NCBI RefSeq assembly: GCF_000372845.1
Contig: NZ_KB889964.1
Coordinates: 124,001 to 188,000, forward strand
Origin: Methylocystis rosea SV97
GTDB lineage: Bacteria; Pseudomonadota; Alphaproteobacteria; Rhizobiales; Beijerinckiaceae
Length of the DNA stretch: 64,000 nucleotides
Direction: 5' to 3'
A program made the translations under genes and the position numbers. The notes below the pieces were generated by a model, which worked only from the letters and a program-made list of their open reading frames with translations, did not search any database and had not been told where the DNA came from. Shown here one piece after another: positions 1 through 64,000 of the stretch. Each line of letters begins with the position of its first letter. The first letter of the stretch is position 1.

Positions 1-231
1 CCGGAACGCCACCCAGCCGCCGAGCGCAAGGGCGGACTTGATCGTCACGCCATCGACAACGACGTTCAGGTCTGAGCGCGGGAAGCCATAGCGATAAACG
101 CCATCCGCCTGCGCAGGCGTTCTGGCGAAAATGGCGTCGACCTGCTTGGCGTCGAATTCGCCGGCCGCTGCCACAGAAGCGAGAAGAGAGCAGCCGAGCG
201 CCGCTACTTTGAGAACTACCTTGATCTGCAT
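1..231 (-). CDS. DUF1259-family secreted protein, 5' part
   Basis: The gene starts at the ATG ending at 231 and runs off the left edge, so only 77 codons are visible. An AGGAGG-like site lies 7 bases before the ATG. The N-terminus (MQIKVVLKVAALGC...SVAAA) is a signal peptide, so the product should be exported. The following stretch (QADGVYRYGFPRSDLNV, then VTIKSALALGGWVAF) matches the start of the DUF1259 / LpqO-like domain. Such proteins often sit beside chromate-transport genes, as here, where chrA and the chrB-like gene lie upstream on the same strand. The biochemical role of the family is not established. Confidence 0.75.
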   Translation of the reverse strand, partial: MQIKVVLKVAALGCSLLASVAAAGEFDAKQVDAIFARTPAQADGVYRYGFPRSDLNVVVDGVTIKSALALGGWVAFR

Positions 232-290
232 GTCACATCCTCCCAGCGATGGATTTTGGTTGAGAAGGCGGCCGTCCAAACGCCGAAGGG

Positions 291-1667
291 CTACGCACCG
301 AATAGATAGAGCAGCAAGCCCGCCGCCATGCAGGCGGCGAGCGTCTGTAACATCCCGACGTTGAAGCGGAACACTGCGATCATCGCGCCAGCTGTAAGAA
401 GTAGCGCCCAAGGATTGACACTCGCAAGCACGGGAGCCGCAAATGAAAGCCCAAACCCGTGCACCGCTACGACTTCGCAAAACAGAACATGGATTGCGAA
501 CCAGATCGCAAGATTGAGGATAACGCCGACGACTGCCGCCGTGATCGCTACGAGCGCGCCGGCGAGCGCCTTGTCGCCGCGCATCTTCTCGACAAAGGGC
601 GCTCCAAGGAAAATCCACAAGAAGCAGGGTGCAAAGGTCACCCATGTCGTAAGCAGCCCGCCGAGCGCGCCGGCGATTGACGGCGGCAATGCGCCTGGTT
701 GGCGATAGGCCGCCAGAAATCCCACGAATTGCAGCACCATAATCAGGGGCCCAGGCGTGGTTTCCGCCATCCCAAGACCGTCGAGCATTTCGCGCGACTG
801 CAGCCAATGGAGATTGTCGACCGCCTGCTGCGCCACATAAGCGAGCACCGCATAGGCGCCGCCGAAAGTCACCCTGGCCATCTTGCTAAAGAAGACCGCG
901 ATTTGGCTAAAGACGTTGGCCGGCCCGAGCAATGCGAGCAGGGCCGCGACGGGCGCAAGCCAGAGAATGAGCCAAATCGCTGCGACCTTTAGCGCGCTCA
1001 CGGCCGAAGGCGTGGCAAGCGCGGAAAACCCGTCCCCAAGCAGACTGCCGCCGTCAGCCGATGCGTTTGCGCCGCCGTGTCCGCCGCCGGCGAATTGTGA
1101 GAGCTTCGCCCTACCGCCGAAATATCCAATCAGACCCGCGCTCAGGATGATCAGCGGGAACGAAACGTCGAAAAAGAAAATCCCCACGAAGGCGGCGACG
1201 GCGAGCCCTTGCATGATGCGGTTCCTGAGAGCCCGCTTACCGACGCGCAGCACCGCCTGTAGAACGATCGCCAACACGGCGGCCTTCAGTCCAAAGAACG
1301 CGGCCGCGACGAAACCGAGCTTGCCAAGGAGCGCATAGATGATGCTTAGCGCCATGATCGCGACAGCGCCCGGCAGGACAAACAACCCTCCCGCCATCAC
1401 GCCGCCGCGCGTCCCATGCATCAGCCAACCCACGTAAGTGGCGAGTTGCTGCGCCTCAGGGCCAGGAAGGAGCATGCAGTAGTTGAGCGCATGCAGGAAG
1501 CGCGTTTCGGAGAGCCAACGCTTCTCTTCAACCAGAACCCTGTGCATCAGCGCGATCTGGCCGGCGGGACCGCCAAAGCTCAGCAGAGCGATACGCGCCC
1601 AGACGCCCAACGCCTCCCGCAACGAGACGCCGTGATCCGCCGCCTGAATTTTCGTCGGCGCGTTCAT
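291..1667 (-). CDS. chrA: Chromate transporter ChrA
   Basis: The product is about 458 residues of mostly hydrophobic sequence, the usual size for a long-chain (two CHR domain) chromate efflux protein. The first half carries the family signature region FGGPAGQIALMHR and LPGPEAQQLATYVGW; the second half repeats it in diverged form (FGGAYAVLAYVAQQ, ETTPGPLIMVLQFVGF). It acts in the inner membrane, exporting chromate, and may also accept sulfate-like anions. The start MNAPTKI was chosen because its ATG overlaps the stop of the upstream chrB-like gene (ATGA), which indicates translational coupling. Confidence in the family is high; specificity is inferred from homology and context. Confidence 0.9.
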   Translation of the reverse strand: MNAPTKIQAADHGVSLREALGVWARIALLSFGGPAGQIALMHRVLVEEKRWLSETRFLHALNYCMLLPGPEAQQLATYVGWLMHGTRGGVMAGGLFVLPGAVAIMALSIIYALLGKLGFVAAAFFGLKAAVLAIVLQAVLRVGKRALRNRIMQGLAVAAFVGIFFFDVSFPLIILSAGLIGYFGGRAKLSQFAGGGHGGANASADGGSLLGDGFSALATPSAVSALKVAAIWLILWLAPVAALLALLGPANVFSQIAVFFSKMARVTFGGAYAVLAYVAQQAVDNLHWLQSREMLDGLGMAETTPGPLIMVLQFVGFLAAYRQPGALPPSIAGALGGLLTTWVTFAPCFLWIFLGAPFVEKMRGDKALAGALVAITAAVVGVILNLAIWFAIHVLFCEVVAVHGFGLSFAAPVLASVNPWALLLTAGAMIAVFRFNVGMLQTLAACMAAGLLLYLFGA

Positions 1668-2491
1668 GTGGTTTTCCCGGATTTGGTCGCAGGCCAGTTG
1701 TGCGGCTCGTCTGTCGCATCGCGACACCATCGATAGAAGGCGTCATAAAGCGCCAGTCCGGCATCAAGCTGGTCGAGATTGTCGGGATACATGCGCGATA
1801 GTCCGAGCGAGGCGGCAAGAAGTCCCGCAGCCTCCGGCGCGAGATCAGGCCGCGCCGTATCCGCGCCGCGCACGATGACCGAGAGCCTTTGCAGCGGCTC
1901 CAGGGCGAGCCCCCACTCGTCCAGCATCGTATCGAAGGTGCAGCACTCGCCGCGATGACTCCAGAAGGCGCCATCGATATCGAAGGGAGCGGCGGAAAAA
2001 CGTTCGGCGACGCCTTGAACCTCCGCCGCCGAGACCAACAGAAAGACGGCGGCCGGATCGACGAAACGACGGATCAGCCAGGGACAGGCGATCCGATCAA
2101 CCTTTGGGCGCGCGCGCGTGACCCATACGGCGCGCCCCAGTGCGTCGCGCGGCGGCAAATTAGCCTCTGGCACGAGCGGCCCGTTCGATTGCGCCCAGGC
2201 GACATGTCCTCCGATCAGCACCTCGGCTGAATCGGCGCCGGCATGCCGCAGCCAGGCGGCGATACCTTCGCCGAGATCGTCGCCTTTCTGATCAATGATG
2301 ATGACAGCGCGGCCGGCAATTTCGCCGGCCCATTCGGTAACAGAAGCGTGAGGGCGTCGCGCTGCCCCGGGAACGAAGCGTGGATCGCTTTCCCATTCCC
2401 CGTCGGTCCGCACATCGATGAGCGCAGGACAATGTGGAACGCCGATGAGGCGCGCGAGCTTATCGGAAGAGATGGCGTTGATTGACGACAT
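1664..2491 (-). CDS. ChrB-like chromate resistance protein with rhodanese-like N-domain
   Basis: The protein has 275 residues. Residues 1-100 resemble a rhodanese domain (IDVRTDGEWESDPRFVPGA; VLIGGHVAW), but the catalytic cysteine loop is not visible, so sulfurtransferase activity is doubtful. Residues 115-265 are the ChrB C-terminal domain (KVDRIACPWLIRRFVDP, FDIDGAFWSHRGECCTFDTML). ChrB proteins are chromate-responsive regulators or accessory factors for ChrA. The ATG at 2491 follows an AGGGG site at 7 bases and the stop overlaps the chrA start, so the two genes form an operon. A longer in-frame extension exists upstream but runs through an unrelated pseudogene on the other strand and is rejected. 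Confidence 0.82.
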   Translation of the reverse strand: MSSINAISSDKLARLIGVPHCPALIDVRTDGEWESDPRFVPGAARRPHASVTEWAGEIAGRAVIIIDQKGDDLGEGIAAWLRHAGADSAEVLIGGHVAWAQSNGPLVPEANLPPRDALGRAVWVTRARPKVDRIACPWLIRRFVDPAAVFLLVSAAEVQGVAERFSAAPFDIDGAFWSHRGECCTFDTMLDEWGLALEPLQRLSVIVRGADTARPDLAPEAAGLLAASLGLSRMYPDNLDQLDAGLALYDAFYRWCRDATDEPHNWPATKSGKTT

Positions 2492-2503
2492 GGCGCGCCC
2501 CTG

Positions 2504-2880
2504 GTGAAAAACCGGACGCGATTCTTGGGCATGTCGCCTCATGGGGAGATCGCTTCCCCATGGGGTGAAGACAATATTCCAGCCGTCGTCCAGACCATCA
2601 CCGCGAAGCAAATCACCGAGCAGGTCAACGCCTCCAACGCCGTGGAAACGCTTCGATATCTTCCCAGCATCGAAATCGTCGAAAAATTCCCCGGCGATCG
2701 TTTTCAGGACATCCAGGGCCGCACGACCGGGCCCTTCCAGCCCGCCGTATTCCTGGTCGCCAGGGGGCAGACCAGCCGCCTCGGCGGCACGTCTATTCGA
2801 CCAAAGCCTGGGCAAGACGACTCGCGTTACGTCCTCACGCCATTCGGCCCGGATCGCGAGTCACATGGCTATCTGATTTT
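2504..2880 (+). pseudogene. TonB-dependent receptor plug-domain remnant
   Basis: Residues TAKQITEQVNASNAVETLRYLPSIEIVEKFPGDR resemble, in pieces, the plug of outer-membrane TonB receptors, and a short RTTG segment follows. No signal peptide or beta-barrel is found, and downstream homology fades before the IS5 element at 3058. It is best read as a decayed fragment of a siderophore or metal receptor. The open frame continues to 3004 without recognisable similarity. Confidence 0.5.
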
Positions 2881-3054
2881 CAACTGCTCCCGCAAGGGCG
2901 GTCAGGAGGCCTCGATCATATCCGACCCGCCAGATCCCGACGAGGCGATCTACTCCCTCGTGACGAGCTGTTTTTGTGTCGGCTATGTGAGCTGCGACCA
3001 TTGACCCTCCATCTCGTTAAGCCAAATGACACCTATCTGAAACTGGCGAGCGGT

Positions 3055-3432
3055 CTAGGGCCTGTCGGCGGCGACGTGGATCATGGCGGCGAAGCTCTGA
3101 TCGGTTTTGTCGGCGCGGAGCGCAATGCGTTTGAACTCCTTGAGTTTGCCGAAGAAGTTTTCGATCAAATGCCGCCATTTGTACATCTCCTCGTCAATGG
3201 CAAGAGGTTTTGCCCGGCGCGGATGTTGGGAGATGACGACTTTGGCGCCGCGCACGTCGAGATCGGCGATGATGGCGTTGCTGTCGAACGCCTTGTCGGC
3301 GATCAGCGCGCCGAAAGCGGCGCCCTCAAGGAGCGGCGCAACGCCAACTGTATCGAAACGCTGTCCGGGCATGAGCGTGAAGCGCACGAGATTGCCGAGC
3401 GCATCGGTGAGCGCCAGGATTTTGGTGGTCAT
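3055..3432 (-). CDS. IS5-family transposase, OrfB
   Basis: The second frame (125 residues) supplies the rest of the DDE domain: the KILALTDALGNL strand, the second aspartate (ALIADKAFDSNAI) and the glutamate region (YKWRHLIENFFGKLKEFKRIALRADKT). It overlaps OrfA and is expected to be made as an OrfA-OrfB fusion by ribosomal slippage. Its C-terminus extends to the left end of the element. Confidence 0.85.
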   Translation of the reverse strand: MTTKILALTDALGNLVRFTLMPGQRFDTVGVAPLLEGAAFGALIADKAFDSNAIIADLDVRGAKVVISQHPRRAKPLAIDEEMYKWRHLIENFFGKLKEFKRIALRADKTDQSFAAMIHVAADRP

Positions 3433-3852
3433 GCCGCCTTTTGACCGGCCGATGGCCTGGCTCGAAGTCCCCCTTTTGCGCCCTGTCCGTGACGGTGAAC
3501 CTTGACGATGGTGGCGTCGACCATGGCGTATTCCATGTCGGGTTCGTCGCAGACGGCGTCAAACAGCCGTTTCCAGACATCCGCCTTCACCCAGTCGCGG
3601 AACCGTGTGAACACGCTGTTCCAATGCCCGAATGCGCGCGGCAGATCACGCCACGGACTGCCGGTGCGAGCAATCCACAACACCGCCTCCACGAACAAAC
3701 GGTTGTTGTTGCCGCTGCGGCCGGGATCGCCCTGTTTGCCAAGACAAAAGGGCTCCATCTTCGCCCATTGGGCGTCAGTCAAAACGAATCGGTTCATCAA
3801 AAGCTTGAATTACAGCCAAGCTCAGATGAGAATCCCAAATCCCAACAAACCC
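3058..3852 (-). mobile_element. IS5-family element (IS427-like) with CTAG target
   Basis: The element begins GGGCCTGTCGG at 3058 and ends with the imperfect inverse (CAAACCC) at 3852. CTAG is present at both ends (3055-3058 and 3852-3855), the target pattern typical of the IS427 group. It carries a two-frame transposase on the minus strand. It has interrupted a small gene whose 5' end remains at 3853-3882. Confidence 0.75.
3429..3800 (-). CDS. IS5-family transposase, OrfA
   Basis: The first frame (123 residues) starts MNRFVLTDAQWAKMEPF and contains the N-terminal transposase region and the first DDE aspartate (YAMVDATIVKVHRHGQGAKGG). The open frame ends just after GLRARPSAGQKAA and overlaps the second frame by four bases. 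In IS427-type elements the two parts are joined by programmed frameshifting, so this is probably a functional arrangement rather than decay. Confidence 0.85.
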   Translation of the reverse strand: MMNRFVLTDAQWAKMEPFCLGKQGDPGRSGNNNRLFVEAVLWIARTGSPWRDLPRAFGHWNSVFTRFRDWVKADVWKRLFDAVCDEPDMEYAMVDATIVKVHRHGQGAKGGLRARPSAGQKAA

Positions 3853-3882
3853 TAGAGCGAGAGCGAAAATTCTGCGGTTCAT
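3853..3882 (-). pseudogene. 5' end of a secreted-protein gene cut by IS5
   Basis: On the minus strand an AGGGAGG site precedes an ATG at 3882 that begins MNRRIFALAL, a typical signal-peptide start. The reading frame then enters the IS5 inverted repeat at 3852 and becomes unrelated sequence. No convincing continuation is seen on the other side of the element, so the original gene cannot be named. Confidence 0.45.
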
Positions 3883-4358
3883 GACTACGTTCCTCCCTGC
3901 CTTTCCCGAATGACCAGGAAATAGGCGCGCGGAGTTTGTGCGAATTTAGCTTCCCTGGCAAACTTTGACGCCGATCAATGAACGCTGGCATCGCTACGGG
4001 AGCCGTCTTGGCGAGATAATCCGGAAGACGACGACGCGACCCGGCGCGCATATGCGCAGGGGTCAAAACCAAACCCGGAGATGAGCAATGAAGACAACCG
4101 TTGAGGAGTGAGTCCATGCGCTACTTCTGTTTCACATAAGGAATTGTTGTAATCTTTGAATTTTTCACAAACCGCGTTACCGGCTAAACTTCGTCCCCAG
4201 ACTTCGACCTTCGCAGCTGGTTCAGGTGTTCCGCTCGCAATGGCGGCGCGACCCGACACCAGAGGAGGTCGTCCCTCTGCGTGTGGTCGCTGGGCGCGCC
4301 ATAGACTTCAACCTGAAGCAACGCGGCCAGCGAGCGCGTGACGAAGATGGAGAGAAGG
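3883..4358 (+). other. Gene-poor stretch with a short unassigned reading frame
   Basis: No recognised gene lies here. A plus-strand frame from a GTG at 4226 to a TAA at 4368 has coding-like composition (QWRRDPTPEEVVPLRVVAGR, then AIDFNLKQRGQ) and may be the tail of a lost gene. It has no clear ribosome site and overlaps the start of the next gene. Confidence 0.3.
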
Positions 4359-4601
4359 ATGTCCTTTAAAAACGTTTTTGCCGCTGCGGCGCTAGGCGTC
4401 GCGCTTTCGGCTGGATCGGCTTTTGCCTATGAGCGTCATTATGATTTTGGCCAGGTTTGGGACGACGCGGTAAGCGAGCACAGGCGTGATGAAGCCTTGA
4501 GCGCCAGGCCGCGCGACGTCATGCGTCGCTATCCGCATCAAGTGGACCGCGACGGGCCGCACGATCCGAGCGCCAGGATCATTCTTGAAGGCGCGCGATA
4601 G
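4359..4601 (+). CDS. Small secreted hypothetical protein
   Basis: The ATG at 4359 (MSFKNVFAAAALG) follows a GGAG site at about 6 bases; an in-frame ATG 21 bases upstream is less well placed. Residues 1-23 are a signal peptide ending SAFA. The mature part (about 57 residues) is highly charged, rich in Arg, Asp and His (YERHYDFGQVWDD, SARPRDVMRRYPHQVDRDGP). It should be periplasmic. I do not recognise a family. Confidence 0.6.
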   Translation: MSFKNVFAAAALGVALSAGSAFAYERHYDFGQVWDDAVSEHRRDEALSARPRDVMRRYPHQVDRDGPHDPSARIILEGAR

Positions 4602-4772
4602 CCGCCACTGTCAAAGGGATGCGTAACGTTGTAGATCATCGTCGACGGTCAGTGGAACGAACGCAGGCGACGCGACATCTTCTTTCGGCGCGGCCAAAAG
4701 ACCACGCGGAAAGCGCCGGCGCCAAGCCGCATCACATTCCGGTTCCAACAATTCGCTCCATAGGCAATCAAG

Positions 4773-5756
4773 TCAGGCGGGCGGGCCAGATTGCGCGTGA
4801 TCAAATATCTCCAAGACGATCTTTCCACGCACGTGGCCGGCTTGGCTGACGCGGTGGGCTTCTGCCGCGTGTTCAAGGGGAAGCCTAACGCATACGACCG
4901 GTTTTAGTTTTCCCTCGTCCGCCAGTTGACCGAGATACGTGAGATCGTCGCTGTTGGGACGAACCATGAGCAGCCTGGCCTGCTTGGCTCTGCCGAATAT
5001 CTTCGCAATCTTCTGAATGGCGCTCGAGAGGAAGAACTCCGGGCTCGGCAACGTCGTGATATAGATGCCGCCCGGTGCCAGAATCTTTCGGCAGGCGGAG
5101 AATGAAGTCTTGCCCACGGCGTCGAAGACGACGTCGTAAGTGTCCTCGCCAGCAAGAAAATCACGCTGGTGGTAGTCGATGACCGCATCCGTTCCGAGTG
5201 AACGGACGAACTCGACATTGGAAGGGCCACAGGTGGCAGTGGTCACTGCGCCAAGCGCTTTGGCGATCTGTACGGCAAAGTGGCCGACCCCACCCGCCCC
5301 GCCATGGATGAGAACCCTTGCGCCTCGGGAGACATCGCCGAGGTCACGCAGAGCCTGCAAGGCAGCGCAACCTGCGACCGGCAATGAAGCGGCCTCGGCG
5401 TAGTCCAGCGACTCGAGCTTCGAGGCTGCCGTCGCCTGCTTCACGACCGCGATTTCGGCGTAACCACCGCCCCGCCTCGGATCGCTGAAGCCAAAAACGG
5501 CATCGCCCGCCTTGAACTTTGTGGCAAGCCTGCCTGACGACACGACCTCGCCGGCGATATCCGACCCTAAGACATAGGGGAAGCGCAGGCGGAGGAAGAA
5601 TCGCAATTGGCCTTGGCGAATTTTCCAATCCAAGGGGTTCACGCCGGCTGCTCGCACACGAACCAGTATCTCCTCGTCGCCTGGCTGCGGATCTGGCAAG
5701 TCTCGCATGCTCAGATTGCCCGCTTCGCCGTAATCATCGATCGCGATCGCTTTCAT
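4773..5756 (-). CDS. Zinc-independent MDR oxidoreductase (quinone reductase-like)
   Basis: This 327-residue protein belongs to the medium-chain dehydrogenase/reductase superfamily. The N-terminal GroES-like domain has AGVNPLDWKIRQG and PYVLGSDIAGEVVSSG. The Rossmann domain has the NADPH-binding AGGVGHFAVQIAKALGA (residues about 152-168) and CGPSNVEFVRSLGTDAVIDY. No structural-zinc cysteine cluster is seen, which fits the NADPH:quinone oxidoreductase / enone reductase branch. The start MKAIAIDDYGEAG is the family-typical beginning; a 37-residue upstream extension is ignored. It is probably cytosolic, reducing quinones or enones. The IS3 element begins 158 bases upstream and may have displaced its promoter. 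Confidence 0.85.
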   Translation of the reverse strand: MKAIAIDDYGEAGNLSMRDLPDPQPGDEEILVRVRAAGVNPLDWKIRQGQLRFFLRLRFPYVLGSDIAGEVVSSGRLATKFKAGDAVFGFSDPRRGGGYAEIAVVKQATAASKLESLDYAEAASLPVAGCAALQALRDLGDVSRGARVLIHGGAGGVGHFAVQIAKALGAVTTATCGPSNVEFVRSLGTDAVIDYHQRDFLAGEDTYDVVFDAVGKTSFSACRKILAPGGIYITTLPSPEFFLSSAIQKIAKIFGRAKQARLLMVRPNSDDLTYLGQLADEGKLKPVVCVRLPLEHAAEAHRVSQAGHVRGKIVLEIFDHAQSGPPA

Positions 5757-5931
5757 GCGCGAGTTCCATCTTTTGCCTCGCCTTAGGCGCGGCGCCGATT
5801 CGATCATGCTTGCGTCACTGCTCAAAGAGAGTGCGCCTCGGTTTCGTCCAGCATCTGTCGTAGCCACTGCATATAGGGAGTGCCGCCCGTTCCCCGCGGG
5901 TCATCAGTCCATCTGACCTGCCCCCGAACTT

Positions 5932-6854
5932 TCATCCAGTAGCAAGTTGAGTCCCGGCGGTTGATACGCCCGAGGGCGCGGGTGCAGCAACAGGCGATCG
6001 GCGCAGCTGGTCGGGGTTGCGCAGCCGATCGCCTGTTGCGGTGAGATTGGCCGCATATTCCGCCGGCGTCGCGTAGCCGAGGGACAAATGCGGGCGTTCG
6101 TGGTTGTAATCGTCCGCCCAAGCCCCGATCGCCGCTTTGGCGTGATCGAGCCCGAAGAACAGCGTTTCGTTGAGCAGTTCGTCGCGCATGCGACCGTTGA
6201 AGCTCTCGCAAAAGCCGTTCTGCATGGGCTTGCCCGGCGCGATGTAATGCCACTCGACCTTGTTTTCGTTCGCCCACGATAGGATGGCGTTCGAAGTGAA
6301 CTCCGTCCCATGGTCGGAGACGATCATGCCCGGCTTGCCGCGCCTTGCGATCAGCGTCGTCAGCTCGCGCCCGACGCGCTTGCCCGAGATCGACGTGTCC
6401 GGAATCGCGGCCAGGCATTCGCGTGTCACGTCATCGACGACATTGAGGATGCGGAACCGCCGCCCGCAGGGGAACTGGTCGTGCACGAAGTCCAGCGACC
6501 AGCGCGCGTTGGGCTTCGCCTCGACGGGGATCGGCGCCCGTTCCCACGGCGCGGCGGCGCGCGCGGCGCTTCCTCACCGTCAGCCCTTCCTCGCGATAAG
6601 CCGATAGATGCGGTTCTTGCCCGATCGCTCGCCCTCCTGCCGCAGCAAAACGAACAGCCGCCGATAGCCGAAGCGTCGGCGAGCGTTGGCGAGATCGCGC
6701 AGCTTGGCGCGAAGCTCCGTGTCCGTCGGTCGCCGCGGCGAATAGCGAACGGTCTTGCGATCCACCTCGACGATTTGGCAGGCTCGACGTTCCGACAGGC
6801 CCATCACGGCCGAAGGTGCGCGACGGCGTCGCGCTTGACGGCGGGCCCTACCAT
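5932..6854 (-). pseudogene. IS3-family transposase OrfB, frameshifted
   Basis: Two minus-strand frames make up OrfB. The first (to about 6580) has the HTH-like region GLSERRACQIVEVDRKTVRY and RRRFGYRRLFVLLRQEG. The second (5932-6486) has the DDE core ([57 protein letters not shown]). The D, D and E residues are present, but the frame changes near 6500-6580 and again near 6815, so no full protein can be made. Confidence 0.8.
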
Positions 6855-8210
6855 TAATGGGATGGTCCGCCCCGTCCTCCCGCCGCAGAATGCGGCCCCT
6901 TGGCACAGGAGGATAGGCTATGGCGGAACGTAACAAACCAAAGGACGCAGCCGTGTTCGGCGTCGATATCGGCAAGAATGTTTTCCACGTGGTCGGGATC
7001 GACGCATCTGGCTCGCCGATCCAGCGAGCGAGCTTTCGGCGGGATACGCTGCTGCAATTTTTTGAGCGCGCGAAGCCGACAGTCGTTGGCATGGAAGCCT
7101 GTCCAGGCTCCCAATGGCTGGCGCGAAAGATTATAGCCTTCGGACACAGGGTCCGGATCGTCCCCGCGAGGTTCGTCAAACCTTACGTCAAGTCCAACAA
7201 GAACGATATCATCGACGCGGAAGCAATCGCCGAGACGGTCTCGCGGCCAACAATGCGCTTCGTCGAAGTGCGCTCGCCGGAGCAGATCGATCTCCAGGCA
7301 CTGCATCGCGTCCGTGACCGGATGGTGGCCCAGCGGACACGCCTCGTCTGTCAAATGCGCGCCTTTTGCCTGGAATATGGCATAGCGATGCATCAGGGCG
7401 TCGGCAGATTCAAGGCAGACCTGCCAAAGGTCCTGGCGAATGAAGAGAACGATCTCACGCCAGCGATGCGCAGACTGCTCGCCAGCCTATTCGAAGACGT
7501 GCGACAGCTCGAAGCGCGAATCTCCGAGACCTCGCGCGAGATTGAAGCGACAGCGGCGGCTGACGACACCGCCCGGCGTCTGATGACGATCCCGGGCATT
7601 GGACCGCTCGCGGCGACGGCGCTGCTCGCAGCGGCGGGCAAAGGCGCGCAGTTTAAAAAAGCTCGAGATATGGCGGCTTGGCTCGGGCTCACGCCGCGCG
7701 AACACTCAACCGGGGGCAAGACGACATTGCTCGGGATCAGCAAGCGAGGAAACGCCTATCTGCGCTGGCTTCTGATCCACGGCTCCCGGTCATGCCTGTT
7801 ACACTTGGACCGATCGCGCGATCGGCTCGGCGGTTGGTTGGGGCGGCTTCAGAGCCGAATGCACAACAACAAAGCGGTCGTGGCGCTTGCCGCCAAGGTC
7901 GCGCGCATCGCCTGGGTGGTCATGACGACGCCCGGCGCAACCTATGAGAAGCGCGGTCCGGCAGCAGCCTGATTGCCCTTTTCAACAGACTGCGAGGTTC
8001 GGGAGAGTGATGACGAAACAGTTGATCGGCGCGCCGTAAGCTCTGGGCAAAAAACCGGGCTTCGCGCCCGCACCATTATTCGAGAACGGCGTGTGCGTAT
8101 CTCATCATGGCCTGGCTGCAACAGCAGCTCGCTCGCGAGAGGCCGGATACATTTATGCAGACTGGAACGTCAGAACGAACGCGACCCTTGCACGGACGGG
8201 GCGGACCATA
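6855..8210 (+). mobile_element. IS110-family element inserted in the IS3 transposase
   Basis: The element interrupts the IS3 reading frame: joining the IS3 sequence ending at 6854 to that beginning at 8211 restores the expected SKMVGPAVKRDAV frame, with CAT shared at both edges. A 16-base inverted match (ATGGTCCGCCCCGTCC) lies just inside both ends. It contains one intact transposase gene and about 240 bases of 3' non-coding sequence, which in IS110 elements can encode a structured guide RNA. Confidence 0.75.
6920..7972 (+). CDS. IS110-family transposase (DEDD, serine recombinase-like)
   Basis: This intact protein has 350 residues. The N-terminal DEDD domain starts VFGVDIGKNVFHVVGID (first D), followed by VVGMEACPGSQWLARK (E) and KSNKNDIIDAEAIAE (D, D). 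The C-terminal transposase_20 domain has RRLMTIPGIGPLAATALLAA and AAWLGLTPREHSTGGKTTLLGISKRGN, containing the catalytic serine region. A GGAGGA site precedes the ATG. The enzyme should act on its own element by a circular intermediate. Confidence 0.92.
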   Translation: MAERNKPKDAAVFGVDIGKNVFHVVGIDASGSPIQRASFRRDTLLQFFERAKPTVVGMEACPGSQWLARKIIAFGHRVRIVPARFVKPYVKSNKNDIIDAEAIAETVSRPTMRFVEVRSPEQIDLQALHRVRDRMVAQRTRLVCQMRAFCLEYGIAMHQGVGRFKADLPKVLANEENDLTPAMRRLLASLFEDVRQLEARISETSREIEATAAADDTARRLMTIPGIGPLAATALLAAAGKGAQFKKARDMAAWLGLTPREHSTGGKTTLLGISKRGNAYLRWLLIHGSRSCLLHLDRSRDRLGGWLGRLQSRMHNNKAVVALAAKVARIAWVVMTTPGATYEKRGPAAA

Positions 8211-8470
8211 CATTTTTTGAAAGCAGCTCACGAAGCGCCGCCGAATCCAGCATGGCTTCAGCCAAGTTTTTTTCAGCCGCGCGTTCTCATCTTCCAAGGC
8301 GTTTAGGCGCTTGGCCTCGGAGACGTCATGCCGCCGAACTTGGCTTTCCAATTGTAGAGCGTCGTTTCCGACACCGCGTATTTGCGCGCCAGATCCACCG
8401 CTTTCGCGCCGGCCTCCTGCTCCCGCAAAATCCCGATGATCTGTTCTTCCGTGAACCGCTTCTTCTTCAT
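8211..8470 (-). pseudogene. IS3-family transposase OrfA, frameshifted and interrupted
   Basis: The ATG at 8470 begins MKKKRFTEEQIIGILREQEAG, the classic OrfA helix-turn-helix start, continuing VDLARKYAVSETTLYNWKAKFGG. A base is lost right after FGG, and the frame continues as DVSEAKRLNALEDENARLKK in another register. A further shift precedes LAEAMLDSAALRELLSK. The gene then runs into the IS110 element. Confidence 0.8.
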
Positions 8471-8534
8471 CGTGTCCGTCCTGTAATGGGCCGGACTCTA
8501 ATCGCTTCTGGAGGAATTTCTCAGGGGCAGGTCA

Positions 8535-8853
8535 TCTATTGCAAAGCGCGCGGCGGCGCTTCCCTTTCATCGCAAAAATCTTCGCCGATGCCGGATATCA
8601 GGGGCCGAAAATGGCGCGTACCATCGCCGCGACCGGGTCCTGGAAAATCGAGATCGTCAAAAGGTCCGATGCGAAAGGTTTCGTTGCGCTGCCCAGGCGC
8701 TGGATTGTCAAACGAACGCTCGCCTGGATCAGCCGAAACCGTCGCCTCATGCACGACTTTGAGCGCTATGCGACCACCATCGCCGCTTTCGTCCGTCTCG
8801 CCATGATCCGCCTCATGCTCAAACGCTTGACCTGTATAAGTCCCTGTTCATGA
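8535..8853 (+). pseudogene. IS5-family transposase C-terminal fragment
   Basis: The frame reads FADAGYQGPKMARTIAATG, then WIVKRTLAWISRNRRLMHDFERYATT and AAFVRLAMIRLMLKRL. This is the last third of an IS5-type DDE transposase, with the final D and E region. The first two thirds are absent because the fragment starts directly at the IS3 right end. Confidence 0.75.
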
Positions 8854-8875
8854 ACCCCGTCTTTGTGGATCGGCT

Positions 8876-9735
8876 CATGGGTATGTCGCCAACTCGTCGA
8901 TGAGCACCAGAAATCGTTTCATTTTTGCGTTGATCTCGTGGGTATGTTCGGAGACGGCGCTGCGAACCCAATAGCTCATCAGCCTGAGCGCGTCGCGGGT
9001 CTCGTCAACGTAGCCGCTCCATAGGAGATGACGTAGGCGCGGCACGTCGCAATAGGCCGATGTCAGGAGCCAAGACTTCAATTCTGGTTCGAATTGACGG
9101 ATGCCTTCGAAAGTCTGCTCAATGTGACGTACGCGCATTGAAATGTGAAACCAGTCGAGAATATGCGTGACTTGCTGTCTTTCCGCGCTGACGACAGCGC
9201 CTCTGAGCGCGGGATCGCCATCGCTGAAGACTGTGATGTCTCTGCCGGGAATCCAACCCTGGGCGCGTAACGCAGCTCGAATAATATCGACCTTGCTCGT
9301 CGAAATATTTGGCGCGGACACAAAGGCGTGCCACGCGTTCATCGGTATCGACGCATCCCATGATGATCTCGAAATGTCGAGTCTGAAATCCCGGAACGGG
9401 GCGTATATAGGCGCCATCAATGAAAACGGACATCGGGCCTGGTCCGACGCGGCTCATGCGATGTGGACTCGACAGGTCTTTCGTCTCGATGTGATCTGCA
9501 ACCCGCGCGAGGCGATTTCGAACGCTTTTGTGATTGTGAGGGCGGGTTGCGGGCACGAAAAGATCAAGAACCGGGCTCGCTTCGCGAAATGAAAGCCGTG
9601 CGCCCAATTCCGCTTGTACGCGCTCAAGCTCGGGGGTTGCTCGCCCCGCCATCAACGCCATCAATCGACTTGCAGGCACCGTATCGTGCGGCACCAAACA
9701 GCTACAGGGTCGAAATCGAGGCGCGCGAACCTGAC
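8876..9735 (-). pseudogene. ISKra4-family transposase remnant
   Basis: Two minus-strand frames cover the middle of an ISKra4-type transposase. The first reads GPGPMSVFIDGAYIRPVP and FQTRHFEIIMGCVDTDERVARL. The second reads DIIRAALRAQGWIPGRDITV, FSDGDPALRGAVVSAERQ and THILDWFHISMRVRHIEQTF. A frameshift lies near 9300 and the C-terminus is missing. It is a dead element cut on its 5' side by the transposon end at 9736. Confidence 0.75.
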
Positions 9736-9999
9736 TGTCGGGAGCCATGTTGGCGTGAGAATTCGATTTCAAGAAAATCAACGATTTAATCGGAGCCATG
9801 ATGCTTGGGAATATCCATTTAATTTGACAATATGGCTTGCTGACGCCATTTAATTTGAGAATTTGGTGCTTCAACCTTTTTGAAGATTTGCTGCACGCCG
9901 ATGGGCGGCGCGGACGACGTTCGCGAAGGCGATATTCTCACATTCGATGGCTTTTTTGGTGCGACGTTCAATATTCTCATACCAAGATGGCTCCCAACA
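9736..9999. repeat. Short element bounded by Tn (TniB/TniQ-type) terminal repeats
   Basis: The left edge reads TGTCGGGAGCCATGTTGGCG from 9736. The right edge, read inward on the other strand from 9999, is TGTTGGGAGCCATCTTGGTA. Between them are repeated TTTAATTTGA(C/G)AAT sites (9818-9831, 9849-9862) and ATATTCTCAC-type sites. Ends starting TGT with several internal repeats are typical of Tn7/Tn5053-like transposons. At 264 bases it holds no transposase gene, so it looks like a miniature derivative sitting at the 5' side of a tniB remnant. Confidence 0.55.
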
Positions 10000-10680
10000 A
10001 TGGGCAAATCCGTGCTGGTGGAAAAGTTCCAAGACGACTACGTGCTGAGCGCCCGCGAAAAGCCATACGGACCGAAGGCGAAATTGTTGGTTGTCGAATT
10101 GGCGGGACGCCCAATGAGCGCCGTCTCTTCGCGCAAATTCTCGCGGTGCTGGGCACGCCGCAGAACCCGCGCGCCACAATTGTCGAACTCGAAAGGACCA
10201 CAGTCCGCCTGCTGAACGACCTCGGCGTTCAAGTGTTGGTTTGGGATGAGATCCATAACGTGCTCGCGGCTTCCTGGCGTGAACAGCGCGTCGTCTTCAA
10301 CACGCTGCGCTATTTGAGCAACGAACTGAAACTGTCTCTGGTTTGTTTTGGGATTTTATGGAAGCGCGCCAGGCGATCAATGGCGACGTGCAATTGGCGC
10401 GCCGCTTTGACTCCATCTCGTTACCGCGATGGATAGCGGACAAAGAGTTCGAGCAACTCGTCCTTGCCATCGTGCGTAACCTGCCATGAAGGAACCGAGC
10501 GTTCTGACGGTGAAAGGCTTGCGACGCATTCTGTTGGTCAGCGGTGGAGTCAGCGCACGGATATTCCGCATGCTCAATGACGTGGCGATCGAAGTCATCG
10601 AAGCGGCGAAGAACGGATCACCGACGAAGCACTGGAGCGCTACAAGCCTTTGGGGGAAGACGAGGCGACTTTCCAATGAT
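10000..10680 (+). pseudogene. TniB-like transposition ATPase remnant
   Basis: Pieces in different frames spell a TniB/TnsC-type AAA+ ATPase: MGKSVLVEKFQ (end of the P-loop), LLNDLGVQVLVWDEIHNVLA (Walker B) and ASWREQRVVFNTLRYLSNEL, then the C-terminal PSVLTVKGLRRILLVSGGVS. The start of the P-loop is missing, replaced by the transposon end at 9999. Extra bases near 10358 and 10490 break the frame. This gene would have selected targets for a TniA transposase, which is not found here. Confidence 0.75.
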
Positions 10681-11540
10681 CGACGACGAGGACGACGCTC
10701 GTAGGCCGCTGCCAGTGGTGCTGAAGCCGGTCGACGACGAGCTGCTCTCGTCGTGGTTGGCGAGGCACGCGGCCTACTATGGGGTGTCGAAGCCGTTTTT
10801 CGCCAAATGGCTGATGCTCGGCACGCGCAACCTCTCGCTTCTCGACCATCGGCTGGGGTTGACACAGGTCGCGCGCCTATCTGAAAAACTCCGATGCGAT
10901 CCGATCGCGCTCATCGCGATGACGTTCATTGATACGCCAGCACGATCCGCCGAATTAATCTGCCGCAACCGAGCGCCGCAAATTTGCCGGCCCTGCGCCG
11001 ATCGGCACGCGCGCGATAGCGCATCCGGCGCGGTCCCAAAGCATTGGCGAAAAGCTTGGCGGGTCGCCTGCCCTGCTTGCGGCGCGCCTTTGTCGGACAC
11101 GAACGAGCGGCCCGATACCGGCGGAACATTGTGCGACACCAGCCCATTCGCGGATGTGTGGAAAGAAGTTGTTGCCGGCGAGGCGGTCATCGAACGTTCC
11201 TTCACGGCAACAGCTCGTTCGACTATTCCCCGGTCGCGCTCATGCGCGCGCTACTCGTGCAGACCCGGCGCCCTCCCGGCGCGAATGATCGCGACCCCGC
11301 TGTCGGCTGGACGCTTAACACGATCTTTCCCGAATTCGACGAGCTTGCACGGCCTATCAAGCGCAGGATCCACCATGCCGCCGTTGCAGCTCTTCCGATC
11401 CCATTCCGTCCGGCGCTCTTGGCGGCGTTTCGCGAACGATCGCCAATCCCGCAATCCTCTATGTTGTTTGGGAGGAGACAACGCTCCGGGGGCGAATAGC
11501 GTTCGAACGCCTATGCGAACAGCCAGGCTTGAAGCTCAAG
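10676..11540 (+). pseudogene. TniQ-family transposition protein, frameshifted
   Basis: The ATG at 10676 overlaps the end of tniB. The frame gives PLPVVLKPVDDELLSSWLARH, then AAYYGVSKPFFAKWL, followed by zinc-ribbon cysteines (CRNRAPQICRPCADRH; CPACGAPLSDT), all TniQ features. Near 11190 the frame shifts, and IS66 is inserted at 11541 with an 8-base duplication. An intact paralogue lies at 52741. Confidence 0.78.
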
Positions 11541-11553
11541 GTAAGCGCTGTTT

Positions 11554-13083
11554 TCAGGCCACGTCTTTGAGAGCGACCGGCTGCGCGTAGGCCCATGGCA
11601 TGAGCTCGTCGATCTTGCTCGCGAGATGTCCGTCGATCTTCGCGAGGACATCGGCCATATAGGCCATCGGATCGACGCCGTTCAGTTTGCAGGTCTCGAT
11701 GAGCGACGCGACGATCGCCCAGTTCTCGGCCCCGCCGTCGGAGCCGGCGAAGAGCGCGTTCTTGCGATTGAGCGCGATGGGGCGGATCGCGCGCTCGACG
11801 ATGTTCGAGTCGATCTCGATGCGCCCGTCGTCGATGAAGCGCGTCAGGCCGTCCCAGCGCGAGAGCGCGTAGCGGATCGCCTCGGCGAGCTTGGTCTTCT
11901 GGCTGATCAGCGCGAGCTTTTCACGCAGCCATGGCTCGAGGGCGTCGAGGATGGGGCGGGATTTTTCCTGTCGCGCCGCGCGCCGATCATCCGGGCTCCG
12001 ACCTTTGATGTCGCTCTCGATGGCGTAGAGCGCGCCGATGCGCGCCAGCGCCTCGCTGGCGATCGGCGCAGGACCTGCCGCGGCGAGTTCGTAAAAGCGC
12101 CGGCGAACGTGAGACCAGCAGAAGGCGAGCGACACGCTGTTCTTCTGCGCCAGCGCGCGATAGCCGGCGTAACCGTCGACCTGCACGACACCCGTGAAGC
12201 CGGCAATGTGCGTGAGCGGCTGCTCGGACTTTCGGTTTTGCGCATAGACATAGACGGCGATCGGCGGATCGGCGCCGCCCCATGGCCGGTCGTCGCGCGC
12301 ATAAGCCCAAAGTTGGCCGGTCTTGGTGCGCCCGCGCCCGGGGTCGAGCACCGGCGCCCTTGTCTCGTCGGCGAAGATTTTTGTCGACGACCTGATGTGT
12401 TCCAGAAGCCGCTCATGCACGGGCCGCAAATGCCAGGCGGCGCGGCCAACCCAGTCGGCGAGCGTCGAACGGTCGAGGGCGATCCCCTGCCGGGCGTAAA
12501 TCTGGGCCTGGCGATACAGCGGAAGATGATCGGCGTATTTGGAGACGAGCACATGGGCGACGGTCGCCTCGGTCGGCAGTCCGCCTTCGATCAACCGCGC
12601 CGGGGCCGGCGCCTGCACGATTGCGCCCTCGCAGGCGCGACAGCCGTATTTGGGACGCCGCGTCACCAGCACGCGGAACTGCGCCGGGACGACGTCGAGC
12701 CGCTCGGAGACATCCTCGCCGATCCGGTGGAGCGCGCCCTTGCAGCAGGGACAGGCCTTCTCGTCGATGTCGACGATGGTTTCGATGCGCGGCAGATGCG
12801 CCGGCAGCGCGCCACGGTTCGTGCGGCGCTTTCTGGCCGCCTTCTCGCGTTCGGCGGCGGATTTTGCTTCCGTCGCCGCCGCCGCGCCGGCTTCCGTCTG
12901 CTCGACCTCTTCGAGCGCGAGCAGCATCTGGTCTTCGGGAAGCGTTTCGGCGCGCCGTCCGAAGCGATGGCGCTGCATCTCCTTGATGATCTGAACGAGG
13001 CGCTCGTTGCGCGCCCGCTCGGCGAGGAGCATCGCCTTCAGTTCGTTCGGATCGTCGGGAAGCGTCTCGATCGCCTGCGCCAT
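11554..13083 (-). CDS. tnpC: IS66 transposase TnpC
   Basis: The protein has 509 residues, full length for the family. It has an N-terminal coiled coil and leucine-zipper-like region (residues 10-80), a zinc-binding motif (ACPCCKGALHRIGEDVSERLD and YGCRACEG), and the DDE core: KIFADETRAPVLDPGRG, VVQVDGYAGYRALAQ and the glutamate in DSNIVERAIRPIALNRKNALF. It is the catalytic protein of the element. The sequence is uninterrupted, so the copy may be active. Confidence 0.95.
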   Translation of the reverse strand: MAQAIETLPDDPNELKAMLLAERARNERLVQIIKEMQRHRFGRRAETLPEDQMLLALEEVEQTEAGAAAATEAKSAAEREKAARKRRTNRGALPAHLPRIETIVDIDEKACPCCKGALHRIGEDVSERLDVVPAQFRVLVTRRPKYGCRACEGAIVQAPAPARLIEGGLPTEATVAHVLVSKYADHLPLYRQAQIYARQGIALDRSTLADWVGRAAWHLRPVHERLLEHIRSSTKIFADETRAPVLDPGRGRTKTGQLWAYARDDRPWGGADPPIAVYVYAQNRKSEQPLTHIAGFTGVVQVDGYAGYRALAQKNSVSLAFCWSHVRRRFYELAAAGPAPIASEALARIGALYAIESDIKGRSPDDRRAARQEKSRPILDALEPWLREKLALISQKTKLAEAIRYALSRWDGLTRFIDDGRIEIDSNIVERAIRPIALNRKNALFAGSDGGAENWAIVASLIETCKLNGVDPMAYMADVLAKIDGHLASKIDELMPWAYAQPVALKDVA

Positions 13084-13150
13084 AAACGCAGAAGACCATA
13101 TTTTCCGCCGTCTTTCGACGCTCTTCGACGCCCTGATTCACTGTGTCGCA

Positions 13151-13507
13151 TCATCCCGGCAAGGTCGGCGCCGACGTCTCCTTCGCGCCGTGGACGCGGC
13201 GCCAGTCGAGCCCCTCGAGCAGCGCCGAAAATTGCGCCGCCGACAATCGCATGACGCCGTCATCGATCTTGGGCCAGCGGAACTCGCCGTCCTCCAGTCG
13301 CTTGGCGAAGAGGCATACGCCCGTGCCGTCCCAGAACACGAGTTTAACCCGATCCGCGCGCTTGGCGCGGAAAACGTAAATCGCGCCGTCGAAGGGATCG
13401 GCCTGCATCGTCTCGCGCACCAGCGCCGCGAGACCCTCCGCGCCCTTACGGAAGTCGACGGGCTTCGTCGCCACCATGACGCGAACCGCGCCCGTCGGGC
13501 CGATCAC
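13151..13507 (-). CDS. tnpB: IS66 accessory protein TnpB
   Basis: This 118-residue protein has the TnpB/IS66 Orf2 signature (VRVMVATKPVDFRKGAEGLAA, ADPFDGAIYVFRAKRADRVK, LVFWDGTGVCLFAKRLEDGEF). It is required with TnpA and TnpC for transposition; its exact role is unclear. It overlaps tnpA by four bases. It differs from the other copy by one residue (Val instead of Ala in DDG[V/A]MRLSA). Confidence 0.93.
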   Translation of the reverse strand: MIGPTGAVRVMVATKPVDFRKGAEGLAALVRETMQADPFDGAIYVFRAKRADRVKLVFWDGTGVCLFAKRLEDGEFRWPKIDDGVMRLSAAQFSALLEGLDWRRVHGAKETSAPTLPG

Positions 13508-13953
13508 TTTGCGCCTGGCGAGGTTCGCAAGGCGTGCAGGATCGCCGTTGCCATGCCGATGTCCGCATCACGCCAGATCCACACATGCGCCTCGCCGATC
13601 TCGATCTCCACGACGGGAGCGGCGGGCTCCGCCTTCGGCCCACGCGCCGCCGCGTGCACAGCGGTGACGGCGTTCTCCGCAATTGCCGGAACAAATGGCG
13701 GGGCGCCCGCCGCCTCTGCCCTCCGGCGCGCCTCCCTTCGCCAGGTGAACAGTTGCTGTGGCGTAGCGCCATGTCGACGCGCGACCTGCGAGACGACCGC
13801 GTCAGGAGCCAGCGACTCTTCGACTGCCAGCGCCTTCTCCCCTTCGGACCACCGGCGCCGCCCGCCAGCTCCAGTGATCACCTCGATGCGCCGTAACCCG
13901 GAGCCGTTCGGCTCAATCGAAGGATCAAGTCTAGACACGAGCCTTATCTCCAA
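13504..13953 (-). CDS. tnpA: IS66 accessory protein TnpA
   Basis: This 149-residue DNA-binding protein starts MEIRLVSRLDPSIEPN and has a transposase-8-type helix-turn-helix (RRRWSEGEKALAVEESL, VSQVARRHGATPQQLFTWRR). It is the first gene of the element operon and overlaps tnpB (ATGA). Confidence 0.9.
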   Translation of the reverse strand: MEIRLVSRLDPSIEPNGSGLRRIEVITGAGGRRRWSEGEKALAVEESLAPDAVVSQVARRHGATPQQLFTWRREARRRAEAAGAPPFVPAIAENAVTAVHAAARGPKAEPAAPVVEIEIGEAHVWIWRDADIGMATAILHALRTSPGAK

Positions 13954-14016
13954 ATCAGGAGATCAGACTCGCCGCTTTCATCTCGCGTTTGAAGGTGGGG
14001 CCGTAACAGCGCTTAC

Positions 14017-14130
14017 AGCTCAAGCAACGAGGCAAAGCCATTAAACGTGAGGATATGACCTTCAATATTCTCACGTTCAATGGCTTCTTCGATTCGGAAT
14101 CGGATTCTCAAGCCAAGATGGCTCCCGACA
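14017..14130 (+). repeat. Right end of the TniB/TniQ-type transposon
   Basis: After the IS66 duplication the sequence resumes the 3' end of tniQ and then runs through two related blocks, ATATTCTCACGTTCAATGGC (14065-14084) and ATTCTCAAGCCAAGATGGCT (14104-14123), ending CTCCCGACA at 14130. Read inward this end starts TGTCGGGAGCCATCTTGGCT, matching the ends at 9736, 9999 and 53659. The repeated blocks are probably transposase-binding sites. Confidence 0.65.
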
Positions 14131-14437
14131 AGCAGTTCGCGCGCCTGCGAAGGCATTTGGCGGCTCCAGTCGCGCAACGTATTTTCCGCATATTTTCCGT
14201 ATGCGGCGTTCGTGCGACATTTCATATCACTCAAGCTATTGAATTTATTGGCGTGCCCCGGTCGACGAAGATGGGCAATATTGCTTTGCTGCGGCGCTAT
14301 GACCGGGCGCGCTTCTGTGCGGCAATTTTTCTGCCGCGCGATCGGCGCGCCGATTCCGCTCCTTTTCCGATCGGCCAGCATTCGTTTCGAGGGTTCGCGT
14401 TCAGGTCGTTTTTCTGGAGCGTGCGCCGCACAAGCGG
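14131..14437. other. Intergenic, no feature seen
   Basis: About 300 bases between the transposon end and the stop of the mandelate-racemase-like gene. Neither strand shows a recognisable gene, hairpin with T-run or repeat. Confidence 0.5.
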
Positions 14438-15541
14438 TCAGTCCCTGACTCCAATAGCAGCTTCATCCCAATCAAGTCCTACTCCGGCGACAGCGGGTAT
14501 ATGCAACATGCCGTCCACGACCTCATAGGGCTGCTTAAGGATTGGATTGACCCAATTCTGCCACTCAAGCCAATGCGACGTTTCTGAAACCCGCATAACG
14601 TGGGCGCCGACCTCTGGATAGAGGTGCGTAGAAATGGGCGCCCCGAACGCCGCCGCAATGGCTGCCGATTTTAGCCAGCCGGTTACGCCGCCGATCCTCA
14701 TGAAGTCTGGCATTACGAGGTCGCATGCCTTCATTTGAAGCGCACGGTGCAGATCCCGATGACCGTAGAAATTTTCTCCTATCTGCAACGGCGTTTTCAG
14801 TTGCGAAGCGAGGCGCGCATATCCATCCAGATTGTCGTAAACGATGGGTTCCTCGATCCAATCCAGGCCCAAGCTGTCGACCGATTGGCATCTCACGAGC
14901 GCTTCAGCAAGATCGAGCCCTTGATTGAAATCCGCCATCAAATGAACATCGGGGCCACCTGCAGCGCGCACCGCCTCGATAGCGCGCAAATCCTGATCTG
15001 CGGTTGCGCGGCCTAGCCGGATTTTCAGTCCGGCGAATCCTCCTTCTTGGATGAGTCTCGCTGCTTCCTCCCCTAATTGCGCTGGATCAGTCAGCCAAAG
15101 ACCGTTGCTGTTATATGCCTTCACCGGCCCAACCGTGCCTCCGAGGAGCACGCACAAGGGTAGATTCGCGGCCTTCGCCAAGGCGTCCCACGCCGCTATA
15201 TCGAGGCCCGAAACGGCGATCATACTCAAGCCCTGGTAGCCAACGAAATGGAGAGACTTGCGGGTTAGCTCGAATATCTCGGTCGGCGCGACGGCATGAC
15301 CATCGACAAGCTCGCCAAAATCCTCCAAGGCGGCAACGATATATTTCATCGCCTTTGCCGTGTACGGTTCGAGGTAGCTGCGCCCAACGATTCCTTCGTT
15401 TGTGAACAGATCGATGAGGATCACAGGCCAGTCGGAGATCGTCGCTATTCTGGCCACGATCGGGCGTTCCAATTTGAGCAGCAAGGGCCGAGCCCTGATG
15501 CTTTTGATTGTCAGTCGGCCAATTGTCATTCCAAGACTCAC
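14438..15541 (-). CDS. Enolase-superfamily enzyme close to mandelate racemase
   Basis: The 367-residue protein aligns along its length with mandelate racemase. Metal ligands are visible as D204 (MADFNQG), E230 (WIEEP) and E256 (IGENF); the D279-H306 dyad (VMPDFMRIGG; STHLYPE) and E326 (HWLEW) are also present. The usual second catalytic lysine of the KxK motif is replaced: the motif reads K173-I-R175. This suggests racemase activity may be changed to epimerase, dehydratase or one-sided chemistry. The substrate should be a carboxylate. The start is a GTG overlapping the tautomerase stop; an ATG four codons later is possible. It is the last gene of the pxm transcription unit as inferred from orientation and spacing. 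Confidence 0.85.
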   Translation of the reverse strand: MSLGMTIGRLTIKSIRARPLLLKLERPIVARIATISDWPVILIDLFTNEGIVGRSYLEPYTAKAMKYIVAALEDFGELVDGHAVAPTEIFELTRKSLHFVGYQGLSMIAVSGLDIAAWDALAKAANLPLCVLLGGTVGPVKAYNSNGLWLTDPAQLGEEAARLIQEGGFAGLKIRLGRATADQDLRAIEAVRAAGGPDVHLMADFNQGLDLAEALVRCQSVDSLGLDWIEEPIVYDNLDGYARLASQLKTPLQIGENFYGHRDLHRALQMKACDLVMPDFMRIGGVTGWLKSAAIAAAFGAPISTHLYPEVGAHVMRVSETSHWLEWQNWVNPILKQPYEVVDGMLHIPAVAGVGLDWDEAAIGVRD

Positions 15542-15924
15542 ATATCAGCGTATTGCGCTTCGCCGTTCCCGAACGACCAGTTCTCCTTGGGAACCTCGAC
15601 GAGGCTGATGAAAACGTCCTCAACGCGAAGTCCCAGGCGGGAATGAAGTTCTTTCGTCACCGCACGATAAAAAGATTTCTTCTGCTCGACCGACCTACCT
15701 GCATTGAGCGTGATCTGGATGAACACGCAGTCCTGCGTGCGTTTGATTCCAAGGTAATTCTCGTCGGCAATGAGGGAGTGTTCTGGATGTTCGGCGATCA
15801 CCTGGAAGCGATCGTCCTTTGGAACCTTCAAGACCTCGGTCATCGCGTGATAGACGACATCGCCGATGCCGCGACAATATTCGAAAGGTTTGCCTTCGAT
15901 GAGATCGATACGCACGAGAGGCAT
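15538..15924 (-). CDS. Tautomerase-family protein (4-oxalocrotonate tautomerase-like)
   Basis: The start at 15924 puts proline directly after the initiator Met (MPLVRIDLIEGKP); this N-terminal Pro is the catalytic base of tautomerases, and an AGGAG site precedes the ATG. The protein has 128 residues, the size of the double-length tautomerase_3/MIF-like group rather than the 62-residue 4-OT. Visible family features are TEVLKVPKDDRFQVIAEH and CVFIQITLNAGRSVEQKKSFY. It would catalyse keto-enol isomerisation of a 2-oxo or unsaturated acid. It follows pxmC by 115 bases on the same strand and overlaps the racemase-like gene, so the three may be cotranscribed. Confidence 0.85.
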   Translation of the reverse strand: MPLVRIDLIEGKPFEYCRGIGDVVYHAMTEVLKVPKDDRFQVIAEHPEHSLIADENYLGIKRTQDCVFIQITLNAGRSVEQKKSFYRAVTKELHSRLGLRVEDVFISLVEVPKENWSFGNGEAQYADM

Positions 15925-16039
15925 TTGAGCTCTCCTATTTTGGGCGATGCGGATCGGGCGCAGCTTCAGTACGGATCGCTCTAGAAAACGGGCGCCCCGA
16001 GGTTCGTGGGGACGCACGCACGCGCTGCAGGCGCCTTTG

Positions 16040-16816
16040 TCAGGCCGCGTCCTCGATCTGGTCCAACAGTTGAATGAGACGCATCACCTGTTGCAGCAAA
16101 ATTCCGCCGACACCAAGAGCAAACCACACGCCAGTGACGAAACCCCAGTGAATCGGCGCAGCGAAGAACTCCTCCCGAAACCAGAAGGTATGGCCCCACT
16201 CGTTAAATCCCACACTAACGAAGATCATGAACGGACCGACGACCGCAAGCGTCAGAGGGAGGGAAATCCCCTCGGCGTAAAGCGGCAGGCGCGTCCTCGC
16301 GTACAGCCACGCCGAGCCGCCCATCAGGATGTAGAAGGGAAAGTTGAAGTAGAACTCGATGATGTGGTTGGCGGTGAAAGGCGTGTCGCGGACGGAAACC
16401 TGATGCCAGGAATTGTCCTGCTCCGCAAAATAGCTGCCGGCCCAATAAACGGCGAATGTGTAGATACTGATCCACATCGTCAGCGTGAAGTAGCGCGTAA
16501 TCTCCTCCTTTGGCGTAATCTTGTCGAGGTTTCGGTCCCGGGTGAACCAAACATAGCCCCACAGCGTCGGAAACACGATCAACAGAAATGCACCTTCGAG
16601 GTAGAGCAATCGCATCCAATGAACGTCGAACGCGGGATCGGAAGAATCTAGGCCGGTCGAAATAGCATAAGCGCCCTGATACATCCTAAAGCCGACGTAG
16701 ATGACGGTCATCACGCCGAAGGTCAGGAGATATTTCGGTAGGTCTCTCAGATACCAGGGCAGATTGAAAGGCGCTTGCGGGGTGGATTGGGAGATGGTTT
16801 GCGCGGTGGTGCTCAT
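16040..16816 (-). CDS. pxmC: pXMO subunit C (PmoC/AmoC family)
   Basis: The 258-residue membrane protein belongs to the PmoC family. The copper-site ligands proposed for pMMO are all kept: D134 and H138 in EQDNSWH, and H151 in TANHIIEF. The strongly conserved block (VGFNEWGHTFWFREEFFAAPIHWGF) is present. About six membrane spans are predicted. It is the third gene of the operon, 69 bases after pxmB. Placement of C last distinguishes this locus from pmoCAB and identifies pxmABC. It is the subunit suspected to hold the oxygen-activating copper. Confidence 0.93.
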   Translation of the reverse strand: MSTTAQTISQSTPQAPFNLPWYLRDLPKYLLTFGVMTVIYVGFRMYQGAYAISTGLDSSDPAFDVHWMRLLYLEGAFLLIVFPTLWGYVWFTRDRNLDKITPKEEITRYFTLTMWISIYTFAVYWAGSYFAEQDNSWHQVSVRDTPFTANHIIEFYFNFPFYILMGGSAWLYARTRLPLYAEGISLPLTLAVVGPFMIFVSVGFNEWGHTFWFREEFFAAPIHWGFVTGVWFALGVGGILLQQVMRLIQLLDQIEDAA

Positions 16817-16885
16817 GGCCGCTCCTTTGGTTGGCTTGGAGTGTTTTCACGCGGGCGACGCTCTTCGCCCGGCTGCGCGAGATTG

Positions 16886-18121
16886 TCAGTAGAATTTCGG
16901 GATAACCGGAGCGGACACGCTGGAGACATAGCGTCGGCCCGCGTTGTCATAGAGGAAGAGTAAGCCTCCCATCCGCGTATCCGCGTCGCGGATCAGGCCA
17001 TCGAGCCTCTCCCGCTGCCAAAGCGAATCCTCGGCCGTGATGCGGATCGTTCTCGTCTCGCCCGGCGCAATGGGATCGGCCGTGTCGATGCTCAGCCCTT
17101 CGCGTGCAGCCAAAGCGGCGCCCTCGTCCTGTGGCGGCTGGACAACCGCGGGGTTAAGGAAGCGCACATTCGCGGTCGCGAACTCGCCAACCCGGACGGG
17201 ATGGTCGGAGCCGTTATGAAGCAGCGCGGTCATGATCATTGCTCGAGCAGGCACATTGTATTCGGCGCGCTGAATCTTGACCTGCACCGCTCCGACGTCG
17301 ACGGCGGGCGGAAGCGGATCGATCTGATCCATTGCGGCTTGCAGAGGGATGGCGTTTGGATATTTTAGATCCGTTACGAAGTTCGCGCCGAATACGATCA
17401 TCGGAACTGCGAAGATGATCGCCGCGCCAATCTTCCGGTCGAGCGTGGAGATAAGGCTCGTCTCTTGGCCGGCATGCAGCAATTTATAGCGTGGAATAAA
17501 CAGCGGACGCCTGACCCACCACAGTAGCCACGCCGAACCGAGCGCGATCCAGAAGCCGTGCCAGGCGACGCCATTCGCGAGCCCGTATGTCTCCATGTCG
17601 ATCACGCTGCCATCGAGCGTCTTGATCTGGTTAGTGAATGCGGAGGCATCGCCCTCGACTTCCATCCATTGGCCCGGGCCCACGACGGAGCCCGCATCAT
17701 GCAGGTTGATGAACGGATGCAGATGGAACCGACCAGGGATCCTGGCCTTCATCACGATCTTGAAGTCATAGTCGCCGCCGAGTTTCAAAGCGGAGGAGCT
17801 GACGGACGATTGTCCGTTGAGGTAACGCTTGGTTCGAATAAAGACGGGCCCCGGAGCGGAGACATTCAGATAGGTCGCGTCCGGTTGCGCCACCCCGCGC
17901 GGCCAGTCCGCGTTGACGTGGAACTTACCGGTGATGACAACCTCTTCATTGACATTGAGCTTTGCCTTCGACCACGCCACATCGTACCATTGGATCGTAC
18001 GCATACGTACGAAAGGTTCCAGGGCCTTTTCGCCATGGGCGAGCGCTGCTTCGGGAGCAAGCGCTCCGGCGCATAATCCGAGGTAAACGGCACTGAAAAG
18101 AGACTTGAGCGACTTTTTCAT
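16886..18121 (-). CDS. pxmB: pXMO subunit B (PmoB/AmoB family)
   Basis: The protein has 411 residues with a signal peptide cleaved before H29 (EAALA-HGEKALEP), giving the N-terminal histidine ligand of the CuB site. The other ligands are H133 and H135 (RFHLHPFINLHDAG); H68 corresponds to a bis-His position of pMMO (GKFHVNADWP). Two membrane spans (around residues 188-206 and 232-252) separate two cupredoxin-like periplasmic domains. The start is 15 bases after pxmA with a GGGAGAG site. All copper ligands are intact, so the enzyme is likely functional. Confidence 0.95.
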   Translation of the reverse strand: MKKSLKSLFSAVYLGLCAGALAPEAALAHGEKALEPFVRMRTIQWYDVAWSKAKLNVNEEVVITGKFHVNADWPRGVAQPDATYLNVSAPGPVFIRTKRYLNGQSSVSSSALKLGGDYDFKIVMKARIPGRFHLHPFINLHDAGSVVGPGQWMEVEGDASAFTNQIKTLDGSVIDMETYGLANGVAWHGFWIALGSAWLLWWVRRPLFIPRYKLLHAGQETSLISTLDRKIGAAIIFAVPMIVFGANFVTDLKYPNAIPLQAAMDQIDPLPPAVDVGAVQVKIQRAEYNVPARAMIMTALLHNGSDHPVRVGEFATANVRFLNPAVVQPPQDEGAALAAREGLSIDTADPIAPGETRTIRITAEDSLWQRERLDGLIRDADTRMGGLLFLYDNAGRRYVSSVSAPVIPKFY

Positions 18122-18136
18122 CTCGTTGTCTCTCCC

Positions 18137-18889
18137 TCAGATATTCTTGACGTACTTTGTCGTCGCAAATGCTTTTCCCAGATACCACCAGAGCGGATAC
18201 ATCAGGGTGCAAAGCAGCGCCGAACAAAACGCCGACAACGGCGTTGCATATTGGCCGTAGGTTCGCAGCGTTCCACGCTCGATGATGCGAAGATATTCAG
18301 GCGTCCCCGCGCGGATGTATTGAAAGCCGAAGAGATCGGCCACGGTGAGCTGCGCGCCGCCATACTCCACCGGCACGTGAAACATGCCGAAAATCGGCCA
18401 GTTGGTCGGATAGAAAAGCAGGGCGAACGCCATGCCGCCAAAGATGCTCGTGACAGTCAGACTGTTGCTCAACATCAGAATCGCGTCGAGGACGAGGGCG
18501 CTCGGCAACATCGTGGCTGGCAAGACTTCGTTTATCGGGAAAAAGTTCCACATGTGATAGGCGAAGAAGCGCGTGATCCATGTGCCGATCAGCAAGCATG
18601 AAATGCAAAGCGTCGCGCCAAGCGGCAACCTGAAATTTGGCCAAAGCACGGCCTGTACCGCCGCGGGGAAGGTAATCATCATCAGGGGAGTGATAAGCGG
18701 CCACCATTGCCGATCCTTCCAGTCTTGCCAGAAGTCCCAGTCGCCGACAGTCAGAGCAACATGCAAGTGGAAGGAGCCAATGAAAAGGAATAACGCGAGC
18801 ACCAGGATCAGATAGTCATAAGCGCGGCTCAGTCTCGACTTTTCCCCTGTATAGGGCCGTGCTGGAATATCTAGGGATTTGCCAGTCAT
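18137..18889 (-). CDS. pxmA: pXMO subunit A (PmoA/AmoA family)
   Basis: The 250-residue integral membrane protein carries the PmoA/AmoA marker region GDWDFWQDWKDRQWWP (residues 49-64), then LPLGATLCISCLLIG, FFPINEVLPATMLPSAL, LLFYPTNWPIFGMFHVPVEY, GTPEYLRIIERGTLRTYG and ends TTKYVKNI. The start at 18889 has a GGAGG site 5 bases upstream; an in-frame extension to 19042 is rejected. It is the first gene of pxmABC, divergent from the LysR gene. In gammaproteobacterial methanotrophs pxm is induced under hypoxia with nitrite, but its substrate is not settled. Confidence 0.94.
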   Translation of the reverse strand: MTGKSLDIPARPYTGEKSRLSRAYDYLILVLALFLFIGSFHLHVALTVGDWDFWQDWKDRQWWPLITPLMMITFPAAVQAVLWPNFRLPLGATLCISCLLIGTWITRFFAYHMWNFFPINEVLPATMLPSALVLDAILMLSNSLTVTSIFGGMAFALLFYPTNWPIFGMFHVPVEYGGAQLTVADLFGFQYIRAGTPEYLRIIERGTLRTYGQYATPLSAFCSALLCTLMYPLWWYLGKAFATTKYVKNI

Positions 18890-19023
18890 GCGGTCCTCCA
18901 CGAAGGTTGGCTCTCTGTGCGGCTCTTTCCCGAGCGGCGGCCAGAATGGCGAACGACGAGACGGCGCAACTTTCGGGAAGCTATGCGAGGCTAGGCTCTG
19001 CGTGAAATGGCGAGTTTTGATAG

Positions 19024-19046
19024 GCCTATGAATAAAAATCACAGGC
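19024..19046. promoter_or_regulatory. Candidate LysR operator between pxmA and lysR
   Basis: The sequence GCCTATGA-ATAAAAA-TCACAGGC is an imperfect dyad (7 of 8 positions) that contains a T-N11-A core (T19029 to A19041), the pattern bound by LysR-type regulators. It lies 42 bases before the regulator start and about 135 bases before the pxmA start, in the only divergent promoter region of the locus. Function is inferred. Confidence 0.5.
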
Positions 19047-19088
19047 GCACATCGTCGGGCTGGGCAAGAGAGGTGATGAGGCTAAACG

Positions 19089-20012
19089 GTGACTGAACTG
19101 CATAATTTTGATCTCAACCTGCTCGTGGCGTTTGATCTCCTCATGGAGGAGAAGAACGTCTCGCGCGCCGCCGTACGCCTGTTCGTTACGCAGTCGGCGA
19201 TGAGCCATACCTTGCAGCGGCTCAGACAACAGTTGGACGATCCACTACTCGTCAAGACCCCGGGAGGCATGAAGCCGACAGAGCGCGCGCTGTCGCTGGT
19301 CGACCCGGTGAAGGCCCTACTACGCGACATCAAGCGGCTGATCCGTGCGCCGGAAGAATTCGATCCTGCACAAAGCAGGCGACGGTTTGTGATCGCCGCA
19401 ACCGATTACATGGACCTGCTGGTGCTCCCTCCGCTCGTCGAGCGCATTGCGCTGGGCGCTCCGGGCATCGACATCCATGTCAAGAGAACCGAGTTGCCCT
19501 TTCCCGAAGCGGATCTTGAGCACAATGATCTCGATGTCGTGCTGGGCTTCGATGCGATACTGAAGCCGCCTGCCTATTTGAGCAGAACGAAACTTTTTGA
19601 AGACCGCATGGCCTGCGTCGTCTGCAGGCAGCATACGGTCGGCAAAAGCGGTCGGCTAACGCTTGAGGAATATGTCTCGCGCAAGCACATGTTGATCTCC
19701 CGTACCGGCACACGCGTTGGACTAATCGACGAGTGGCTCGCCGAGAGAGGGCTGGCGCGCCGTATCGCGTTGATCGTGCCCCACTTCCTCTCGGCCCCCT
19801 TCATTGTGGCGAAGACCGATATGATCTTGTCCCTGCCGGAGCGGATCGCCCTTGACTTTATCGGCCTTGCCCCGCTGAAAATTGTGCCCATCCCGATCGA
19901 ATTGCCGGCCTATGACCTCGTCATGGTCTGGCACCCGCTCCATGATCTCGACCCCGCCCATCGCTGGTTGCGTGATCAAATCGTCGAAGTTTCCCGGAAC
20001 CTGCGTGTTTAG
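19089..20012 (+). CDS. LysR-family transcriptional regulator divergent from pxmABC
   Basis: The 307-residue protein has the LysR winged helix-turn-helix at residues 7-66 (FDLNLLVAFDLLMEEKNVSR, AAVRLFVTQSAMSHTLQRLRQQ) and a PBP2-type effector domain from about 90 to the end. It resembles the NodD/NahR-like branch in having FDLNLLV at the start and IDIHVKRT in the effector domain; that subgroup often responds to aromatic or small organic compounds. It is transcribed away from pxmA with about 200 bases between, the usual layout for a regulator and its target. Confidence 0.88.
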   Translation: MTELHNFDLNLLVAFDLLMEEKNVSRAAVRLFVTQSAMSHTLQRLRQQLDDPLLVKTPGGMKPTERALSLVDPVKALLRDIKRLIRAPEEFDPAQSRRRFVIAATDYMDLLVLPPLVERIALGAPGIDIHVKRTELPFPEADLEHNDLDVVLGFDAILKPPAYLSRTKLFEDRMACVVCRQHTVGKSGRLTLEEYVSRKHMLISRTGTRVGLIDEWLAERGLARRIALIVPHFLSAPFIVAKTDMILSLPERIALDFIGLAPLKIVPIPIELPAYDLVMVWHPLHDLDPAHRWLRDQIVEVSRNLRV

Positions 20013-20060
20013 CTATCTGAGCTTGACGACACCTTTGCCTTTTGCCGGTAAGCCAAAGCC

Positions 20061-21158
20061 TCATCTGCCCGCGAGTCCGGGGGCCATCGCTTTGACGTCG
20101 ATGAGGAAATACGGCGGCTTCGACAATAACTCTCCGCCGTTTAGAACAGCGGATTTGTGCAAGCGATTGACGACGGTATAGAGCTTGCCTCCCGGCCCAA
20201 AACTGAGAGAGTCGACCCAGGATAACTCTTCGTTTTGTGCGACTCGCTGGTAACTGCGATCCCCCTTGATGACCCCGATCGCATTTTCTGCAAGATCGCC
20301 GAGGTAGATGTTATTGTCCCTGTCGATGCTAATGCCATCGCAAATGGGCTTAGCGCTATAGCGCTCAACCCGCGCACCAAGCTGCCTTTCGTCGAGAGCT
20401 TCATCGGCCGCATCAGCGGCCTTTATGCGGTAAAGGCTCGTTCCGTGCATAGGACCAAAATACACCCATTCGTTCTGCAGATCTTCTGTGATCGGATTGA
20501 CGCCGATATGGGGTCGCACGAGATAGCCGGCGGAGTCTTTCACCTGAATGGGGCGCCCATCGATGACGAGATCGATTTTCTCGGGCACAACGCTGGAATG
20601 ACCTTCCAACACGCGACGCGCGGCGCCCGTTTGCAAATCCACCACGATAATCGCTGCATTTGCTCCACCTGCGGGATCGGCGATGAATATCTTGTTGTGC
20701 TTGCCGTCGACGGTAAAATCGTTAACGAACGCATCTTTGGGCGCGATAGGCGGCGGCAAATAGATAACGCGGTGCAACTTGTCGGCCTTCGTATCCCAGC
20801 CGACGAGTTTTGGCGTGACTCCGCTGCGCAGGCCATTATCGAGCATCCAGACAACGCCGTTGGCGTCACTCCTAATGCCAAGAACAGAATCCAGCTTTAG
20901 CTCAGAATGGCTCAGCCGGTCATTGAACTCCTTGTTCGGAAAGGGCGCGAGAGAACCGTCGTCGCGATGCTCAACGACCGAGTAATTCGGTTCGTAGAAC
21001 TGATGCTGGCTCATGATAATTTTGCCACTCCCGGTGACCGTGACGTTGCCGGGCGCTTGCGCGAGCCTCGCTATGATTTCGTAGTTGGGCTGCTGCGCGG
21101 CTTCCGCTCGGCTCACAAAAACGGCCAGCATTGACAGGAGGATTAGGCTCGTTCGCAT
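20061..21158 (-). CDS. Secreted yellow/MRJP-family beta-propeller protein
   Basis: The start at 21158 (MRTSLILLSMLAVFVSRAEA) has a GGAG site and gives a signal peptide, so the 365-residue product is exported. Motifs of the major-royal-jelly/yellow family are seen: LGIRSDANGVVWMLDNG, VNDFTVDGKHNKIFIADP, YFGPMHGTSLYRI, CDGISIDRDNNIYLGDLAENAIGV and WVDSLSFGPGGKLYTVVNRL. These are six-bladed propellers related to SMP-30/gluconolactonases; bacterial members are poorly known. It converges with the LysR gene. A lactonase role is possible but unproven. Confidence 0.8.
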   Translation of the reverse strand: MRTSLILLSMLAVFVSRAEAAQQPNYEIIARLAQAPGNVTVTGSGKIIMSQHQFYEPNYSVVEHRDDGSLAPFPNKEFNDRLSHSELKLDSVLGIRSDANGVVWMLDNGLRSGVTPKLVGWDTKADKLHRVIYLPPPIAPKDAFVNDFTVDGKHNKIFIADPAGGANAAIIVVDLQTGAARRVLEGHSSVVPEKIDLVIDGRPIQVKDSAGYLVRPHIGVNPITEDLQNEWVYFGPMHGTSLYRIKAADAADEALDERQLGARVERYSAKPICDGISIDRDNNIYLGDLAENAIGVIKGDRSYQRVAQNEELSWVDSLSFGPGGKLYTVVNRLHKSAVLNGGELLSKPPYFLIDVKAMAPGLAGR

Positions 21159-21479
21159 GGGAACTCCGGGACGGCTTTGGACGCCGACGGATTCTATCCT
21201 GTCGAACGTTACTCGGCGCATGATGCTTGCTCATGGCGTCATTAATGGATTCGATACAAAGCACTGGGAAAGCGTGCTCCCTTGATCTTCGGCTCCGTGT
21301 CCACATGTGACCGGCGCCTAGGCCGAGGCGGCTCTGGCGTTGGTTGCGATCTTCCACCTTGGACTGTTTGTTGAGCCGATTTGCCGCGCTAAAAGGCATC
21401 GCCGCTGTGCATTTTAGTCCCGATCAGAAATCAATTCTGGGGATGCGCCGGCGACCAGTGGTTCGACGAGCGACTGCCC

Positions 21480-21838
21480 CCCGGAGCCGACGCTGCTGAC
21501 CGGCATCTGCTTTTGCGCCGGCTGTGGCATGGCCATGACGCTGCTCACCGGCAAAAGCGGGCGCTACCGCTATTACACCTGCTCGACCAAGGCCCGGCAG
21601 GGCGAGACCGGCTGCAAGGGACAAACCGCACCCATGGAGTCGCCGACCATATCGAGCGGCGGCTACTCAAGCCCGAACGACTTGAGCACATCCTTTCCTC
21701 GGTTCTCCATCACCGCTAAGAGCGCACGGAACGCCGGCCGGAGCACATCGCGGAATTGCGCAAGCGCGCCGCCGAGGCCGACGCCAAGCTGATGCGCGAC
21801 GCCAAAGGCGGCTACCGCCGCGACCACCGTCGGATCGA
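21480..21838 (+). pseudogene. Serine recombinase C-terminal fragment
   Basis: The plus strand reads a recombinase zinc-ribbon, CAGCGMAMTLLTGKSGRYRYY, then TCSTKARQGETGCKG, followed in another frame by ERLEHILSSVLHHR and HIAELRKRAAEADAKL, the coiled region of large serine recombinases. The catalytic domain is missing and there are frame changes and a stop. It abuts the truncated glutaminase gene at about 21838. Confidence 0.7.
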
Positions 21839-22129
21839 ATTGAATGCTTCGCCGCTGGGCTCGACGCCGATTGTTGCTTCCACGCGCTCGTGGCCGAGCG
21901 TTTCAAGAGCAAGCGCGAACACGAACGCCTTAGAGATCGACTGGATCGTGAAGGGCGCGGCGCTGTCACCAACCTCGTAGACAAATCCATCGATTGTCGC
22001 GAGGCTGATGCCGAAATGGGTTGGGTTGGCCCTGGTGAGTTCTGGGATGTAGTCTGCCACTGCGCCGGAATCGTCGGCCGCGAATTGATCATGGCAGCGG
22101 GGCAAAAAGTCGCGAAGCGGGGAATGCAC
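21839..22129 (-). pseudogene. glsA: Glutaminase, 5' fragment
   Basis: A GTG at 22129 with GGAG 5 bases before it opens a frame reading AVADYIPELTRANPTHFGIS, then ATIDGFVYEVGDSAAPFTIQ, SISKAFVFALAL and GVEPSGEAFNSI. This is the N-terminal third of the glutaminase A family, including the catalytic-serine motif SxxK (SISK). The match stops abruptly at about 21839, where the recombinase fragment begins. The signals for expression are intact but the enzyme is truncated. Confidence 0.75.
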
Positions 22130-22778
22130 GGCGTCTCCAATTTCTTACTGCTGGGGCATGAAGAACTGCTTTCACGTTCCGATCAAATGTTTCAGCAAAG
22201 TATATGCCTGTGATGCGACCTCAGGCCTAGAAGGAAGATCACCCGTCCAGGTCTCCATCTCGCGCAATTGGCCGAAAACCATGTCATGGCTGAGGTTCTT
22301 GACTACTGAAATTTCCTTCAGGCGACCGCGTCGTCCGCCGCCTTGTGGTACGGCAACAAACGGCCCAAGCGAACTGAAAGCTCCATCAATTCAGGCATCG
22401 CCTAGTCGGGACAAAGTTCCCCTTAGAACCACCTGTCGATTGGCACTTCAAGGCGGGACTCGCCCGTCATTGAAATTCAATGGCGTCGCTGAGACTGAAG
22501 TGCCACTTTCGGGCATTTCAATCGAGACTGGTGCACGCGCTTTGGGCACTCAAAATGGAACTCGTCGACCGGTCGATCGACCAAAGCATTTTCGACCGCA
22601 ATGTCAGTTTCGCCCATGGCGCTTGAGCACTGCCTGATTCTTTCAATCGAGACTGCGTGCCCAAGGATCTCACATGGAGTGACCAGAATCGTCCCAACGT
22701 TCCGGAGTCCATATTGAACTGCCCATCGACAGCTGGGGCGGGGCGTCTTGTAAACGCTCAAGGACATCCTTATTCCTG
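22130..22778. other. Non-coding stretch before groESL with a 15-base direct repeat
   Basis: No gene is recognised. The 15-mer TTTCAATCGAGACTG occurs at 22516-22530 and 22641-22655. No regular spacing or flanking repeat identity is seen. Several GGCACTCAA-like words, similar to half of the operator at 22779-22823, occur in the stretch. Confidence 0.4.
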
Positions 22779-22823
22779 GAGAGGGTTCTGGCACTCAAGG
22801 AAATTGAGTGCCAGAACCCTCTC
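22779..22823. promoter_or_regulatory. CIRCE-like operator in a 20-base perfect inverted repeat
   Basis: The arms GAGAGGGTTCTGGCACTCAA (22779-22798) and its exact reverse complement (22804-22823) are separated by five bases. At its centre is GCACTC-N9-GAGTGC, the core of the HrcA operator CIRCE (consensus TTAGCACTC-N9-GAGTGCTAA). It lies about 70 bases before groES. Its long perfect arms are unusual and could also form a transcript hairpin. Confidence 0.8.
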
Positions 22824-22894
22824 GTTTTGATCATCGCTTTGCCGTTCGACGGTTCCCGTCGACTGCCGCCGGCCCAGAATAAGGAAAAACCGAT

Positions 22895-23182
22895 ATGGCC
22901 TTCCGTCCGCTGCATGACCGCGTCGTCATCAAACGCCTCGAGGGCGAAGAAAAGTCCAAAGGCGGCATTATCATTCCCGACACCGCGAAGGAAAAGCCAC
23001 AGGAAGGCAAGGTGGTCGCGGTTGGTCCCGGCGGACGCGACGAGAGCGGCAAGCTCACCCCTCTCGACGTGAAGACCGGCGACCGCGTGCTGTTCGGTAA
23101 ATGGTCCGGCACCGAGGTCAAGATCGACGGCGAAGACCTCCTCATCATGAAGGAAAGCGACATCATGGGCGTCGTCGACTGA
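22895..23182 (+). CDS. groES: Co-chaperonin GroES
   Basis: The 95-residue protein matches GroES throughout: [20 protein letters not shown] (mobile loop follows: [16 protein letters not shown]), [40 protein letters not shown] and the ending [14 protein letters not shown]. It caps the GroEL ring during folding in the cytosol. An AAGGAAAAA stretch serves as ribosome site. It is the first gene of groESL, controlled by the CIRCE-like operator. Confidence 0.97.
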
Positions 23183-24868
<1,686 letters not shown>

Positions 24869-24945
24869 GGACGATATATCCGCAGAGGCGAAGACTCTAG
24901 GACCTTGGAGCCCCTCCAGGGTCCTTCGGTCCCTCCAACCCAAAG

Positions 24946-24974
24946 AAGGGTCGCCGAGAACGGCGACCCTTTTC
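24946..24974 (+). terminator. Rho-independent terminator after groEL
   Basis: An 11-base perfect stem (AAGGGTCGCCG / CGGCGACCCTT) with an AGAA loop is followed by TTCGTT, 78 bases after the groEL stop. Confidence 0.85.
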
Positions 24975-25020
24975 GTTATTGAAGCCGCTTGCGACGGAAA
25001 GTCGCCGCCAGCGTGTCTTG

Positions 25021-25173
25021 TCAGATTTCCTTGAGCTGATCGGCAGAAGATTTGCCTGACCGCTGGTCCTGGGTGAGTTCATAGCGCACCTTCTGGCGTT
25101 CGCGCAGGTCACGCAGGCCGGCGCGCTCGACCGCGCCGATATGAACGAAAACGTCCGCGCCATCGGTCATCTC
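25021..25173 (-). pseudogene. Cold-shock protein, C-terminal fragment
   Basis: The minus strand encodes DGADVFVHIGAVERAGLRDL, then RERQKVRYELTQDQRSGKSS, ending ADQLKEI and a stop at 25021. This is the second half of a CspA-type domain including the RNP-2 motif VFVHI. The first half with RNP-1 (KGFGFI) is absent upstream in any frame. A related frameshifted copy lies at 55384. Confidence 0.75.
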
Positions 25174-25539
25174 CACGGAGGCGCGAGTTTCCGTGGCAGA
25201 ACAGCACGAATCGGTCGTCGACTCCTAAGGCACGAATTCGAGCACTTCCCAGGACCTTTGCCGGAGTTTGCAAATTCGCGTCGATTTCAACGCGCCGCCG
25301 GCATGCTCAAAATTCTAACCGGCTAATTGTTCCTAACTTCGCTGCCGGGCGCGCATGCGGCGCCGGGCTGGCCGAGGGTCGAAATCGGGATCACCGACTT
25401 CGCGTCTCGTCGCTTGTGGGTCACAGCATCTACGAAGTCCTCTTGGTCGTCATTCGATCGCTCGTGCCGGGCATCAATCCCATGGTATGCTAAGCGCGAA
25501 ACATGGGAGAAGGCCATGGCATCCGAATAGTTTAAGTGC
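25174..25539. other. Intergenic, no feature seen
   Basis: No gene, strong hairpin or repeat recognised on either strand. Confidence 0.4.
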
Positions 25540-25722
25540 ATGTCGTATGATGGGACTACGATAAATCATATCTATTTCTCTCTTGTACCCATCGTGTCAC
25601 CGCATGCGACAGGATCGCGGGTGACGTTCACGGGTGCCGGGAATGATTACGCGCACCTGAAGGAAACACCAGACGAGCTATTTAAGATGTTGAACGAGGT
25701 GAAAAATGCCTCGCGGCCCTAA
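25540..25722 (+). CDS. Small hypothetical protein
   Basis: A 60-residue frame starting MSYDGTTINHIYFSLV and ending KETPDELFKMLNEVKNASRP. The second half (SRVTFTGAGNDYAHLKETPDEL) resembles, in layout, small FlbD-like proteins in which a strand is followed by a K/RETPEEV helix, but I cannot assign a family. The ribosome site is weak. The end overlaps the start of the truncated small frame at 25706. Confidence 0.45.
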   Translation: MSYDGTTINHIYFSLVPIVSPHATGSRVTFTGAGNDYAHLKETPDELFKMLNEVKNASRP

Positions 25723-25789
25723 AGGCGAGAAGCGCCCAGCCGAAGTGATCGGCGATGCCGTGGCGCGGGCCATCGCGCGTGTGCCCTGA
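25706..25789 (+). pseudogene. Truncated small conserved protein (MPRGPKGEKRP type)
   Basis: A GAGG site precedes an ATG encoding MPRGPKGEKRPAEVIGDAVA followed by a stop after 27 codons. This opening resembles a small protein of unknown function that is common in alphaproteobacteria and usually longer (from memory of the family). The copy appears cut short next to the ISAs1 fragment. Confidence 0.45.
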
Positions 25790-25828
25790 CGCATGCCGCC
25801 GGCGAAGCCGGCACTTGAAGTAGTCCGG

Positions 25829-26062
25829 TCATTGCGCCTGCACGCCGAGCGTAAGGCAGCGCACGAAGCTTTGCCGCAACGTCTTTCCGTCGATGGCGAT
25901 GAAGCGGGACGGCGCAGCGGCGCAGGAAACGTCGAGACTTTCCGCATGACGACGAAACGCCTGCTCGAGTTCATTCGGATCGAGTTGGCAGGATTCCGCG
26001 CACGGTGTAAGCTGGCGCTCGTCGCAGCGCGCCGCGAGGGGCAAGGTCGATCTTCGCCATGA
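25829..26062 (-). pseudogene. ISAs1-family transposase fragment
   Basis: The minus strand encodes LDPNELEQAFRRHAESL followed by PSRFIAIDGKTLRQSF, the start of the ISAs1 DDE domain with its first aspartate (AIDGKTLR). The frame then becomes unrelated, and the rest of the transposase is missing. Confidence 0.65.
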
Positions 26063-26075
26063 TCCATGCTCAAAG

Positions 26076-26123
26076 AAAAAACGCCCCGCGCTTACATCCG
26101 GCGTCGGGGCGTATTGCGTTTTT
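26076..26123. terminator. Hairpin with flanking A and T runs
   Basis: Stem ACGCCCCG (26081-26088) / CGGGGCGT (26105-26112), preceded by AAAAA and followed by ATTGCGTTTTT. The flanking runs would allow termination in both directions. Confidence 0.55.
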
Positions 26124-26179
26124 GGGTAAGCCGATCGGGGCGGCGCTAATTCCATAAGCAGCAAAGTCGACGCAACCCG

Positions 26180-26208
26180 CGCGACACCCCTCTTCGAGGG
26201 GTGTCGCG
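26180..26208. other. Perfect 13-base inverted repeat
   Basis: CGCGACACCCCTC and its reverse complement enclose TTC. No T-run follows, so it is not a classical terminator. It lies at the 3' side of the small gene at 26238 and could be an RNA hairpin or protein site. Confidence 0.6.
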
Positions 26209-26237
26209 AATGTCGCCCGGTCAGAAATTGCCGGGCT

Positions 26238-26618
26238 TTATGCGTTGCGCGGGAGCCAATCGAGGGGAAATACCCAGCCTTCAGGAGGGGCGCCAAACCA
26301 AAACCCCTCCCGTTTGAGGGGGGAGCGGCGTCTGACGCCGCACGCGGCTTGGAGTCGCCCAGTGTGCGGCCGCCCCTCGCGAAGTTCAAGCCCGTCGATT
26401 GCAAGCGCTAGCTCGTAGGCGCGCGCTCTCATGCGGGCAAGTTCGTCAGCGTGATCAATAAGAAATATCGGCTCGCCTTGGTTCCCGTAGAACAACCGCG
26501 CTGCCTTTGCTTCGGCCTCGGCGCGTTCTGTCATTATGCGATCATGCATCTCGTCGATGCCTAAGATCAGCTCTGCCTCGCCGCAACCGGCGCATTCGAC
26601 GGGGGAGCGGAAGCCCAC
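26238..26618 (-). CDS. Hypothetical protein with charged helical middle
   Basis: This frame of 126 residues (or shorter from an internal Met in DEMHDRIM) contains a helix-rich part (MTERAEAEAKAARLFYGNQG, DHADELARMRARAYELALAI) with coding-like composition. It overlaps the end of the phasin gene by about 50 bases, which is unusual, and the tail is low-complexity. I do not recognise it; it may be a remnant. Confidence 0.35.
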   Translation of the reverse strand: MGFRSPVECAGCGEAELILGIDEMHDRIMTERAEAEAKAARLFYGNQGEPIFLIDHADELARMRARAYELALAIDGLELREGRPHTGRLQAACGVRRRSPLKREGFWFGAPPEGWVFPLDWLPRNA

Positions 26619-26941
26619 GGCATTACAGGCGATGCGGCTTTGAGCGGCTTGAAGGCTTCCTTAGCGAGGTTGGAATACATTTCGCCAACCTTGGTGGCTT
26701 GCGCAACGAAATCTTCATAGGCGGCTTTGGCGAAATCCGAATGCAACTGGATCGCTTCGTCGAACTTCTTCACGCCCATCAGCTTTTCGAAGTGCACGCG
26801 GCATTTCTCGAAGGCCTGCTTGGAATAGTCCGTCGTTTCCGTCGCGATGGCCTGTAGCGCTTTGGCCGCTGACTCGTTCGACGCGGTAATGGTCTCGAAT
26901 GGATTGGACAGTGTCGGCATCTCGTTGAAGGCCGTAGACAT
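26567..26941 (-). CDS. Phasin family protein
   Basis: The start at 26941 follows a GGGGACAC site and gives a 124-residue protein (MSTAFNEMPTLSNPFE). The helical phasin_2 region is clear: AAKALQAIATETTDYSKQAF, then MGVKKFDEAIQLHSDFAKAA and YEDFVAQATKVGEMYSNLAK. Phasins coat polyhydroxyalkanoate granules in the cytosol; type II methanotrophs store PHB. It is a close paralogue of the gene at 58668, including the upstream region. Confidence 0.85.
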   Translation of the reverse strand: MSTAFNEMPTLSNPFETITASNESAAKALQAIATETTDYSKQAFEKCRVHFEKLMGVKKFDEAIQLHSDFAKAAYEDFVAQATKVGEMYSNLAKEAFKPLKAASPVMPWASAPPSNAPVAARQS

Positions 26942-27004
26942 TTTGTGTCCCCACTTTTTGTTCCTGTGCGCCCGGGTGAATCCCGGTCGCCATGCCTGGT
27001 CTAC

Positions 27005-27050
27005 ATGGGGTGCGCTGCACAACATTCCTATTGCGGCGCAAAAATAAAAG
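27005..27050 (-). promoter_or_regulatory. Conserved upstream block of phasin gene 1
   Basis: The stretch read on the minus strand contains TTTTTGCGCCGCAATAGGAA then TGTTGTGCAGCGCACC. It is almost identical to the block before the second phasin (59103-59150) although the sequences around it differ. TGTGCAGCGCAC is a near-palindrome containing TGC words like those bound by the PHB-responsive repressor PhaR, so it may be its operator. Confidence 0.5.
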
Positions 27051-27273
27051 CTGGTTGCCCGCCTGAGATGAGGCCAAAGCGCATAGGTGCAAAGAACTCG
27101 GATGAATACACGTCGCCGTCTTGCATTTGCGGCCACGCTTGCATTTGCCGAGGAGACGCCAACTGAGGTTGATGCACCGGTGCTCTCACCGGCTAAGCGT
27201 TAGTCAGTACTGAGTAGCTCGGTCAGAGATGGCCGGGCTTTTTTTCTTCAAGCGCCGGGCTTCGCAGCCTCCG

Positions 27274-27342
27274 TCGACGCCCGCGCGATTGCCTGCGCGA
27301 CGGCCGCCAATTATTTGGCGGATATCCCCGCGACAGTGACTT
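27274..27342 (+). repeat. Partial copy of the small frame at 47281
   Basis: About 65 bases, encoding ARAIACATAANYLADIPATV then T and a stop, match 47287-47354 with about one substitution. Here there is no start codon with ribosome site and the frame ends immediately after the repeat, so this is the truncated copy. Confidence 0.7.
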
Positions 27343-27502
27343 GACCTGTCGTTTGTGACGCGCGCCTCACACCCGGCCCGTTGGTCCAGGTTGCTCGGAC
27401 CAATCGAGGCCGAGTTCCTCGCAGTGTCGCAGGCGTCGCCATGAAGGGTGCGCGCGTCCTCTTCTGGATCGCCATCGCACTCTTCGCTGTCTCCTTACTC
27501 CC

Positions 27503-27890
27503 TGGCATTATCAGACGCTCGTAGAATTCGCCGGCGTTTGCTCGGCCTCGCCGACGATTGCCGCCCTGATGAAGGGCGCGCTGCACACCGACGAGTTGAT
27601 GAGCGCCATCGTGCGGGAGGGGACTGGCCTGCGCACGGAGCGGCGCATCAGTCATGTCTTCGTGTTGGACGTGCCGACCTATTGCAAACCGCTGCTCATC
27701 ACCGACGCAGCGATCAACATATCGCCCTGCCTCGATGACAAGCGCGACATTATTCGAAACGCTATCGATCTTGCGCACGCCATCGGAATTGCGCGACCCA
27801 AAGTCGCGATTCTCTCGGCCGTGGAGACGGTGGAGGCGAAAATCCCCTCGACGATCGAGGCGGCGGCCCTGTGCAAGGCCGCGAGATTCC
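27503..27890 (+). pseudogene. Phosphate acetyltransferase, internally deleted
   Basis: The frame reads YQTLVEFAGVCSASPT then MKGALHTDELMSAIVREGTG, ISHVFVLDVPTYCKPLLITD, AAINISPCLDDKRDIIRNAI and PKVAILSAVETVEAKIPSTI. It is the phosphate acetyl/butyryltransferase family, but the roughly 75 residues normally between the first two segments are absent and the homology ends near 27890. A vestige of the acetyl-phosphate/acetyl-CoA enzyme. Confidence 0.75.
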
Positions 27891-28239
27891 GGCTGTGTTC
27901 GCCAACATCGTCGAACGCGCCGGCTGAGGAGGGGGATCGATGGCTGGCTGGGTTTCGGGGCGTTACTTCACCATCATGGGCGCGCGCCGGTTTAGGGCAG
28001 CGCGACTATCCGGCCTCGACTCAGTGCCCGCCATCGTGCTCCCATGTGAACACGTCCACACGCCGCGCTTGGCTTAAGCGTATCCGTGAACTTAGCGACG
28101 CTTTCCGGCGGGGCTTGGGCAGCGACGGCCGCCGTTTGATGACGACTAAAAGCCTCCGGACCTTGGTTCGGTCAATTGCGGCACAAAGCGGGAATCGGAG
28201 AGGCGGAGCGAGAGCGCCATCGGCGAGTCTGAACTTGTG

Positions 28240-28722
28240 CTATGCTGATTGGTTCGTCGATTTCTCGACGATTTCTCGAGCGATCGCCAGTAGGGCTTCG
28301 GCGCTATCGGGCTTGACGAAGACCTTTTCAGCTCCCGCCTGCATGGCTTCGGCATGGATGGCGCTCTCAGTGGAGGTGGTCAACACGAAGACGCGCAGGT
28401 CCTTCAGGAGCAGAGACTGACGGAGCGACCGTAAGAATTTGATTCCATCAAGTCGGGGCATGTTGAGATCGAGCACCAGGACATCGGGGAGTTTGTCCAT
28501 GAGGTCCTGTCGCGACACCAGATAGATCGCGTCGAGTCCATTCCCGATCTGTTCGCAAACGATATCAAAGCCCAGAGCAAGCTGGACTCCTTCGAGCGCT
28601 CGCGTGAACAGAAAAACGTCATCGAGGTCGTCCTCAATGAGCAAAACCCGGACTAGCCTTTTCTTTGTTTCAATGGCCGGCATATGAAGCACCATCTCTT
28701 CTTGGTCTTGAGCACTCGACAT
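28240..28722 (-). CDS. Single-domain response regulator (CheY-like)
   Basis: The 160-residue protein is a lone receiver domain. Acidic pocket residues E30, D31 and D32 (LLIEDDLDDVF), the phosphorylation site D85 (VLVLDLNMPRLDG), T115/T116 and K137 (VFVKP) are visible. The insert between beta 2 and 3 is of the type seen in regulators that pair with PAS/GAF or bacteriophytochrome kinases. No output domain is present, so it must act through a partner. It is divergent from the histidine kinase at 28811 with 88 bases between, and probably forms a pair with it. The exact start (M1, M10 or M14) is uncertain. Confidence 0.88.
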   Translation of the reverse strand: MSSAQDQEEMVLHMPAIETKKRLVRVLLIEDDLDDVFLFTRALEGVQLALGFDIVCEQIGNGLDAIYLVSRQDLMDKLPDVLVLDLNMPRLDGIKFLRSLRQSLLLKDLRVFVLTTSTESAIHAEAMQAGAEKVFVKPDSAEALLAIAREIVEKSTNQSA

Positions 28723-28810
28723 GGTCTGCGCTCGAAACCTTAAACAGCGTCGCTGGAGGCTTTCAAGCTAACATGGACGAACCGCAAGAGAGCACGCTGG
28801 GGTAAAACAT

Positions 28811-29983
28811 ATGCGACCGAACGGCATAGGCAACGATAGCTTCCGCTTGGCGGTCGAGGCTTCTCCTGCAGCCATGATCATGACAAGCCTTGACGGCCTC
28901 ATCGAATTCGCCAATGCCGAGACGGAACGAATGTTCGGCTACGCCAATGACGACTTGATCGGGCGATCAATCGATGTTCTCGTTCCAGCACGCTTGCGAG
29001 GCAATCACGCCGCGTTAAGACGAAGCTTCTTTGCCGATCCGAGCAAGCGGCCAATGGGCGCTGGTCGCGATCTTAAGGGAGTACGCAAGGACGGAACAGA
29101 GTTCCCGGTCGAAATTGGGCTGACGCCGATCGAAACCAAGGCTGAACTAATCGTCCTGGCCACGGTCGTCGATATTACTCCGCGCCGCGAAGCGGAAAAC
29201 GCCCTGGCGCAGCATGCCAGCGAACTCGAGCGCGCCAATGCACGCCTCTTGCAGTTCGCCTATGTGGCGTCGCATGACCTTCAAGAGCCGTTGCGCAAGA
29301 TCGCGGTCTTTGCGGATCTACTGGAGGAAGCTGTTAGGAACTCCAATCAAGCAGACATAAAACGTGCGGCCAAAGTCCTAAGGACTTCCGCGCTGTGTGC
29401 CCGCGAGCTCGTCGACGATGTCCTCATCTTCTCCCGCGCGGTCAACAGCGAACCCCAGTTCGAAACCCTGAATCTTCGGGAGGAGGTTGAACTCGCCCTG
29501 ACCAACCTGTCGGAACTAATCAATGAAGCTCAGGCTCGGATAAATATAGAACTTTCAGGCTTTGCGATCAGAGCCGATCGATCGCAATTCTCCCGCTTGC
29601 TGCAGAATATCGTTTCGAATGCGATCAAATACCGTAAGCTTGGAAAGATTCCGAGGATAGAGATTTCCGCCGTTCCCATTGACTTGTCCCATGTGCGCCT
29701 TGCGATCGCCGATGACGGAATTGGCTTCGAAGAGAAATACGCTCGAGACATTTTCGAGCCCTTCAAGCGACTCCACAGCAAGGCCTACTATCCAGGCACA
29801 GGAATCGGACTAGCGATCTGCAAAACGATCGCTGACCACAACGGATGGCGGATAGAAGTTAGGTCTCAGCTTGGTGTGGGAACGATCTTCTTCGTAACGC
29901 TTCTTTTGGATAAGCCACTTGAGCGACCGAGCCAGCCTGTCGAGTTTCCAGATCACGCAATGAGCAAGAGCCAATTTCCATAA
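28811..29983 (+). CDS. PAS-domain sensor histidine kinase
   Basis: The 390-residue soluble protein has a PAS domain at about 10-125 (IMTSLDGLIEFANAETERMF, GRDLKGVRKDGTEFPVEIGL), a dimerisation domain with the phospho-accepting H155 (YVASHDLQEPLRKI) and an ATPase domain with N-box NIVSNAIKYR, G-box IADDGIGFE and GTGIGLAICKTI. No membrane spans, so it senses a cytosolic cue such as redox or a small ligand. The H-box SHDLQEPLR is typical of kinases near phytochromes. It pairs with the divergent response regulator. Confidence 0.9.
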   Translation: MRPNGIGNDSFRLAVEASPAAMIMTSLDGLIEFANAETERMFGYANDDLIGRSIDVLVPARLRGNHAALRRSFFADPSKRPMGAGRDLKGVRKDGTEFPVEIGLTPIETKAELIVLATVVDITPRREAENALAQHASELERANARLLQFAYVASHDLQEPLRKIAVFADLLEEAVRNSNQADIKRAAKVLRTSALCARELVDDVLIFSRAVNSEPQFETLNLREEVELALTNLSELINEAQARINIELSGFAIRADRSQFSRLLQNIVSNAIKYRKLGKIPRIEISAVPIDLSHVRLAIADDGIGFEEKYARDIFEPFKRLHSKAYYPGTGIGLAICKTIADHNGWRIEVRSQLGVGTIFFVTLLLDKPLERPSQPVEFPDHAMSKSQFP

Positions 29984-30629
29984 CCGGCGTTTATGCGAAC
30001 AGCAGCCCTTCTGGGGTGGGGTACGCCGCGGGACCGTAAAACTAACTGGGTTACGGCGGACGTTTACGATTTCCGACGCAAGAAATGGCCGACCCTGCGG
30101 AGGACGGCAATGCGCTGGAAGATCATGATTGAAGGCTTGGACGAATTCAGCGGATGCGGCACTGCTGAGATGGTAATCGAAAAGCCGTTCAATCGGCTGT
30201 CGGAGGGCGAACTCGGTTTTTCAATTTCGGATGGCAAGTCGATCATGGCGTTATTGCAGCAGCTTGTGGTGAAGCAGCAATGCGAGGCCTACGTCCTGAC
30301 GAGGCAGTATTGCACCGATTGCAAGACGTTCGGCGCATCAAGGATTATGGCAAGCGCAAGATCCGGACGGTCTATGGACGTGTCGAAGTCAGCAACCCGC
30401 GGATCATGAATTGTCGGCGCTGTCTTCCCTATTTTTGTGACGCTTCGGCCGTTTTGCGCGATATCTGCCCCGATCAGGCGACGCCGGAGTTGATGGAATT
30501 GTCGGCTCGCATGGGCAGCATGATGCCCTACCGAAAGGCAGCGGATGTGCTGGCGGAGTTTCTCCCGATCCCTTCAACGGAATCGTTCATGACCCTGCGT
30601 CACCGAACGATGAAACGTAAGCGCTGTTT

Positions 30630-32159
30630 TCAGGCCACGTCTTTGAGAGCGACCGGCTGCGCGTAGGCCCATGGCATGAGCTCGTCGATCTTGCTCGCGA
30701 GATGTCCGTCGATCTTCGCGAGGACATCGGCCATATAGGCCATCGGATCGACGCCGTTCAGTTTGCAGGTCTCGATGAGCGACGCGACGATCGCCCAGTT
30801 CTCGGCCCCGCCGTCGGAGCCGGCGAAGAGCGCGTTCTTGCGATTGAGCGCGATGGGGCGGATCGCGCGCTCGACGATGTTCGAGTCGATCTCGATGCGC
30901 CCGTCGTCGATGAAGCGCGTCAGGCCGTCCCAGCGCGAGAGCGCGTAGCGGATCGCCTCGGCGAGCTTGGTCTTCTGGCTGATCAGCGCGAGCTTTTCAC
31001 GCAGCCATGGCTCGAGGGCGTCGAGGATGGGGCGGGATTTTTCCTGTCGCGCCGCGCGCCGATCATCCGGGCTCCGACCTTTGATGTCGCTCTCGATGGC
31101 GTAGAGCGCGCCGATGCGCGCCAGCGCCTCGCTGGCGATCGGCGCAGGACCTGCCGCGGCGAGTTCGTAAAAGCGCCGGCGAACGTGAGACCAGCAGAAG
31201 GCGAGCGACACGCTGTTCTTCTGCGCCAGCGCGCGATAGCCGGCGTAACCGTCGACCTGCACGACACCCGTGAAGCCGGCAATGTGCGTGAGCGGCTGCT
31301 CGGACTTTCGGTTTTGCGCATAGACATAGACGGCGATCGGCGGATCGGCGCCGCCCCATGGCCGGTCGTCGCGCGCATAAGCCCAAAGTTGGCCGGTCTT
31401 GGTGCGCCCGCGCCCGGGGTCGAGCACCGGCGCCCTTGTCTCGTCGGCGAAGATTTTTGTCGACGACCTGATGTGTTCCAGAAGCCGCTCATGCACGGGC
31501 CGCAAATGCCAGGCGGCGCGGCCAACCCAGTCGGCGAGCGTCGAACGGTCGAGGGCGATCCCCTGCCGGGCGTAAATCTGGGCCTGGCGATACAGCGGAA
31601 GATGATCGGCGTATTTGGAGACGAGCACATGGGCGACGGTCGCCTCGGTCGGCAGTCCGCCTTCGATCAACCGCGCCGGGGCCGGCGCCTGCACGATTGC
31701 GCCCTCGCAGGCGCGACAGCCGTATTTGGGACGCCGCGTCACCAGCACGCGGAACTGCGCCGGGACGACGTCGAGCCGCTCGGAGACATCCTCGCCGATC
31801 CGGTGGAGCGCGCCCTTGCAGCAGGGACAGGCCTTCTCGTCGATGTCGACGATGGTTTCGATGCGCGGCAGATGCGCCGGCAGCGCGCCACGGTTCGTGC
31901 GGCGCTTTCTGGCCGCCTTCTCGCGTTCGGCGGCGGATTTTGCTTCCGTCGCCGCCGCCGCGCCGGCTTCCGTCTGCTCGACCTCTTCGAGCGCGAGCAG
32001 CATCTGGTCTTCGGGAAGCGTTTCGGCGCGCCGTCCGAAGCGATGGCGCTGCATCTCCTTGATGATCTGAACGAGGCGCTCGTTGCGCGCCCGCTCGGCG
32101 AGGAGCATCGCCTTCAGTTCGTTCGGATCGTCGGGAAGCGTCTCGATCGCCTGCGCCAT
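30630..32159 (-). CDS. tnpC: IS66 transposase TnpC (copy 2)
   Basis: Identical at the protein level to the 509-residue TnpC at 11554-13083, with intact zinc motif and DDE residues. Confidence 0.95.
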   Translation of the reverse strand: MAQAIETLPDDPNELKAMLLAERARNERLVQIIKEMQRHRFGRRAETLPEDQMLLALEEVEQTEAGAAAATEAKSAAEREKAARKRRTNRGALPAHLPRIETIVDIDEKACPCCKGALHRIGEDVSERLDVVPAQFRVLVTRRPKYGCRACEGAIVQAPAPARLIEGGLPTEATVAHVLVSKYADHLPLYRQAQIYARQGIALDRSTLADWVGRAAWHLRPVHERLLEHIRSSTKIFADETRAPVLDPGRGRTKTGQLWAYARDDRPWGGADPPIAVYVYAQNRKSEQPLTHIAGFTGVVQVDGYAGYRALAQKNSVSLAFCWSHVRRRFYELAAAGPAPIASEALARIGALYAIESDIKGRSPDDRRAARQEKSRPILDALEPWLREKLALISQKTKLAEAIRYALSRWDGLTRFIDDGRIEIDSNIVERAIRPIALNRKNALFAGSDGGAENWAIVASLIETCKLNGVDPMAYMADVLAKIDGHLASKIDELMPWAYAQPVALKDVA

Positions 32160-32226
32160 AAACGCAGAAGACCATATTTTCCGCCGTCTTTCGACGCTCT
32201 TCGACGCCCTGATTCACTGTGTCGCA

Positions 32227-32583
32227 TCATCCCGGCAAGGTCGGCGCCGACGTCTCCTTCGCGCCGTGGACGCGGCGCCAGTCGAGCCCCTCGAGCAGCG
32301 CCGAAAATTGCGCCGCCGACAATCGCATGGCGCCGTCATCGATCTTGGGCCAGCGGAACTCGCCGTCCTCCAGTCGCTTGGCGAAGAGGCATACGCCCGT
32401 GCCGTCCCAGAACACGAGTTTAACCCGATCCGCGCGCTTGGCGCGGAAAACGTAAATCGCGCCGTCGAAGGGATCGGCCTGCATCGTCTCGCGCACCAGC
32501 GCCGCGAGACCCTCCGCGCCCTTACGGAAGTCGACGGGCTTCGTCGCCACCATGACGCGAACCGCGCCCGTCGGGCCGATCAC
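32227..32583 (-). CDS. tnpB: IS66 accessory protein TnpB (copy 2)
   Basis: 118 residues, equal to the copy at 13151-13507 except Ala in place of Val in the DDG[A/V]MRLSA segment. It overlaps tnpA by four bases. Confidence 0.93.
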   Translation of the reverse strand: MIGPTGAVRVMVATKPVDFRKGAEGLAALVRETMQADPFDGAIYVFRAKRADRVKLVFWDGTGVCLFAKRLEDGEFRWPKIDDGAMRLSAAQFSALLEGLDWRRVHGAKETSAPTLPG

Positions 32584-33029
32584 TTTGCGCCTGGCGAGGT
32601 TCGCAAGGCGTGCAGGATCGCCGTTGCCATGCCGATGTCCGCATCACGCCAGATCCACACATGCGCCTCGCCGATCTCGATCTCCACGACGGGAGCGGCG
32701 GGCTCCGCCTTCGGCCCACGCGCCGCCGCGTGCACAGCGGTGACGGCGTTCTCCGCAATTGCCGGAACAAATGGCGGGGCGCCCGCCGCCTCTGCCCTCC
32801 GGCGCGCCTCCCTTCGCCAGGTGAACAGTTGCTGTGGCGTAGCGCCATGTCGACGCGCGACCTGCGAGACGACCGCGTCAGGAGCCAGCGACTCTTCGAC
32901 TGCCAGCGCCTTCTCCCCTTCGGACCACCGGCGCCGCCCGCCAGCTCCAGTGATCACCTCGATGCGCCGTAACCCGGAGCCGTTCGGCTCAATCGAAGGA
33001 TCAAGTCTAGACACGAGCCTTATCTCCAA
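32580..33029 (-). CDS. tnpA: IS66 accessory protein TnpA (copy 2)
   Basis: 149 residues, identical to the TnpA at 13504-13953. Confidence 0.9.
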   Translation of the reverse strand: MEIRLVSRLDPSIEPNGSGLRRIEVITGAGGRRRWSEGEKALAVEESLAPDAVVSQVARRHGATPQQLFTWRREARRRAEAAGAPPFVPAIAENAVTAVHAAARGPKAEPAAPVVEIEIGEAHVWIWRDADIGMATAILHALRTSPGAK

Positions 33030-33522
33030 ATCAGGAGATCAGACTCGCCGCTTTCATCTCGCGTTTGAAGGTGGGGCCGTAACAGCGCTTACGGATTAAA
33101 CTGGGTGAACCGCTGGATGAGAAGGCGCGCCAGCGCGCATGGTTCGACCCGCCATCATCATCCGAACACAAGCAATCTGAGCTCGATCTCCCCAACGATC
33201 CGGAGCGAGAATTTGTCGTGAGCATCGACACGGCGCATGTACGCTGCAGCCGGTCAGAAAAGGCACGGACATTTGAGATCGCTGTCGCCCGCTGCGGCTG
33301 TGGCCGGCGAGGCTCGCCGCCCGGTCACTACTTTGCGACAGCGGACATGTCGAAGCACGAATTGCGATCACGGGCGCTTCAAGCGCTCCAACACGAAGAT
33401 ACGTTGGGCGAGGCGAAGTGACCGCAATCTCCGACGGGGCCGAGATCATGAAAAGGCTTCGAAGGGTCGCCGTCAAGCCGCGAGGATTCGGAGTTGTAGA
33501 CGATCGGCCACCGTGAGGGGCG

Positions 33523-34728
33523 CTATTGCGTGCTGGGACTTATGCCACGCGCCGTCGGCGCAATGCGGCGTGACTGATCCTCCTTAAGGCGGGCATGCAG
33601 CACGCGCACCTGCCGTTGCACCTTCGCCTCATAAAGCGCTTCGTCGGCCACAGCGAGAAGAGCCTCGGCGTCTGCGCCATGTTCCGGCACCAGAGCTACG
33701 CCGACGCTTACGCCGATCGTCGCACGAACGCCGTCGCCGAGGTCATAGGGCGCTGATATAGAATTCGTCAGCCGGTGACTCAGCTCCGCCGCCTGCTCGC
33801 TGGTCAAGCCCTTGGCGAGCACCACGAATTCATCGCCGCCAATTCGCGCCGCCACGTCGGTCGCGCGCAAGGAATGGCGGAGGCGCTCCGCGACCGATTT
33901 GAGCAGCCTGTCTCCGGCGGCGTGTCCGTACGTATCGTTGACGCCTTTGAAGTTGTCGAGATCGAGAAAAAGGACAGCCAGAGCGCCGTCGCGCGGCGGC
34001 GCGCCTTTCAGGTTCTCGTCGACGGCGGCGGCAAGTCCGACGCGATTCGACAACCCGGTCAGCGAGTCGTGCTTCGCGCGATGGTCGTTCTCGCGCTCCC
34101 CGCGCATCGTCGCGACCAACATCTTGTTGAGAGTAAAGGCGGCAGCGCTCATTGCCATGAGATAAAGCGGCACCTCCAGCAAGACCACATAGAGCAAAGG
34201 CTCGCTCGCGATGATGACCGCGGGAACAAATGGGCCCAGACTGAGCAGCATCATCGCGGTCGCGAGGCGTGGCGCGCTGAAAGTCCGAAAACAGACGCCG
34301 CCGACCATCGCCGTGGCAGACGAACAGGCGACTGTGGCGACCACCCAGTCGCCCAAGGTCAGGCTGACAAACCCGCCATAGCCGATGCTGGCGCTCCACA
34401 ACAGGCCGAGCCAGAGATAGAGGTTCGTCGGCGTCAAGCGACGCTCCGAGGCGGCGCGGCGCGCGAACAACAACACCGTAAGCCGCGACGCGCAGATCAC
34501 GACCTCAAGGATGAGCCAAAAGATGAACGGCGGCGTCGGCTGTCGAATGGCGATGGCGGCCGCCACTGCAATCGTATTGATGACGCCGGCGGCGAAAACA
34601 GGAAGAGTCCCGAACAATCCGCCAATCAACGCCACTTGAATGTCACGGGGCGCGCCTGGACCCGGGTTGACGAGCCAGCGCATTGCAGGCCCGCAGGGCA
34701 AACTGTATGTTCTGAGGACGTCCCGCAT
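33523..34728 (-). CDS. Membrane-bound diguanylate cyclase (GGDEF)
   Basis: The 401-residue protein has an N-terminal part with about five to six membrane spans (residues 30-205) and a C-terminal GGDEF domain (216-385). The active-site motif is GGDEF at 297-301, with metal and substrate residues in FLDLDNFKGVNDTYGH. An RxxD product-inhibition site (R288-A-T-D291) lies exactly five residues before GGDEF. It should make c-di-GMP and be feedback regulated. The membrane part resembles a MASE-like sensor, ligand unknown. No EAL domain. The start could also be Met16. Confidence 0.88.
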   Translation of the reverse strand: MRDVLRTYSLPCGPAMRWLVNPGPGAPRDIQVALIGGLFGTLPVFAAGVINTIAVAAAIAIRQPTPPFIFWLILEVVICASRLTVLLFARRAASERRLTPTNLYLWLGLLWSASIGYGGFVSLTLGDWVVATVACSSATAMVGGVCFRTFSAPRLATAMMLLSLGPFVPAVIIASEPLLYVVLLEVPLYLMAMSAAAFTLNKMLVATMRGERENDHRAKHDSLTGLSNRVGLAAAVDENLKGAPPRDGALAVLFLDLDNFKGVNDTYGHAAGDRLLKSVAERLRHSLRATDVAARIGGDEFVVLAKGLTSEQAAELSHRLTNSISAPYDLGDGVRATIGVSVGVALVPEHGADAEALLAVADEALYEAKVQRQVRVLHARLKEDQSRRIAPTARGISPSTQ

Positions 34729-35159
34729 CGGGCTTCCTGGCCGACATTAAGAAGCCGACATTAAGAAAAAACTGCCGAGTTTAAGACCCCGATTTGGATG
34801 CCATCCTCTGCCTATTTGGAGCCTTTGACAAGGCCTCGCGGTCACGGAAAGCACAACGGCTGGTGCCGTCGTTCTGACAAGGGAAACAGCCAAGTTGCCT
34901 GTCATCTGGACGCACTCCTCCCGTCCTTTGGCTCGAACTCATGACGCGGGAACGCTTTACGCCGTCGACAAGACTGGCGGCGGCCCAAATCAGAGTTCAT
35001 CCGGCGAATGCGGGTTAAAATGTTTGCTCTCATGACACGGGCGAGAGTTCCGCAAATGACGGATGCTTCTTGAGTTGTGCGTGGCAAAGTGGTGACAGAA
35101 CAGCCGGCGCTGTGGGAGTGGTGACTGCCTCCGCACCGAATAGTCCTATAGCCCTCTGC
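34729..35159. other. Intergenic, no feature seen
   Basis: About 430 bases between the cyclase start and the end of the copper ATPase gene; nothing recognisable on either strand. Confidence 0.4.
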
Positions 35160-37424
35160 TTAGGTCGAATATGGCGGCATCTCAATTTTTCTTTCGGGGT
35201 CCAGTTCGGCTCGCCTTAGTCGCAGGGAATTGACGACGACGCTGACTGATGACAGCGCCATCGCCGCGGCGGCGATCGTCGGCGATAAGAGTAGCCCGAA
35301 GATCGGATAGAGCGCGCCAGCCGCAATGGGCACGCCCGCGGCATTATAAATGAATGCAAAGAACAGATTCTCGCGGATGTTGCGCATCGTTGTCTTGGAG
35401 AGGCGTCGGCCAAGCACGATGCCTCCGAGATCGCCCTTCAGCAAAGTCACCCCCGCGCTTTCGATCGCGACATCGGTTCCGGTTCCCATGGCGATGCCAA
35501 CATCGGCGGCGGCCAAGGCAGGTGCATCATTCACGCCGTCTCCCGCCATGGCGACGATTCGACCCGCCTCACGCAAGCGGGTCACGACTTTGCTCTTGTC
35601 CTCGGGGAGGATCTCAGCTTCGATCTCGCCGATCCCCAAGCGTTTGGCGACGGCGCGCGCCGTTGTCCAGTTATCGCCGGTCAGCATCACCACGGCGACG
35701 CCATCTTCGCACAGCGATTGCAGCGCGGCTTCCGTCGTCGGTTTAATCGGATCGGCAATGGCAATGACGCCAGCAATCTTTCCGTTGATCGCCACGAAGA
35801 TCGCTGTCGCGCCGTCTTCCCGCAGGCGCTCAGCGTCGCTATCGAGCGGCGTCGCATCGACGCCGAGCTCCACGAGATATCGACGATTGCCGATCGCGAC
35901 CGCATCGCCTTCGACCCGGCCGATGACGCCCTTGCCCACGGGGGAATCGAAATCCGTCGCGCCCTTGAGCGCGAGCCCGCGCTCGGCTGCCGCCTGAACG
36001 ATCGCCAGCGCCAGCGGATGCTCGCTGGCGCGTTCAAGACTCGCCGCCGTCGCCAACAGATCTTCCTCGGAGATTCCGGCGACGGCGAGGATGGCCGTTA
36101 CGCGCGGCTTGCCTTCGGTGAGCGTCCCGGTCTTGTCCACAACCAGCGTGTCTATTTTTTCCAAGCGCTCCAGCGCCTCGGCGCTTTTTATCAGCACGCC
36201 CGACTGCGCGCCACGTCCCACACCGACCATAATCGACATCGGCGTCGCAAGACCGAGCGCGCAAGGGCAGGCGATGATGAGGACGGAAACGGATGCAACG
36301 AGCCCAAAAGTCATACGTGGTTCCGGTCCCCACATTGCCCAGGCAAGAAATGCAAGAACGGCGATGAGAATGACGGCGGGCACGAACCATCCCGCCACTT
36401 GATCGGCGAGGCGCTGTATTGGCGCGCGGCTTCTCTGCGCGGAAGCGACCATCTCGACAATCCTTGAGAGCACGGTGTCGCGGCCAACCTTCTCCGCGCG
36501 CATCACAAAGCCGCCAGTCTGATTAAGCGTGCCGCCGATGACTCTGTCGCCTGCAATCTTCGTCACCGGCATGGATTCGCCGGTGACCATGGACTCATCG
36601 ACCGAACTGCGGCCCTCGACGAGTTCGCCGTCCACAGGAACCTTTTCTCCTGGACGGACGCGCAGGCGCTCGCCGACCTTCACAAGATCCAGCACAACTT
36701 CTTCGTCGGATCCGTTAGCGTTAATCCGAGTCGCCATTTTTGGCGCGAGATCGAGGAGCGCGCGTATGGCGCCGCCGGTCTGTTCCCGCGCGCGCAATTC
36801 AAGAACTTGTCCAAGCAGAACAAGGACGGTGATAACCGCCGCCGCCTCGAAATAGATCGGGACAGAGCCATCGAGGTTGCGGAATGCCGGCGGGAAGAGC
36901 GACGGCGCCAATGTTGCGATGACGCTGTAAATCCAGGCGATGCCCGTTCCCATGGCGATGAGCGTGAACATATTCAGATTACGTGTCACGAGCGATTGCG
37001 CGCCTCGAACGAAAAACGGCCAGCCAGCCCAAATCACGACCGGCGTCGCCAAAATGAGCTGAAGCCAGTTCGACGCCTGCGGCGCTAGCAAGTGATGGAG
37101 ATTGAATAAATGTCCGCCCATCTCCAAGACGAGCACCGGCGCCGCCAACGCCAGCCCGATCCAGAACCGCCTAGTCATGTCGACGAGTTCGGCGTTCGGT
37201 TCGGCTTCGGTCGAAGCGACGAGTGGCTCAAGCGTCATGCCGCAGATTGGACAATTTCCGGGCCCGATCTGACGAATCTGCGGATGCATCGGGCATGTGT
37301 AGATAACGTCCGCTACATGGGATGGGTCTTGATGCGCATCCTCGATTGTGACACCGCCACGGGCCGTCTTCGATTCCTCATGCGAGGCGCGATCATGCCG
37401 ATGCTCGTGGGCCACTCGGTTCAT
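35160..37424 (-). CDS. copA: Copper-exporting P1B-type ATPase
   Basis: The protein has about 754 residues from the Met at 37424, which has AAGGA just upstream. Order of parts: His-rich N-terminus ([12 protein letters not shown]), a heavy-metal-binding YHS-like motif ([21 protein letters not shown], about residues 42-62) instead of the usual HMA domain, eight membrane spans, TGES actuator loop, CPC metal site in span 6 (residues 386-388), DKTGT phosphorylation site at D430 and GDGVNDAP hinge. It moves Cu(I) or Ag(I) from cytosol to periplasm. It is the last gene downstream of the cus-type operon, 417 bases from the small His-rich gene. Confidence 0.92.
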
Positions 37425-37868
37425 CCTTCCTTGCGCCGTCAGAAGCGGCATCGTAATTGATCTAGGCGTCCTTTGCGCAAGGTCGATCGTCGTTGCTCAC
37501 TCGGCAATACGGCCGCCCCGCTTCCAGAAATGGCGGTTCCTTCAGTCACGGCCTCGACACCATTGGCTGCGGAGGCTCCCGCTCGACCGATGTCGTCGTG
37601 TATCGTCGCTCGAAAAGATCAACAACGCAAAGTTTAACGGCGGAACTGCAAGTCACTGGATGCGGTCCGCCATTTTGCTCGACGGTTTATGAGGGGCGCG
37701 GACTCCTTGGATGATATCACGCCGATGAGACCTTCCGCGCCTCGTACTTTTGCCTAAGGAACACGGCCCGACAGCAAATCGATGGTCGGACCGTTCCATT
37801 ATTGTCGACGACAATTACCGTACGTCAGCTTCGCATCGAATATGCGTTCAATCACGAAGCTCTCTCCA
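37425..37868. other. Spacer between small His-rich gene and copper ATPase gene
   Basis: No gene is recognised. It probably holds a separate promoter for the ATPase gene, but no clear CueR-type or CopY-type operator is visible. Confidence 0.35.
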
Positions 37869-38081
37869 TCAGCGACAGACCCACACCCATTTTCCATGAT
37901 GGCGGTGCCAGCACACATTATGTCTGTGTTGGCCAGGAGTGCTCCAATCACGATGCATGTGACGGCCATGCCCGCCGGGGACCATTCCGTGAGTCTGCGG
38001 GTCGTGCTCCTGGAGCTCTTGGGCCATCGCGGGAACGGATAGGGCCAGCATCGTCGCTAAGGCAATAGAGAGTCTAAGCAT
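37869..38081 (-). CDS. Small secreted His-rich protein, likely metal-binding
   Basis: The 70-residue protein begins with a signal peptide (MLRLSIALATMLALSVPAMA). The 50-residue mature part has nine or more histidines and two cysteines (DPQTHGMVPGGHGRHMHRD, QHRHNVCWHRHHGKWVWVC). It lies 36 bases after cusA on the same strand. By composition and context it should bind copper or silver in the periplasm, but no named family is recognised. Confidence 0.65.
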   Translation of the reverse strand: MLRLSIALATMLALSVPAMAQELQEHDPQTHGMVPGGHGRHMHRDWSTPGQHRHNVCWHRHHGKWVWVCR

Positions 38082-38117
38082 TAGTCTTTCCTCCTGTGAA
38101 GATTGTTGTGCATTGTT

Positions 38118-41100
38118 CTATGGAGCTGCGTGGATAGTTCCCCCCAACTCCTGCTTGACCTCTCCTTTTTGAGGCAGGCCAAACCCCTTGATCAGCGCAT
38201 AGATCGCCGGAATGACAATGAGCGTCAGAGCCGTCGAAGACACCATCCCGCCAATCATCGGAACGGCGATACGCTGCATAACTTCTGATCCTGCGCCCGT
38301 GCTCCAGAGGATCGGCACGAGCCCCGCCATGATCGCGACAACCGTCATCATCTTCGGCCGCACGCGTTCGACAGCGCCGAGCATGATCGCCTCATGCAAA
38401 TCGGCTTTCGTGAAAGCGGCGCGCGAGGCCTCGCGCGCAGCCTGAATTTCGCGCATGGCGTGATCGAGATAGATAAGCATGACGACGCCGGTTTCGGCGG
38501 CGACGCCGGCGAGCGCGATGAATCCCACCGCCACCGCGACGGACATGTTGAAGTTCAACCACCACATCAGCCACACGCCGCCGACCAGTGCGAAAGGCAG
38601 CGACAGCATGACAATCAATGTCTCGGTTAAGCGGCGGAAATTCAGATAGAGCAGCAGGAAAATGACGAGCAGCGTCAGGGGCACGACGATCCGCATGCGC
38701 GCGTCGGCGCGCTCCAGATATTCGAATTGGCCGCTCCACGTGACATAAGAACCGGGCGGGAACTCGATCGCTTCTGTGACCGATTTACGCGCTTCTGCGA
38801 CATAGCCGCCAAGATCGCGGTCCCGAATATCGACGAAGATATAGACCGCGAGCTGGCCGTTTTCGGTGCGGATCGAAGTTGGACCACGAACGAGTTCCAC
38901 CCTCGCCACCTCGCCGAGCGGAACCGTCCCGCCGCCCGGCATGGCGACCAGCACTTCGCTGGCGATCGCCCTCGGATCAGAACGAAAGTCGCGTGGATAG
39001 CGAATATTGACGCCATAGCGTTCACGCCCCTCGACGGTCGTGGTTATGGTCTCGCCGCCAAGAGCCGTCGCGATAACCTCTTGCAAGTCGCCGATCATGA
39101 GGCCGTAGCGCGCGAGCATCGCGCGGTCGGGAACAATATCCAGATAATAGCCGCCGATGACGCGTTCGGCGTAGGCGCTCGAAGTTCCGGGCACGCGCTT
39201 CAAGACGGCCTCGACTTGGCGCGCGAGCCCCTCCATTTGCGACAGGTCGCGGCCAAAAATCTTGACGCCGATCGGCGTTCTGATCCCCGTCGCCAGCATG
39301 TCGATCCTGTTTCGGATCGGCATGGTCCAGGCGTTCGACACGCCGGGGAATTGCAGCGCCGCATCCATTTCTGCAATGAGCTTGTCGATCGTTATTCCAG
39401 AACGCCACTGATCCTTCGGCTTCAACTGGATGACGGTCTCGGACATTTCGAGCGGCGCCGGGTCGGTCGCGGTGGAAGCGCGCCCAGCCTTGCCATAGGC
39501 GGACTGAACCTCGGGGAAGGATTTGATGATGCGGTCCTGCGTTTGCAGGAGTTCGGCGGCCTTGGTGACCGAGAGCCCCGGCAGCGTCGTCGGCATGTAA
39601 AGAAGCGCGCCCTCGTTGAGAGCGGGCATGAATTCGCTACCGAGCTGGCGGGCCGGAATGATGGTCAGCGCTAGCGCGCCCAGCGCCAGCAGAATAGTGG
39701 CGACTTTCGCTTTGAGCACCAGACGTATGATCGGCCGATAGAGCCAGATGAGTGCGCGATTAATGGGGTTCCTCGCCTCGGGAACAATTTTTCCGCGCAC
39801 GAAGACGACCATCAGCGCCGGCACGAGCGTCACGGAAAGAAGCGCCGCCGCCGCCATAGCGAACGTCTTGGTGAAGGCGAGCGGGCTGAACAAACGCCCC
39901 TCTTGCGCTTCGAGCGTGAAGATCGGCAGGAACGAAACCGTAATGATCAACAGGCTGAAGAACAACGCGGGGCCAACCTCGGTCGCAGCATCGATCAATA
40001 TCTCGATACGCCGCTTGTCGGGAAGCGCGCGCTCCAGATGCTTATGCGCGTTCTCAATCATAACGATGGCGGCGTCCACCATTGCGCCGATGGCGATGGC
40101 GATGCCGCCCAAACTCATGATGTTGGAGCCGATTCCCAGCGCCTTCATCGCGGCGAAAGCCATCAATACGCCAATGGGAAGCATGATGATGGCGACGAGT
40201 GCGCTGCGCACATGCATTAGAAAGACGACGCAGACGAGAGCGACAATGACGCCTTCTTCGACAAGTGTGCTCCTGAGCGTCTCGATGGCTGCATGAATGA
40301 GCTGGGAGCGGTCGTAAACCGAGACGATCTCAACGCCCTTGGGCAAGCTTGTCGCCATCTGCGCAAGGGTCGATTTGACATTGTCGATCACTGTGAGCGC
40401 ATTGGCGCCATAACGCTGTAGCGCGATGCCGCTCGCAACCTCGCCCTCGCCATTGAGTTCGGTGACGCCACGCCGCTCGTCGGGGCCGAGCTCGACGCGC
40501 GCGACATCCTTCAGGAGAAGTGGTGTGCCGTTTTCGACGCGCAGGACAATACTTTCCAGGTCGCTCACGCTGCGCAGATAGCCTCGTCCACGCACAATGA
40601 ATTCAAATTCGGAAAGTTCGACCGTGCGACCGCCGACATCGGTATTGCTGGCGCGGATGGCGCCGCGCACTTTCGACAGTGGAATGCCGAGCGCGCGTAG
40701 TCGGTTAGGATCGACAACGACATTATACTGCTTGACGAAACCGCCGACGCTCGCGATCTCAGCGACGCCTTCGGCCTTGGCGAGGCCGTAGCGGATCGTC
40801 CAGTCCTGGATCGAGCGCAATTCGGCGAGCGTCATATCCTTGGCGATGAGCGCATATTGATAGACCCAGCCGACGCCCGTCGCATCGGGACCAAGAACAG
40901 GCGTCACGCCCGCCGGCAATCTCTTACTCGCCGCGCTCAAATATTCGAGGACGCGCGAGCGCGCCCAATAAATATCGACGCCATCGTCGAAGATGACGTA
41001 GACGAAGGATACGCCGAAGAATGAAAATCCGCGCACCACTTTGGAGCGCGGAACGGTCAACATCGAAGTGGTGAGCGGATAAGTGACTTGATCCTCGACG

Positions 41101-41279
41101 ACTTGCGGCGCCTGGCCCGGATATTCCGTATAAACGATCGCTTGCACATCGGAGAGATCGGGAATGGCGTCAAGTGGCAGTGTGCGCAAGGCATAGACGC
41201 CCCCTGCGACCGCGAAGGCAGCGCCCACGAATATGAGCAAAAGGTTGCGCGCCGACCAGGCGATGAGACGGGCGATCAC
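38118..41279 (-). CDS. cusA: HME-family RND copper/silver efflux pump (CusA-type)
   Basis: The 1,053-residue inner-membrane pump has the RND layout: 12 membrane spans and two large periplasmic loops. Conserved parts are AIPDLSDVQAIVYTEYPGQA, the fourth-span motif GAMVDAAIVMIENAHK typical of the Cu/Ag branch, LPGLSVTKAAELLQ and GVAAETGVVMLIYLDHAM. It uses proton flow to move metal from periplasm or inner membrane to the outside with CusB and CusC. Its start overlaps the cusB stop by four bases. Confidence 0.93.
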   Translation of the reverse strand: MIARLIAWSARNLLLIFVGAAFAVAGGVYALRTLPLDAIPDLSDVQAIVYTEYPGQAPQVVEDQVTYPLTTSMLTVPRSKVVRGFSFFGVSFVYVIFDDGVDIYWARSRVLEYLSAASKRLPAGVTPVLGPDATGVGWVYQYALIAKDMTLAELRSIQDWTIRYGLAKAEGVAEIASVGGFVKQYNVVVDPNRLRALGIPLSKVRGAIRASNTDVGGRTVELSEFEFIVRGRGYLRSVSDLESIVLRVENGTPLLLKDVARVELGPDERRGVTELNGEGEVASGIALQRYGANALTVIDNVKSTLAQMATSLPKGVEIVSVYDRSQLIHAAIETLRSTLVEEGVIVALVCVVFLMHVRSALVAIIMLPIGVLMAFAAMKALGIGSNIMSLGGIAIAIGAMVDAAIVMIENAHKHLERALPDKRRIEILIDAATEVGPALFFSLLIITVSFLPIFTLEAQEGRLFSPLAFTKTFAMAAAALLSVTLVPALMVVFVRGKIVPEARNPINRALIWLYRPIIRLVLKAKVATILLALGALALTIIPARQLGSEFMPALNEGALLYMPTTLPGLSVTKAAELLQTQDRIIKSFPEVQSAYGKAGRASTATDPAPLEMSETVIQLKPKDQWRSGITIDKLIAEMDAALQFPGVSNAWTMPIRNRIDMLATGIRTPIGVKIFGRDLSQMEGLARQVEAVLKRVPGTSSAYAERVIGGYYLDIVPDRAMLARYGLMIGDLQEVIATALGGETITTTVEGRERYGVNIRYPRDFRSDPRAIASEVLVAMPGGGTVPLGEVARVELVRGPTSIRTENGQLAVYIFVDIRDRDLGGYVAEARKSVTEAIEFPPGSYVTWSGQFEYLERADARMRIVVPLTLLVIFLLLYLNFRRLTETLIVMLSLPFALVGGVWLMWWLNFNMSVAVAVGFIALAGVAAETGVVMLIYLDHAMREIQAAREASRAAFTKADLHEAIMLGAVERVRPKMMTVVAIMAGLVPILWSTGAGSEVMQRIAVPMIGGMVSSTALTLIVIPAIYALIKGFGLPQKGEVKQELGGTIHAAP

Positions 41280-42700
41280 TTGCCCGCCTCCCCTTGGTCG
41301 AGGGCTCGTAACGCCGCCTTCAAATTGCTTTCGGCGTCGATGAGGAAGTTTGCGGCCGTAACCACGCGTTCGTTTTCGCTCACGCCGCTCTTGATTTCGA
41401 CGAAGCCTTCGCCGCGCCGGCCGATCTTGACTTCGCGCGGCTCGAATCGCCCTTCGCCCTTGTCGACAATCGCCACTTGCCGCTTACCGGTGTCGATGAC
41501 GGCGCTTTCTGGCGCCGTTAGCACCTTCTCGTTTCCGCCGGCTGCGATCTCGACGTCGGCATACATTTCTCCCCGCAGCAACCCGTCGGGGTTCGGCAGT
41601 TCGATTCTGACGCGCGCCGTTCGTGTCTCCATATTGAGATGGGGATAAATCAGAGCGACCTGCCCCTTGAAGGCTCGATCTGGGTAAGCCCGTGGCCGCA
41701 CGTCGACCTTTTGTCCGGGCTGGATCAAGGCGATGTCCCGCTCGGCGATGTCAGCCAGAACCCAAACTAGGGAATGATCGACGATGCGAAACAGCATGTC
41801 CCCTGGCGCGGCGCGCATGCCGTTAGTCGCCGCCCGCTCCAGGACATGGCCGTCTTGCGGCGCGGGCCATGCAATCACACGTGGAACGCTGCGGGCGCGC
41901 CCGATCACAGCGATGGCGCTTTCGTCGAGGCCGAGATTGACGAGCCGCCGCTTGGCTCCCTCCAGACGCTGGGCGTCGATCCCGCCGCCACGCCGCATGT
42001 TGAGGACGGCGACATATTCGGCGGCTGCGCTCGAAAGATTCGGCCCATACACGCGCATCAGCGTCTGGCCCTTGCGAACGTAATCGCCCTCCGCAAACTT
42101 CCCGACCGACTCGATGAAGCCTTCGAAGCGCAGGGAGACGATCGAGATACGTCGCGGGTCGAAGTCGATCCTGCCCGTCGCTCGAACAGGGACGCTCAGC
42201 GTCCGGCGTTGGACGGGTTCGGAGCGAACGCCGGTCTTTTGTAGTTTTCCGGGGCTGATCGTGATGGTCGCGCCGTTCTCCGCCTCGTCCTCGTAGACGG
42301 GAATGTAATCCATTCCCATCTCGTCCTTCTTGGGAACGGGCGATGTGTCAGGCAGGCCCATTGGATGGCGATAGAAGCGCACGCGTCGCTCGCCGCCTCT
42401 CTTGGCGGCGCCTGCAGGAGGCTTTTCCTCGAAACTCACATCCTCGCTGGCGCGCACCGGCAGATAATCTTTGCCTGCCGATGTCTTCTTGGGAGTCGAG
42501 GAATAGGCTGGGCGACCGTCGGGATCCCTGTAGTAAATGATCCGGCCTGTCGTTGCAGGCGCCTTGCCCGAGATACCAGGCCCGGCGTCGCCCAGCGTTC
42601 CTGTAGGTGTGACCCATTTGAAACGTCCCTCGACCAACCAAGCGAGGCTGGCCGCGACGACCGCAAAGCCCAAAAGAATAATGATGTGACGGCGAGTCAT
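41276..42700 (-). CDS. cusB: RND periplasmic adaptor (CusB-type)
   Basis: The 474-residue membrane-fusion protein has an N-terminal membrane anchor, two heavy-metal-binding motifs (YRDPDGRPAYSSTPKKTSAG and YRHPMGLPDTSPVPKKDEMG, each followed by a D-Y-[IL]-P-V end) and the adaptor core (RISIVSLRFEGFIESVGKFA, VLADIAERDIALIQPGQKVD, LPNPDGLLRGEMYADVEIAA). The doubled metal motif is typical of CusB and can hand Cu(I) to the pump. Overlaps with cusA and cusC show strong coupling. Confidence 0.92.
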   Translation of the reverse strand: MTRRHIIILLGFAVVAASLAWLVEGRFKWVTPTGTLGDAGPGISGKAPATTGRIIYYRDPDGRPAYSSTPKKTSAGKDYLPVRASEDVSFEEKPPAGAAKRGGERRVRFYRHPMGLPDTSPVPKKDEMGMDYIPVYEDEAENGATITISPGKLQKTGVRSEPVQRRTLSVPVRATGRIDFDPRRISIVSLRFEGFIESVGKFAEGDYVRKGQTLMRVYGPNLSSAAAEYVAVLNMRRGGGIDAQRLEGAKRRLVNLGLDESAIAVIGRARSVPRVIAWPAPQDGHVLERAATNGMRAAPGDMLFRIVDHSLVWVLADIAERDIALIQPGQKVDVRPRAYPDRAFKGQVALIYPHLNMETRTARVRIELPNPDGLLRGEMYADVEIAAGGNEKVLTAPESAVIDTGKRQVAIVDKGEGRFEPREVKIGRRGEGFVEIKSGVSENERVVTAANFLIDAESNLKAALRALDQGEAGK

Positions 42701-43944
42701 AGTGAGCCTCCCGCCAGACGTTCAAGCTCAGCGTATCGGGCTTGCTCTTCGACTCTAAGCTTAAGGATTTCGAGTTCGATCGCTTGCACGCGTCGTTCAG
42801 CTTCCAGAGACGTCGTCAAGTCGGCGGCTCCGGCTGCAAAGCCGCTTCGTGCCGTCTCTACCGACAGGCGCGCCGGATTGAGCTGGCGTTGTTCGACAAT
42901 GCGGATCGCCTTGCGCACCGCTTCCAATCCGAACCATGCCTCGGCGACATCGCCGTCGAGCCGGATTCGGATGGCGTCGTAGCGCATCTGGGCGGCGCCG
43001 AGTCGTGAACTGGCGGCGCGCTGTTCGGCGTCCTTTGCCTCATATTGCAGCGGGACTTTGAAATTAAGCATGAATTGCCCGGTGTTGTCGCCGGTGGGAC
43101 GCTGCACAAAGGTTGCTCCAACGGTAACGTTTGGGTAGTAATTCAGGTCCGTGAGCTCTTTAGTTCCGGTCGCCGCGCGGACCTGCGCGTTGGTCGTGGC
43201 GAGGGCTGGATTGGCGGCTCTCGCGAGCTCCTGAACACTGACGAGCATCAGCTTTGTCTTCAGCGGCCGAAACCCTCTGGGAATAGCGAGCGGCTCTTGC
43301 GAGCCGCGACCGATCAAGGCGTTTAAGCGAGCGGACGCCGACTTTGCCTCGCCTTGACGGCGTACGACCTCTGTTTCAGCCGTCGCCGCCTCGATCTCGG
43401 CCTTGATCACTTCCTGCTGGTCGACGGAGCTTGCGCCATACCGCAAGCGCAACAAGCCGAGAATTTCATCGAGCCGGCGCTTCAATCCAGCCGAGAGGTC
43501 GATTGCCCGAGACGCAGCGGCGTATTGCGCATAAGCGGTTTTGACGCGGGCGATCAAATCTGTGGCGACGGCGCGACTCTGATGCCTCGCAGCGTCGGCG
43601 TCGGCTTCTGCGACGCCGCGCTCCAGGTCGAGTTTGCCCCAAAGTTTGAATTCCTGTTCGAAGCCGATCCAACGTTGGCCGACGCCGCGTCCATTCACGT
43701 CCCACGCCTGCAGCGTTACCGTCGGATCGGCGAGCACGCCAGCCGCGCCCACTCTATGCGCTGCCGCATCGGCATCCAGCGCGGCCGCAGCCAGTTCGGG
43801 GCTTAGCTGCTTCGCAAGCGCGACAACGCTTTCGACGGAGGCGCCGGGCAAGTTTCGTTCAGTCGCCGAAAGCGATGTTGAGCCCATCAATATCGCCGCC
43901 GACCCTACAAATGAGATGGCGCGAAGGCGCGGCCCTCGACTCAT
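42697..43944 (-). CDS. cusC: TolC-like outer-membrane channel (CusC-type)
   Basis: From the Met at 43944 (overlapping the previous stop, ATGA) the protein has about 415 residues with a signal peptide (MSRGPRLRAISFVGSAAILM) and two outer-membrane efflux repeats (VVALAKQLSPELAAAALDAD, ARAANPALATTNAQVRAATG). It should form the outer-membrane duct of the CusABC pump. An upstream extension of 26 residues is not used. Confidence 0.88.
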   Translation of the reverse strand: MSRGPRLRAISFVGSAAILMGSTSLSATERNLPGASVESVVALAKQLSPELAAAALDADAAAHRVGAAGVLADPTVTLQAWDVNGRGVGQRWIGFEQEFKLWGKLDLERGVAEADADAARHQSRAVATDLIARVKTAYAQYAAASRAIDLSAGLKRRLDEILGLLRLRYGASSVDQQEVIKAEIEAATAETEVVRRQGEAKSASARLNALIGRGSQEPLAIPRGFRPLKTKLMLVSVQELARAANPALATTNAQVRAATGTKELTDLNYYPNVTVGATFVQRPTGDNTGQFMLNFKVPLQYEAKDAEQRAASSRLGAAQMRYDAIRIRLDGDVAEAWFGLEAVRKAIRIVEQRQLNPARLSVETARSGFAAGAADLTTSLEAERRVQAIELEILKLRVEEQARYAELERLAGGSL

Positions 43945-44345
43945 GGCGCCACCTTTAGAATTAGCCGGCTCTGGAGCGTGCCGCTCTCGCCCTGCACCTT
44001 TGCAGCGAGCGATATCCGCCACGTTCCCGCATCAGTCAGATCGACCTGGAAGCGATAAACTCCGGGATCGGGGCTTGGCGCCGGTTCGATCATGCTGGTC
44101 ATCGACTCCATGCCATCTGGAGCCATGTCGAGACGCGTCGCGAAGATCACCGCGTTCGGCGCCGGCTTGTCGTCGGGCTTATGGACGAGACTCACCGATA
44201 CGATCGCTTGCCCCGTCTTGAATTGCGCTTCGACGAGTCGGAATTCGTAGTCGTTGATGTTGGCGCGAGCGCGCGGCGCTGAGCTCAAGATGGCAACCGC
44301 GACCAGCGCGAATAAGCGCGCCTTGCCCGAGGTCACGAGCATCAT
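43941..44345 (-). CDS. FixH/YtkA-like secreted protein
   Basis: The ATG at 44345 has GGAG 8 bases upstream and opens a 134-residue protein with a signal peptide. The mature part is one beta-rich domain of FixH/YtkA type (EFRLVEAQFKTGQAIVSVSL, DPGVYRFQVDLTDAGTWRIS, LAAKVQGESGTLQSRLIL). Such domains are common at the head of heavy-metal RND operons. It probably acts in the periplasm; its function is not established. Confidence 0.75.
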   Translation of the reverse strand: MMLVTSGKARLFALVAVAILSSAPRARANINDYEFRLVEAQFKTGQAIVSVSLVHKPDDKPAPNAVIFATRLDMAPDGMESMTSMIEPAPSPDPGVYRFQVDLTDAGTWRISLAAKVQGESGTLQSRLILKVAP

Positions 44346-44576
44346 CAGATTCTCTCCGTATCGCATTAATGCGCATGGTCGTCGGGCGGATCGCAGAGCT
44401 GCGCTCAATCCCGATAAGGGACATCATCGCGGCTCGCGCGATCGATGCGACAACGGCGCTGGTTCTTGCGGGAAGGGGAGCCTGGAATCGATCTCCCGTC
44501 GGGCTAGCCGGCGACCGCTTGAAGTCGCGCCAAATCTGCTCCCGGCGCTACCGTGAGCGAGATTGGTCTTTCGGCT

Positions 44577-44900
44577 TTAGACGATTGGAGGTCGGAGAGC
44601 TGGCGGGCTTCGTAATCCGCCGCGCTCAATGTCGTCGGAGGGAATTAGCGACGGCGCACACACCCAAAGAACGGCATCAACGAATGGTTGAAACTGCGGA
44701 AGCGCCGCTTGACTTGGTCCGCACAGGATCTCAGCGCAGACGGGGAGTGCTGCGCCGTCATCGGCGTGGTGGCCGGGACAATCGTCCATGCCCATTTCAA
44801 TGCAGGCATGGTTCATCTTCGCGGCAAAAGCTCCGCCCGCCCCAGCTAAAGCTGTAGTGAGAATAACCGCAGAGATCAAAAGGCGAAGGCAGCGGAGCAT
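44577..44900 (-). CDS. Small secreted protein with Cys/His/Met motifs
   Basis: The 107-residue protein has a signal peptide (MLRCLRLLISAVILTTALAG) and a mature N-terminus rich in possible metal ligands (MNHACIEMGMDDCPGHHADD, CAEILCG). It lies 230 bases upstream of the efflux operon on the same strand. A copper-related role is suggested by composition and place only; DUF2946-like proteins look similar. Confidence 0.6.
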   Translation of the reverse strand: MLRCLRLLISAVILTTALAGAGGAFAAKMNHACIEMGMDDCPGHHADDGAALPVCAEILCGPSQAALPQFQPFVDAVLWVCAPSLIPSDDIERGGLRSPPALRPPIV

Positions 44901-45254
44901 TTCTCCACTCTGTCAGCCACAAACTGCCGTGGCAAGCGCCGCGCCCCAATTCATTTTTTTGATCCGCCGCCCTAGGGTCCAGACTCATAACCATCTGTGG
45001 ACGCCCCTTTGGACGCAAGGCATTTTTTCGGAACCCACGGCGCGTAGTTGGGTGCTGACATCTGTCCGGCCTCGAATGCGGCCGCACAGACGCCGCAGGC
45101 CCATATGGAAGTTCGCGGATCAGCTCCAAATCAGAAGCGCGTGCTTGGAGCACTTGGTTATGAACTGGCTGACTGACCCCGTCTCACCGACTGATGCGCC
45201 ATATTTTCCGTTCGACCACCCTACGTCCTCGACGACCTCGCAGCGTACGACTGC
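44901..45254. other. Intergenic with one IS5-like terminal repeat
   Basis: CTAGGGTCCAGACTCATAA at 44972-44990 resembles, inverted, the sequence at 47155-47173 (TTATGGGTCCGAGCCCTAG). The rest shows no gene. Confidence 0.4.
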
Positions 45255-46276
45255 TTACGCCGCCGCTGGAGCCTGATAGATTCCACCCTTCGCTAAGAGC
45301 GCCCAGATTTGCGAGCCGTTTTGTTCGCAGCAGCGACCGTGACCAGCATCCGCGGCTTGCGAGCCAACATCCGATTGAGCCACGGGCTCGATGCGGCGCT
45401 CCGTCTGCAAGCCTGGCGAACAACGGCGCTTGCCCCAATGATGAGCAACCGACGTATTGTTCGCTCACCCATTTTTGAGGTCGCGCCGAGCCGGGTCTTA
45501 CCGCCTGTGGATCTTTGAAGAGGCGTGAGGCCAAGCCAGGCCGCGAAGTCGCGTCCGCGCTTGAACGACTCTGCCTGCGGCGCTAGCGCTGCAATCGCCG
45601 CCGCCGTGATCGGTCCGACACCTGGAACCGTCGTCAGCCGACGAGCTACCGGATCTTCTTTTGCGCGACGAACAATTTCGGCATCGAGCACGGCGATGTT
45701 TTCTTTCAGAGAGGCCAGCGATCGGATTAGAACTTCGAGCATCAACCTCGCACCGTTTGGCAGAGCGTTGGTTCGGTCTTTGACAAAGGCGATCAGCGTT
45801 TCGACGTGCGTCATCCCTTTGGGCGCGATGCATCCGTACTCCGCCAAGTGGCCACGTAAGGCGTTCACGCATTGCGTACGCTGACGCACCAGAAGGTCAC
45901 GGGCTCGAAAGACGACCGAGCTCGCTTGCTGCGCTTCGTCTTTGACCGCGACGAACCGCATGTATGGCCGCTGCGCCGCCTCACAGATGGCCTCGGCGTC
46001 GGCTGCGTCATTCTTCTGCCGCTTCACGAAGGGCTTTACATACGCAGGGGGTATCAAACGGACGGTGTGGCCCAACTTTCTGATCTCCCGTCCCCAATGA
46101 TGGGCTCCGCCACATGCTTCCAACGCCACGAGGCAAGACGGCTGAGTCACAAAAAACTCGATGAGCTTCCGTCGGGCAATTTTCTTTCGAAACACCACGC
46201 GCCCTAAGGCGTCAACTCCATGAGCTTGAAAGACGTTCTTCGCGATATCCAAGCCGATCATGCTAACCTCTCCCAC
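45255..46276 (-). pseudogene. IS110-family transposase with a late frameshift
   Basis: The frame from 46276 encodes the DEDD domain (MIGLDIAKNVFQAHGVDALG, CLVALEACGGAHHWGREI, KNDAADAEAICEAAQ) and the C-terminal domain (TTVPGVGPITAAAIAALAPQ, AWLGLTPLQRSTGGKTRLGA). Near 45300 the frame is lost; the normal ending (LLAKGGIYQAPAAA then stop at 45255) follows in another frame. The change removes only about 20 residues, so partial activity cannot be excluded. Confidence 0.8.
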
Positions 46277-46349
46277 GGACGCCTCCTCAAAAAGGTGTTC
46301 TCAACACCGCCACTTTGGCACAGTGATGCCGCCGGGGGCGTCCACCCCA

Positions 46350-47130
46350 TCAATAGCTGATTGTCGCCGCGATGCAGACGGCTGCGAGAAAGTTAGTCGC
46401 GCTTCGATCGTAGCGCGTGGCGATGCGCCTGAAGTCCTTCAACCGGCAGAACATGCGCTCGATGGCGTTTCGGTTTCGGTAAAGGAAAGGCGAGAAGCAG
46501 TTCTTCCATTTGCGATTGGCCTTGGGCGGGATGTTCGGCATCACGCCGGCATTCTCGACCTGCCGGCGGATGACGTCGCTGTCGTAACCTTTGTCGCCAT
46601 GCAGGATGTCACAAGCGGGCATCTTCGACAGAAGCTCTGCGCCAGCGGTGCAATCGGCGACATTGCCGCCCGTGAGCATGAAGGCGACGGGTCGCATTGA
46701 GCGTCTGTCAGCGCATGGATTTTGGTCGTGCGTCCGCCGCGCGATCGACCGATCGCCTGGGCGCGCTCCCCCCTTTGCCGCCACTGGCGGAGCGATGCGC
46801 CTTGACCGCGGAGGAGTCGATGAGAAGCTGCGGCGGCGGGCCGCCAGCTTGCGCGAGCGCTTGGAAGAGATTGACCCACACGCCCTTGGCCGCCCACCGG
46901 ACATAACGGTTGTAGAGCGTCTTCCGCGGCCCGTATTCCGCCGGCGCGTCGATCCAGCGCCCGCCGGATTTCAGCACGTGGACAATCCCGCTGATCACGC
47001 GCCGATCGTCGACCCGCGCCTTGCCCCTCGTGTCAGTGGGGAGGTGCGGCGCAATCTTCGCAAACTGGGCGTCGGTCAGCCAAAAACGGTCGGGAATCAT
47101 GGGCGCTTCCTTTCGGAAGCTGTGAATCAC
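46350..47130 (-). pseudogene. IS5-family transposase in several frames
   Basis: From 47130 the first frame gives DRFWLTDAQFAKIAPHLPTD, GGRWIDAPAEYGPRKTLYNR and LLIDSSAVKAHRSASGGKGG. The middle (AIGRSRGGRTTKIHALTDAQ) is in a second frame and the end (MLTGGNVADCTAGAELLSKM, HGDKGYDSDVIRRQ, KNCFSPFLYRNRNAIERMFC) in a third. One shift could be programmed, but two shifts indicate decay. All three DDE residues are present. Confidence 0.78.
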
Positions 47131-47280
47131 GACGTCGCGCTCAAGCCAACAACTTTATGGGTCCGAGCCCTAGGGAAGACTATGAGCTATAGCGGAATCT
47201 GGGTGATGACGGCGTGAGGAAGGCGGCGTAACGGGGTTAGTGACCAAACCTGCCCGAACCTCCCCAAGGAGCGTTACGCC

Positions 47281-47382
47281 ATGACTGACAACGCCCGCGC
47301 GATTGCCTGCGCGACGGCAGCCAATTATTTGGCGGATATCCCCGCGACAGTGACTCGCGATCCAGAGTCGCGATATGTATAA
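47281..47382 (+). CDS. Small hypothetical protein of 33 residues
   Basis: An AAGGAG site 9 bases before the ATG opens MTDNARAIACATAANYLADI PATVT and ends RDPESRYV. The first two thirds are repeated, without start, at 27274-27342, so the sequence travels or is conserved. I do not recognise a family; it could be the N-terminus of a larger lost gene. Confidence 0.4.
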   Translation: MTDNARAIACATAANYLADIPATVTRDPESRYV

Positions 47383-47495
47383 GTTTCGACTTAATCTGAC
47401 GGACGGTTGTTTTTGCCACGCGTGGGAGCCGTGGCGGGGGCGGAGTTGGTCGGGGCAGCGCAGCCCCCGCCACGGCGTCTCCAGGAGACACCGAA

Positions 47496-47692
47496 ATGAC
47501 CCTGGAACAGAAAATCATCCGCCAAGGCAGGCCTGCTCGAGCTGGCCAAGCAGCTTGGCAACGTCAGCCAGGCTTGCAAAATCATGGGTTAGCCGCGACA
47601 GCTTTTATCGCTTCAAGGACCTTTATGACAAAGGCGGCGAACTGGTTCAGGTGCCAGACGGATCAGCCGCCGCATTAGCTGAGTATAAATAA
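47496..47692 (+). pseudogene. IS481-family transposase N-terminal fragment
   Basis: Start MTLEQKIIRQGR is followed, in a second frame, by LLELAKQLGNVSQACKIMG and in a third by SRDSFYRFKDLYDKGGELV. This is the helix-turn-helix start of IS481/IS3-like transposases with at least two indels. The catalytic part is missing. Confidence 0.6.
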
Positions 47693-47876
47693 GCGAAGCT
47701 TCAAATGGATGAGCGGATGAGCTCGATGGCAAGCGCTTGCAGAAGCGGCGAGCGTTGGAGCCGTACCACTTGTACACGCGCTGCTCGCGCTCTGAATTGC
47801 TTAGCACGAGCTCTTTGGATTTGCAGTGCTGCTTTGGCATTCAGAAAGGTAAGCGTGATCGGACGACCACGGGTGG

Positions 47877-48680
47877 CTAAGCGGCGATGGCTTGAGGCGC
47901 GGCTTTCTCCCATTTCCAAGGGAGCAGTTCGTCAAGCTTTGAGATCGGGTGATCGGCGATGCGGGCGATGACCTCCGCAAGCCAGGTTTCCGGATCGATT
48001 CCGTTGAAGCGCGCCGTTTCGATCAGCGTATACATGATCGCGGCTCGACGTCCGCCGTCGTCGGAGCCGGCAAATAGGTAATTCTTTCTGCCCAAAGTAA
48101 GGGGTCTGATGGCGCGTTCGGCGGCGTTGTTCGACATTTCGAGACGTCCGTCATCGACGTAGCGAGTCAAAGCCGTCCAGCGGGAGGTCGCATAGCGGAT
48201 GGCTTTGGCGAAGTCGCTCTTGCCGCTGATCTTCGCCAGCGTCGCATCAAAGAACACGCGCAGTTCATCCAGAAGGGGATTTGCCCGCTCGCGGCGCGCG
48301 GCGACGCGCTCGGCCGGCGATCTACCCTTAATGTCGGCCTCGATGGCGAAGAGCCGCGCGATCATGTCGAGCGACTGTGCCGCCGCCGGTGATTTTGTCT
48401 CCACATGCACGTCGTAGATTTTGCGCCTGGCATGCGCCCAGCACGCGACCTCTTTGAACGGCGCCGGCTCGCCCGTTTTTGGATCGGCCTCATAGAGGCC
48501 GCCCAAGCCGGTATAACCGTCCGCGTGCAGGTGGCCGCGGCAATCTTTCAGCAAGGCACGGGCATGCTCCGCCTTGCGGTCCGCCGAGTAGAGATAGAAG
48601 GCCGCCGGGGGCGCCGTCGACCCGTAGGGCCTCTCATCGCGCACCACGGTCCATAATCGGCCTCGATCACGCTTACTCAG
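47877..48680 (-). pseudogene. Second-type IS66 TnpC, C-terminal part
   Basis: From about 48680 the minus strand gives RDERPYGSTAPPAAFYLYSA, HLHADGYTGLGGLYEADPKT, VACWAHARRKIYDVHVETKS, DGRLEMSNNAAERAIRPLTL and LAEVIARIADHPISKLDELL. It is a TnpC protein clearly different from the two intact IS66 copies. The N-terminal zinc region and first aspartate are missing, and tnpA and tnpB are absent. Confidence 0.78.
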
Positions 48681-48780
48681 AAAGAACAGCGTCGAGGGAA
48701 CCAGAATCAAAGCAGTTGAGCACAACAAGCAATCCGGATGCGTGCTGCTCCGCGCCTTGCGACAAACAGGGTCAGGAGCC

Positions 48781-49146
48781 AAGCGCAGCGCCGTGTTTCG
48801 CCAGTCCAGAATTTCAGGGCCAGTTTGCAGAACTTACTCCAACGGGCACGCGCGGGCCGCTTGAGCTCTGGAGCAACAGCGCCCCTCCGCTTGAGCTCGC
48901 TCGAAGAGCTCGAAGAGTAGGGCTCGACGATTACTCAGCGCGCCATGTCGCGAAATTTCGTGCGCGCTTCTTAACGTGCGCGTTTCTTAATATGGCGCAC
49001 CTATCCAAAAATAATATCGCATCTAAGACGCCGTGTTCATGGAAGGCGTTAAAATAGAAGATCTATCATGATGGCCACATTTGAACGCTCACCGGTCTGA
49101 TCTCGGCGCGGCGCAATCTGTCGCCGCGACGGTGCGACCTGCTCGC
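48781..49146. other. Intergenic, no feature seen
   Basis: Sequence between the IS66 remnant and the end of the SulP gene with no recognised gene. Confidence 0.4.
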
Positions 49147-50751
49147 TTACGGCGCGCGCCAGGCGTGCAGCTGGAAGACGCCGTGCAGAGCGCCCCAGTC
49201 GAGGATCAGTTCGCCTCCCGCGGTCTGGCGTTGCTGTTCCCATTTGACCAGCAGATCCAGGCAGGCGTGGTCGATGAAGGTCAACTCGTGCAGATGCACA
49301 TGCACATGCGCGTTTGCCGGCAGTTTCTCCAGGGCCGCGGCCAGTTGCGGCAAACGTATGAAGGAGGCGGCGCCTTTGAGACGAATCTCGGTGACGCCGG
49401 CTTCCTTGTCCTCGTCGATCCGGATTTCGAGGTGGGAGAAGCTGTACATCAGTCTGGCGAAAGCCAGACCTATTCCCAGCATGATACCGGTCAGCAGGTC
49501 CAGTCCGACGACGCTGGCGAGCGTTATGACGTAAATGGCGGCTTCCCCCCGGTCCTGGTCCCAAAGAATTTTGGCGAATTGCAGCTTGGCCAGCTTGACG
49601 CCGGTATAAACCAGCACCGCCGCCAGACCGGCGACCGGGATCATGCCCAGGACGCCCGGAAGCAGCGCCACGAACAGCAATAGCCAAACTCCGTGCAGGA
49701 AGGCGGACATTCGGGTACGGCCGCCCGCCATGATATTGGCCGACGTGCGGACAATGACGCCCGTGATCGGGATCACGCCCATGAGGCCGCAGAGAACATT
49801 GCCGGTTCCTTGCGCCATCAGCTCGCGGTTGTAGTTTGTGCGCTCGGCATGGCGCTGCATCGAATCCGACGCTGTGGCGGTGAGCAGCGACTCCGCGCTA
49901 GCGACGAAGGCCAGGGACAGTCCCGCCAGCCAGATCGCGCCCTCGCCCAGCCGGCTGAACCCGGCCATCGTCGGCCAACTGACCGCGTGCAGCAATTGCT
50001 CGGGTACCGGAACGTATTTCATGTCCAATTCTTGATGCCATGCAGCGGCGGTGGCGACGGCGACGCCGATGAGCGGCGCCGGCAGCAGCTTGAGCTTCTT
50101 GGGCGCGAACAGGGTCCACAGCGTCACCGTGGCGATGGTCAGCAGGCCGATCAGCGCCGCGGGACGATGGACCGGTTCCGTAACGCCTTTCCATACAGCT
50201 TGCGGCAGCGACCAGAGATTGATGACGCCGCCGAATTCCTTGCCGGTGCCCGGCGGCAGATCGTCCACCATGACGTGGAATTGCGAGGCGAAGATCAGGA
50301 TTCCGATTCCCGCCAGCATCCCCTGGATCAGGGCGGGCGAAACGGCGCGGAACACTGGACCCAGGCGAAGCAGGCCGGTCGCCAATTGCATCAGGCCGCC
50401 CAGCAAGACGATGAGTCCCAGCGTCTCGAAACCATGCTCCTGGATGAACAGGGCGACCATCACCGCCAAGCCGGCCGCTGGTCCGCTCACCTGTAGCGGA
50501 CTGCCGGACAAGGGCCCCACCACGAGGCCGCCGATGATGGCGGTGATGAGGCCCACCGAAGCCGCTTTGTCGATTGGAACGCCTGACGCGATGGCGATAC
50601 CCAAGGAGAGCGGCAGGGCCACCAGGAACACCACGACGGAAGCGAGAACGTCCTCTTTCCACGAATGACGAAGCGTGGCGATGAATGAAGCTTGCGTTTT
50701 CACTGTTTGCTCCCGCGCATCAGGTTGCGACGCTTGCGCCCTCGTCTCCAC
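49147..50751 (-). CDS. SulP-family anion transporter with STAS domain
   Basis: The 534-residue inner-membrane protein has the SulP fold: SWKEDVLASVVVFLVALPLS, GLVVGPLSGSPLQVSGPAAG (substrate-site region), SLAFVASAESLLTATASDSM and GVIPITGVIVRTSANIMAGG. A short cytosolic STAS domain follows from about residue 425 (VTEIRLKGAASFIRLPQLAA, LTFIDHACLDLLVKWEQQR). Relatives transport sulfate, bicarbonate or other anions; the substrate cannot be told from sequence. No carbonic-anhydrase gene or domain is attached. Confidence 0.9.
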   Translation of the reverse strand: METRAQASQPDAREQTVKTQASFIATLRHSWKEDVLASVVVFLVALPLSLGIAIASGVPIDKAASVGLITAIIGGLVVGPLSGSPLQVSGPAAGLAVMVALFIQEHGFETLGLIVLLGGLMQLATGLLRLGPVFRAVSPALIQGMLAGIGILIFASQFHVMVDDLPPGTGKEFGGVINLWSLPQAVWKGVTEPVHRPAALIGLLTIATVTLWTLFAPKKLKLLPAPLIGVAVATAAAWHQELDMKYVPVPEQLLHAVSWPTMAGFSRLGEGAIWLAGLSLAFVASAESLLTATASDSMQRHAERTNYNRELMAQGTGNVLCGLMGVIPITGVIVRTSANIMAGGRTRMSAFLHGVWLLLFVALLPGVLGMIPVAGLAAVLVYTGVKLAKLQFAKILWDQDRGEAAIYVITLASVVGLDLLTGIMLGIGLAFARLMYSFSHLEIRIDEDKEAGVTEIRLKGAASFIRLPQLAAALEKLPANAHVHVHLHELTFIDHACLDLLVKWEQQRQTAGGELILDWGALHGVFQLHAWRAP

Positions 50752-50807
50752 CAGCGAACTAAAAATACTGCGAAGGTCGGTCCTGCGTCTCGTCCTCTGG
50801 TCTACCT

Positions 50808-51072
50808 GAGAGTGCGCTGACCGGCGAGCTGGCCTTCGCCATCGCCAAGCACGCCTTTGTTGAATTTCTGACGATTCCGGCTCCTGTCATCGCCGGTTTT
50901 CTGTTTCTGGCCTCGGGGATGATCGTCCTTGACGAGGCCCGCCAATGGGGGGACAACCCAGGGTGGCCTGTTCAGCGACGCTCAAGCCGCACGCGATTTT
51001 CTCGGCGTGATCGCAGAGGGTGCGAACTTGCTCCTGAGCGACTTCCGCTTGGACCCGCCGGAGTGTGTTTAG
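50808..51072 (+). pseudogene. Membrane-protein fragment, frameshifted
   Basis: One plus frame reads SALTGELAFAIAKHAFVEFL then IPAPVIAGFLFLASGMIVLD, with a possible membrane span; the next frame continues GLFSDAQAARDFLGVIAEGA and NLLLSDFRLDPPECV to a stop at 51072. It is coding-like but has lost its start. I do not recognise the family. Confidence 0.35.
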
Positions 51073-51180
51073 GCGTGCAATTTTGACCCCCTAAGCCGGG
51101 GGATCGGCGTCCAAAATTGACCCCCATCTGAACTGTTTGCAGGTCTGCCCGCTTTGGCATTGAGCGGGCGGTGGGGGATG

Positions 51181-52288
51181 CTTGTTGTGGAGACGATTGG
51201 CCGGATCCGGCGGGAGCATTTCCAGAAGGGCAAGTCGATCAAGGAGATTGCCCGTGATCTGAAGATATCGCGCAACACGGTTCGCAAGGTTCTGCGATCA
51301 GGCGAGACGTCGTTTTCCTACGAGCGGGAGATTCAGCCGCGTCCCAAGCTCGGCGCCTGGAAGACTGAGATCGACCGAGTGCTTGCGGCGAACGCAACGA
51401 AGCCGGCGCGCGAGCGGTTGACGCTGATCCGTGTGTTCGAAGAACTGCGGGCGCTTGGCTATGACGGCGGCTACGACGCGGTGCGGCGTTACGCGCGGAG
51501 TTGGGCGCGAGACCATGCAAGCGAGACGGCGAGCGCCTTTGTGCCGCTGAGCTTTGCGCCGGGCGAGGCTTACCAGTTGATTGGAGCCACGAGATCGTTC
51601 TGATGAACGGCGTGACCATGACCGTGAAGGTCGCGCATCTGCGGCTCTGTCACAGCCGGATGTTTATCGCCCGAGCCTATCCGCGCGAGACACAGGAGAT
51701 GGTTTTCGACGCGCATGAGCGTGCCTTTGCCTTCTTCAAGGGCGCCTGCGGCCGGGGGTCTACGACAACATGAAGACGGCGGTCGAAACGATCTTCGTTG
51801 GCAAGGACCGGCAATATAATCGCCGCATTCTGCAAATGTGCTCGCACCATCTCGTCGAGCCTGTAGCCTGCACGCCGGCGTCGGGCTGGGAGAAGGGACA
51901 GGTCGAAAATCAGGTCGGCCTCGTGCGCGAGCGCTTCTTCACGCCGCGTCTGCGGTTCAAGACCTTCGACGAACTGAATGCGTGGCTGATGGATAAATGC
52001 ATCGCCTACGCCAAGGCGCACGCCCATCCGGAGCGCGCCGACAGAACCGTCTGGGAGGTCTTCGAGGAGGAGCGCCCCCGGCTCATTCCCTATCGCGGAC
52101 GCTTCGACGGATTCCACGCGCTGCCGGCTTCCGTGTCGAAGACGTGCCTGGTCCGCTTCGACAACAACAAATACTCGGTGAACGCCGGCGCTGTCGGCCG
52201 CCCGGTCGAGATCCACGCCTACGCCGATCGCATCGTCATTCGGCAGGATGGCAGGATTGTCGCGGAACACGCCCGCTGCTTCGGGCGC
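51181..52288 (+). pseudogene. istA: IS21-family transposase IstA, frameshifted and truncated
   Basis: The ATG at 51181 gives VETIGRIRREHFQKGKSIKE, IARDLKISRNTVRKVLRSGE. Two frame changes (near 51575 and 51755) separate it from VMLNGVTMTVK-type strands, VGLVRERFFTPRLRFKTFDE and KTCLVRFDNNKYSVNAGAVG. The homology ends at about 52288, where a TniB fragment begins. The IstB partner is missing. The left terminus of the element is probably near 51060. Confidence 0.78.
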
Positions 52289-52744
52289 CGGCGTCCAAGT
52301 GTTGGTTTGGACGAGATCCATAATGTTCTCGCCGCCTCCTGGCGCGACCAGCGCGTCGTTTTCAACACGCTGCGCTATTTGAGCAACGAACTGAAACTGT
52401 CTCTGGTTTGTTTTGGGATCATGGAAGCGCGCCAAGCGATCAATGGCGACGTTCAATTGGCGCGACGCTTCGACTCCATCTCGTTACCGCGGTGGATAGC
52501 GGACAAAGAGTTCGAGCAACTCGTTCTCGCCATCGTGCGAAACCTGCCACTGAAGGAACCGAGCGTTCTGACGGCGAAAGGCTTGCGCCGCATTCTGTTG
52601 GTCAGCGGTGGAGTCAGCGCACGGATATTCCGCATGCTCAATGACGTGGCGATCGAAGCCATCGAAACTGGGGTCGAACGGATCACCGACGAAGCGCTGG
52701 AACGATACAAACCTGTGGGGGAGGACGAGGCCGCTTTCCAATGA
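52289..52744 (+). pseudogene. TniB C-terminal part fused to IstA remnant
   Basis: From 52289 the sequence matches the tniB remnant at about 10230. It contains Walker B (LDEIHNVLAASWRDQ), the sensor region (LSLVCFGIMEARQAINGDVQ) and the C-terminal LTAKGLRRILLVSGGVSARI. One G of TTTGGGATGAG is missing here, which places it in frame with the IstA tail, so a 324-codon hybrid frame (51770-52744) is open. The P-loop is lost, so ATPase function is unlikely. Confidence 0.75.
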
Positions 52745-53659
52745 TCGACGACGAAGACGATGCTTATAGGCCGTTGCCAGTGGTGCTGAGGCCGGTCGAC
52801 GACGAGCTGCTCTCGTCGTGGTTGGCGAGGCACGCGGCCTACTATGGGGTGTCGAAGCCGTTTTTCGCCAAATGGCTGATGCCCGGCACACGCAATCTCT
52901 CGCTTCTCGACTATCGGCTGGGGTTAGCGCAGGTCGCGCGATTATCTGAAAAACTCCGATGCGATCCGATCGCGCTGATCGAGATGACGTTCATTGAGAC
53001 GCCAGCAGGTTCCGCCGAATTAATTTGCCGCAACAGAGCGCCGCAGATTTGCCGACCCTGCGCAGACCGGCACGCGCGCGACGGAGCGTCCGGCGTGGTC
53101 CCGAAGCATTGGCGGAAGGCCTGGCGCATCACCTGCCCCGCTTGCGGCGCGCCTTTATCGGATACAAGCGAGCGCCCCGATACTGGCGAAACACTGCAGG
53201 ACACGAGCCCCTTCGCTGATGTGTGGAAGGAAGCTGTTGCCGGCGAGGCGATCGTCGAGTTTTTCCTTCGTGGCGATAACTCGTTCGATTATTCGCCGAT
53301 CGCGCTCATGCGCGCGCTGCTCGTGCATACGTGGCGGCCATGCGGTGCGAATGGCCGTGAACCTGCGGCCGGATGGGCGCTTGGCGCGATCTTTCCCAAA
53401 TTCGACAATCTCGCGCGGCCAATCAAACGCAGGATCAATCATGCGGCTGTTGCCGCTCTTCCTATCTCGTTCCGCCCGGCGCTTTTGGCTGGCATCTCGC
53501 GAGCGATCGCCAATCCCGCCATCCTCAACGCGGTTCGAGATGAGACGATCCTGCGAGGGCGAAGCACATTCGAGCGCCTATGCGAGACAGCTCGTCTCGA
53601 AGCTCAAGCCGCGAGGGAAATTCGGAATCGAATATCTCAAGCCAAGATGGCTCCCGACA
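52741..53659 (+). CDS. TniQ-family transposition protein
   Basis: The ATG overlaps the tniB stop (ATGA). The frame gives PLPVVLRPVDDELLSSWLAR, the zinc ribbons (CRNRAPQICRPCADRH; CPACGAPLSDT) and a helical C-terminus, an intact form of the gene broken at 10676. TniQ/TnsD-type proteins choose the target for Tn5053- or Tn7-like elements. No stop occurs before the transposon end at 53659, and the frame stays open through into the IS110 transposase (to 54597), so its natural C-terminus is uncertain. Confidence 0.75.
53628..53659 (+). repeat. Right terminal repeat of the TniB/TniQ transposon
   Basis: ATATCTCAAGCCAAGATGGC then TCCCGACA, matching the end at 14130. Read inward it starts TGTCGGGAGCCATCTTGGCT. 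It overlaps the 3' end of the tniQ frame. Confidence 0.65.
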
Positions 53660-53775
53660 GAGGAAGATGGGGTATGCCGGCGCCGTTTCCCCAGACGATG
53701 TTGAGGACTGCGCGCTCCCGGCTGATGCTAAACTCGACGGGATTGCAACAGGCTTACGCAGTGGAGAAGAGCAGC

Positions 53776-54812
53776 ATGAAATATTTTGCTGGTCTGGACG
53801 TCTCGGTCAAAGAGAACTCGATTTGCATCGTGGATGAAGCGGGCAAGATTTGCAGTGAATGCAAAGCGCCAAGCTATCCTGAAGATCTGGTTGGCGCTCT
53901 CAAGAATCCCAAATGGCGACTTGAACGCATTGGCTTGGAAGCGGGCCCGTTGTCGCAATGGTTGTTCAGTGGCTTGGCTGGGGCGGGATTGCCAGCGATC
54001 TGTATTGAAACGCGCCACACGAAGGCTTTCCTGCAAGCGCAGGTGAACAAGAGTGATCGCAACGACGCGCGCGGCATAGCTCAAATGATGCGGGTCAATC
54101 TGATTTGCCATGTACACGTAAAAACGCTGACTAGCCAAAAGCGCCGGGCCCTTCTCACCGCACGCAAGCTTTTGCAGGAAAACGCTGTAGCCTTCGAAAA
54201 CGAAATACGCGGGTTGTTACGCAATTTTGGACTCAAGGTCGGCGTCGTCGCAGTAGGAAATTTCGACGAGCGCATCCGTGAGCTCGTCGCCGATGCACCT
54301 GAGCTTATCGAAATTATGGAACCGTTGCTGACCGCGCGACAGAAGCTTCGCGAGTCTTTCACCACGCTCCATCGAAAATTACTGGCAATCGTCCGCGACG
54401 ATGCAGTTTGCAGACGGTTGGTGACGATCCCCGGGGTTGGGCCTGTCGTGTCTCTGGCGTTCAGCGCCACCATCGACATTCCCGCCCGCTTTAAGAACTC
54501 GAAAGCTGTCGGTCCATCATTGGGATTGACGCCCCGATTGCACCAATCTGGCGAAAGCTGCCGGATTGCGGCGTTTCTCTATGCGGAGACGCAATGATGA
54601 GTTCGCTTCTCTACGAGGCCGCACAAGTCATGATGACCCGCGTGAGAAAATGGTCATGGCTAAAGGCCTGGGCAATGAACGTCGCCAAACGACGCGGGCG
54701 TCAAAAGGCGATTGTCGCGCTGGCGCGCCGATTAGCTGTCATCATGCACCGGATGTGGGTCGACGGCTCCGTCTTCCGCTGGACGAACAAGGTCCCTTCG
54801 GCGGCCGCGTAG
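53776..54812 (+). pseudogene. IS110-family transposase with one frameshift
   Basis: The ATG at 53776 opens MKYFAGLDVSVKENSICIVD, GLEAGPLSQWLFSGLAGAGL and NKSDRNDARGIAQMM (DEDD residues). The C-terminal domain has LVTIPGVGPVVSLAFSATID and VGPSLGLTPRLHQSGESCRI. One base is missing near 54565 (ATTGCGGC for ATTGGCGGC); the second frame then supplies RSLLYEAAQ-like sequence and MNVAKRRGRQKAIVALARRL to a stop at 54812. It is unlike the IS110 proteins at 6920 and 45255. Confidence 0.82.
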
Positions 54813-55383
54813 ACTGAATTTGGAGCCCCCGGCCTTCAAAAAGGAGAGGTAGCCATAGGAGTTCGGCCGATAGGCGGAAAGATGTCCTTCGCGGGACGAT
54901 GGATGAGGTGAGTTCGCAAATGGGTCTTGTGCCAATCGCGCATAGCGCAATCAGGACGCGAGGAAGGAAGATTGAGCCACCTTGTTCTACTGATCCCATC
55001 CTGGGAGAGCCAGACGGCTTATCCCGAAGAGAAGCGCGGACCCGCGAATGTCATCAACCGTCAACGTCGGAGAAGCTGAGCGGATGCACGCGCTTGACTC
55101 CCAAGGGCCGAATAGAGAGGACCCGGATAGTTGCACTGTCCTATCTCCCCAATCGGATTCGAAAGGCGGGGGTCATGGGGGGCATCGGACGGATACCTTC
55201 ATACAGCAGCGCTTGTATTTCAAGGGGTGGGTGCTTACGTACGAAAAATCGAGTTTTCGGCCGAACGAATGCGCAATCGCGCCAGTTCTGGCGTTGCCGC
55301 TCACGACTTCTCTCCTGAACATCGATATGCAGGGTACGGCGTGTTGCCGGCGCTTGATTGCTTGTTCTTGGAAAGGACATGTC
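54813..55383. other. Intergenic, no feature seen
   Basis: Likely includes the 3' end of the IS110 element. No gene is recognised on either strand. Confidence 0.4.
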
Positions 55384-55592
55384 ATGTAGACCGGTACCGT
55401 GAAACTGTTCAACCCGCAAAGAGGTTTCGGATTCAGCCGAAATCAGGTGGCGCCGACGTTTTCGTTCATATCAGCGCGGTTGAGCGCGCAGGGCTTAGCG
55501 ACCTCGCCGAGGGGCAGAAGCTTGCATTCGAGGTCACCGCTGACGGCCGGCGCGGCAAGTCATCGGCGGATCGCTTGACGGTCGCGGCTTGA
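55384..55592 (+). pseudogene. Cold-shock protein, start lost and frameshifted
   Basis: The first part reads TGTVKLFNPQRGFGFS (with RNP-1), but the ATG before it is followed at once by TAG. After GFGFS the frame changes and continues GGADVFVHISAVERAGLSDL then AEGQKLAFEVTADGRRGKSS to a stop at 55592. Two lesions show that this CspA-type gene is inactive, unless translation starts at an internal GTG and slips. Confidence 0.7.
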
Positions 55593-55633
55593 ACCGAAGA
55601 CAAAGAAGACAAATGTGAGAAAAGGAGAAAGTT

Positions 55634-55747
55634 ATGGGAGCGATTCTCGAGTTGACAAGTTACGCTGCGACTCCGATCGGCATGATCGCAGTGGTCGCAA
55701 TTGGCGCAGTTGCCTACTTCGCGGCGCGTTGGGTTTTGATCGACTGA
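55634..55747 (+). CDS. Small single-span membrane protein (37 residues)
   Basis: AAAGGAG lies 7 bases before the ATG. The product MGAILELTSYAATPIGMIAV then VAIGAVAYFAARWVLID is one hydrophobic helix with a short N-terminal tail. It follows the broken cold-shock gene by 41 bases. No family is recognised; the good ribosome site and clean span support a real gene. Confidence 0.5.
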   Translation: MGAILELTSYAATPIGMIAVVAIGAVAYFAARWVLID

Positions 55748-56116
55748 AGTAAAGACGCTGATTGCGCGCCGACCAGCGGCGCAAGCAGATCAGTTTTCGC
55801 GAGAGCGTTCATCGCGCTTTTGCGACGACTGCCAGAAAGAAGCACATGCAACCCTTTTTCGAAGCGGTTATCTCGCTCGCGATTGCCCGAGCAGAGTTTC
55901 AATTTCAATAGTGAATCAGACGCTTCAGCGAGTTAACGCCACCACACAATTTCGGAAAGCTCGTCGAGCGCAAGCGCATATCATTCGACGTCTGAACTTC
56001 AGATAGGAATTATAGCCGATTTGGCGTTACGCTGCAGAGAGTGGCGGCATACATATTTCCGATATCGAAAAACGCAAACAGAGAGAACGCTGATTCTCAG
56101 GAGATTTGACCAAAAC
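55748..56116. other. Intergenic, no feature seen
   Basis: Nothing recognised, apart from a possible upstream start for the next gene at 56021. Confidence 0.35.
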
Positions 56117-56350
56117 ATGCGCAGCCTCTGGGAAAGATCAAACACTTTACCCACGTCCAACTGCGCATCCGAGCGGCACAACGCAGCCGTGGGCGGGCGG
56201 CATGAAGAATCAGCGGTGACGCGAACCGTTGAACAAGCCATTAGAAAATGCCTCGTTTGCCGATCGTCGTTTCTTAGCGCCTGGGCGGGTGAGCGCATCT
56301 GCCGGCGGTGCAAAGACACTGCCGCGTGGCGAAGCGGTGCTATCAAATGA
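56117..56350 (+). CDS. Small zinc-ribbon protein
   Basis: The C-terminal 40 residues form a two-CxxC zinc ribbon: KCLVCRSSFLSAWAGERICR then RCKDTAAWRSG. Proteins with this spacing (CxxC-x13-CxxC) occur as short regulators or nucleic-acid binders on alphaproteobacterial accessory DNA. The start is uncertain (56117 or 56021) because the first half is not conserved-looking. Confidence 0.55.
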   Translation: MRSLWERSNTLPTSNCASERHNAAVGGRHEESAVTRTVEQAIRKCLVCRSSFLSAWAGERICRRCKDTAAWRSGAIK

Positions 56351-56505
56351 CCGCGCAAACGCCCCAATAAATCTTCATGGATCTGATCGTAGGCCTTAGA
56401 CCCGCATCCTGGATCAAAGGCGATCAACCGGGGCAATATCGACATTCGTATGCCGGACCTCTGATTATTCGCAGATCAACGACCGCAACGGACTTAGGAG
56501 TAATC

Positions 56506-56763
56506 ATGCAAAACGGCACGCATAGAGGTACTAAAATTGGTGGACACGGTTCGGCCGTCGGACCATTTTCGGGTCGATCAGAAGCGTCAGATCAGAAGCG
56601 AGGCAGACTCGCAGGCATTCGGTTTATCGACGCCAAAGGAAGCTATGAACGCTATTTGGCGCTCGCGCGCGCCGCCAGATCGACCGGCGATGCAACCGAA
56701 ATCGAGAACTATTTGCAGCACGCAGAGCATTACTTCAGGCTGCTGAGGGAACAGGCGGTTTGA
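56506..56763 (+). CDS. DUF4167-family protein, short form
   Basis: GGAG five bases before the ATG at 56506 fixes the start MQNGTHRGTKIGG. The 85-residue product ends with the DUF4167 signature KGSYERYLALARAARSTGDA then TEIENYLQHAEHYFRLLRE. The family is nearly confined to alphaproteobacteria and usually has a long disordered tail, absent here. It is probably a cytosolic protein; function unknown. Confidence 0.75.
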   Translation: MQNGTHRGTKIGGHGSAVGPFSGRSEASDQKRGRLAGIRFIDAKGSYERYLALARAARSTGDATEIENYLQHAEHYFRLLREQAV

Positions 56764-57452
56764 AGGCCTTCGCTAGAGAAGACTATTTCCTTGCGAGGCT
56801 CTCGGTATATGCGGCGACAGAATCGGACTTTTCCGGAGTCAGCATAATGTTTGGCATTGTCGGGTGCGAAGCGCGGATAAAAACTTTGATCGTGAGTTCG
56901 TTCGTCGAAGGCAGGCGGCTGATGCCCACGAAATTCGGCGCGCTGGATTTCGGACTTAGGGCGCCGAAACAGGTCTAATCTGATGACATGCGTTGCACAC
57001 CGTCTCGGCGAGATGCCGGGCAACTGATGGATTAGCCGATCGCGCGTGGGCAGAAAGTAAGAACGCTCCCGCGGCAATAAGGTCGTCGTCGCCGTGATTT
57101 TTCGCGATCAGCCTGTCACGCTGCGCTTAAATGCGATAATCCAAGATTCGTATATTTCAATAGCTTAAGCATGTACCTAATTTGATAGCGTGCGTCTAAT
57201 TTGATAATCTGGACGCGTTTGCTGCGCTTAATTTGATAATGGCAAACTGTCATATTTGCTGAACTCCTTATGCGAATAGCGCTGATAGCTTGAAAATGAT
57301 TCTCAAATAAGCTGCAGTAACACGCGTGAACCAGCGCATTCTTGCATTTACGTGCAACTTGACACAGTTACCCCGGCCCTTACAGGCGGCGGGCGGCCTC
57401 TTATGTTCGGCGGGTGACGCCGTCGGCGTCATGGTATTTGAAGGTGGATCTA
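56764..57452. other. Non-coding region holding transposon-end-like repeats
   Basis: No gene is recognised. The repeats at 57127-57240 are listed separately. Confidence 0.4.
57127..57240 (+). repeat. Tandem TTAATTTGATAAT repeats
   Basis: Copies at 57177-57187 (CTAATTTGATA), 57196-57208 (CTAATTTGATAAT) and 57228-57240 (TTAATTTGATAAT), with a weaker one at 57127-57140 (TTAAATGCGATAAT). The same word occurs twice inside the transposon end at 9818-9862. They look like transposase-binding sites of a left end whose outer terminus is not recognised. Confidence 0.55.
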
Positions 57453-57645
57453 TGCGAACAGAACATGCGATCAACGCTGACGCTCGCGCTATAGTTGATG
57501 TCTAGACGCCGCCCTGCAGCGTGAGCAGGACGGCCTTGCGGTCGTTGACGCTGCAGACCTAGCCGCGGCGATCGATGCTTCGCACGGACTTATTGGCGAC
57601 GTTATCGATCGACGCCGTGTGAAGTTTAATCGGACGGTGTCTTAA
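57453..57645 (+). pseudogene. Broken small gene
   Basis: A start MRTEHAINADARAIVDV ends in TAG, while another frame continues EQDGLAVVDAADLAAAIDAS then HGLIGDVIDRRRVKFNRTVS to a stop. Both parts look coding and join by one indel. I do not recognise the family. Confidence 0.4.
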
Positions 57646-58151
57646 CGCTTCGCCTATTCGGTTTTCCCGAAGGCTCCTTGTCAGAAGAGACGGAGTGGAA
57701 AACGCTCGTGTCTTTCGTAGCAAGCTTAAGCAGAGTCGCGCAATGCTAGAAACGCGTCTTTCCCGAGATGCCGGCTATGTCGGGCAGACGCTCGGTGCGC
57801 CCTGTTGCACTTCGCTTCGCGGGCGGCCGCCGACAAGCGTTCAGTGATGCGGCAAAACCCGAACACCGATCGGAAACGTTCCGTCAAAGACGGCGTAACA
57901 GGACGCTCCCCACACAACAGCATATGGTTTGCCTCGGTCAATTCCGCTATTTGTCACAGCTATTCTGGACGGATCGACGACGATCAGATGCTGGCTGTCG
58001 GCTCGACAATGAGCACTCCCTGATGACGAAATGCGTCGTTGAGCTCTGCGATGGTGCTCATACGAAAGTAACGTGAGTGCGGATAAGGCCGACCTCTTCC
58101 GGGGCGGCCTGGGGCGTGGGAAATTGAAGGCGCGCGCGGAAATAAGAAGAG
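57646..58151. other. Gene-poor region, possible DUF3768-like start
   Basis: On the minus strand MSTIAELNDAFRHQGVLIVE (from about 58062) resembles the opening of DUF3768 proteins but stops after 25 codons. Nothing else is recognised. Confidence 0.3.
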
Positions 58152-58181
58152 AGCCCCGCTCATTGCGGGGCTGCAGTTTTT
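58152..58181 (+). terminator. Rho-independent terminator
   Basis: Stem AGCCCCGC / GCGGGGCT with loop TCATT, followed by GCAGTTTTT on the plus strand. It lies 3' of the DUF3768 gene on the opposite strand, where the T-run is lacking, so it would stop plus-strand transcripts best. Confidence 0.65.
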
Positions 58182-58190
58182 CACCATGGC

Positions 58191-58538
58191 TCAATACTCT
58201 TCGGCGAGGATGACGGTCAGGACGCGAGTCGTCTTCGTCGGATCGGCGGGGTCTTCCGAGCCGAATTCGAGATTCGGATCGTAGTAGTCGATCTTCCAGA
58301 AGAACCGCTGGCCGCCGAGTTCAAACGAGCCGAAGTCGTGTTCGCCGTGCGGGTCATTCTCTTCCGAGAAATCGTTGAAGGTGCGCGTCTCGCGGATCGC
58401 CATCATCTTAATGTCGGGCGGCAAGGCGTCCACGCCTGCCGTCAGCACAAATGTCCCAAGCTTCGGATCGACGCTCTTGCGGAGCGAGTCATTGAGTTCA
58501 CGGATGCGCGCACGCGCATCATTGTCAGTGTGCGACAC
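58191..58538 (-). CDS. DUF3768 family protein
   Basis: A GGGGAGGA site precedes a GTG start. The 115-residue protein shows the full family pattern: ARIRELNDSLRKS, TFVLTAGVDALPPDIK, NDPHGEHDFGSFELGGQRFF, WKIDYYDPNLEFGSEDPADP and TTRVLTVILAEEY. It is a small cytosolic protein, frequent on alphaproteobacterial plasmids and islands; function unknown. Confidence 0.88.
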   Translation of the reverse strand: MSHTDNDARARIRELNDSLRKSVDPKLGTFVLTAGVDALPPDIKMMAIRETRTFNDFSEENDPHGEHDFGSFELGGQRFFWKIDYYDPNLEFGSEDPADPTKTTRVLTVILAEEY

Positions 58539-58667
58539 GGGCTCCTCCCCGCAATCGACGCGCGCTAGTCGTGCGCCGAAGCATGGGGAAGAGGCTGCAA
58601 TAAGACCTCTTGCTATTTTACGCCCATCCGGACACCCGGCGAGGCGGATACAGATAACTGTCTGAGA

Positions 58668-59045
58668 TCAATTAAACGGATCAGTGTACGGCGCTTTCGA
58701 TGGGGGAGCGGTTACTGGTGGGTGTGCAGCCCTCACGACGTTGGTGGGCTTGAAGGCTTCCTTGGCGAGGCTCGAATACATCTCGACGATCTTGGTGGCT
58801 TCCCCGACGAAATCCTCATAGGCTGATTTGGCGAAATCCGACTGCAACTGAATCGCCTCGTCGATTTTTTTTACGCAGAGCAGCTTCTCGAGCAGCACGC
58901 GGCCGTTCTCGAAGGACTTCTTCGAATATTCCATCCTTTCGGTCGCAATGGCCTGCAACGCCTTCACCGTTGAGGCGTTCGCCGCGTTAACGGCCTCGAA
59001 CTGATTTGAGAACTGCGTCTGCATCTCGTTGAAGTTGGGTGACAT
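58668..59045 (-). CDS. Phasin family protein (paralogue)
   Basis: AAAAGGA before the ATG at 59045 fixes the start (MSPNFNEMQTQFSNQFE). The 125-residue product is clearly related to that at 26567 (STVKALQAIATERMEYSKKS, KKIDEAIQLQSDFAKSAYED, SSLAKEAFKPTN). It should coat PHB granules. The shared promoter block suggests duplication of the whole transcription unit and common regulation. Confidence 0.85.
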   Translation of the reverse strand: MSPNFNEMQTQFSNQFEAVNAANASTVKALQAIATERMEYSKKSFENGRVLLEKLLCVKKIDEAIQLQSDFAKSAYEDFVGEATKIVEMYSSLAKEAFKPTNVVRAAHPPVTAPPSKAPYTDPFN

Positions 59046-59102
59046 CTGGTGTCCTTTTGGCCCTGCGCGCCTGGGTGATTCCGGTCGCTGCGCCTCTTTT
59101 GT

Positions 59103-59150
59103 ACGTAGTGTGCGCTGCACAGCATTCCTATTGCGGCGCAAAAATAAAGA
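59103..59150 (-). promoter_or_regulatory. Conserved upstream block of phasin gene 2
   Basis: The minus strand reads TTTTTGCGCCGCAATAGGAA, then TGCTGTGCAGCGCACAC. It matches the block at 27005-27050. TGTGC-AGC-GCACA is a perfect 5-base-arm palindrome here and a candidate PhaR-type operator. Confidence 0.5.
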
Positions 59151-59212
59151 CGGTGCAACAGGCTAAGCCGAGAGCGGAGAAATGGGCGGTGGTTGAATCC
59201 TGGGAGGGGAGC

Positions 59213-59266
59213 GTGACGCAAGCGTGGGTGTGGAGCCAATACAAGGGAGGGCATCGTGCAAGATGA
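59213..59266 (+). CDS. 17-residue peptide with AWVWSQYKG motif
   Basis: GGAGGGGA lies just before a GTG that opens MTQAWVWSQYKGGHRAR. It overlaps the start of the next gene by 11 bases. The core is the same as the N-terminus of the next two proteins, so it is either a leader or the stub of a truncated paralogue. Confidence 0.35.
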   Translation: MTQAWVWSQYKGGHRAR

Positions 59267-59516
59267 GATTTCTCACGCTTGGGTGTGGAGTGAGTACAAG
59301 GGAGAGCTGCCGCAATCCGCTGATGAGCGCCGACTGGCTGAGCGGACGGCGCTGACGGTTTTCGCGGGCGCAGGGCAACGCGCGATATATGTCGCCGTCG
59401 GACTCGCGACCGGGATACTCGTCGTCGCGTGGTTGATGTGGCTCTTTTCGCCCGGCCCCGCGGCGCGGGACAAGACCGATGCAGCAAACTCGCACGTGGA
59501 AACGGTACCGCCATAG
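59256..59516 (+). CDS. Small membrane protein with AWVWSEYKG N-terminus
   Basis: A GGGAGG site precedes a GTG start. The 86-residue protein begins MQDEISHAWVWSEYKGELPQ, has one membrane span (AIYVAVGLATGILVVAWLMWLF, shown here as residues about 43-64) and a short polar C-terminus. The N-terminal block and the span ending W-L-F-[ST]-P are repeated in the OmpA-like protein at 60103. Inner-membrane, probably N-in; family not recognised. Confidence 0.55.
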   Translation: MQDEISHAWVWSEYKGELPQSADERRLAERTALTVFAGAGQRAIYVAVGLATGILVVAWLMWLFSPGPAARDKTDAANSHVETVPP

Positions 59517-59529
59517 AGCGGAGCCGGCG

Positions 59530-59700
59530 GCGCACTCGTGAGCAAGGGCCGTTGGCCGTGCCGGCGTGTGTGACGGTATAGATGATCGTGTGCGCGCCGG
59601 GCACGCTGGTGTCGACCGAGACGGCGGTGGTGGTTGCGCCGCCGAGTAGTGTGACAATGCCGAGATTGCGGTGCCGACGCTGACGGTGTTCGTCACGTTC
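59530..59700 (-). pseudogene. Fragment of an Ig-like (DUF5011/HYR-type) repeat protein
   Basis: The minus strand reads NTVSVGTAIS, then in another frame GIVTLLGGATTTAVSVDTSV and PGAHTIIYTVTHAGTANG. This is one Ig-like repeat of the VDTSVPGTYTVTYTVTD type found in bacterial surface proteins. Both ends are missing. Confidence 0.5.
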
Positions 59701-59743
59701 GCATATTCCCGCTACCATGTCGCTTACGACATCGTCTCCAGGA

Positions 59744-59949
59744 TTAGAACAGCATGCCGGCACGGTACAGGAGCGAGCCGACCCACAATACGAGCGCCAG
59801 GTAGTAGAGTGCCCAGCCCTCAGCCGGCGGAAACCAGCGCGAGATGGTGCGGAAGTGCCGCAGGTACCAATCGCGCCCGAAGCGCACCACGACGTTGGCG
59901 CTGACCGCGTCGATGAGAAGGAGTAGAAGACGATCGCTTCGATGTTCAT
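59744..59949 (-). pseudogene. Small membrane protein, frameshifted
   Basis: The ATG at 59949 gives MNIEAIVFYS, then after a one-base shift FLLIDAVSANVVVRFGRDWY, LRHFRTISRWFPPAEGWALY and YLALVLWVGSLLYRAGML to a stop at 59744. Two hydrophobic segments flank an amphipathic loop. The shift lies in a CTTCTCC-like stretch. No family is recognised. Confidence 0.5.
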
Positions 59950-60102
59950 CGGATCAACTCCCGCGCTTGTGGCTCTAGATAGAGCATAGGCGTGATGCCG
60001 GTCACTGAAGGAAACTCTGGCGTGGCTTTTCCGAATGTCGGGGCTGTGAGATCGACGATGGGCGCGAGGGGAGAAGAAGAGCACGAAGCCCGGGATACGG
60101 CC

Positions 60103-60822
60103 GTGCCGCAGGCGTGGGTATGGAGCCAGTACAGAGGAAAAATCCCGCCATCCGAGGGAGAGTATGGGTCGGCAGCTGAAGAGGACCCGATGCTCTTCGA
60201 GGAAAAAGGCCTTCATCCCTTCGCGACGGCCCTGGGCCTCGCGGCCGCCGTCGGCATCATCATGGTATTGGTGTGGCTGTTCACGCCTCAAGTTCTATCG
60301 AGCCTTACCATCGGCTCTACTTCGAAGACAAATGACCTTGAGTCTCTGTCCGTCCTTGGAGAGAATTCCTCCGAGAAAGCGTCAGCGCCGCCGCCGAAAA
60401 GCGAAGCTGCTGCCACTGCAAATCCAAAGACTGTTGCGGCTCCAGACTTTGAGACCAAACTCCGCTCGTTCCTAGAACACGGACCCGGGAAGGAAGCCTC
60501 GTTCGATCTCGGTCGGGTCGCGTTCGATCTGGGCGGAGCGACGCTTACAGCGACGGCGCACGAAGAACTGCAACGACTTGCGGGGATATTGAGGGAATAT
60601 CCGGGGACGCACACTGTGATCGGCGTGCACAGTGATGTTGGTGGCAGCGCCAGCGAAATCGCGCGGCTGTCCGCGCAACGCGCCAAGACAGTCCAGAGAG
60701 AGTTGACGCACGTCGGTATCAGACATTCATTCGTTGCAGTGGCGGGCGAGGGGAGAGCCTCCCTGCGCGCATCGACAACTGCACGGCCAGGCTGTGTCTG
60801 GATCTATGTCAGGAAGAAATGA
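60103..60822 (+). CDS. Membrane-anchored OmpA-like protein
   Basis: The protein has an N-terminal AWVWSQYRGKIPPSEGEYG block, one membrane span (ALGLAAAVGIIMVLVWLF), a proline-rich linker and a C-terminal OmpA-like peptidoglycan-binding domain (GRVAFDLGGATLTATAHEEL, THTVIGVHSDVGGSASEIAR, LSAQRAKTVQRELTHVGIRH). The canonical NXXL[ST]xxRA[xx]V motif appears as ARLSAQRAKTV. The GTG at 60103 was chosen by analogy with the two preceding frames; an ATG at 59992 would add 37 residues. It may tether the envelope or act as a stator-like part; function unknown. Confidence 0.65.
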   Translation: MPQAWVWSQYRGKIPPSEGEYGSAAEEDPMLFEEKGLHPFATALGLAAAVGIIMVLVWLFTPQVLSSLTIGSTSKTNDLESLSVLGENSSEKASAPPPKSEAAATANPKTVAAPDFETKLRSFLEHGPGKEASFDLGRVAFDLGGATLTATAHEELQRLAGILREYPGTHTVIGVHSDVGGSASEIARLSAQRAKTVQRELTHVGIRHSFVAVAGEGRASLRASTTARPGCVWIYVRKK

Positions 60823-61238
60823 TTGTCCTTAGGCTTAGCGTTCGATGAACCGCGCACTTTGATATGAAGGGGGCGCAGCCCCAGTCAGAGCCCATGCCAC
60901 ACCGGCGACGCGGGTTCCGGCTTCCGCGCTGCTGTTACCTCATCCTAAAATTGAGTTCTGATCCATGCGAACTCTGGATGCGCCGAGATGATGTGCTGCC
61001 ACCAACTAAGGTCGTCTCTCAATATTGGGGAGCGGTCATTGAGCCTGATTTGAAAGGCTTTGGGTTGGTACTTTAGCGCATCGATGATCGCGCCTACCGT
61101 CTGTGCACCCATCCCGGCTCGCAGCGAGTTGATTTCTTCGATGTGAAGCTCGGGCGGCGAACGCCGCATAAAAGAACCGCCGCGGCCGGCACCTCATTTT
61201 CTGGGCCGCGCCACGACGGAAACGTTGTTCGCCAGAGC
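60823..61238. other. Intergenic, no feature seen
   Basis: No recognised gene. The stretch lies between the OmpA-like gene and the SmbP-like gene, which converge. Confidence 0.4.
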
Positions 61239-61591
61239 TTACCTGACGGCTTCAAGATGCGACAACGCCGTTTCCGCATGCGCTGTCGCCTTTTCCACGC
61301 GGTGAATGGAGCTGGTCCGCTTGGCCAGTTTGATCCCCTTTTTCAGATGAGCGATCCCTTTCTTAAGATGATCGCTCGGATGCTGTGCCTGGGCGGCGTG
61401 CGCATGATGAACTGCCTCGACTGAATGCTCGACGAAGGATGCGGCTTGGCCATGGTTGCCAGTGGCGATCGCTTCCTTGGTCTCCCAGATCGCCTGCTTC
61501 AGATGGTCACTCGCCCAGCCCAATTGGGGGGGCGGCGGCGAGCGCAAGCGCAAGGCCTAATGCTGCGGCGGTAAGACGGCGAGATATCATT
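61239..61591 (-). pseudogene. SmbP-like small metal-binding protein with frameshift in a G7 tract
   Basis: The ATG at 61591 opens a signal peptide (MISRRLTAAALGLALALAAA). Seven C residues (G7 at 61526-61532 on the plus strand) follow, after which the frame is lost; the neighbouring frame continues WASDHLKQAIWETKEAIATG, QAASFVEHSVEAVHHAHAAQ, HPSDHLKKGIAHLKKGIKLA and HAETALSHLEAVR. The helical, His-rich repeats match SmbP-type periplasmic copper/nickel-binding proteins. One base more or less in the tract restores the full gene, so it may be phase variable, recently broken or a sequencing error. Confidence 0.7.
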
Positions 61592-61653
61592 TGTGTCTCC
61601 TCCCAATCGTTGAACGAAATGATCCGTAATTCGCCGGACGTTCCCCGGCTCGG

Positions 61654-61860
61654 TTGACGCAAAAGAGAAACGAAGACAAGCCGAAGGGCTCCCGCCCCGT
61701 GTACCACGCGCGGGCGAAGCAATCGCCGGACAATGAGTTCATGACGACGATCGGAGCTGCCTGGCGCTTCAATGACGGCGATGGGTTGGTTGTGCGGCTG
61801 AATTTCCTGCCGCTCGACGGACAGTTCATTCTCGTTCCGCCAAAAGAGCGGGACGAATAA
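61654..61860 (+). CDS. Small conserved hypothetical protein
   Basis: A TTG at 61654 (or an internal ATG at residue 30) starts a 68-residue protein with FMTTIGAAWRFNDGDGLVVR and LNFLPLDGQFILVPPKE. The pattern IGAAxxxxDGxGxxVxLxxLPLDGxxxLxPP is frequent in small proteins on alphaproteobacterial plasmids. A strong terminator follows directly. Function unknown. Confidence 0.6.
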   Translation: MTQKRNEDKPKGSRPVYHARAKQSPDNEFMTTIGAAWRFNDGDGLVVRLNFLPLDGQFILVPPKERDE

Positions 61861-61866
61861 ATCCTG

Positions 61867-61892
61867 AGCCACACGCATGCGTGTGGCTTTTT
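61867..61892 (+). terminator. Rho-independent terminator
   Basis: A perfect 10-base stem AGCCACACGC / GCGTGTGGCT with loop AT is followed by TTTT. It ends the transcript of the gene at 61654 and lies at the 3' end of the opposite-strand gene. Confidence 0.85.
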
Positions 61893-62841
61893 AATTCGGT
61901 CGTACAAGCGAGAGGGGTTCATACCCGACGCGCTCCCATGAAGTGCGGAACATGTCGCCGATCGGTGCAGGCGCGTGCATAATCGTGGCGAGGTCGGGAC
62001 GGCTCGCGAACGCGAACATCGGCGTCTTGCCATTGTGGGCGATGGTGCGCAGCTCTTTCATGATGTTGCGCATACGCGTCTCGTTCGTGGTGACGAAGAG
62101 CACGGTGAGATTGTCGATGCCGAGATGATCGTCAATGATGCCTGAGGCCACGACCTCGCGATAAGCGAGTATCCTTGCTCGGATGATTGGATCAATGCTC
62201 TCGGTACCCATGTCCGCCTAGCCCGCATACTATCGGCTCCCGAGTGCGAACAGCGCGTCGGGCTCGATCCATTTCGTCGCACCGGCGGTCTCGGGACCGG
62301 GAATGCGCAGCGGATTTCTGAGCGCACGTGTCGCCTCCGGCGCAGCTTGAACGATCTCAATGTGATTTATAAATCGCGCCGCTTCGTCATCACGCGCGCC
62401 GATCTCAATATCGAGCACGATGTGGGATGCCATGTGATCATGCGTGAGACGGATGATCCGCGACGGCGTGGTGCTGTGGCCGCCGATACGCACGTGGAAT
62501 ACCCATTGTGCATTTGGGATGACGCCTTTTGTGATGAGCAGTTGCGCGGCGTCGGCCTCTAACCGATGAATTTCGTCGTGTGCCAGATAGTTCGCTAATT
62601 TCACCTCTTGCCCCAAGCGGCCGAGCCATTGGCCTTCCTCGTGAAAAAGGGCAGTCAGTCGGTTACGTGTCTTCGTCGCATACCGGCGATCATACGCGAC
62701 GAGCTGCTTGGTCGTGAGCTGCGCATGACGGCTCAATGGTTCGAAAACGCCGTAGATGTCATTGCTGGTGATTTCCGTGCGTCGGCCGCTCGGTGTCGGA
62801 ATACAGCGAGAACGATTTTTTCGTGTGAGTGTGGGATTCAT
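61891..62841 (-). pseudogene. Replication-relaxation family protein with two in-frame stops
   Basis: The minus-strand frame from 62841 encodes the N-terminal winged-helix region (ITSNDIYGVFEPLSRHAQLT, QWLGRLGQEVKLANYLAHDE) and the nuclease-like part up to WIEPDALFALGSR. A TAG at 62230-62232 and another at 62218-62220 follow; in the same frame it goes on ADMGTESIDPIIRARILAYR and LTVLFVTTNETRMRNIMKEL to 61891. The family occurs on plasmids and integrative elements and is thought to help replication or mobilisation. Either a pseudogene or two mutations in one short stretch. Confidence 0.7.
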
Positions 62842-62922
62842 ACATGATGGTAAGACGCAACGCTGAGCGGAAGTAAACGTAACGCAAGTGAGCTGTTGCG
62901 CATCGATGCACAGCGATGTCAC

Positions 62923-63122
62923 GCGACGCTCTACGAAAAAAAGTTATCAACCGCTTGATCGTGTCTAAAGGGGGTGAGGGGACGATCATTGCCTCGCCGC
63001 CGCTACCGAACAATGGCGGTACGCGGTGCCTTGTCGTATTCGGATTCGTTGCGCACCATTTACAAGAAGCTCGCGCACCACCTCACTTTCTCATGCCGAC
63101 AATGACGCAAAAATGAAGGGAG
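62923..63122. other. Intergenic, no feature seen
   Basis: Likely promoter region of the replication-relaxation gene; no specific signal recognised. Confidence 0.35.
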
Positions 63123-63483
63123 GTGGCCTTCTACAGCAAGCGCGGCGCATGCGAGCAGTACATCAAGGAAGGCAAGGGCGCGATCAAATGGACGCGACTG
63201 TCAGGTCGCTCCTTCGCCGCCAACGCTGTGCGCCTTCAGCTTCACGCGCTGGCCTACAATCTCGGCAACTTCCTGCGCACGCTGGCGATGCCTTAGCCGA
63301 TAAAGCACTGGTCTATGACCACGCTGCGCGAAAAGCTGATCAAGATCGGCGCGAAGGTCGTCGGTCACGCGCGCTATGTCTCGTTCCAGATGGCGGAGGT
63401 GGCCATTCCTCGAAATCTCTTCGCCGACATTTTGCGGCTCATCGCAGGGTTGCGACCGCCGCCGGTGACGTCGACAGCGTAAG
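63123..63483 (+). pseudogene. IS1380-family transposase C-terminal fragment
   Basis: The frame gives VAFYSKRGACEQYIKEGKGA, IKWTRLSGRSFAANAVRLQL, HALAYNLGNFLRTLAMP, a TAG at 63294-63296, then SMTTLREKLIKIGAKVVGHA and FQMAEVAIPRNLFADILRLI. This is the last quarter of an IS1380 transposase with the glutamate region. The stop in the middle and the missing N-terminus show that it is dead. Confidence 0.78.
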
Positions 63484-63959
63484 GCGTTCAACGTTCACGC
63501 GTTCGCTGCAAACCACGGGAGACATGCGCCTCGATGACAGGAAAATCCGAACTTTCAGCGCTGGGCGCGCCGTTATCATCAAATTGGGGCTCGCTGGCGT
63601 CTGCGTCGAAGATTCAGCCTTGCCAGCAGCCGTCGAAGGCGGCAATCTCTGGCTCAAGACCGCCGGTATCCGGTGAATGTCGGCTAATTAGCATAACAGC
63701 CGATCACGACGTTTTGGCCCACGGCCCCGCAACTGGGGAGGCATGAGGAGCAACATTGATATTTGCACCATCTTTTGAGTTTTTGAGAAACGTCTCGGCT
63801 TCTGCGCTTATGCAATGAAGCCGGATAATGCGTCAATTTGCAGCGGTCCGCGAGCCTATTCAAATGGGACATCGAAAAGTAGATCAATGAAGCTACAACT
63901 GGTTGCCTCGCGTTTTGGGCCAGGGGCCAGCTTTTGAATTAAAGCAAGGGAGATGTGAA
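63484..63959. other. Intergenic, no feature seen
   Basis: Includes the expected right end of the IS1380 remnant; nothing else recognised. Confidence 0.35.
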
Positions 63960-64000
63960 ATGCTCAATCGCAACCTTATGGCTGGTCTCATTAGTCTCGG
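63960..64000 (+). CDS. Start of a gene cut by the window edge
   Basis: AAGGGAG lies about 8 bases before an ATG that opens MLNRNLMAGLISL and runs off the end. The start looks like a signal peptide or membrane anchor. Too short to identify. Confidence 0.4.
   Translation, partial: MLNRNLMAGLISL

Follow-up and report, generated by a model that had tools for sequence, protein, structure and literature searches.

A conserved LysR-linked box and recurring enzyme genes point to a possible regulon around pxmABC in Methylocystis rosea SV97

We analysed a stretch of 64,000 nucleotides from Methylocystis rosea SV97 (contig NZ_KB889964.1, positions 124,001 to 188,000), here called the window. An original prediction, made from the letters, had placed pxmA, pxmB, pxmC, a tautomerase gene and an enolase-superfamily gene there in one direction and in this order. 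Profile searches bore this out, with Pfam matches to all five genes on the minus strand (Table 1). Two 2479-base copies (11538-14016 and 30614-33092, 99.9 per cent identical) flank the cassette. A composite transposon was considered and rejected because an 8-base target duplication frames the left copy by itself, which therefore reads as a simple insertion.

Table 1. Genes and sites at the pxm locus (window positions)
Feature	Position	Strand	Evidence and remarks
Enolase-superfamily gene, mandelate-racemase-like subgroup	14438..15541	-	PF13378 E 6.4e-51, PF02746 E 6.4e-14; likely start 15529
Tautomerase-superfamily gene	15538..15924	-	PF14552 E 1.9e-33; 128 aa; nearest solved 3mjz
Gap between pxmC and tautomerase	15925..16039	-	115 bases; holds a GC-rich hairpin; LysR box and consensus terminator both absent
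pxmC, CuMMO subunit C	16040..16816	-	PF04896 E 2.1e-90; 258 aa
pxmB, CuMMO subunit B	16886..18121	-	PF04744 E 1.9e-153; 411 aa
pxmA, CuMMO subunit A	18137..18889	-	PF02461 E 1.1e-117; 250 aa; Pxm clade in tree
Conserved box ATCAAAACTCGCCATTTCAC between lysR and pxmA	19002..19021	-	Pattern and matrix; putative binding site
Another conserved half-palindrome, TGATTTTTATTCATA, immediately preceding the box	19027..19041	-	Seen in site listing, without separate score
Divergent LysR-type regulator	19089..20012	+	PF00126, PF03466; just outside the predicted cassette
MRJP-family gene	20061..21221	-	PF03022; nearest solved 2qe8 E 1.1e-117; just outside the predicted cassette
Decayed copy of the box, upstream of the MRJP gene	21214..21235	-	Score -9, below any threshold

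The right end of the predicted cassette was taken from a pxmA open reading frame (ORF) that is over-extended, reaching 19042. The ATG at 18889 is the likely start, since the resulting 250 amino acids equal the length of the annotated Methylomagnum copy. The three CuMMO subunit families lie in A-B-C order. Copper-site histidines of PxmB align with 3rgb and the Asp-His-His and Asn-His-His sites of PxmC with 7ev9, so the copper sites of both subunits are complete, given the residues that we take to bind copper. In a tree that took in 22 of the gammaproteobacterial loci, PxmA belongs to the Pxm clade and is separate from pmoA and amoA. The Pxm rows stand on one side with support of 97/87, together with the second copies of Methyloglobulus, and the alphaproteobacterial PxmA clade has support of 100/97. 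These features place pxmABC as a putative CuMMO of the Pxm type, with predicted monooxygenase activity.

The solved structure nearest to the tautomerase, FG41 malonate semialdehyde decarboxylase (3mjz, E 4.1e-25), matches it over its whole length. Its N-terminal Pro1, Asp37 and the FG41-type Arg76 all align with the window protein (positions hand-counted); we presume that these residues have the roles in malonate semialdehyde decarboxylase usually given to them. Position 73 is Gln in FG41 and Asn in the window, and the other type of this enzyme has Arg there. The protein is thus an FG41-like candidate, and, as decarboxylase activity is predicted at most, we do not file it as a malonate semialdehyde decarboxylase. 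Separate origins in the tautomerase tree (without L204, which has an internal stop, and with the L052 row cut at its stop) indicate that tautomerases joined the pxm locus at least twice. The alphaproteobacterial pxm-linked copies diverge down to 44 per cent identity. Within the genus, the PF14552 family occurs in nine of thirty-nine genomes, exactly those with pxm, and in none of the thirty without it.

The tautomerase and enolase genes had been predicted to overlap. They do so by 4 bases if the enolase starts with the GTG at 15541; from the ATG at 15529 there is an 8-base gap instead, and this start is the likely one because several homologues have ORFs that start at this position, the fifth codon of the window gene as read from the GTG. 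The nearest solved structures to the enolase are 3ugv (E 6.6e-158), whose entry title gives no function, and then mandelate racemase (E 2.8e-82). In the alignment the window protein has the three acidic metal ligands, His-Asp pair and C-terminal Glu of the mandelate racemase subgroup. Mandelate racemase itself has a KxK motif, whereas the window has KIR and all eleven pxm-linked rows have KxR, for which reason we do not file the gene as a mandelate racemase. Two of these rows depart elsewhere, L055 (a split gene) at HWLE and L058, which is gapped at IEEP. The first enolase and PxmC samples covered only five further genomes of the genus.

We also considered whether the two enzymes are a ready-made module. 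This was rejected: none of twelve loci of enolase relatives at 57-68 per cent identity (two of them short, at 3.2 and 9 kb) has a matching tautomerase. Ten ORFs near these relatives were run through Pfam, and the eight that matched had no common theme. Reading a substrate off the family names of the tautomerase, enolase and MFS proteins was likewise rejected, as the NCBIfam matches behind these names are below curated cut-offs.

The coordinates confirm the predicted 115 bases between pxmC and the tautomerase gene. A strong terminator or separate promoter here had been named as evidence against a single unit; the gap has no consensus terminator on the coding strand, no consensus promoter and no LysR box. 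Across 13500-20000 there are no promoter-like sites (2.6 expected) and eleven terminator-like sites (6.7 expected). The hairpin in the gap could attenuate transcription. Its cells are paired in 94 per cent, compared with 32-53 per cent in slid versions. Covariation is no better than in shuffles, nor is the fold of the window's own gap (z -0.21), and stronger z-scores in three relatives come from hand-picked stretches. The hairpin was therefore rejected as a proven RNA element.

Beyond pxmA lies a LysR-type gene with both the HTH and substrate domains, divergent from its putative target and separated from it by an AT-N11-AT box. Across the entire genome, the pattern matches nowhere but at the window's copy of this box. 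Among the forty-seven pxm loci with a clean lysR-pxmA region, all have the box, forty-six of them by the strict pattern, and resampled regions gave a mean of 0.02 of 47. A matrix built from the lysR-pxmA sites alone scored at least 9 upstream of the MRJP gene in 37 of 47 loci (twenty-one distinct sites) and upstream of 7 of 612 other ORFs, a control set from a mechanical picker that includes some spurious ORFs. The MRJP box is also present where that gene is kilobases away or inverted. Across eleven genomes, thirteen of the eighteen pattern matches are at pxm or MRJP. A reversed control pattern gave the same total of eighteen, seventeen of them in one genome (G564), and the strict pattern misses the pxm site in G563 and G564. 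Binding of the LysR protein to the box, with control of pxm and MRJP, is a candidate role on these grounds.

The MRJP gene belongs to the MRJP/Yellow family (PF03022, 65.8 bits against a cut-off of 19.8). Its likely start is 21158, and the N-terminus looks signal-peptide-like by eye; the protein is likely secreted. It occurs in eight of the thirty-nine genomes of the genus, all with pxm. The window's pxmA box is strong, but its MRJP box has decayed, as it has in most loci of the genus.

We then compared neighbours across pxm loci, counting near-identical loci separately unless stated. The ORF picker missed pxmA in L053, L064, L080 and L084, where other listings show it. A tautomerase follows pxmC in all twelve alphaproteobacterial loci that reach past pxmC (one with an in-frame stop), and the enolase is present in eleven of these. 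The downstream pair thus recurs with pxm, the opposite of the absence that would have told against the original prediction, and the pairing is not accidental. This recurrence favours one inherited unit, as proposed, though the five-gene version missed its more conserved partners: with gammaproteobacteria included, LysR is the direct neighbour in 43 of the 46 loci that have room for it, and MRJP is present in 39 of 41. Most gammaproteobacterial loci have an MFS transporter gene after pxmC, and seven have a tautomerase, which in L096 is found behind MRJP and hence in the other arm. The locus of Methylomonas sp. LW13 (L081) combines pxmABC, MFS, tautomerase, LysR and MRJP genes. The nearest models to the MFS proteins of three loci are lactate and oxalate/formate transporters, below cut-off.

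We lean, with modest confidence, towards a small, mobile regulon under its own LysR protein, with pxmABC at its core, that serves an oxidation yielding organic acids. The regulator would sense an organic inducer and switch on both arms. Pxm would carry out its oxidation on the periplasmic side of the membrane, and the likely secreted MRJP protein would bind or convert the product. The resulting acid would enter the cytoplasm, perhaps through the MFS transporter where one follows pxmC, and there the tautomerase and the mandelate-racemase-like enzyme would isomerise, dehydrate or decarboxylate it. In this scheme LysR and MRJP would be fixed partners and the tautomerase and enolase an exchangeable finishing module. 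A more specific version, in which Pxm does not serve methane oxidation but opens an inducible pathway that takes some other organic compound from periplasm to cytoplasm, with its own LysR, a near-obligatory MRJP and a tautomerase and enolase fitted to the local product, we offer tentatively. Several observations count against a dedicated regulon. The MRJP box scores at least 9 in only two of nine alphaproteobacterial loci, L063 and L106 have neither LysR nor MRJP in the available stretch, and a tautomerase is found in 8 of the 29 loci that extend 4.9 kb or more downstream (plus four on shorter stretches). Relatives of the tautomerase occur close to LysR and MFS genes at sites with no pxm as well, and the hairpin in the gap points the same way.

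Pxm could instead oxidise methane, as an alternative monooxygenase used under hypoxia when nitrite is present, with LysR sensing that state and MRJP, tautomerase and enolase handling side products or stress outside any pathway. This is a serious possibility, albeit a doubtful one. The available portion of one expression study reports that, with nitrite, pxmA transcripts of M. album BG8 were up 19.8-fold at 72 h, and that pxmABC of M. denitrificans rose about 10-fold when conditions were denitrifying (PMC4594100); such induction by nitrite with hypoxia fits a methane monooxygenase as well and so also weighs against a dedicated regulon. The complete copper sites suit this explanation too, as do the SDR, quinone-oxidoreductase-like, HxlR, isochorismatase, DUF1993 or peroxidase-related genes of some loci, which fit a stress role. 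However, the same portion puts pxmA three orders of magnitude below pmoA and reports no rise with hypoxia alone (PMC4594100), and a box concentrated at pxm and MRJP is unlike a general stress regulon. The portions of papers available to us also describe no direct assay of Pxm with methane.

It is unlikely that the two downstream enzyme genes are mere passengers, or are transcribed separately, beside a transferred pxm locus with which they share no pathway. Tautomerases of this sort are often found close to LysR and MFS genes, the hairpin occupies the gap, and the enolase was found only in alphaproteobacteria, where L051 lacks it and L052 has an interrupted tautomerase. Against this, the linkage has held despite the divergence of the tautomerases, separate tautomerases were recruited into the same regulon, and the family is missing from genomes of the genus without pxm. 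The lack of this tautomerase near enolase relatives argues likewise, as does a gap free of LysR boxes and consensus promoters.

For pxmABC as the core of a LysR regulon, the regulator, defined box, near-universal partner and recurring product-handling enzymes make Pxm function testable. Should Pxm act on something other than methane, pxm would have to drop out of counts of methane-oxidation potential, and if a non-methane pathway is true, methanotrophs thought to be C1-bound possess a pathway, both conserved and mobile, that serves another purpose. Papers from 2015 to 2025, in the portions available, term Pxm function or substrate unknown or unelucidated, while the available text of a 2025 genome study gives PxmABC a methane monooxygenase EC number (PMC12810054).

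We found no description of this pxm neighbourhood in the literature searched. The gammaproteobacterial pxmABC (pXMO) loci share with the alphaproteobacterial ones the A-B-C order, tree clade, LysR, MRJP and box, and the window's PxmA is 80-85 per cent identical to most of the listed gammaproteobacterial copies. They differ after pxmC, where gammaproteobacteria mostly have an MFS gene, in some followed by a tautomerase, and alphaproteobacteria have a tautomerase and enolase. Another close parallel is PMO3 (pmoCAB3) of Methylacidiphilum, which the available part of its description presents as an acetone monooxygenase, its substrate established by physiology, and as a divergent CuMMO clustered and expressed with enzymes for its product (PMC8630023). 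That verrucomicrobial system has C-A-B order and other partner enzymes, whereas pxm has A-B-C order.

Five genes of the window, pxmA, pxmB, pxmC, a tautomerase (PF14552) and an enolase-superfamily gene, run in the same direction as the original prediction held, all on the minus strand. They are separated by 15 (pxmA/pxmB), 69 (pxmB/pxmC) and 115 bases (pxmC/tautomerase). The predicted overlap of the last two genes holds for an enolase start at 15541 (4 bases) and becomes an 8-base gap for a start at 15529. No sigma-70-like promoter was called in window positions 13500-20000, and no terminator on the coding (minus) strand within the 115-base gap. In several loci (window 15925-16039; pxm loci L052 and L053) this gap holds GC-rich hairpins without a long T run, possibly acting in attenuation or mRNA processing.

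Positions of the pxm genes and their downstream neighbors in the window
Gene	Position	Strand
pxmA	18889-18137	minus
pxmB	18121-16886	minus
pxmC	16816-16040	minus
tautomerase	15924-15538	minus
enolase-superfamily gene	15541 or 15529 to 14438	minus

The window is part of a 365-kb contig (C2) in a 3.9 Mb genome of two contigs. The host is a methanotroph, because five further pmoC-type matches at 42 per cent identity and one short match lie elsewhere in the genome. Other genes on this replicon encode a GroEL-like protein (by eye), a chromate transporter, a metal-type P-type ATPase and an RND efflux system (23237-24868; 291-1730; 35160-44022). The replicon further contains an insertion element that looks IS66-like by eye, in two direct 2479-base copies (11538-14016 and 30614-33092) that are 99.9 per cent identical; the left copy has an 8-base target duplication, and none is visible at the right.

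The copper-site residues of the Pxm B and C subunits line up with methane monooxygenase chains of known structure. For the tautomerase, the closest match is FG41 malonate semialdehyde decarboxylase (3mjz, E 4.1e-25), with which it shares Pro1, Asp37 and Arg76 (hand count on the alignment). Nearest to the enolase-family protein are 3ugv (E 6.6e-158) and then mandelate racemase (E 2.8e-82); since it has KxR where mandelate racemase has KxK, we rejected that name. Many members of both superfamilies act on carboxylic acids.

The pairing of pxm with these two genes, which was to be sought in other pxm loci, is real. The sequence extends beyond pxmC in twelve alphaproteobacterial loci (the window, L046, L047, L049-L054, L058, L187 and L188); eleven are Methylocystis, and L058 comes from a MAG binned as Methylocapsa. 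The tautomerase is present in 12/12 (with an in-frame stop in L052) and the enolase in 11/12, split in L047 and absent from L051, where a different MFS gene takes its place. PxmA at 88 per cent identity or more occurs in eight of thirty-nine Methylocystis genomes, and in a ninth pxm genome (G174, 59 per cent complete) the contig begins inside pxmC. PF14552 is found in exactly these nine and in none of the thirty without pxm. Broader class samples turned up close enolase relatives (E 1e-100) in 17 of 385 genomes and close tautomerase relatives (E 1e-28) also in 17 of 385. This tautomerase was beside enolase relatives of 57-68 per cent identity in 0/12 loci. L052 (contig C1) and L051 (C3) are two pxm loci of one genome, G150, which has a third PF14552 copy with pxm genes absent from the stretch examined.

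We surveyed the larger unit with a PxmA alignment, keeping the best 80 of 196 confirmed matches, of which fifty-two (L055-L106) match PxmA at 68 per cent or more. Where at least 1.5 kb of upstream sequence is available, a divergent LysR gene adjoins pxm in 43 of 46 loci; where there is at least 2.6 kb, a gene of the PF03022 family (MRJP) sits no more than 10 kb away in 39 of 41. Neither gene was seen in the stretch examined of L063 and L106; both are downstream of pxm in L103. MRJP occurs in eight of thirty-nine Methylocystis genomes, every one with pxm, and as one copy in each of eight gammaproteobacterial pxm genomes searched whole. Methyloglobulus morosus (L108) and one MAG (L107) carry a second pxm-like operon with an MRJP relative directly upstream, in the direction of pxmA, and a TetR gene in LysR's place; the association with MRJP seems to survive a switch of regulator.

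In gammaproteobacteria, pxmC is usually followed by an MFS transporter (a family of 34 members from 59 sources); for the three members tested, the closest models were those of L-lactate and oxalate/formate transporters, with every match below cut-off. The order on the Methylomagnum plasmid is pxmABC, MFS, GST. Of 29 loci that cover 4.9 kb or more from pxmA downstream, 8 were found to have the tautomerase, as were four loci on shorter stretches. Seven of these twelve are gammaproteobacterial, with the gene behind MFS (L068, L073, L075, L081, L086, L092) or MRJP (L096).

The motif ATnAA-N7-CATTTnA or a close variant was present in all 47 usable lysR-pxmA regions (strict pattern, 46/47), compared with 0.02 of 47 on average after Markov resampling of the regions. 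A weight matrix made from these sites alone (29 distinct) scored at least 9 near the MRJP start in 37/47 loci (21 distinct sites) and at 7/612 other ORFs from the same loci. The box accompanies MRJP even in loci where that gene is inverted or several kilobases distant (L093, L094, L100, L101, L102). Just two of nine alphaproteobacterial loci tested (L054, L058) reach this score at MRJP, and the window, L046 and L049 score -9; regulation of the MRJP arm may have diverged in this branch. The strict form has 18 matches in eleven whole genomes, thirteen at pxm or MRJP, with one apiece, at pxm, in the four Methylocystis genomes among them; a reversed control pattern likewise has 18, seventeen in genome G564 alone. 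In L063 the box upstream of pxmA is intact (score 32) though no LysR or MRJP gene was found in the 10 kb upstream.

Alphaproteobacterial PxmA forms a single clade (100/97) nested among gammaproteobacterial Pxm (22 gammaproteobacterial rows), its nearest outgroups being two MAG sequences, followed by the plasmid copy of Methylomagnum. This fits a transfer of pxm from gammaproteobacteria to alphaproteobacteria, as the available text of PMC6215863 argues for Methylocystis rosea. In the tautomerase tree, gammaproteobacterial pxm copies form one clade (99/97) and the main alphaproteobacterial copies another (90/95), beside non-pxm proteins. The tautomerase of genome G149 (L053) groups with a non-pxm protein (100/100), and its Pxm is inside the alphaproteobacterial clade. 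The topology indicates that tautomerases joined the pxm locus at least twice. Ten pxm-linked enolases are one clade (100/96), with the placement of the G149 enolase unresolved. Our best sign of a functional link is that the same enzyme type was recruited into one regulon more than once, with the caution that related tautomerases also neighbor LysR and MFS genes where pxm is absent.

The gene and motif arrangement shows the layout of a predicted regulon: LysR, box, and pxm and MRJP arms. LysR would sense an organic inducer and switch on both arms, and Pxm would act from the periplasmic side to oxidize a substrate. MRJP, whose start resembles a signal peptide by eye, would handle the product in the periplasm, and an organic acid would be imported and finished by the tautomerase- and enolase-type enzymes. 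The main alternative, supported by transcript data in the accessible part of PMC4594100, is that Pxm serves as a methane monooxygenase when hypoxia coincides with nitrite. The original idea of one pathway for the five genes is partly supported; in the scheme above, the substrate, step order and products are inferred.

Tavormina 2011 is reportedly the founding pxmABC paper. In the literature searched we found no paper joining pxmA with a tautomerase or with LysR, or methanotroph or pmoA with royal jelly. The new element is the conserved LysR/box/MRJP regulon around pxm with its recurring acid-handling enzymes. A tundrenone mutant of Methylobacter tundripaludum 21/22 shows a joint fall of genes 3483 to 3486, to which the paper gives the name PxmABC (excerpt of PMC6977074); a set of four would be consistent with pxmABC and a single neighbor. 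A precedent is PMO3 of Methylacidiphilum, described in the portion available of PMC8630023 as an acetone monooxygenase encoded with its pathway enzymes.
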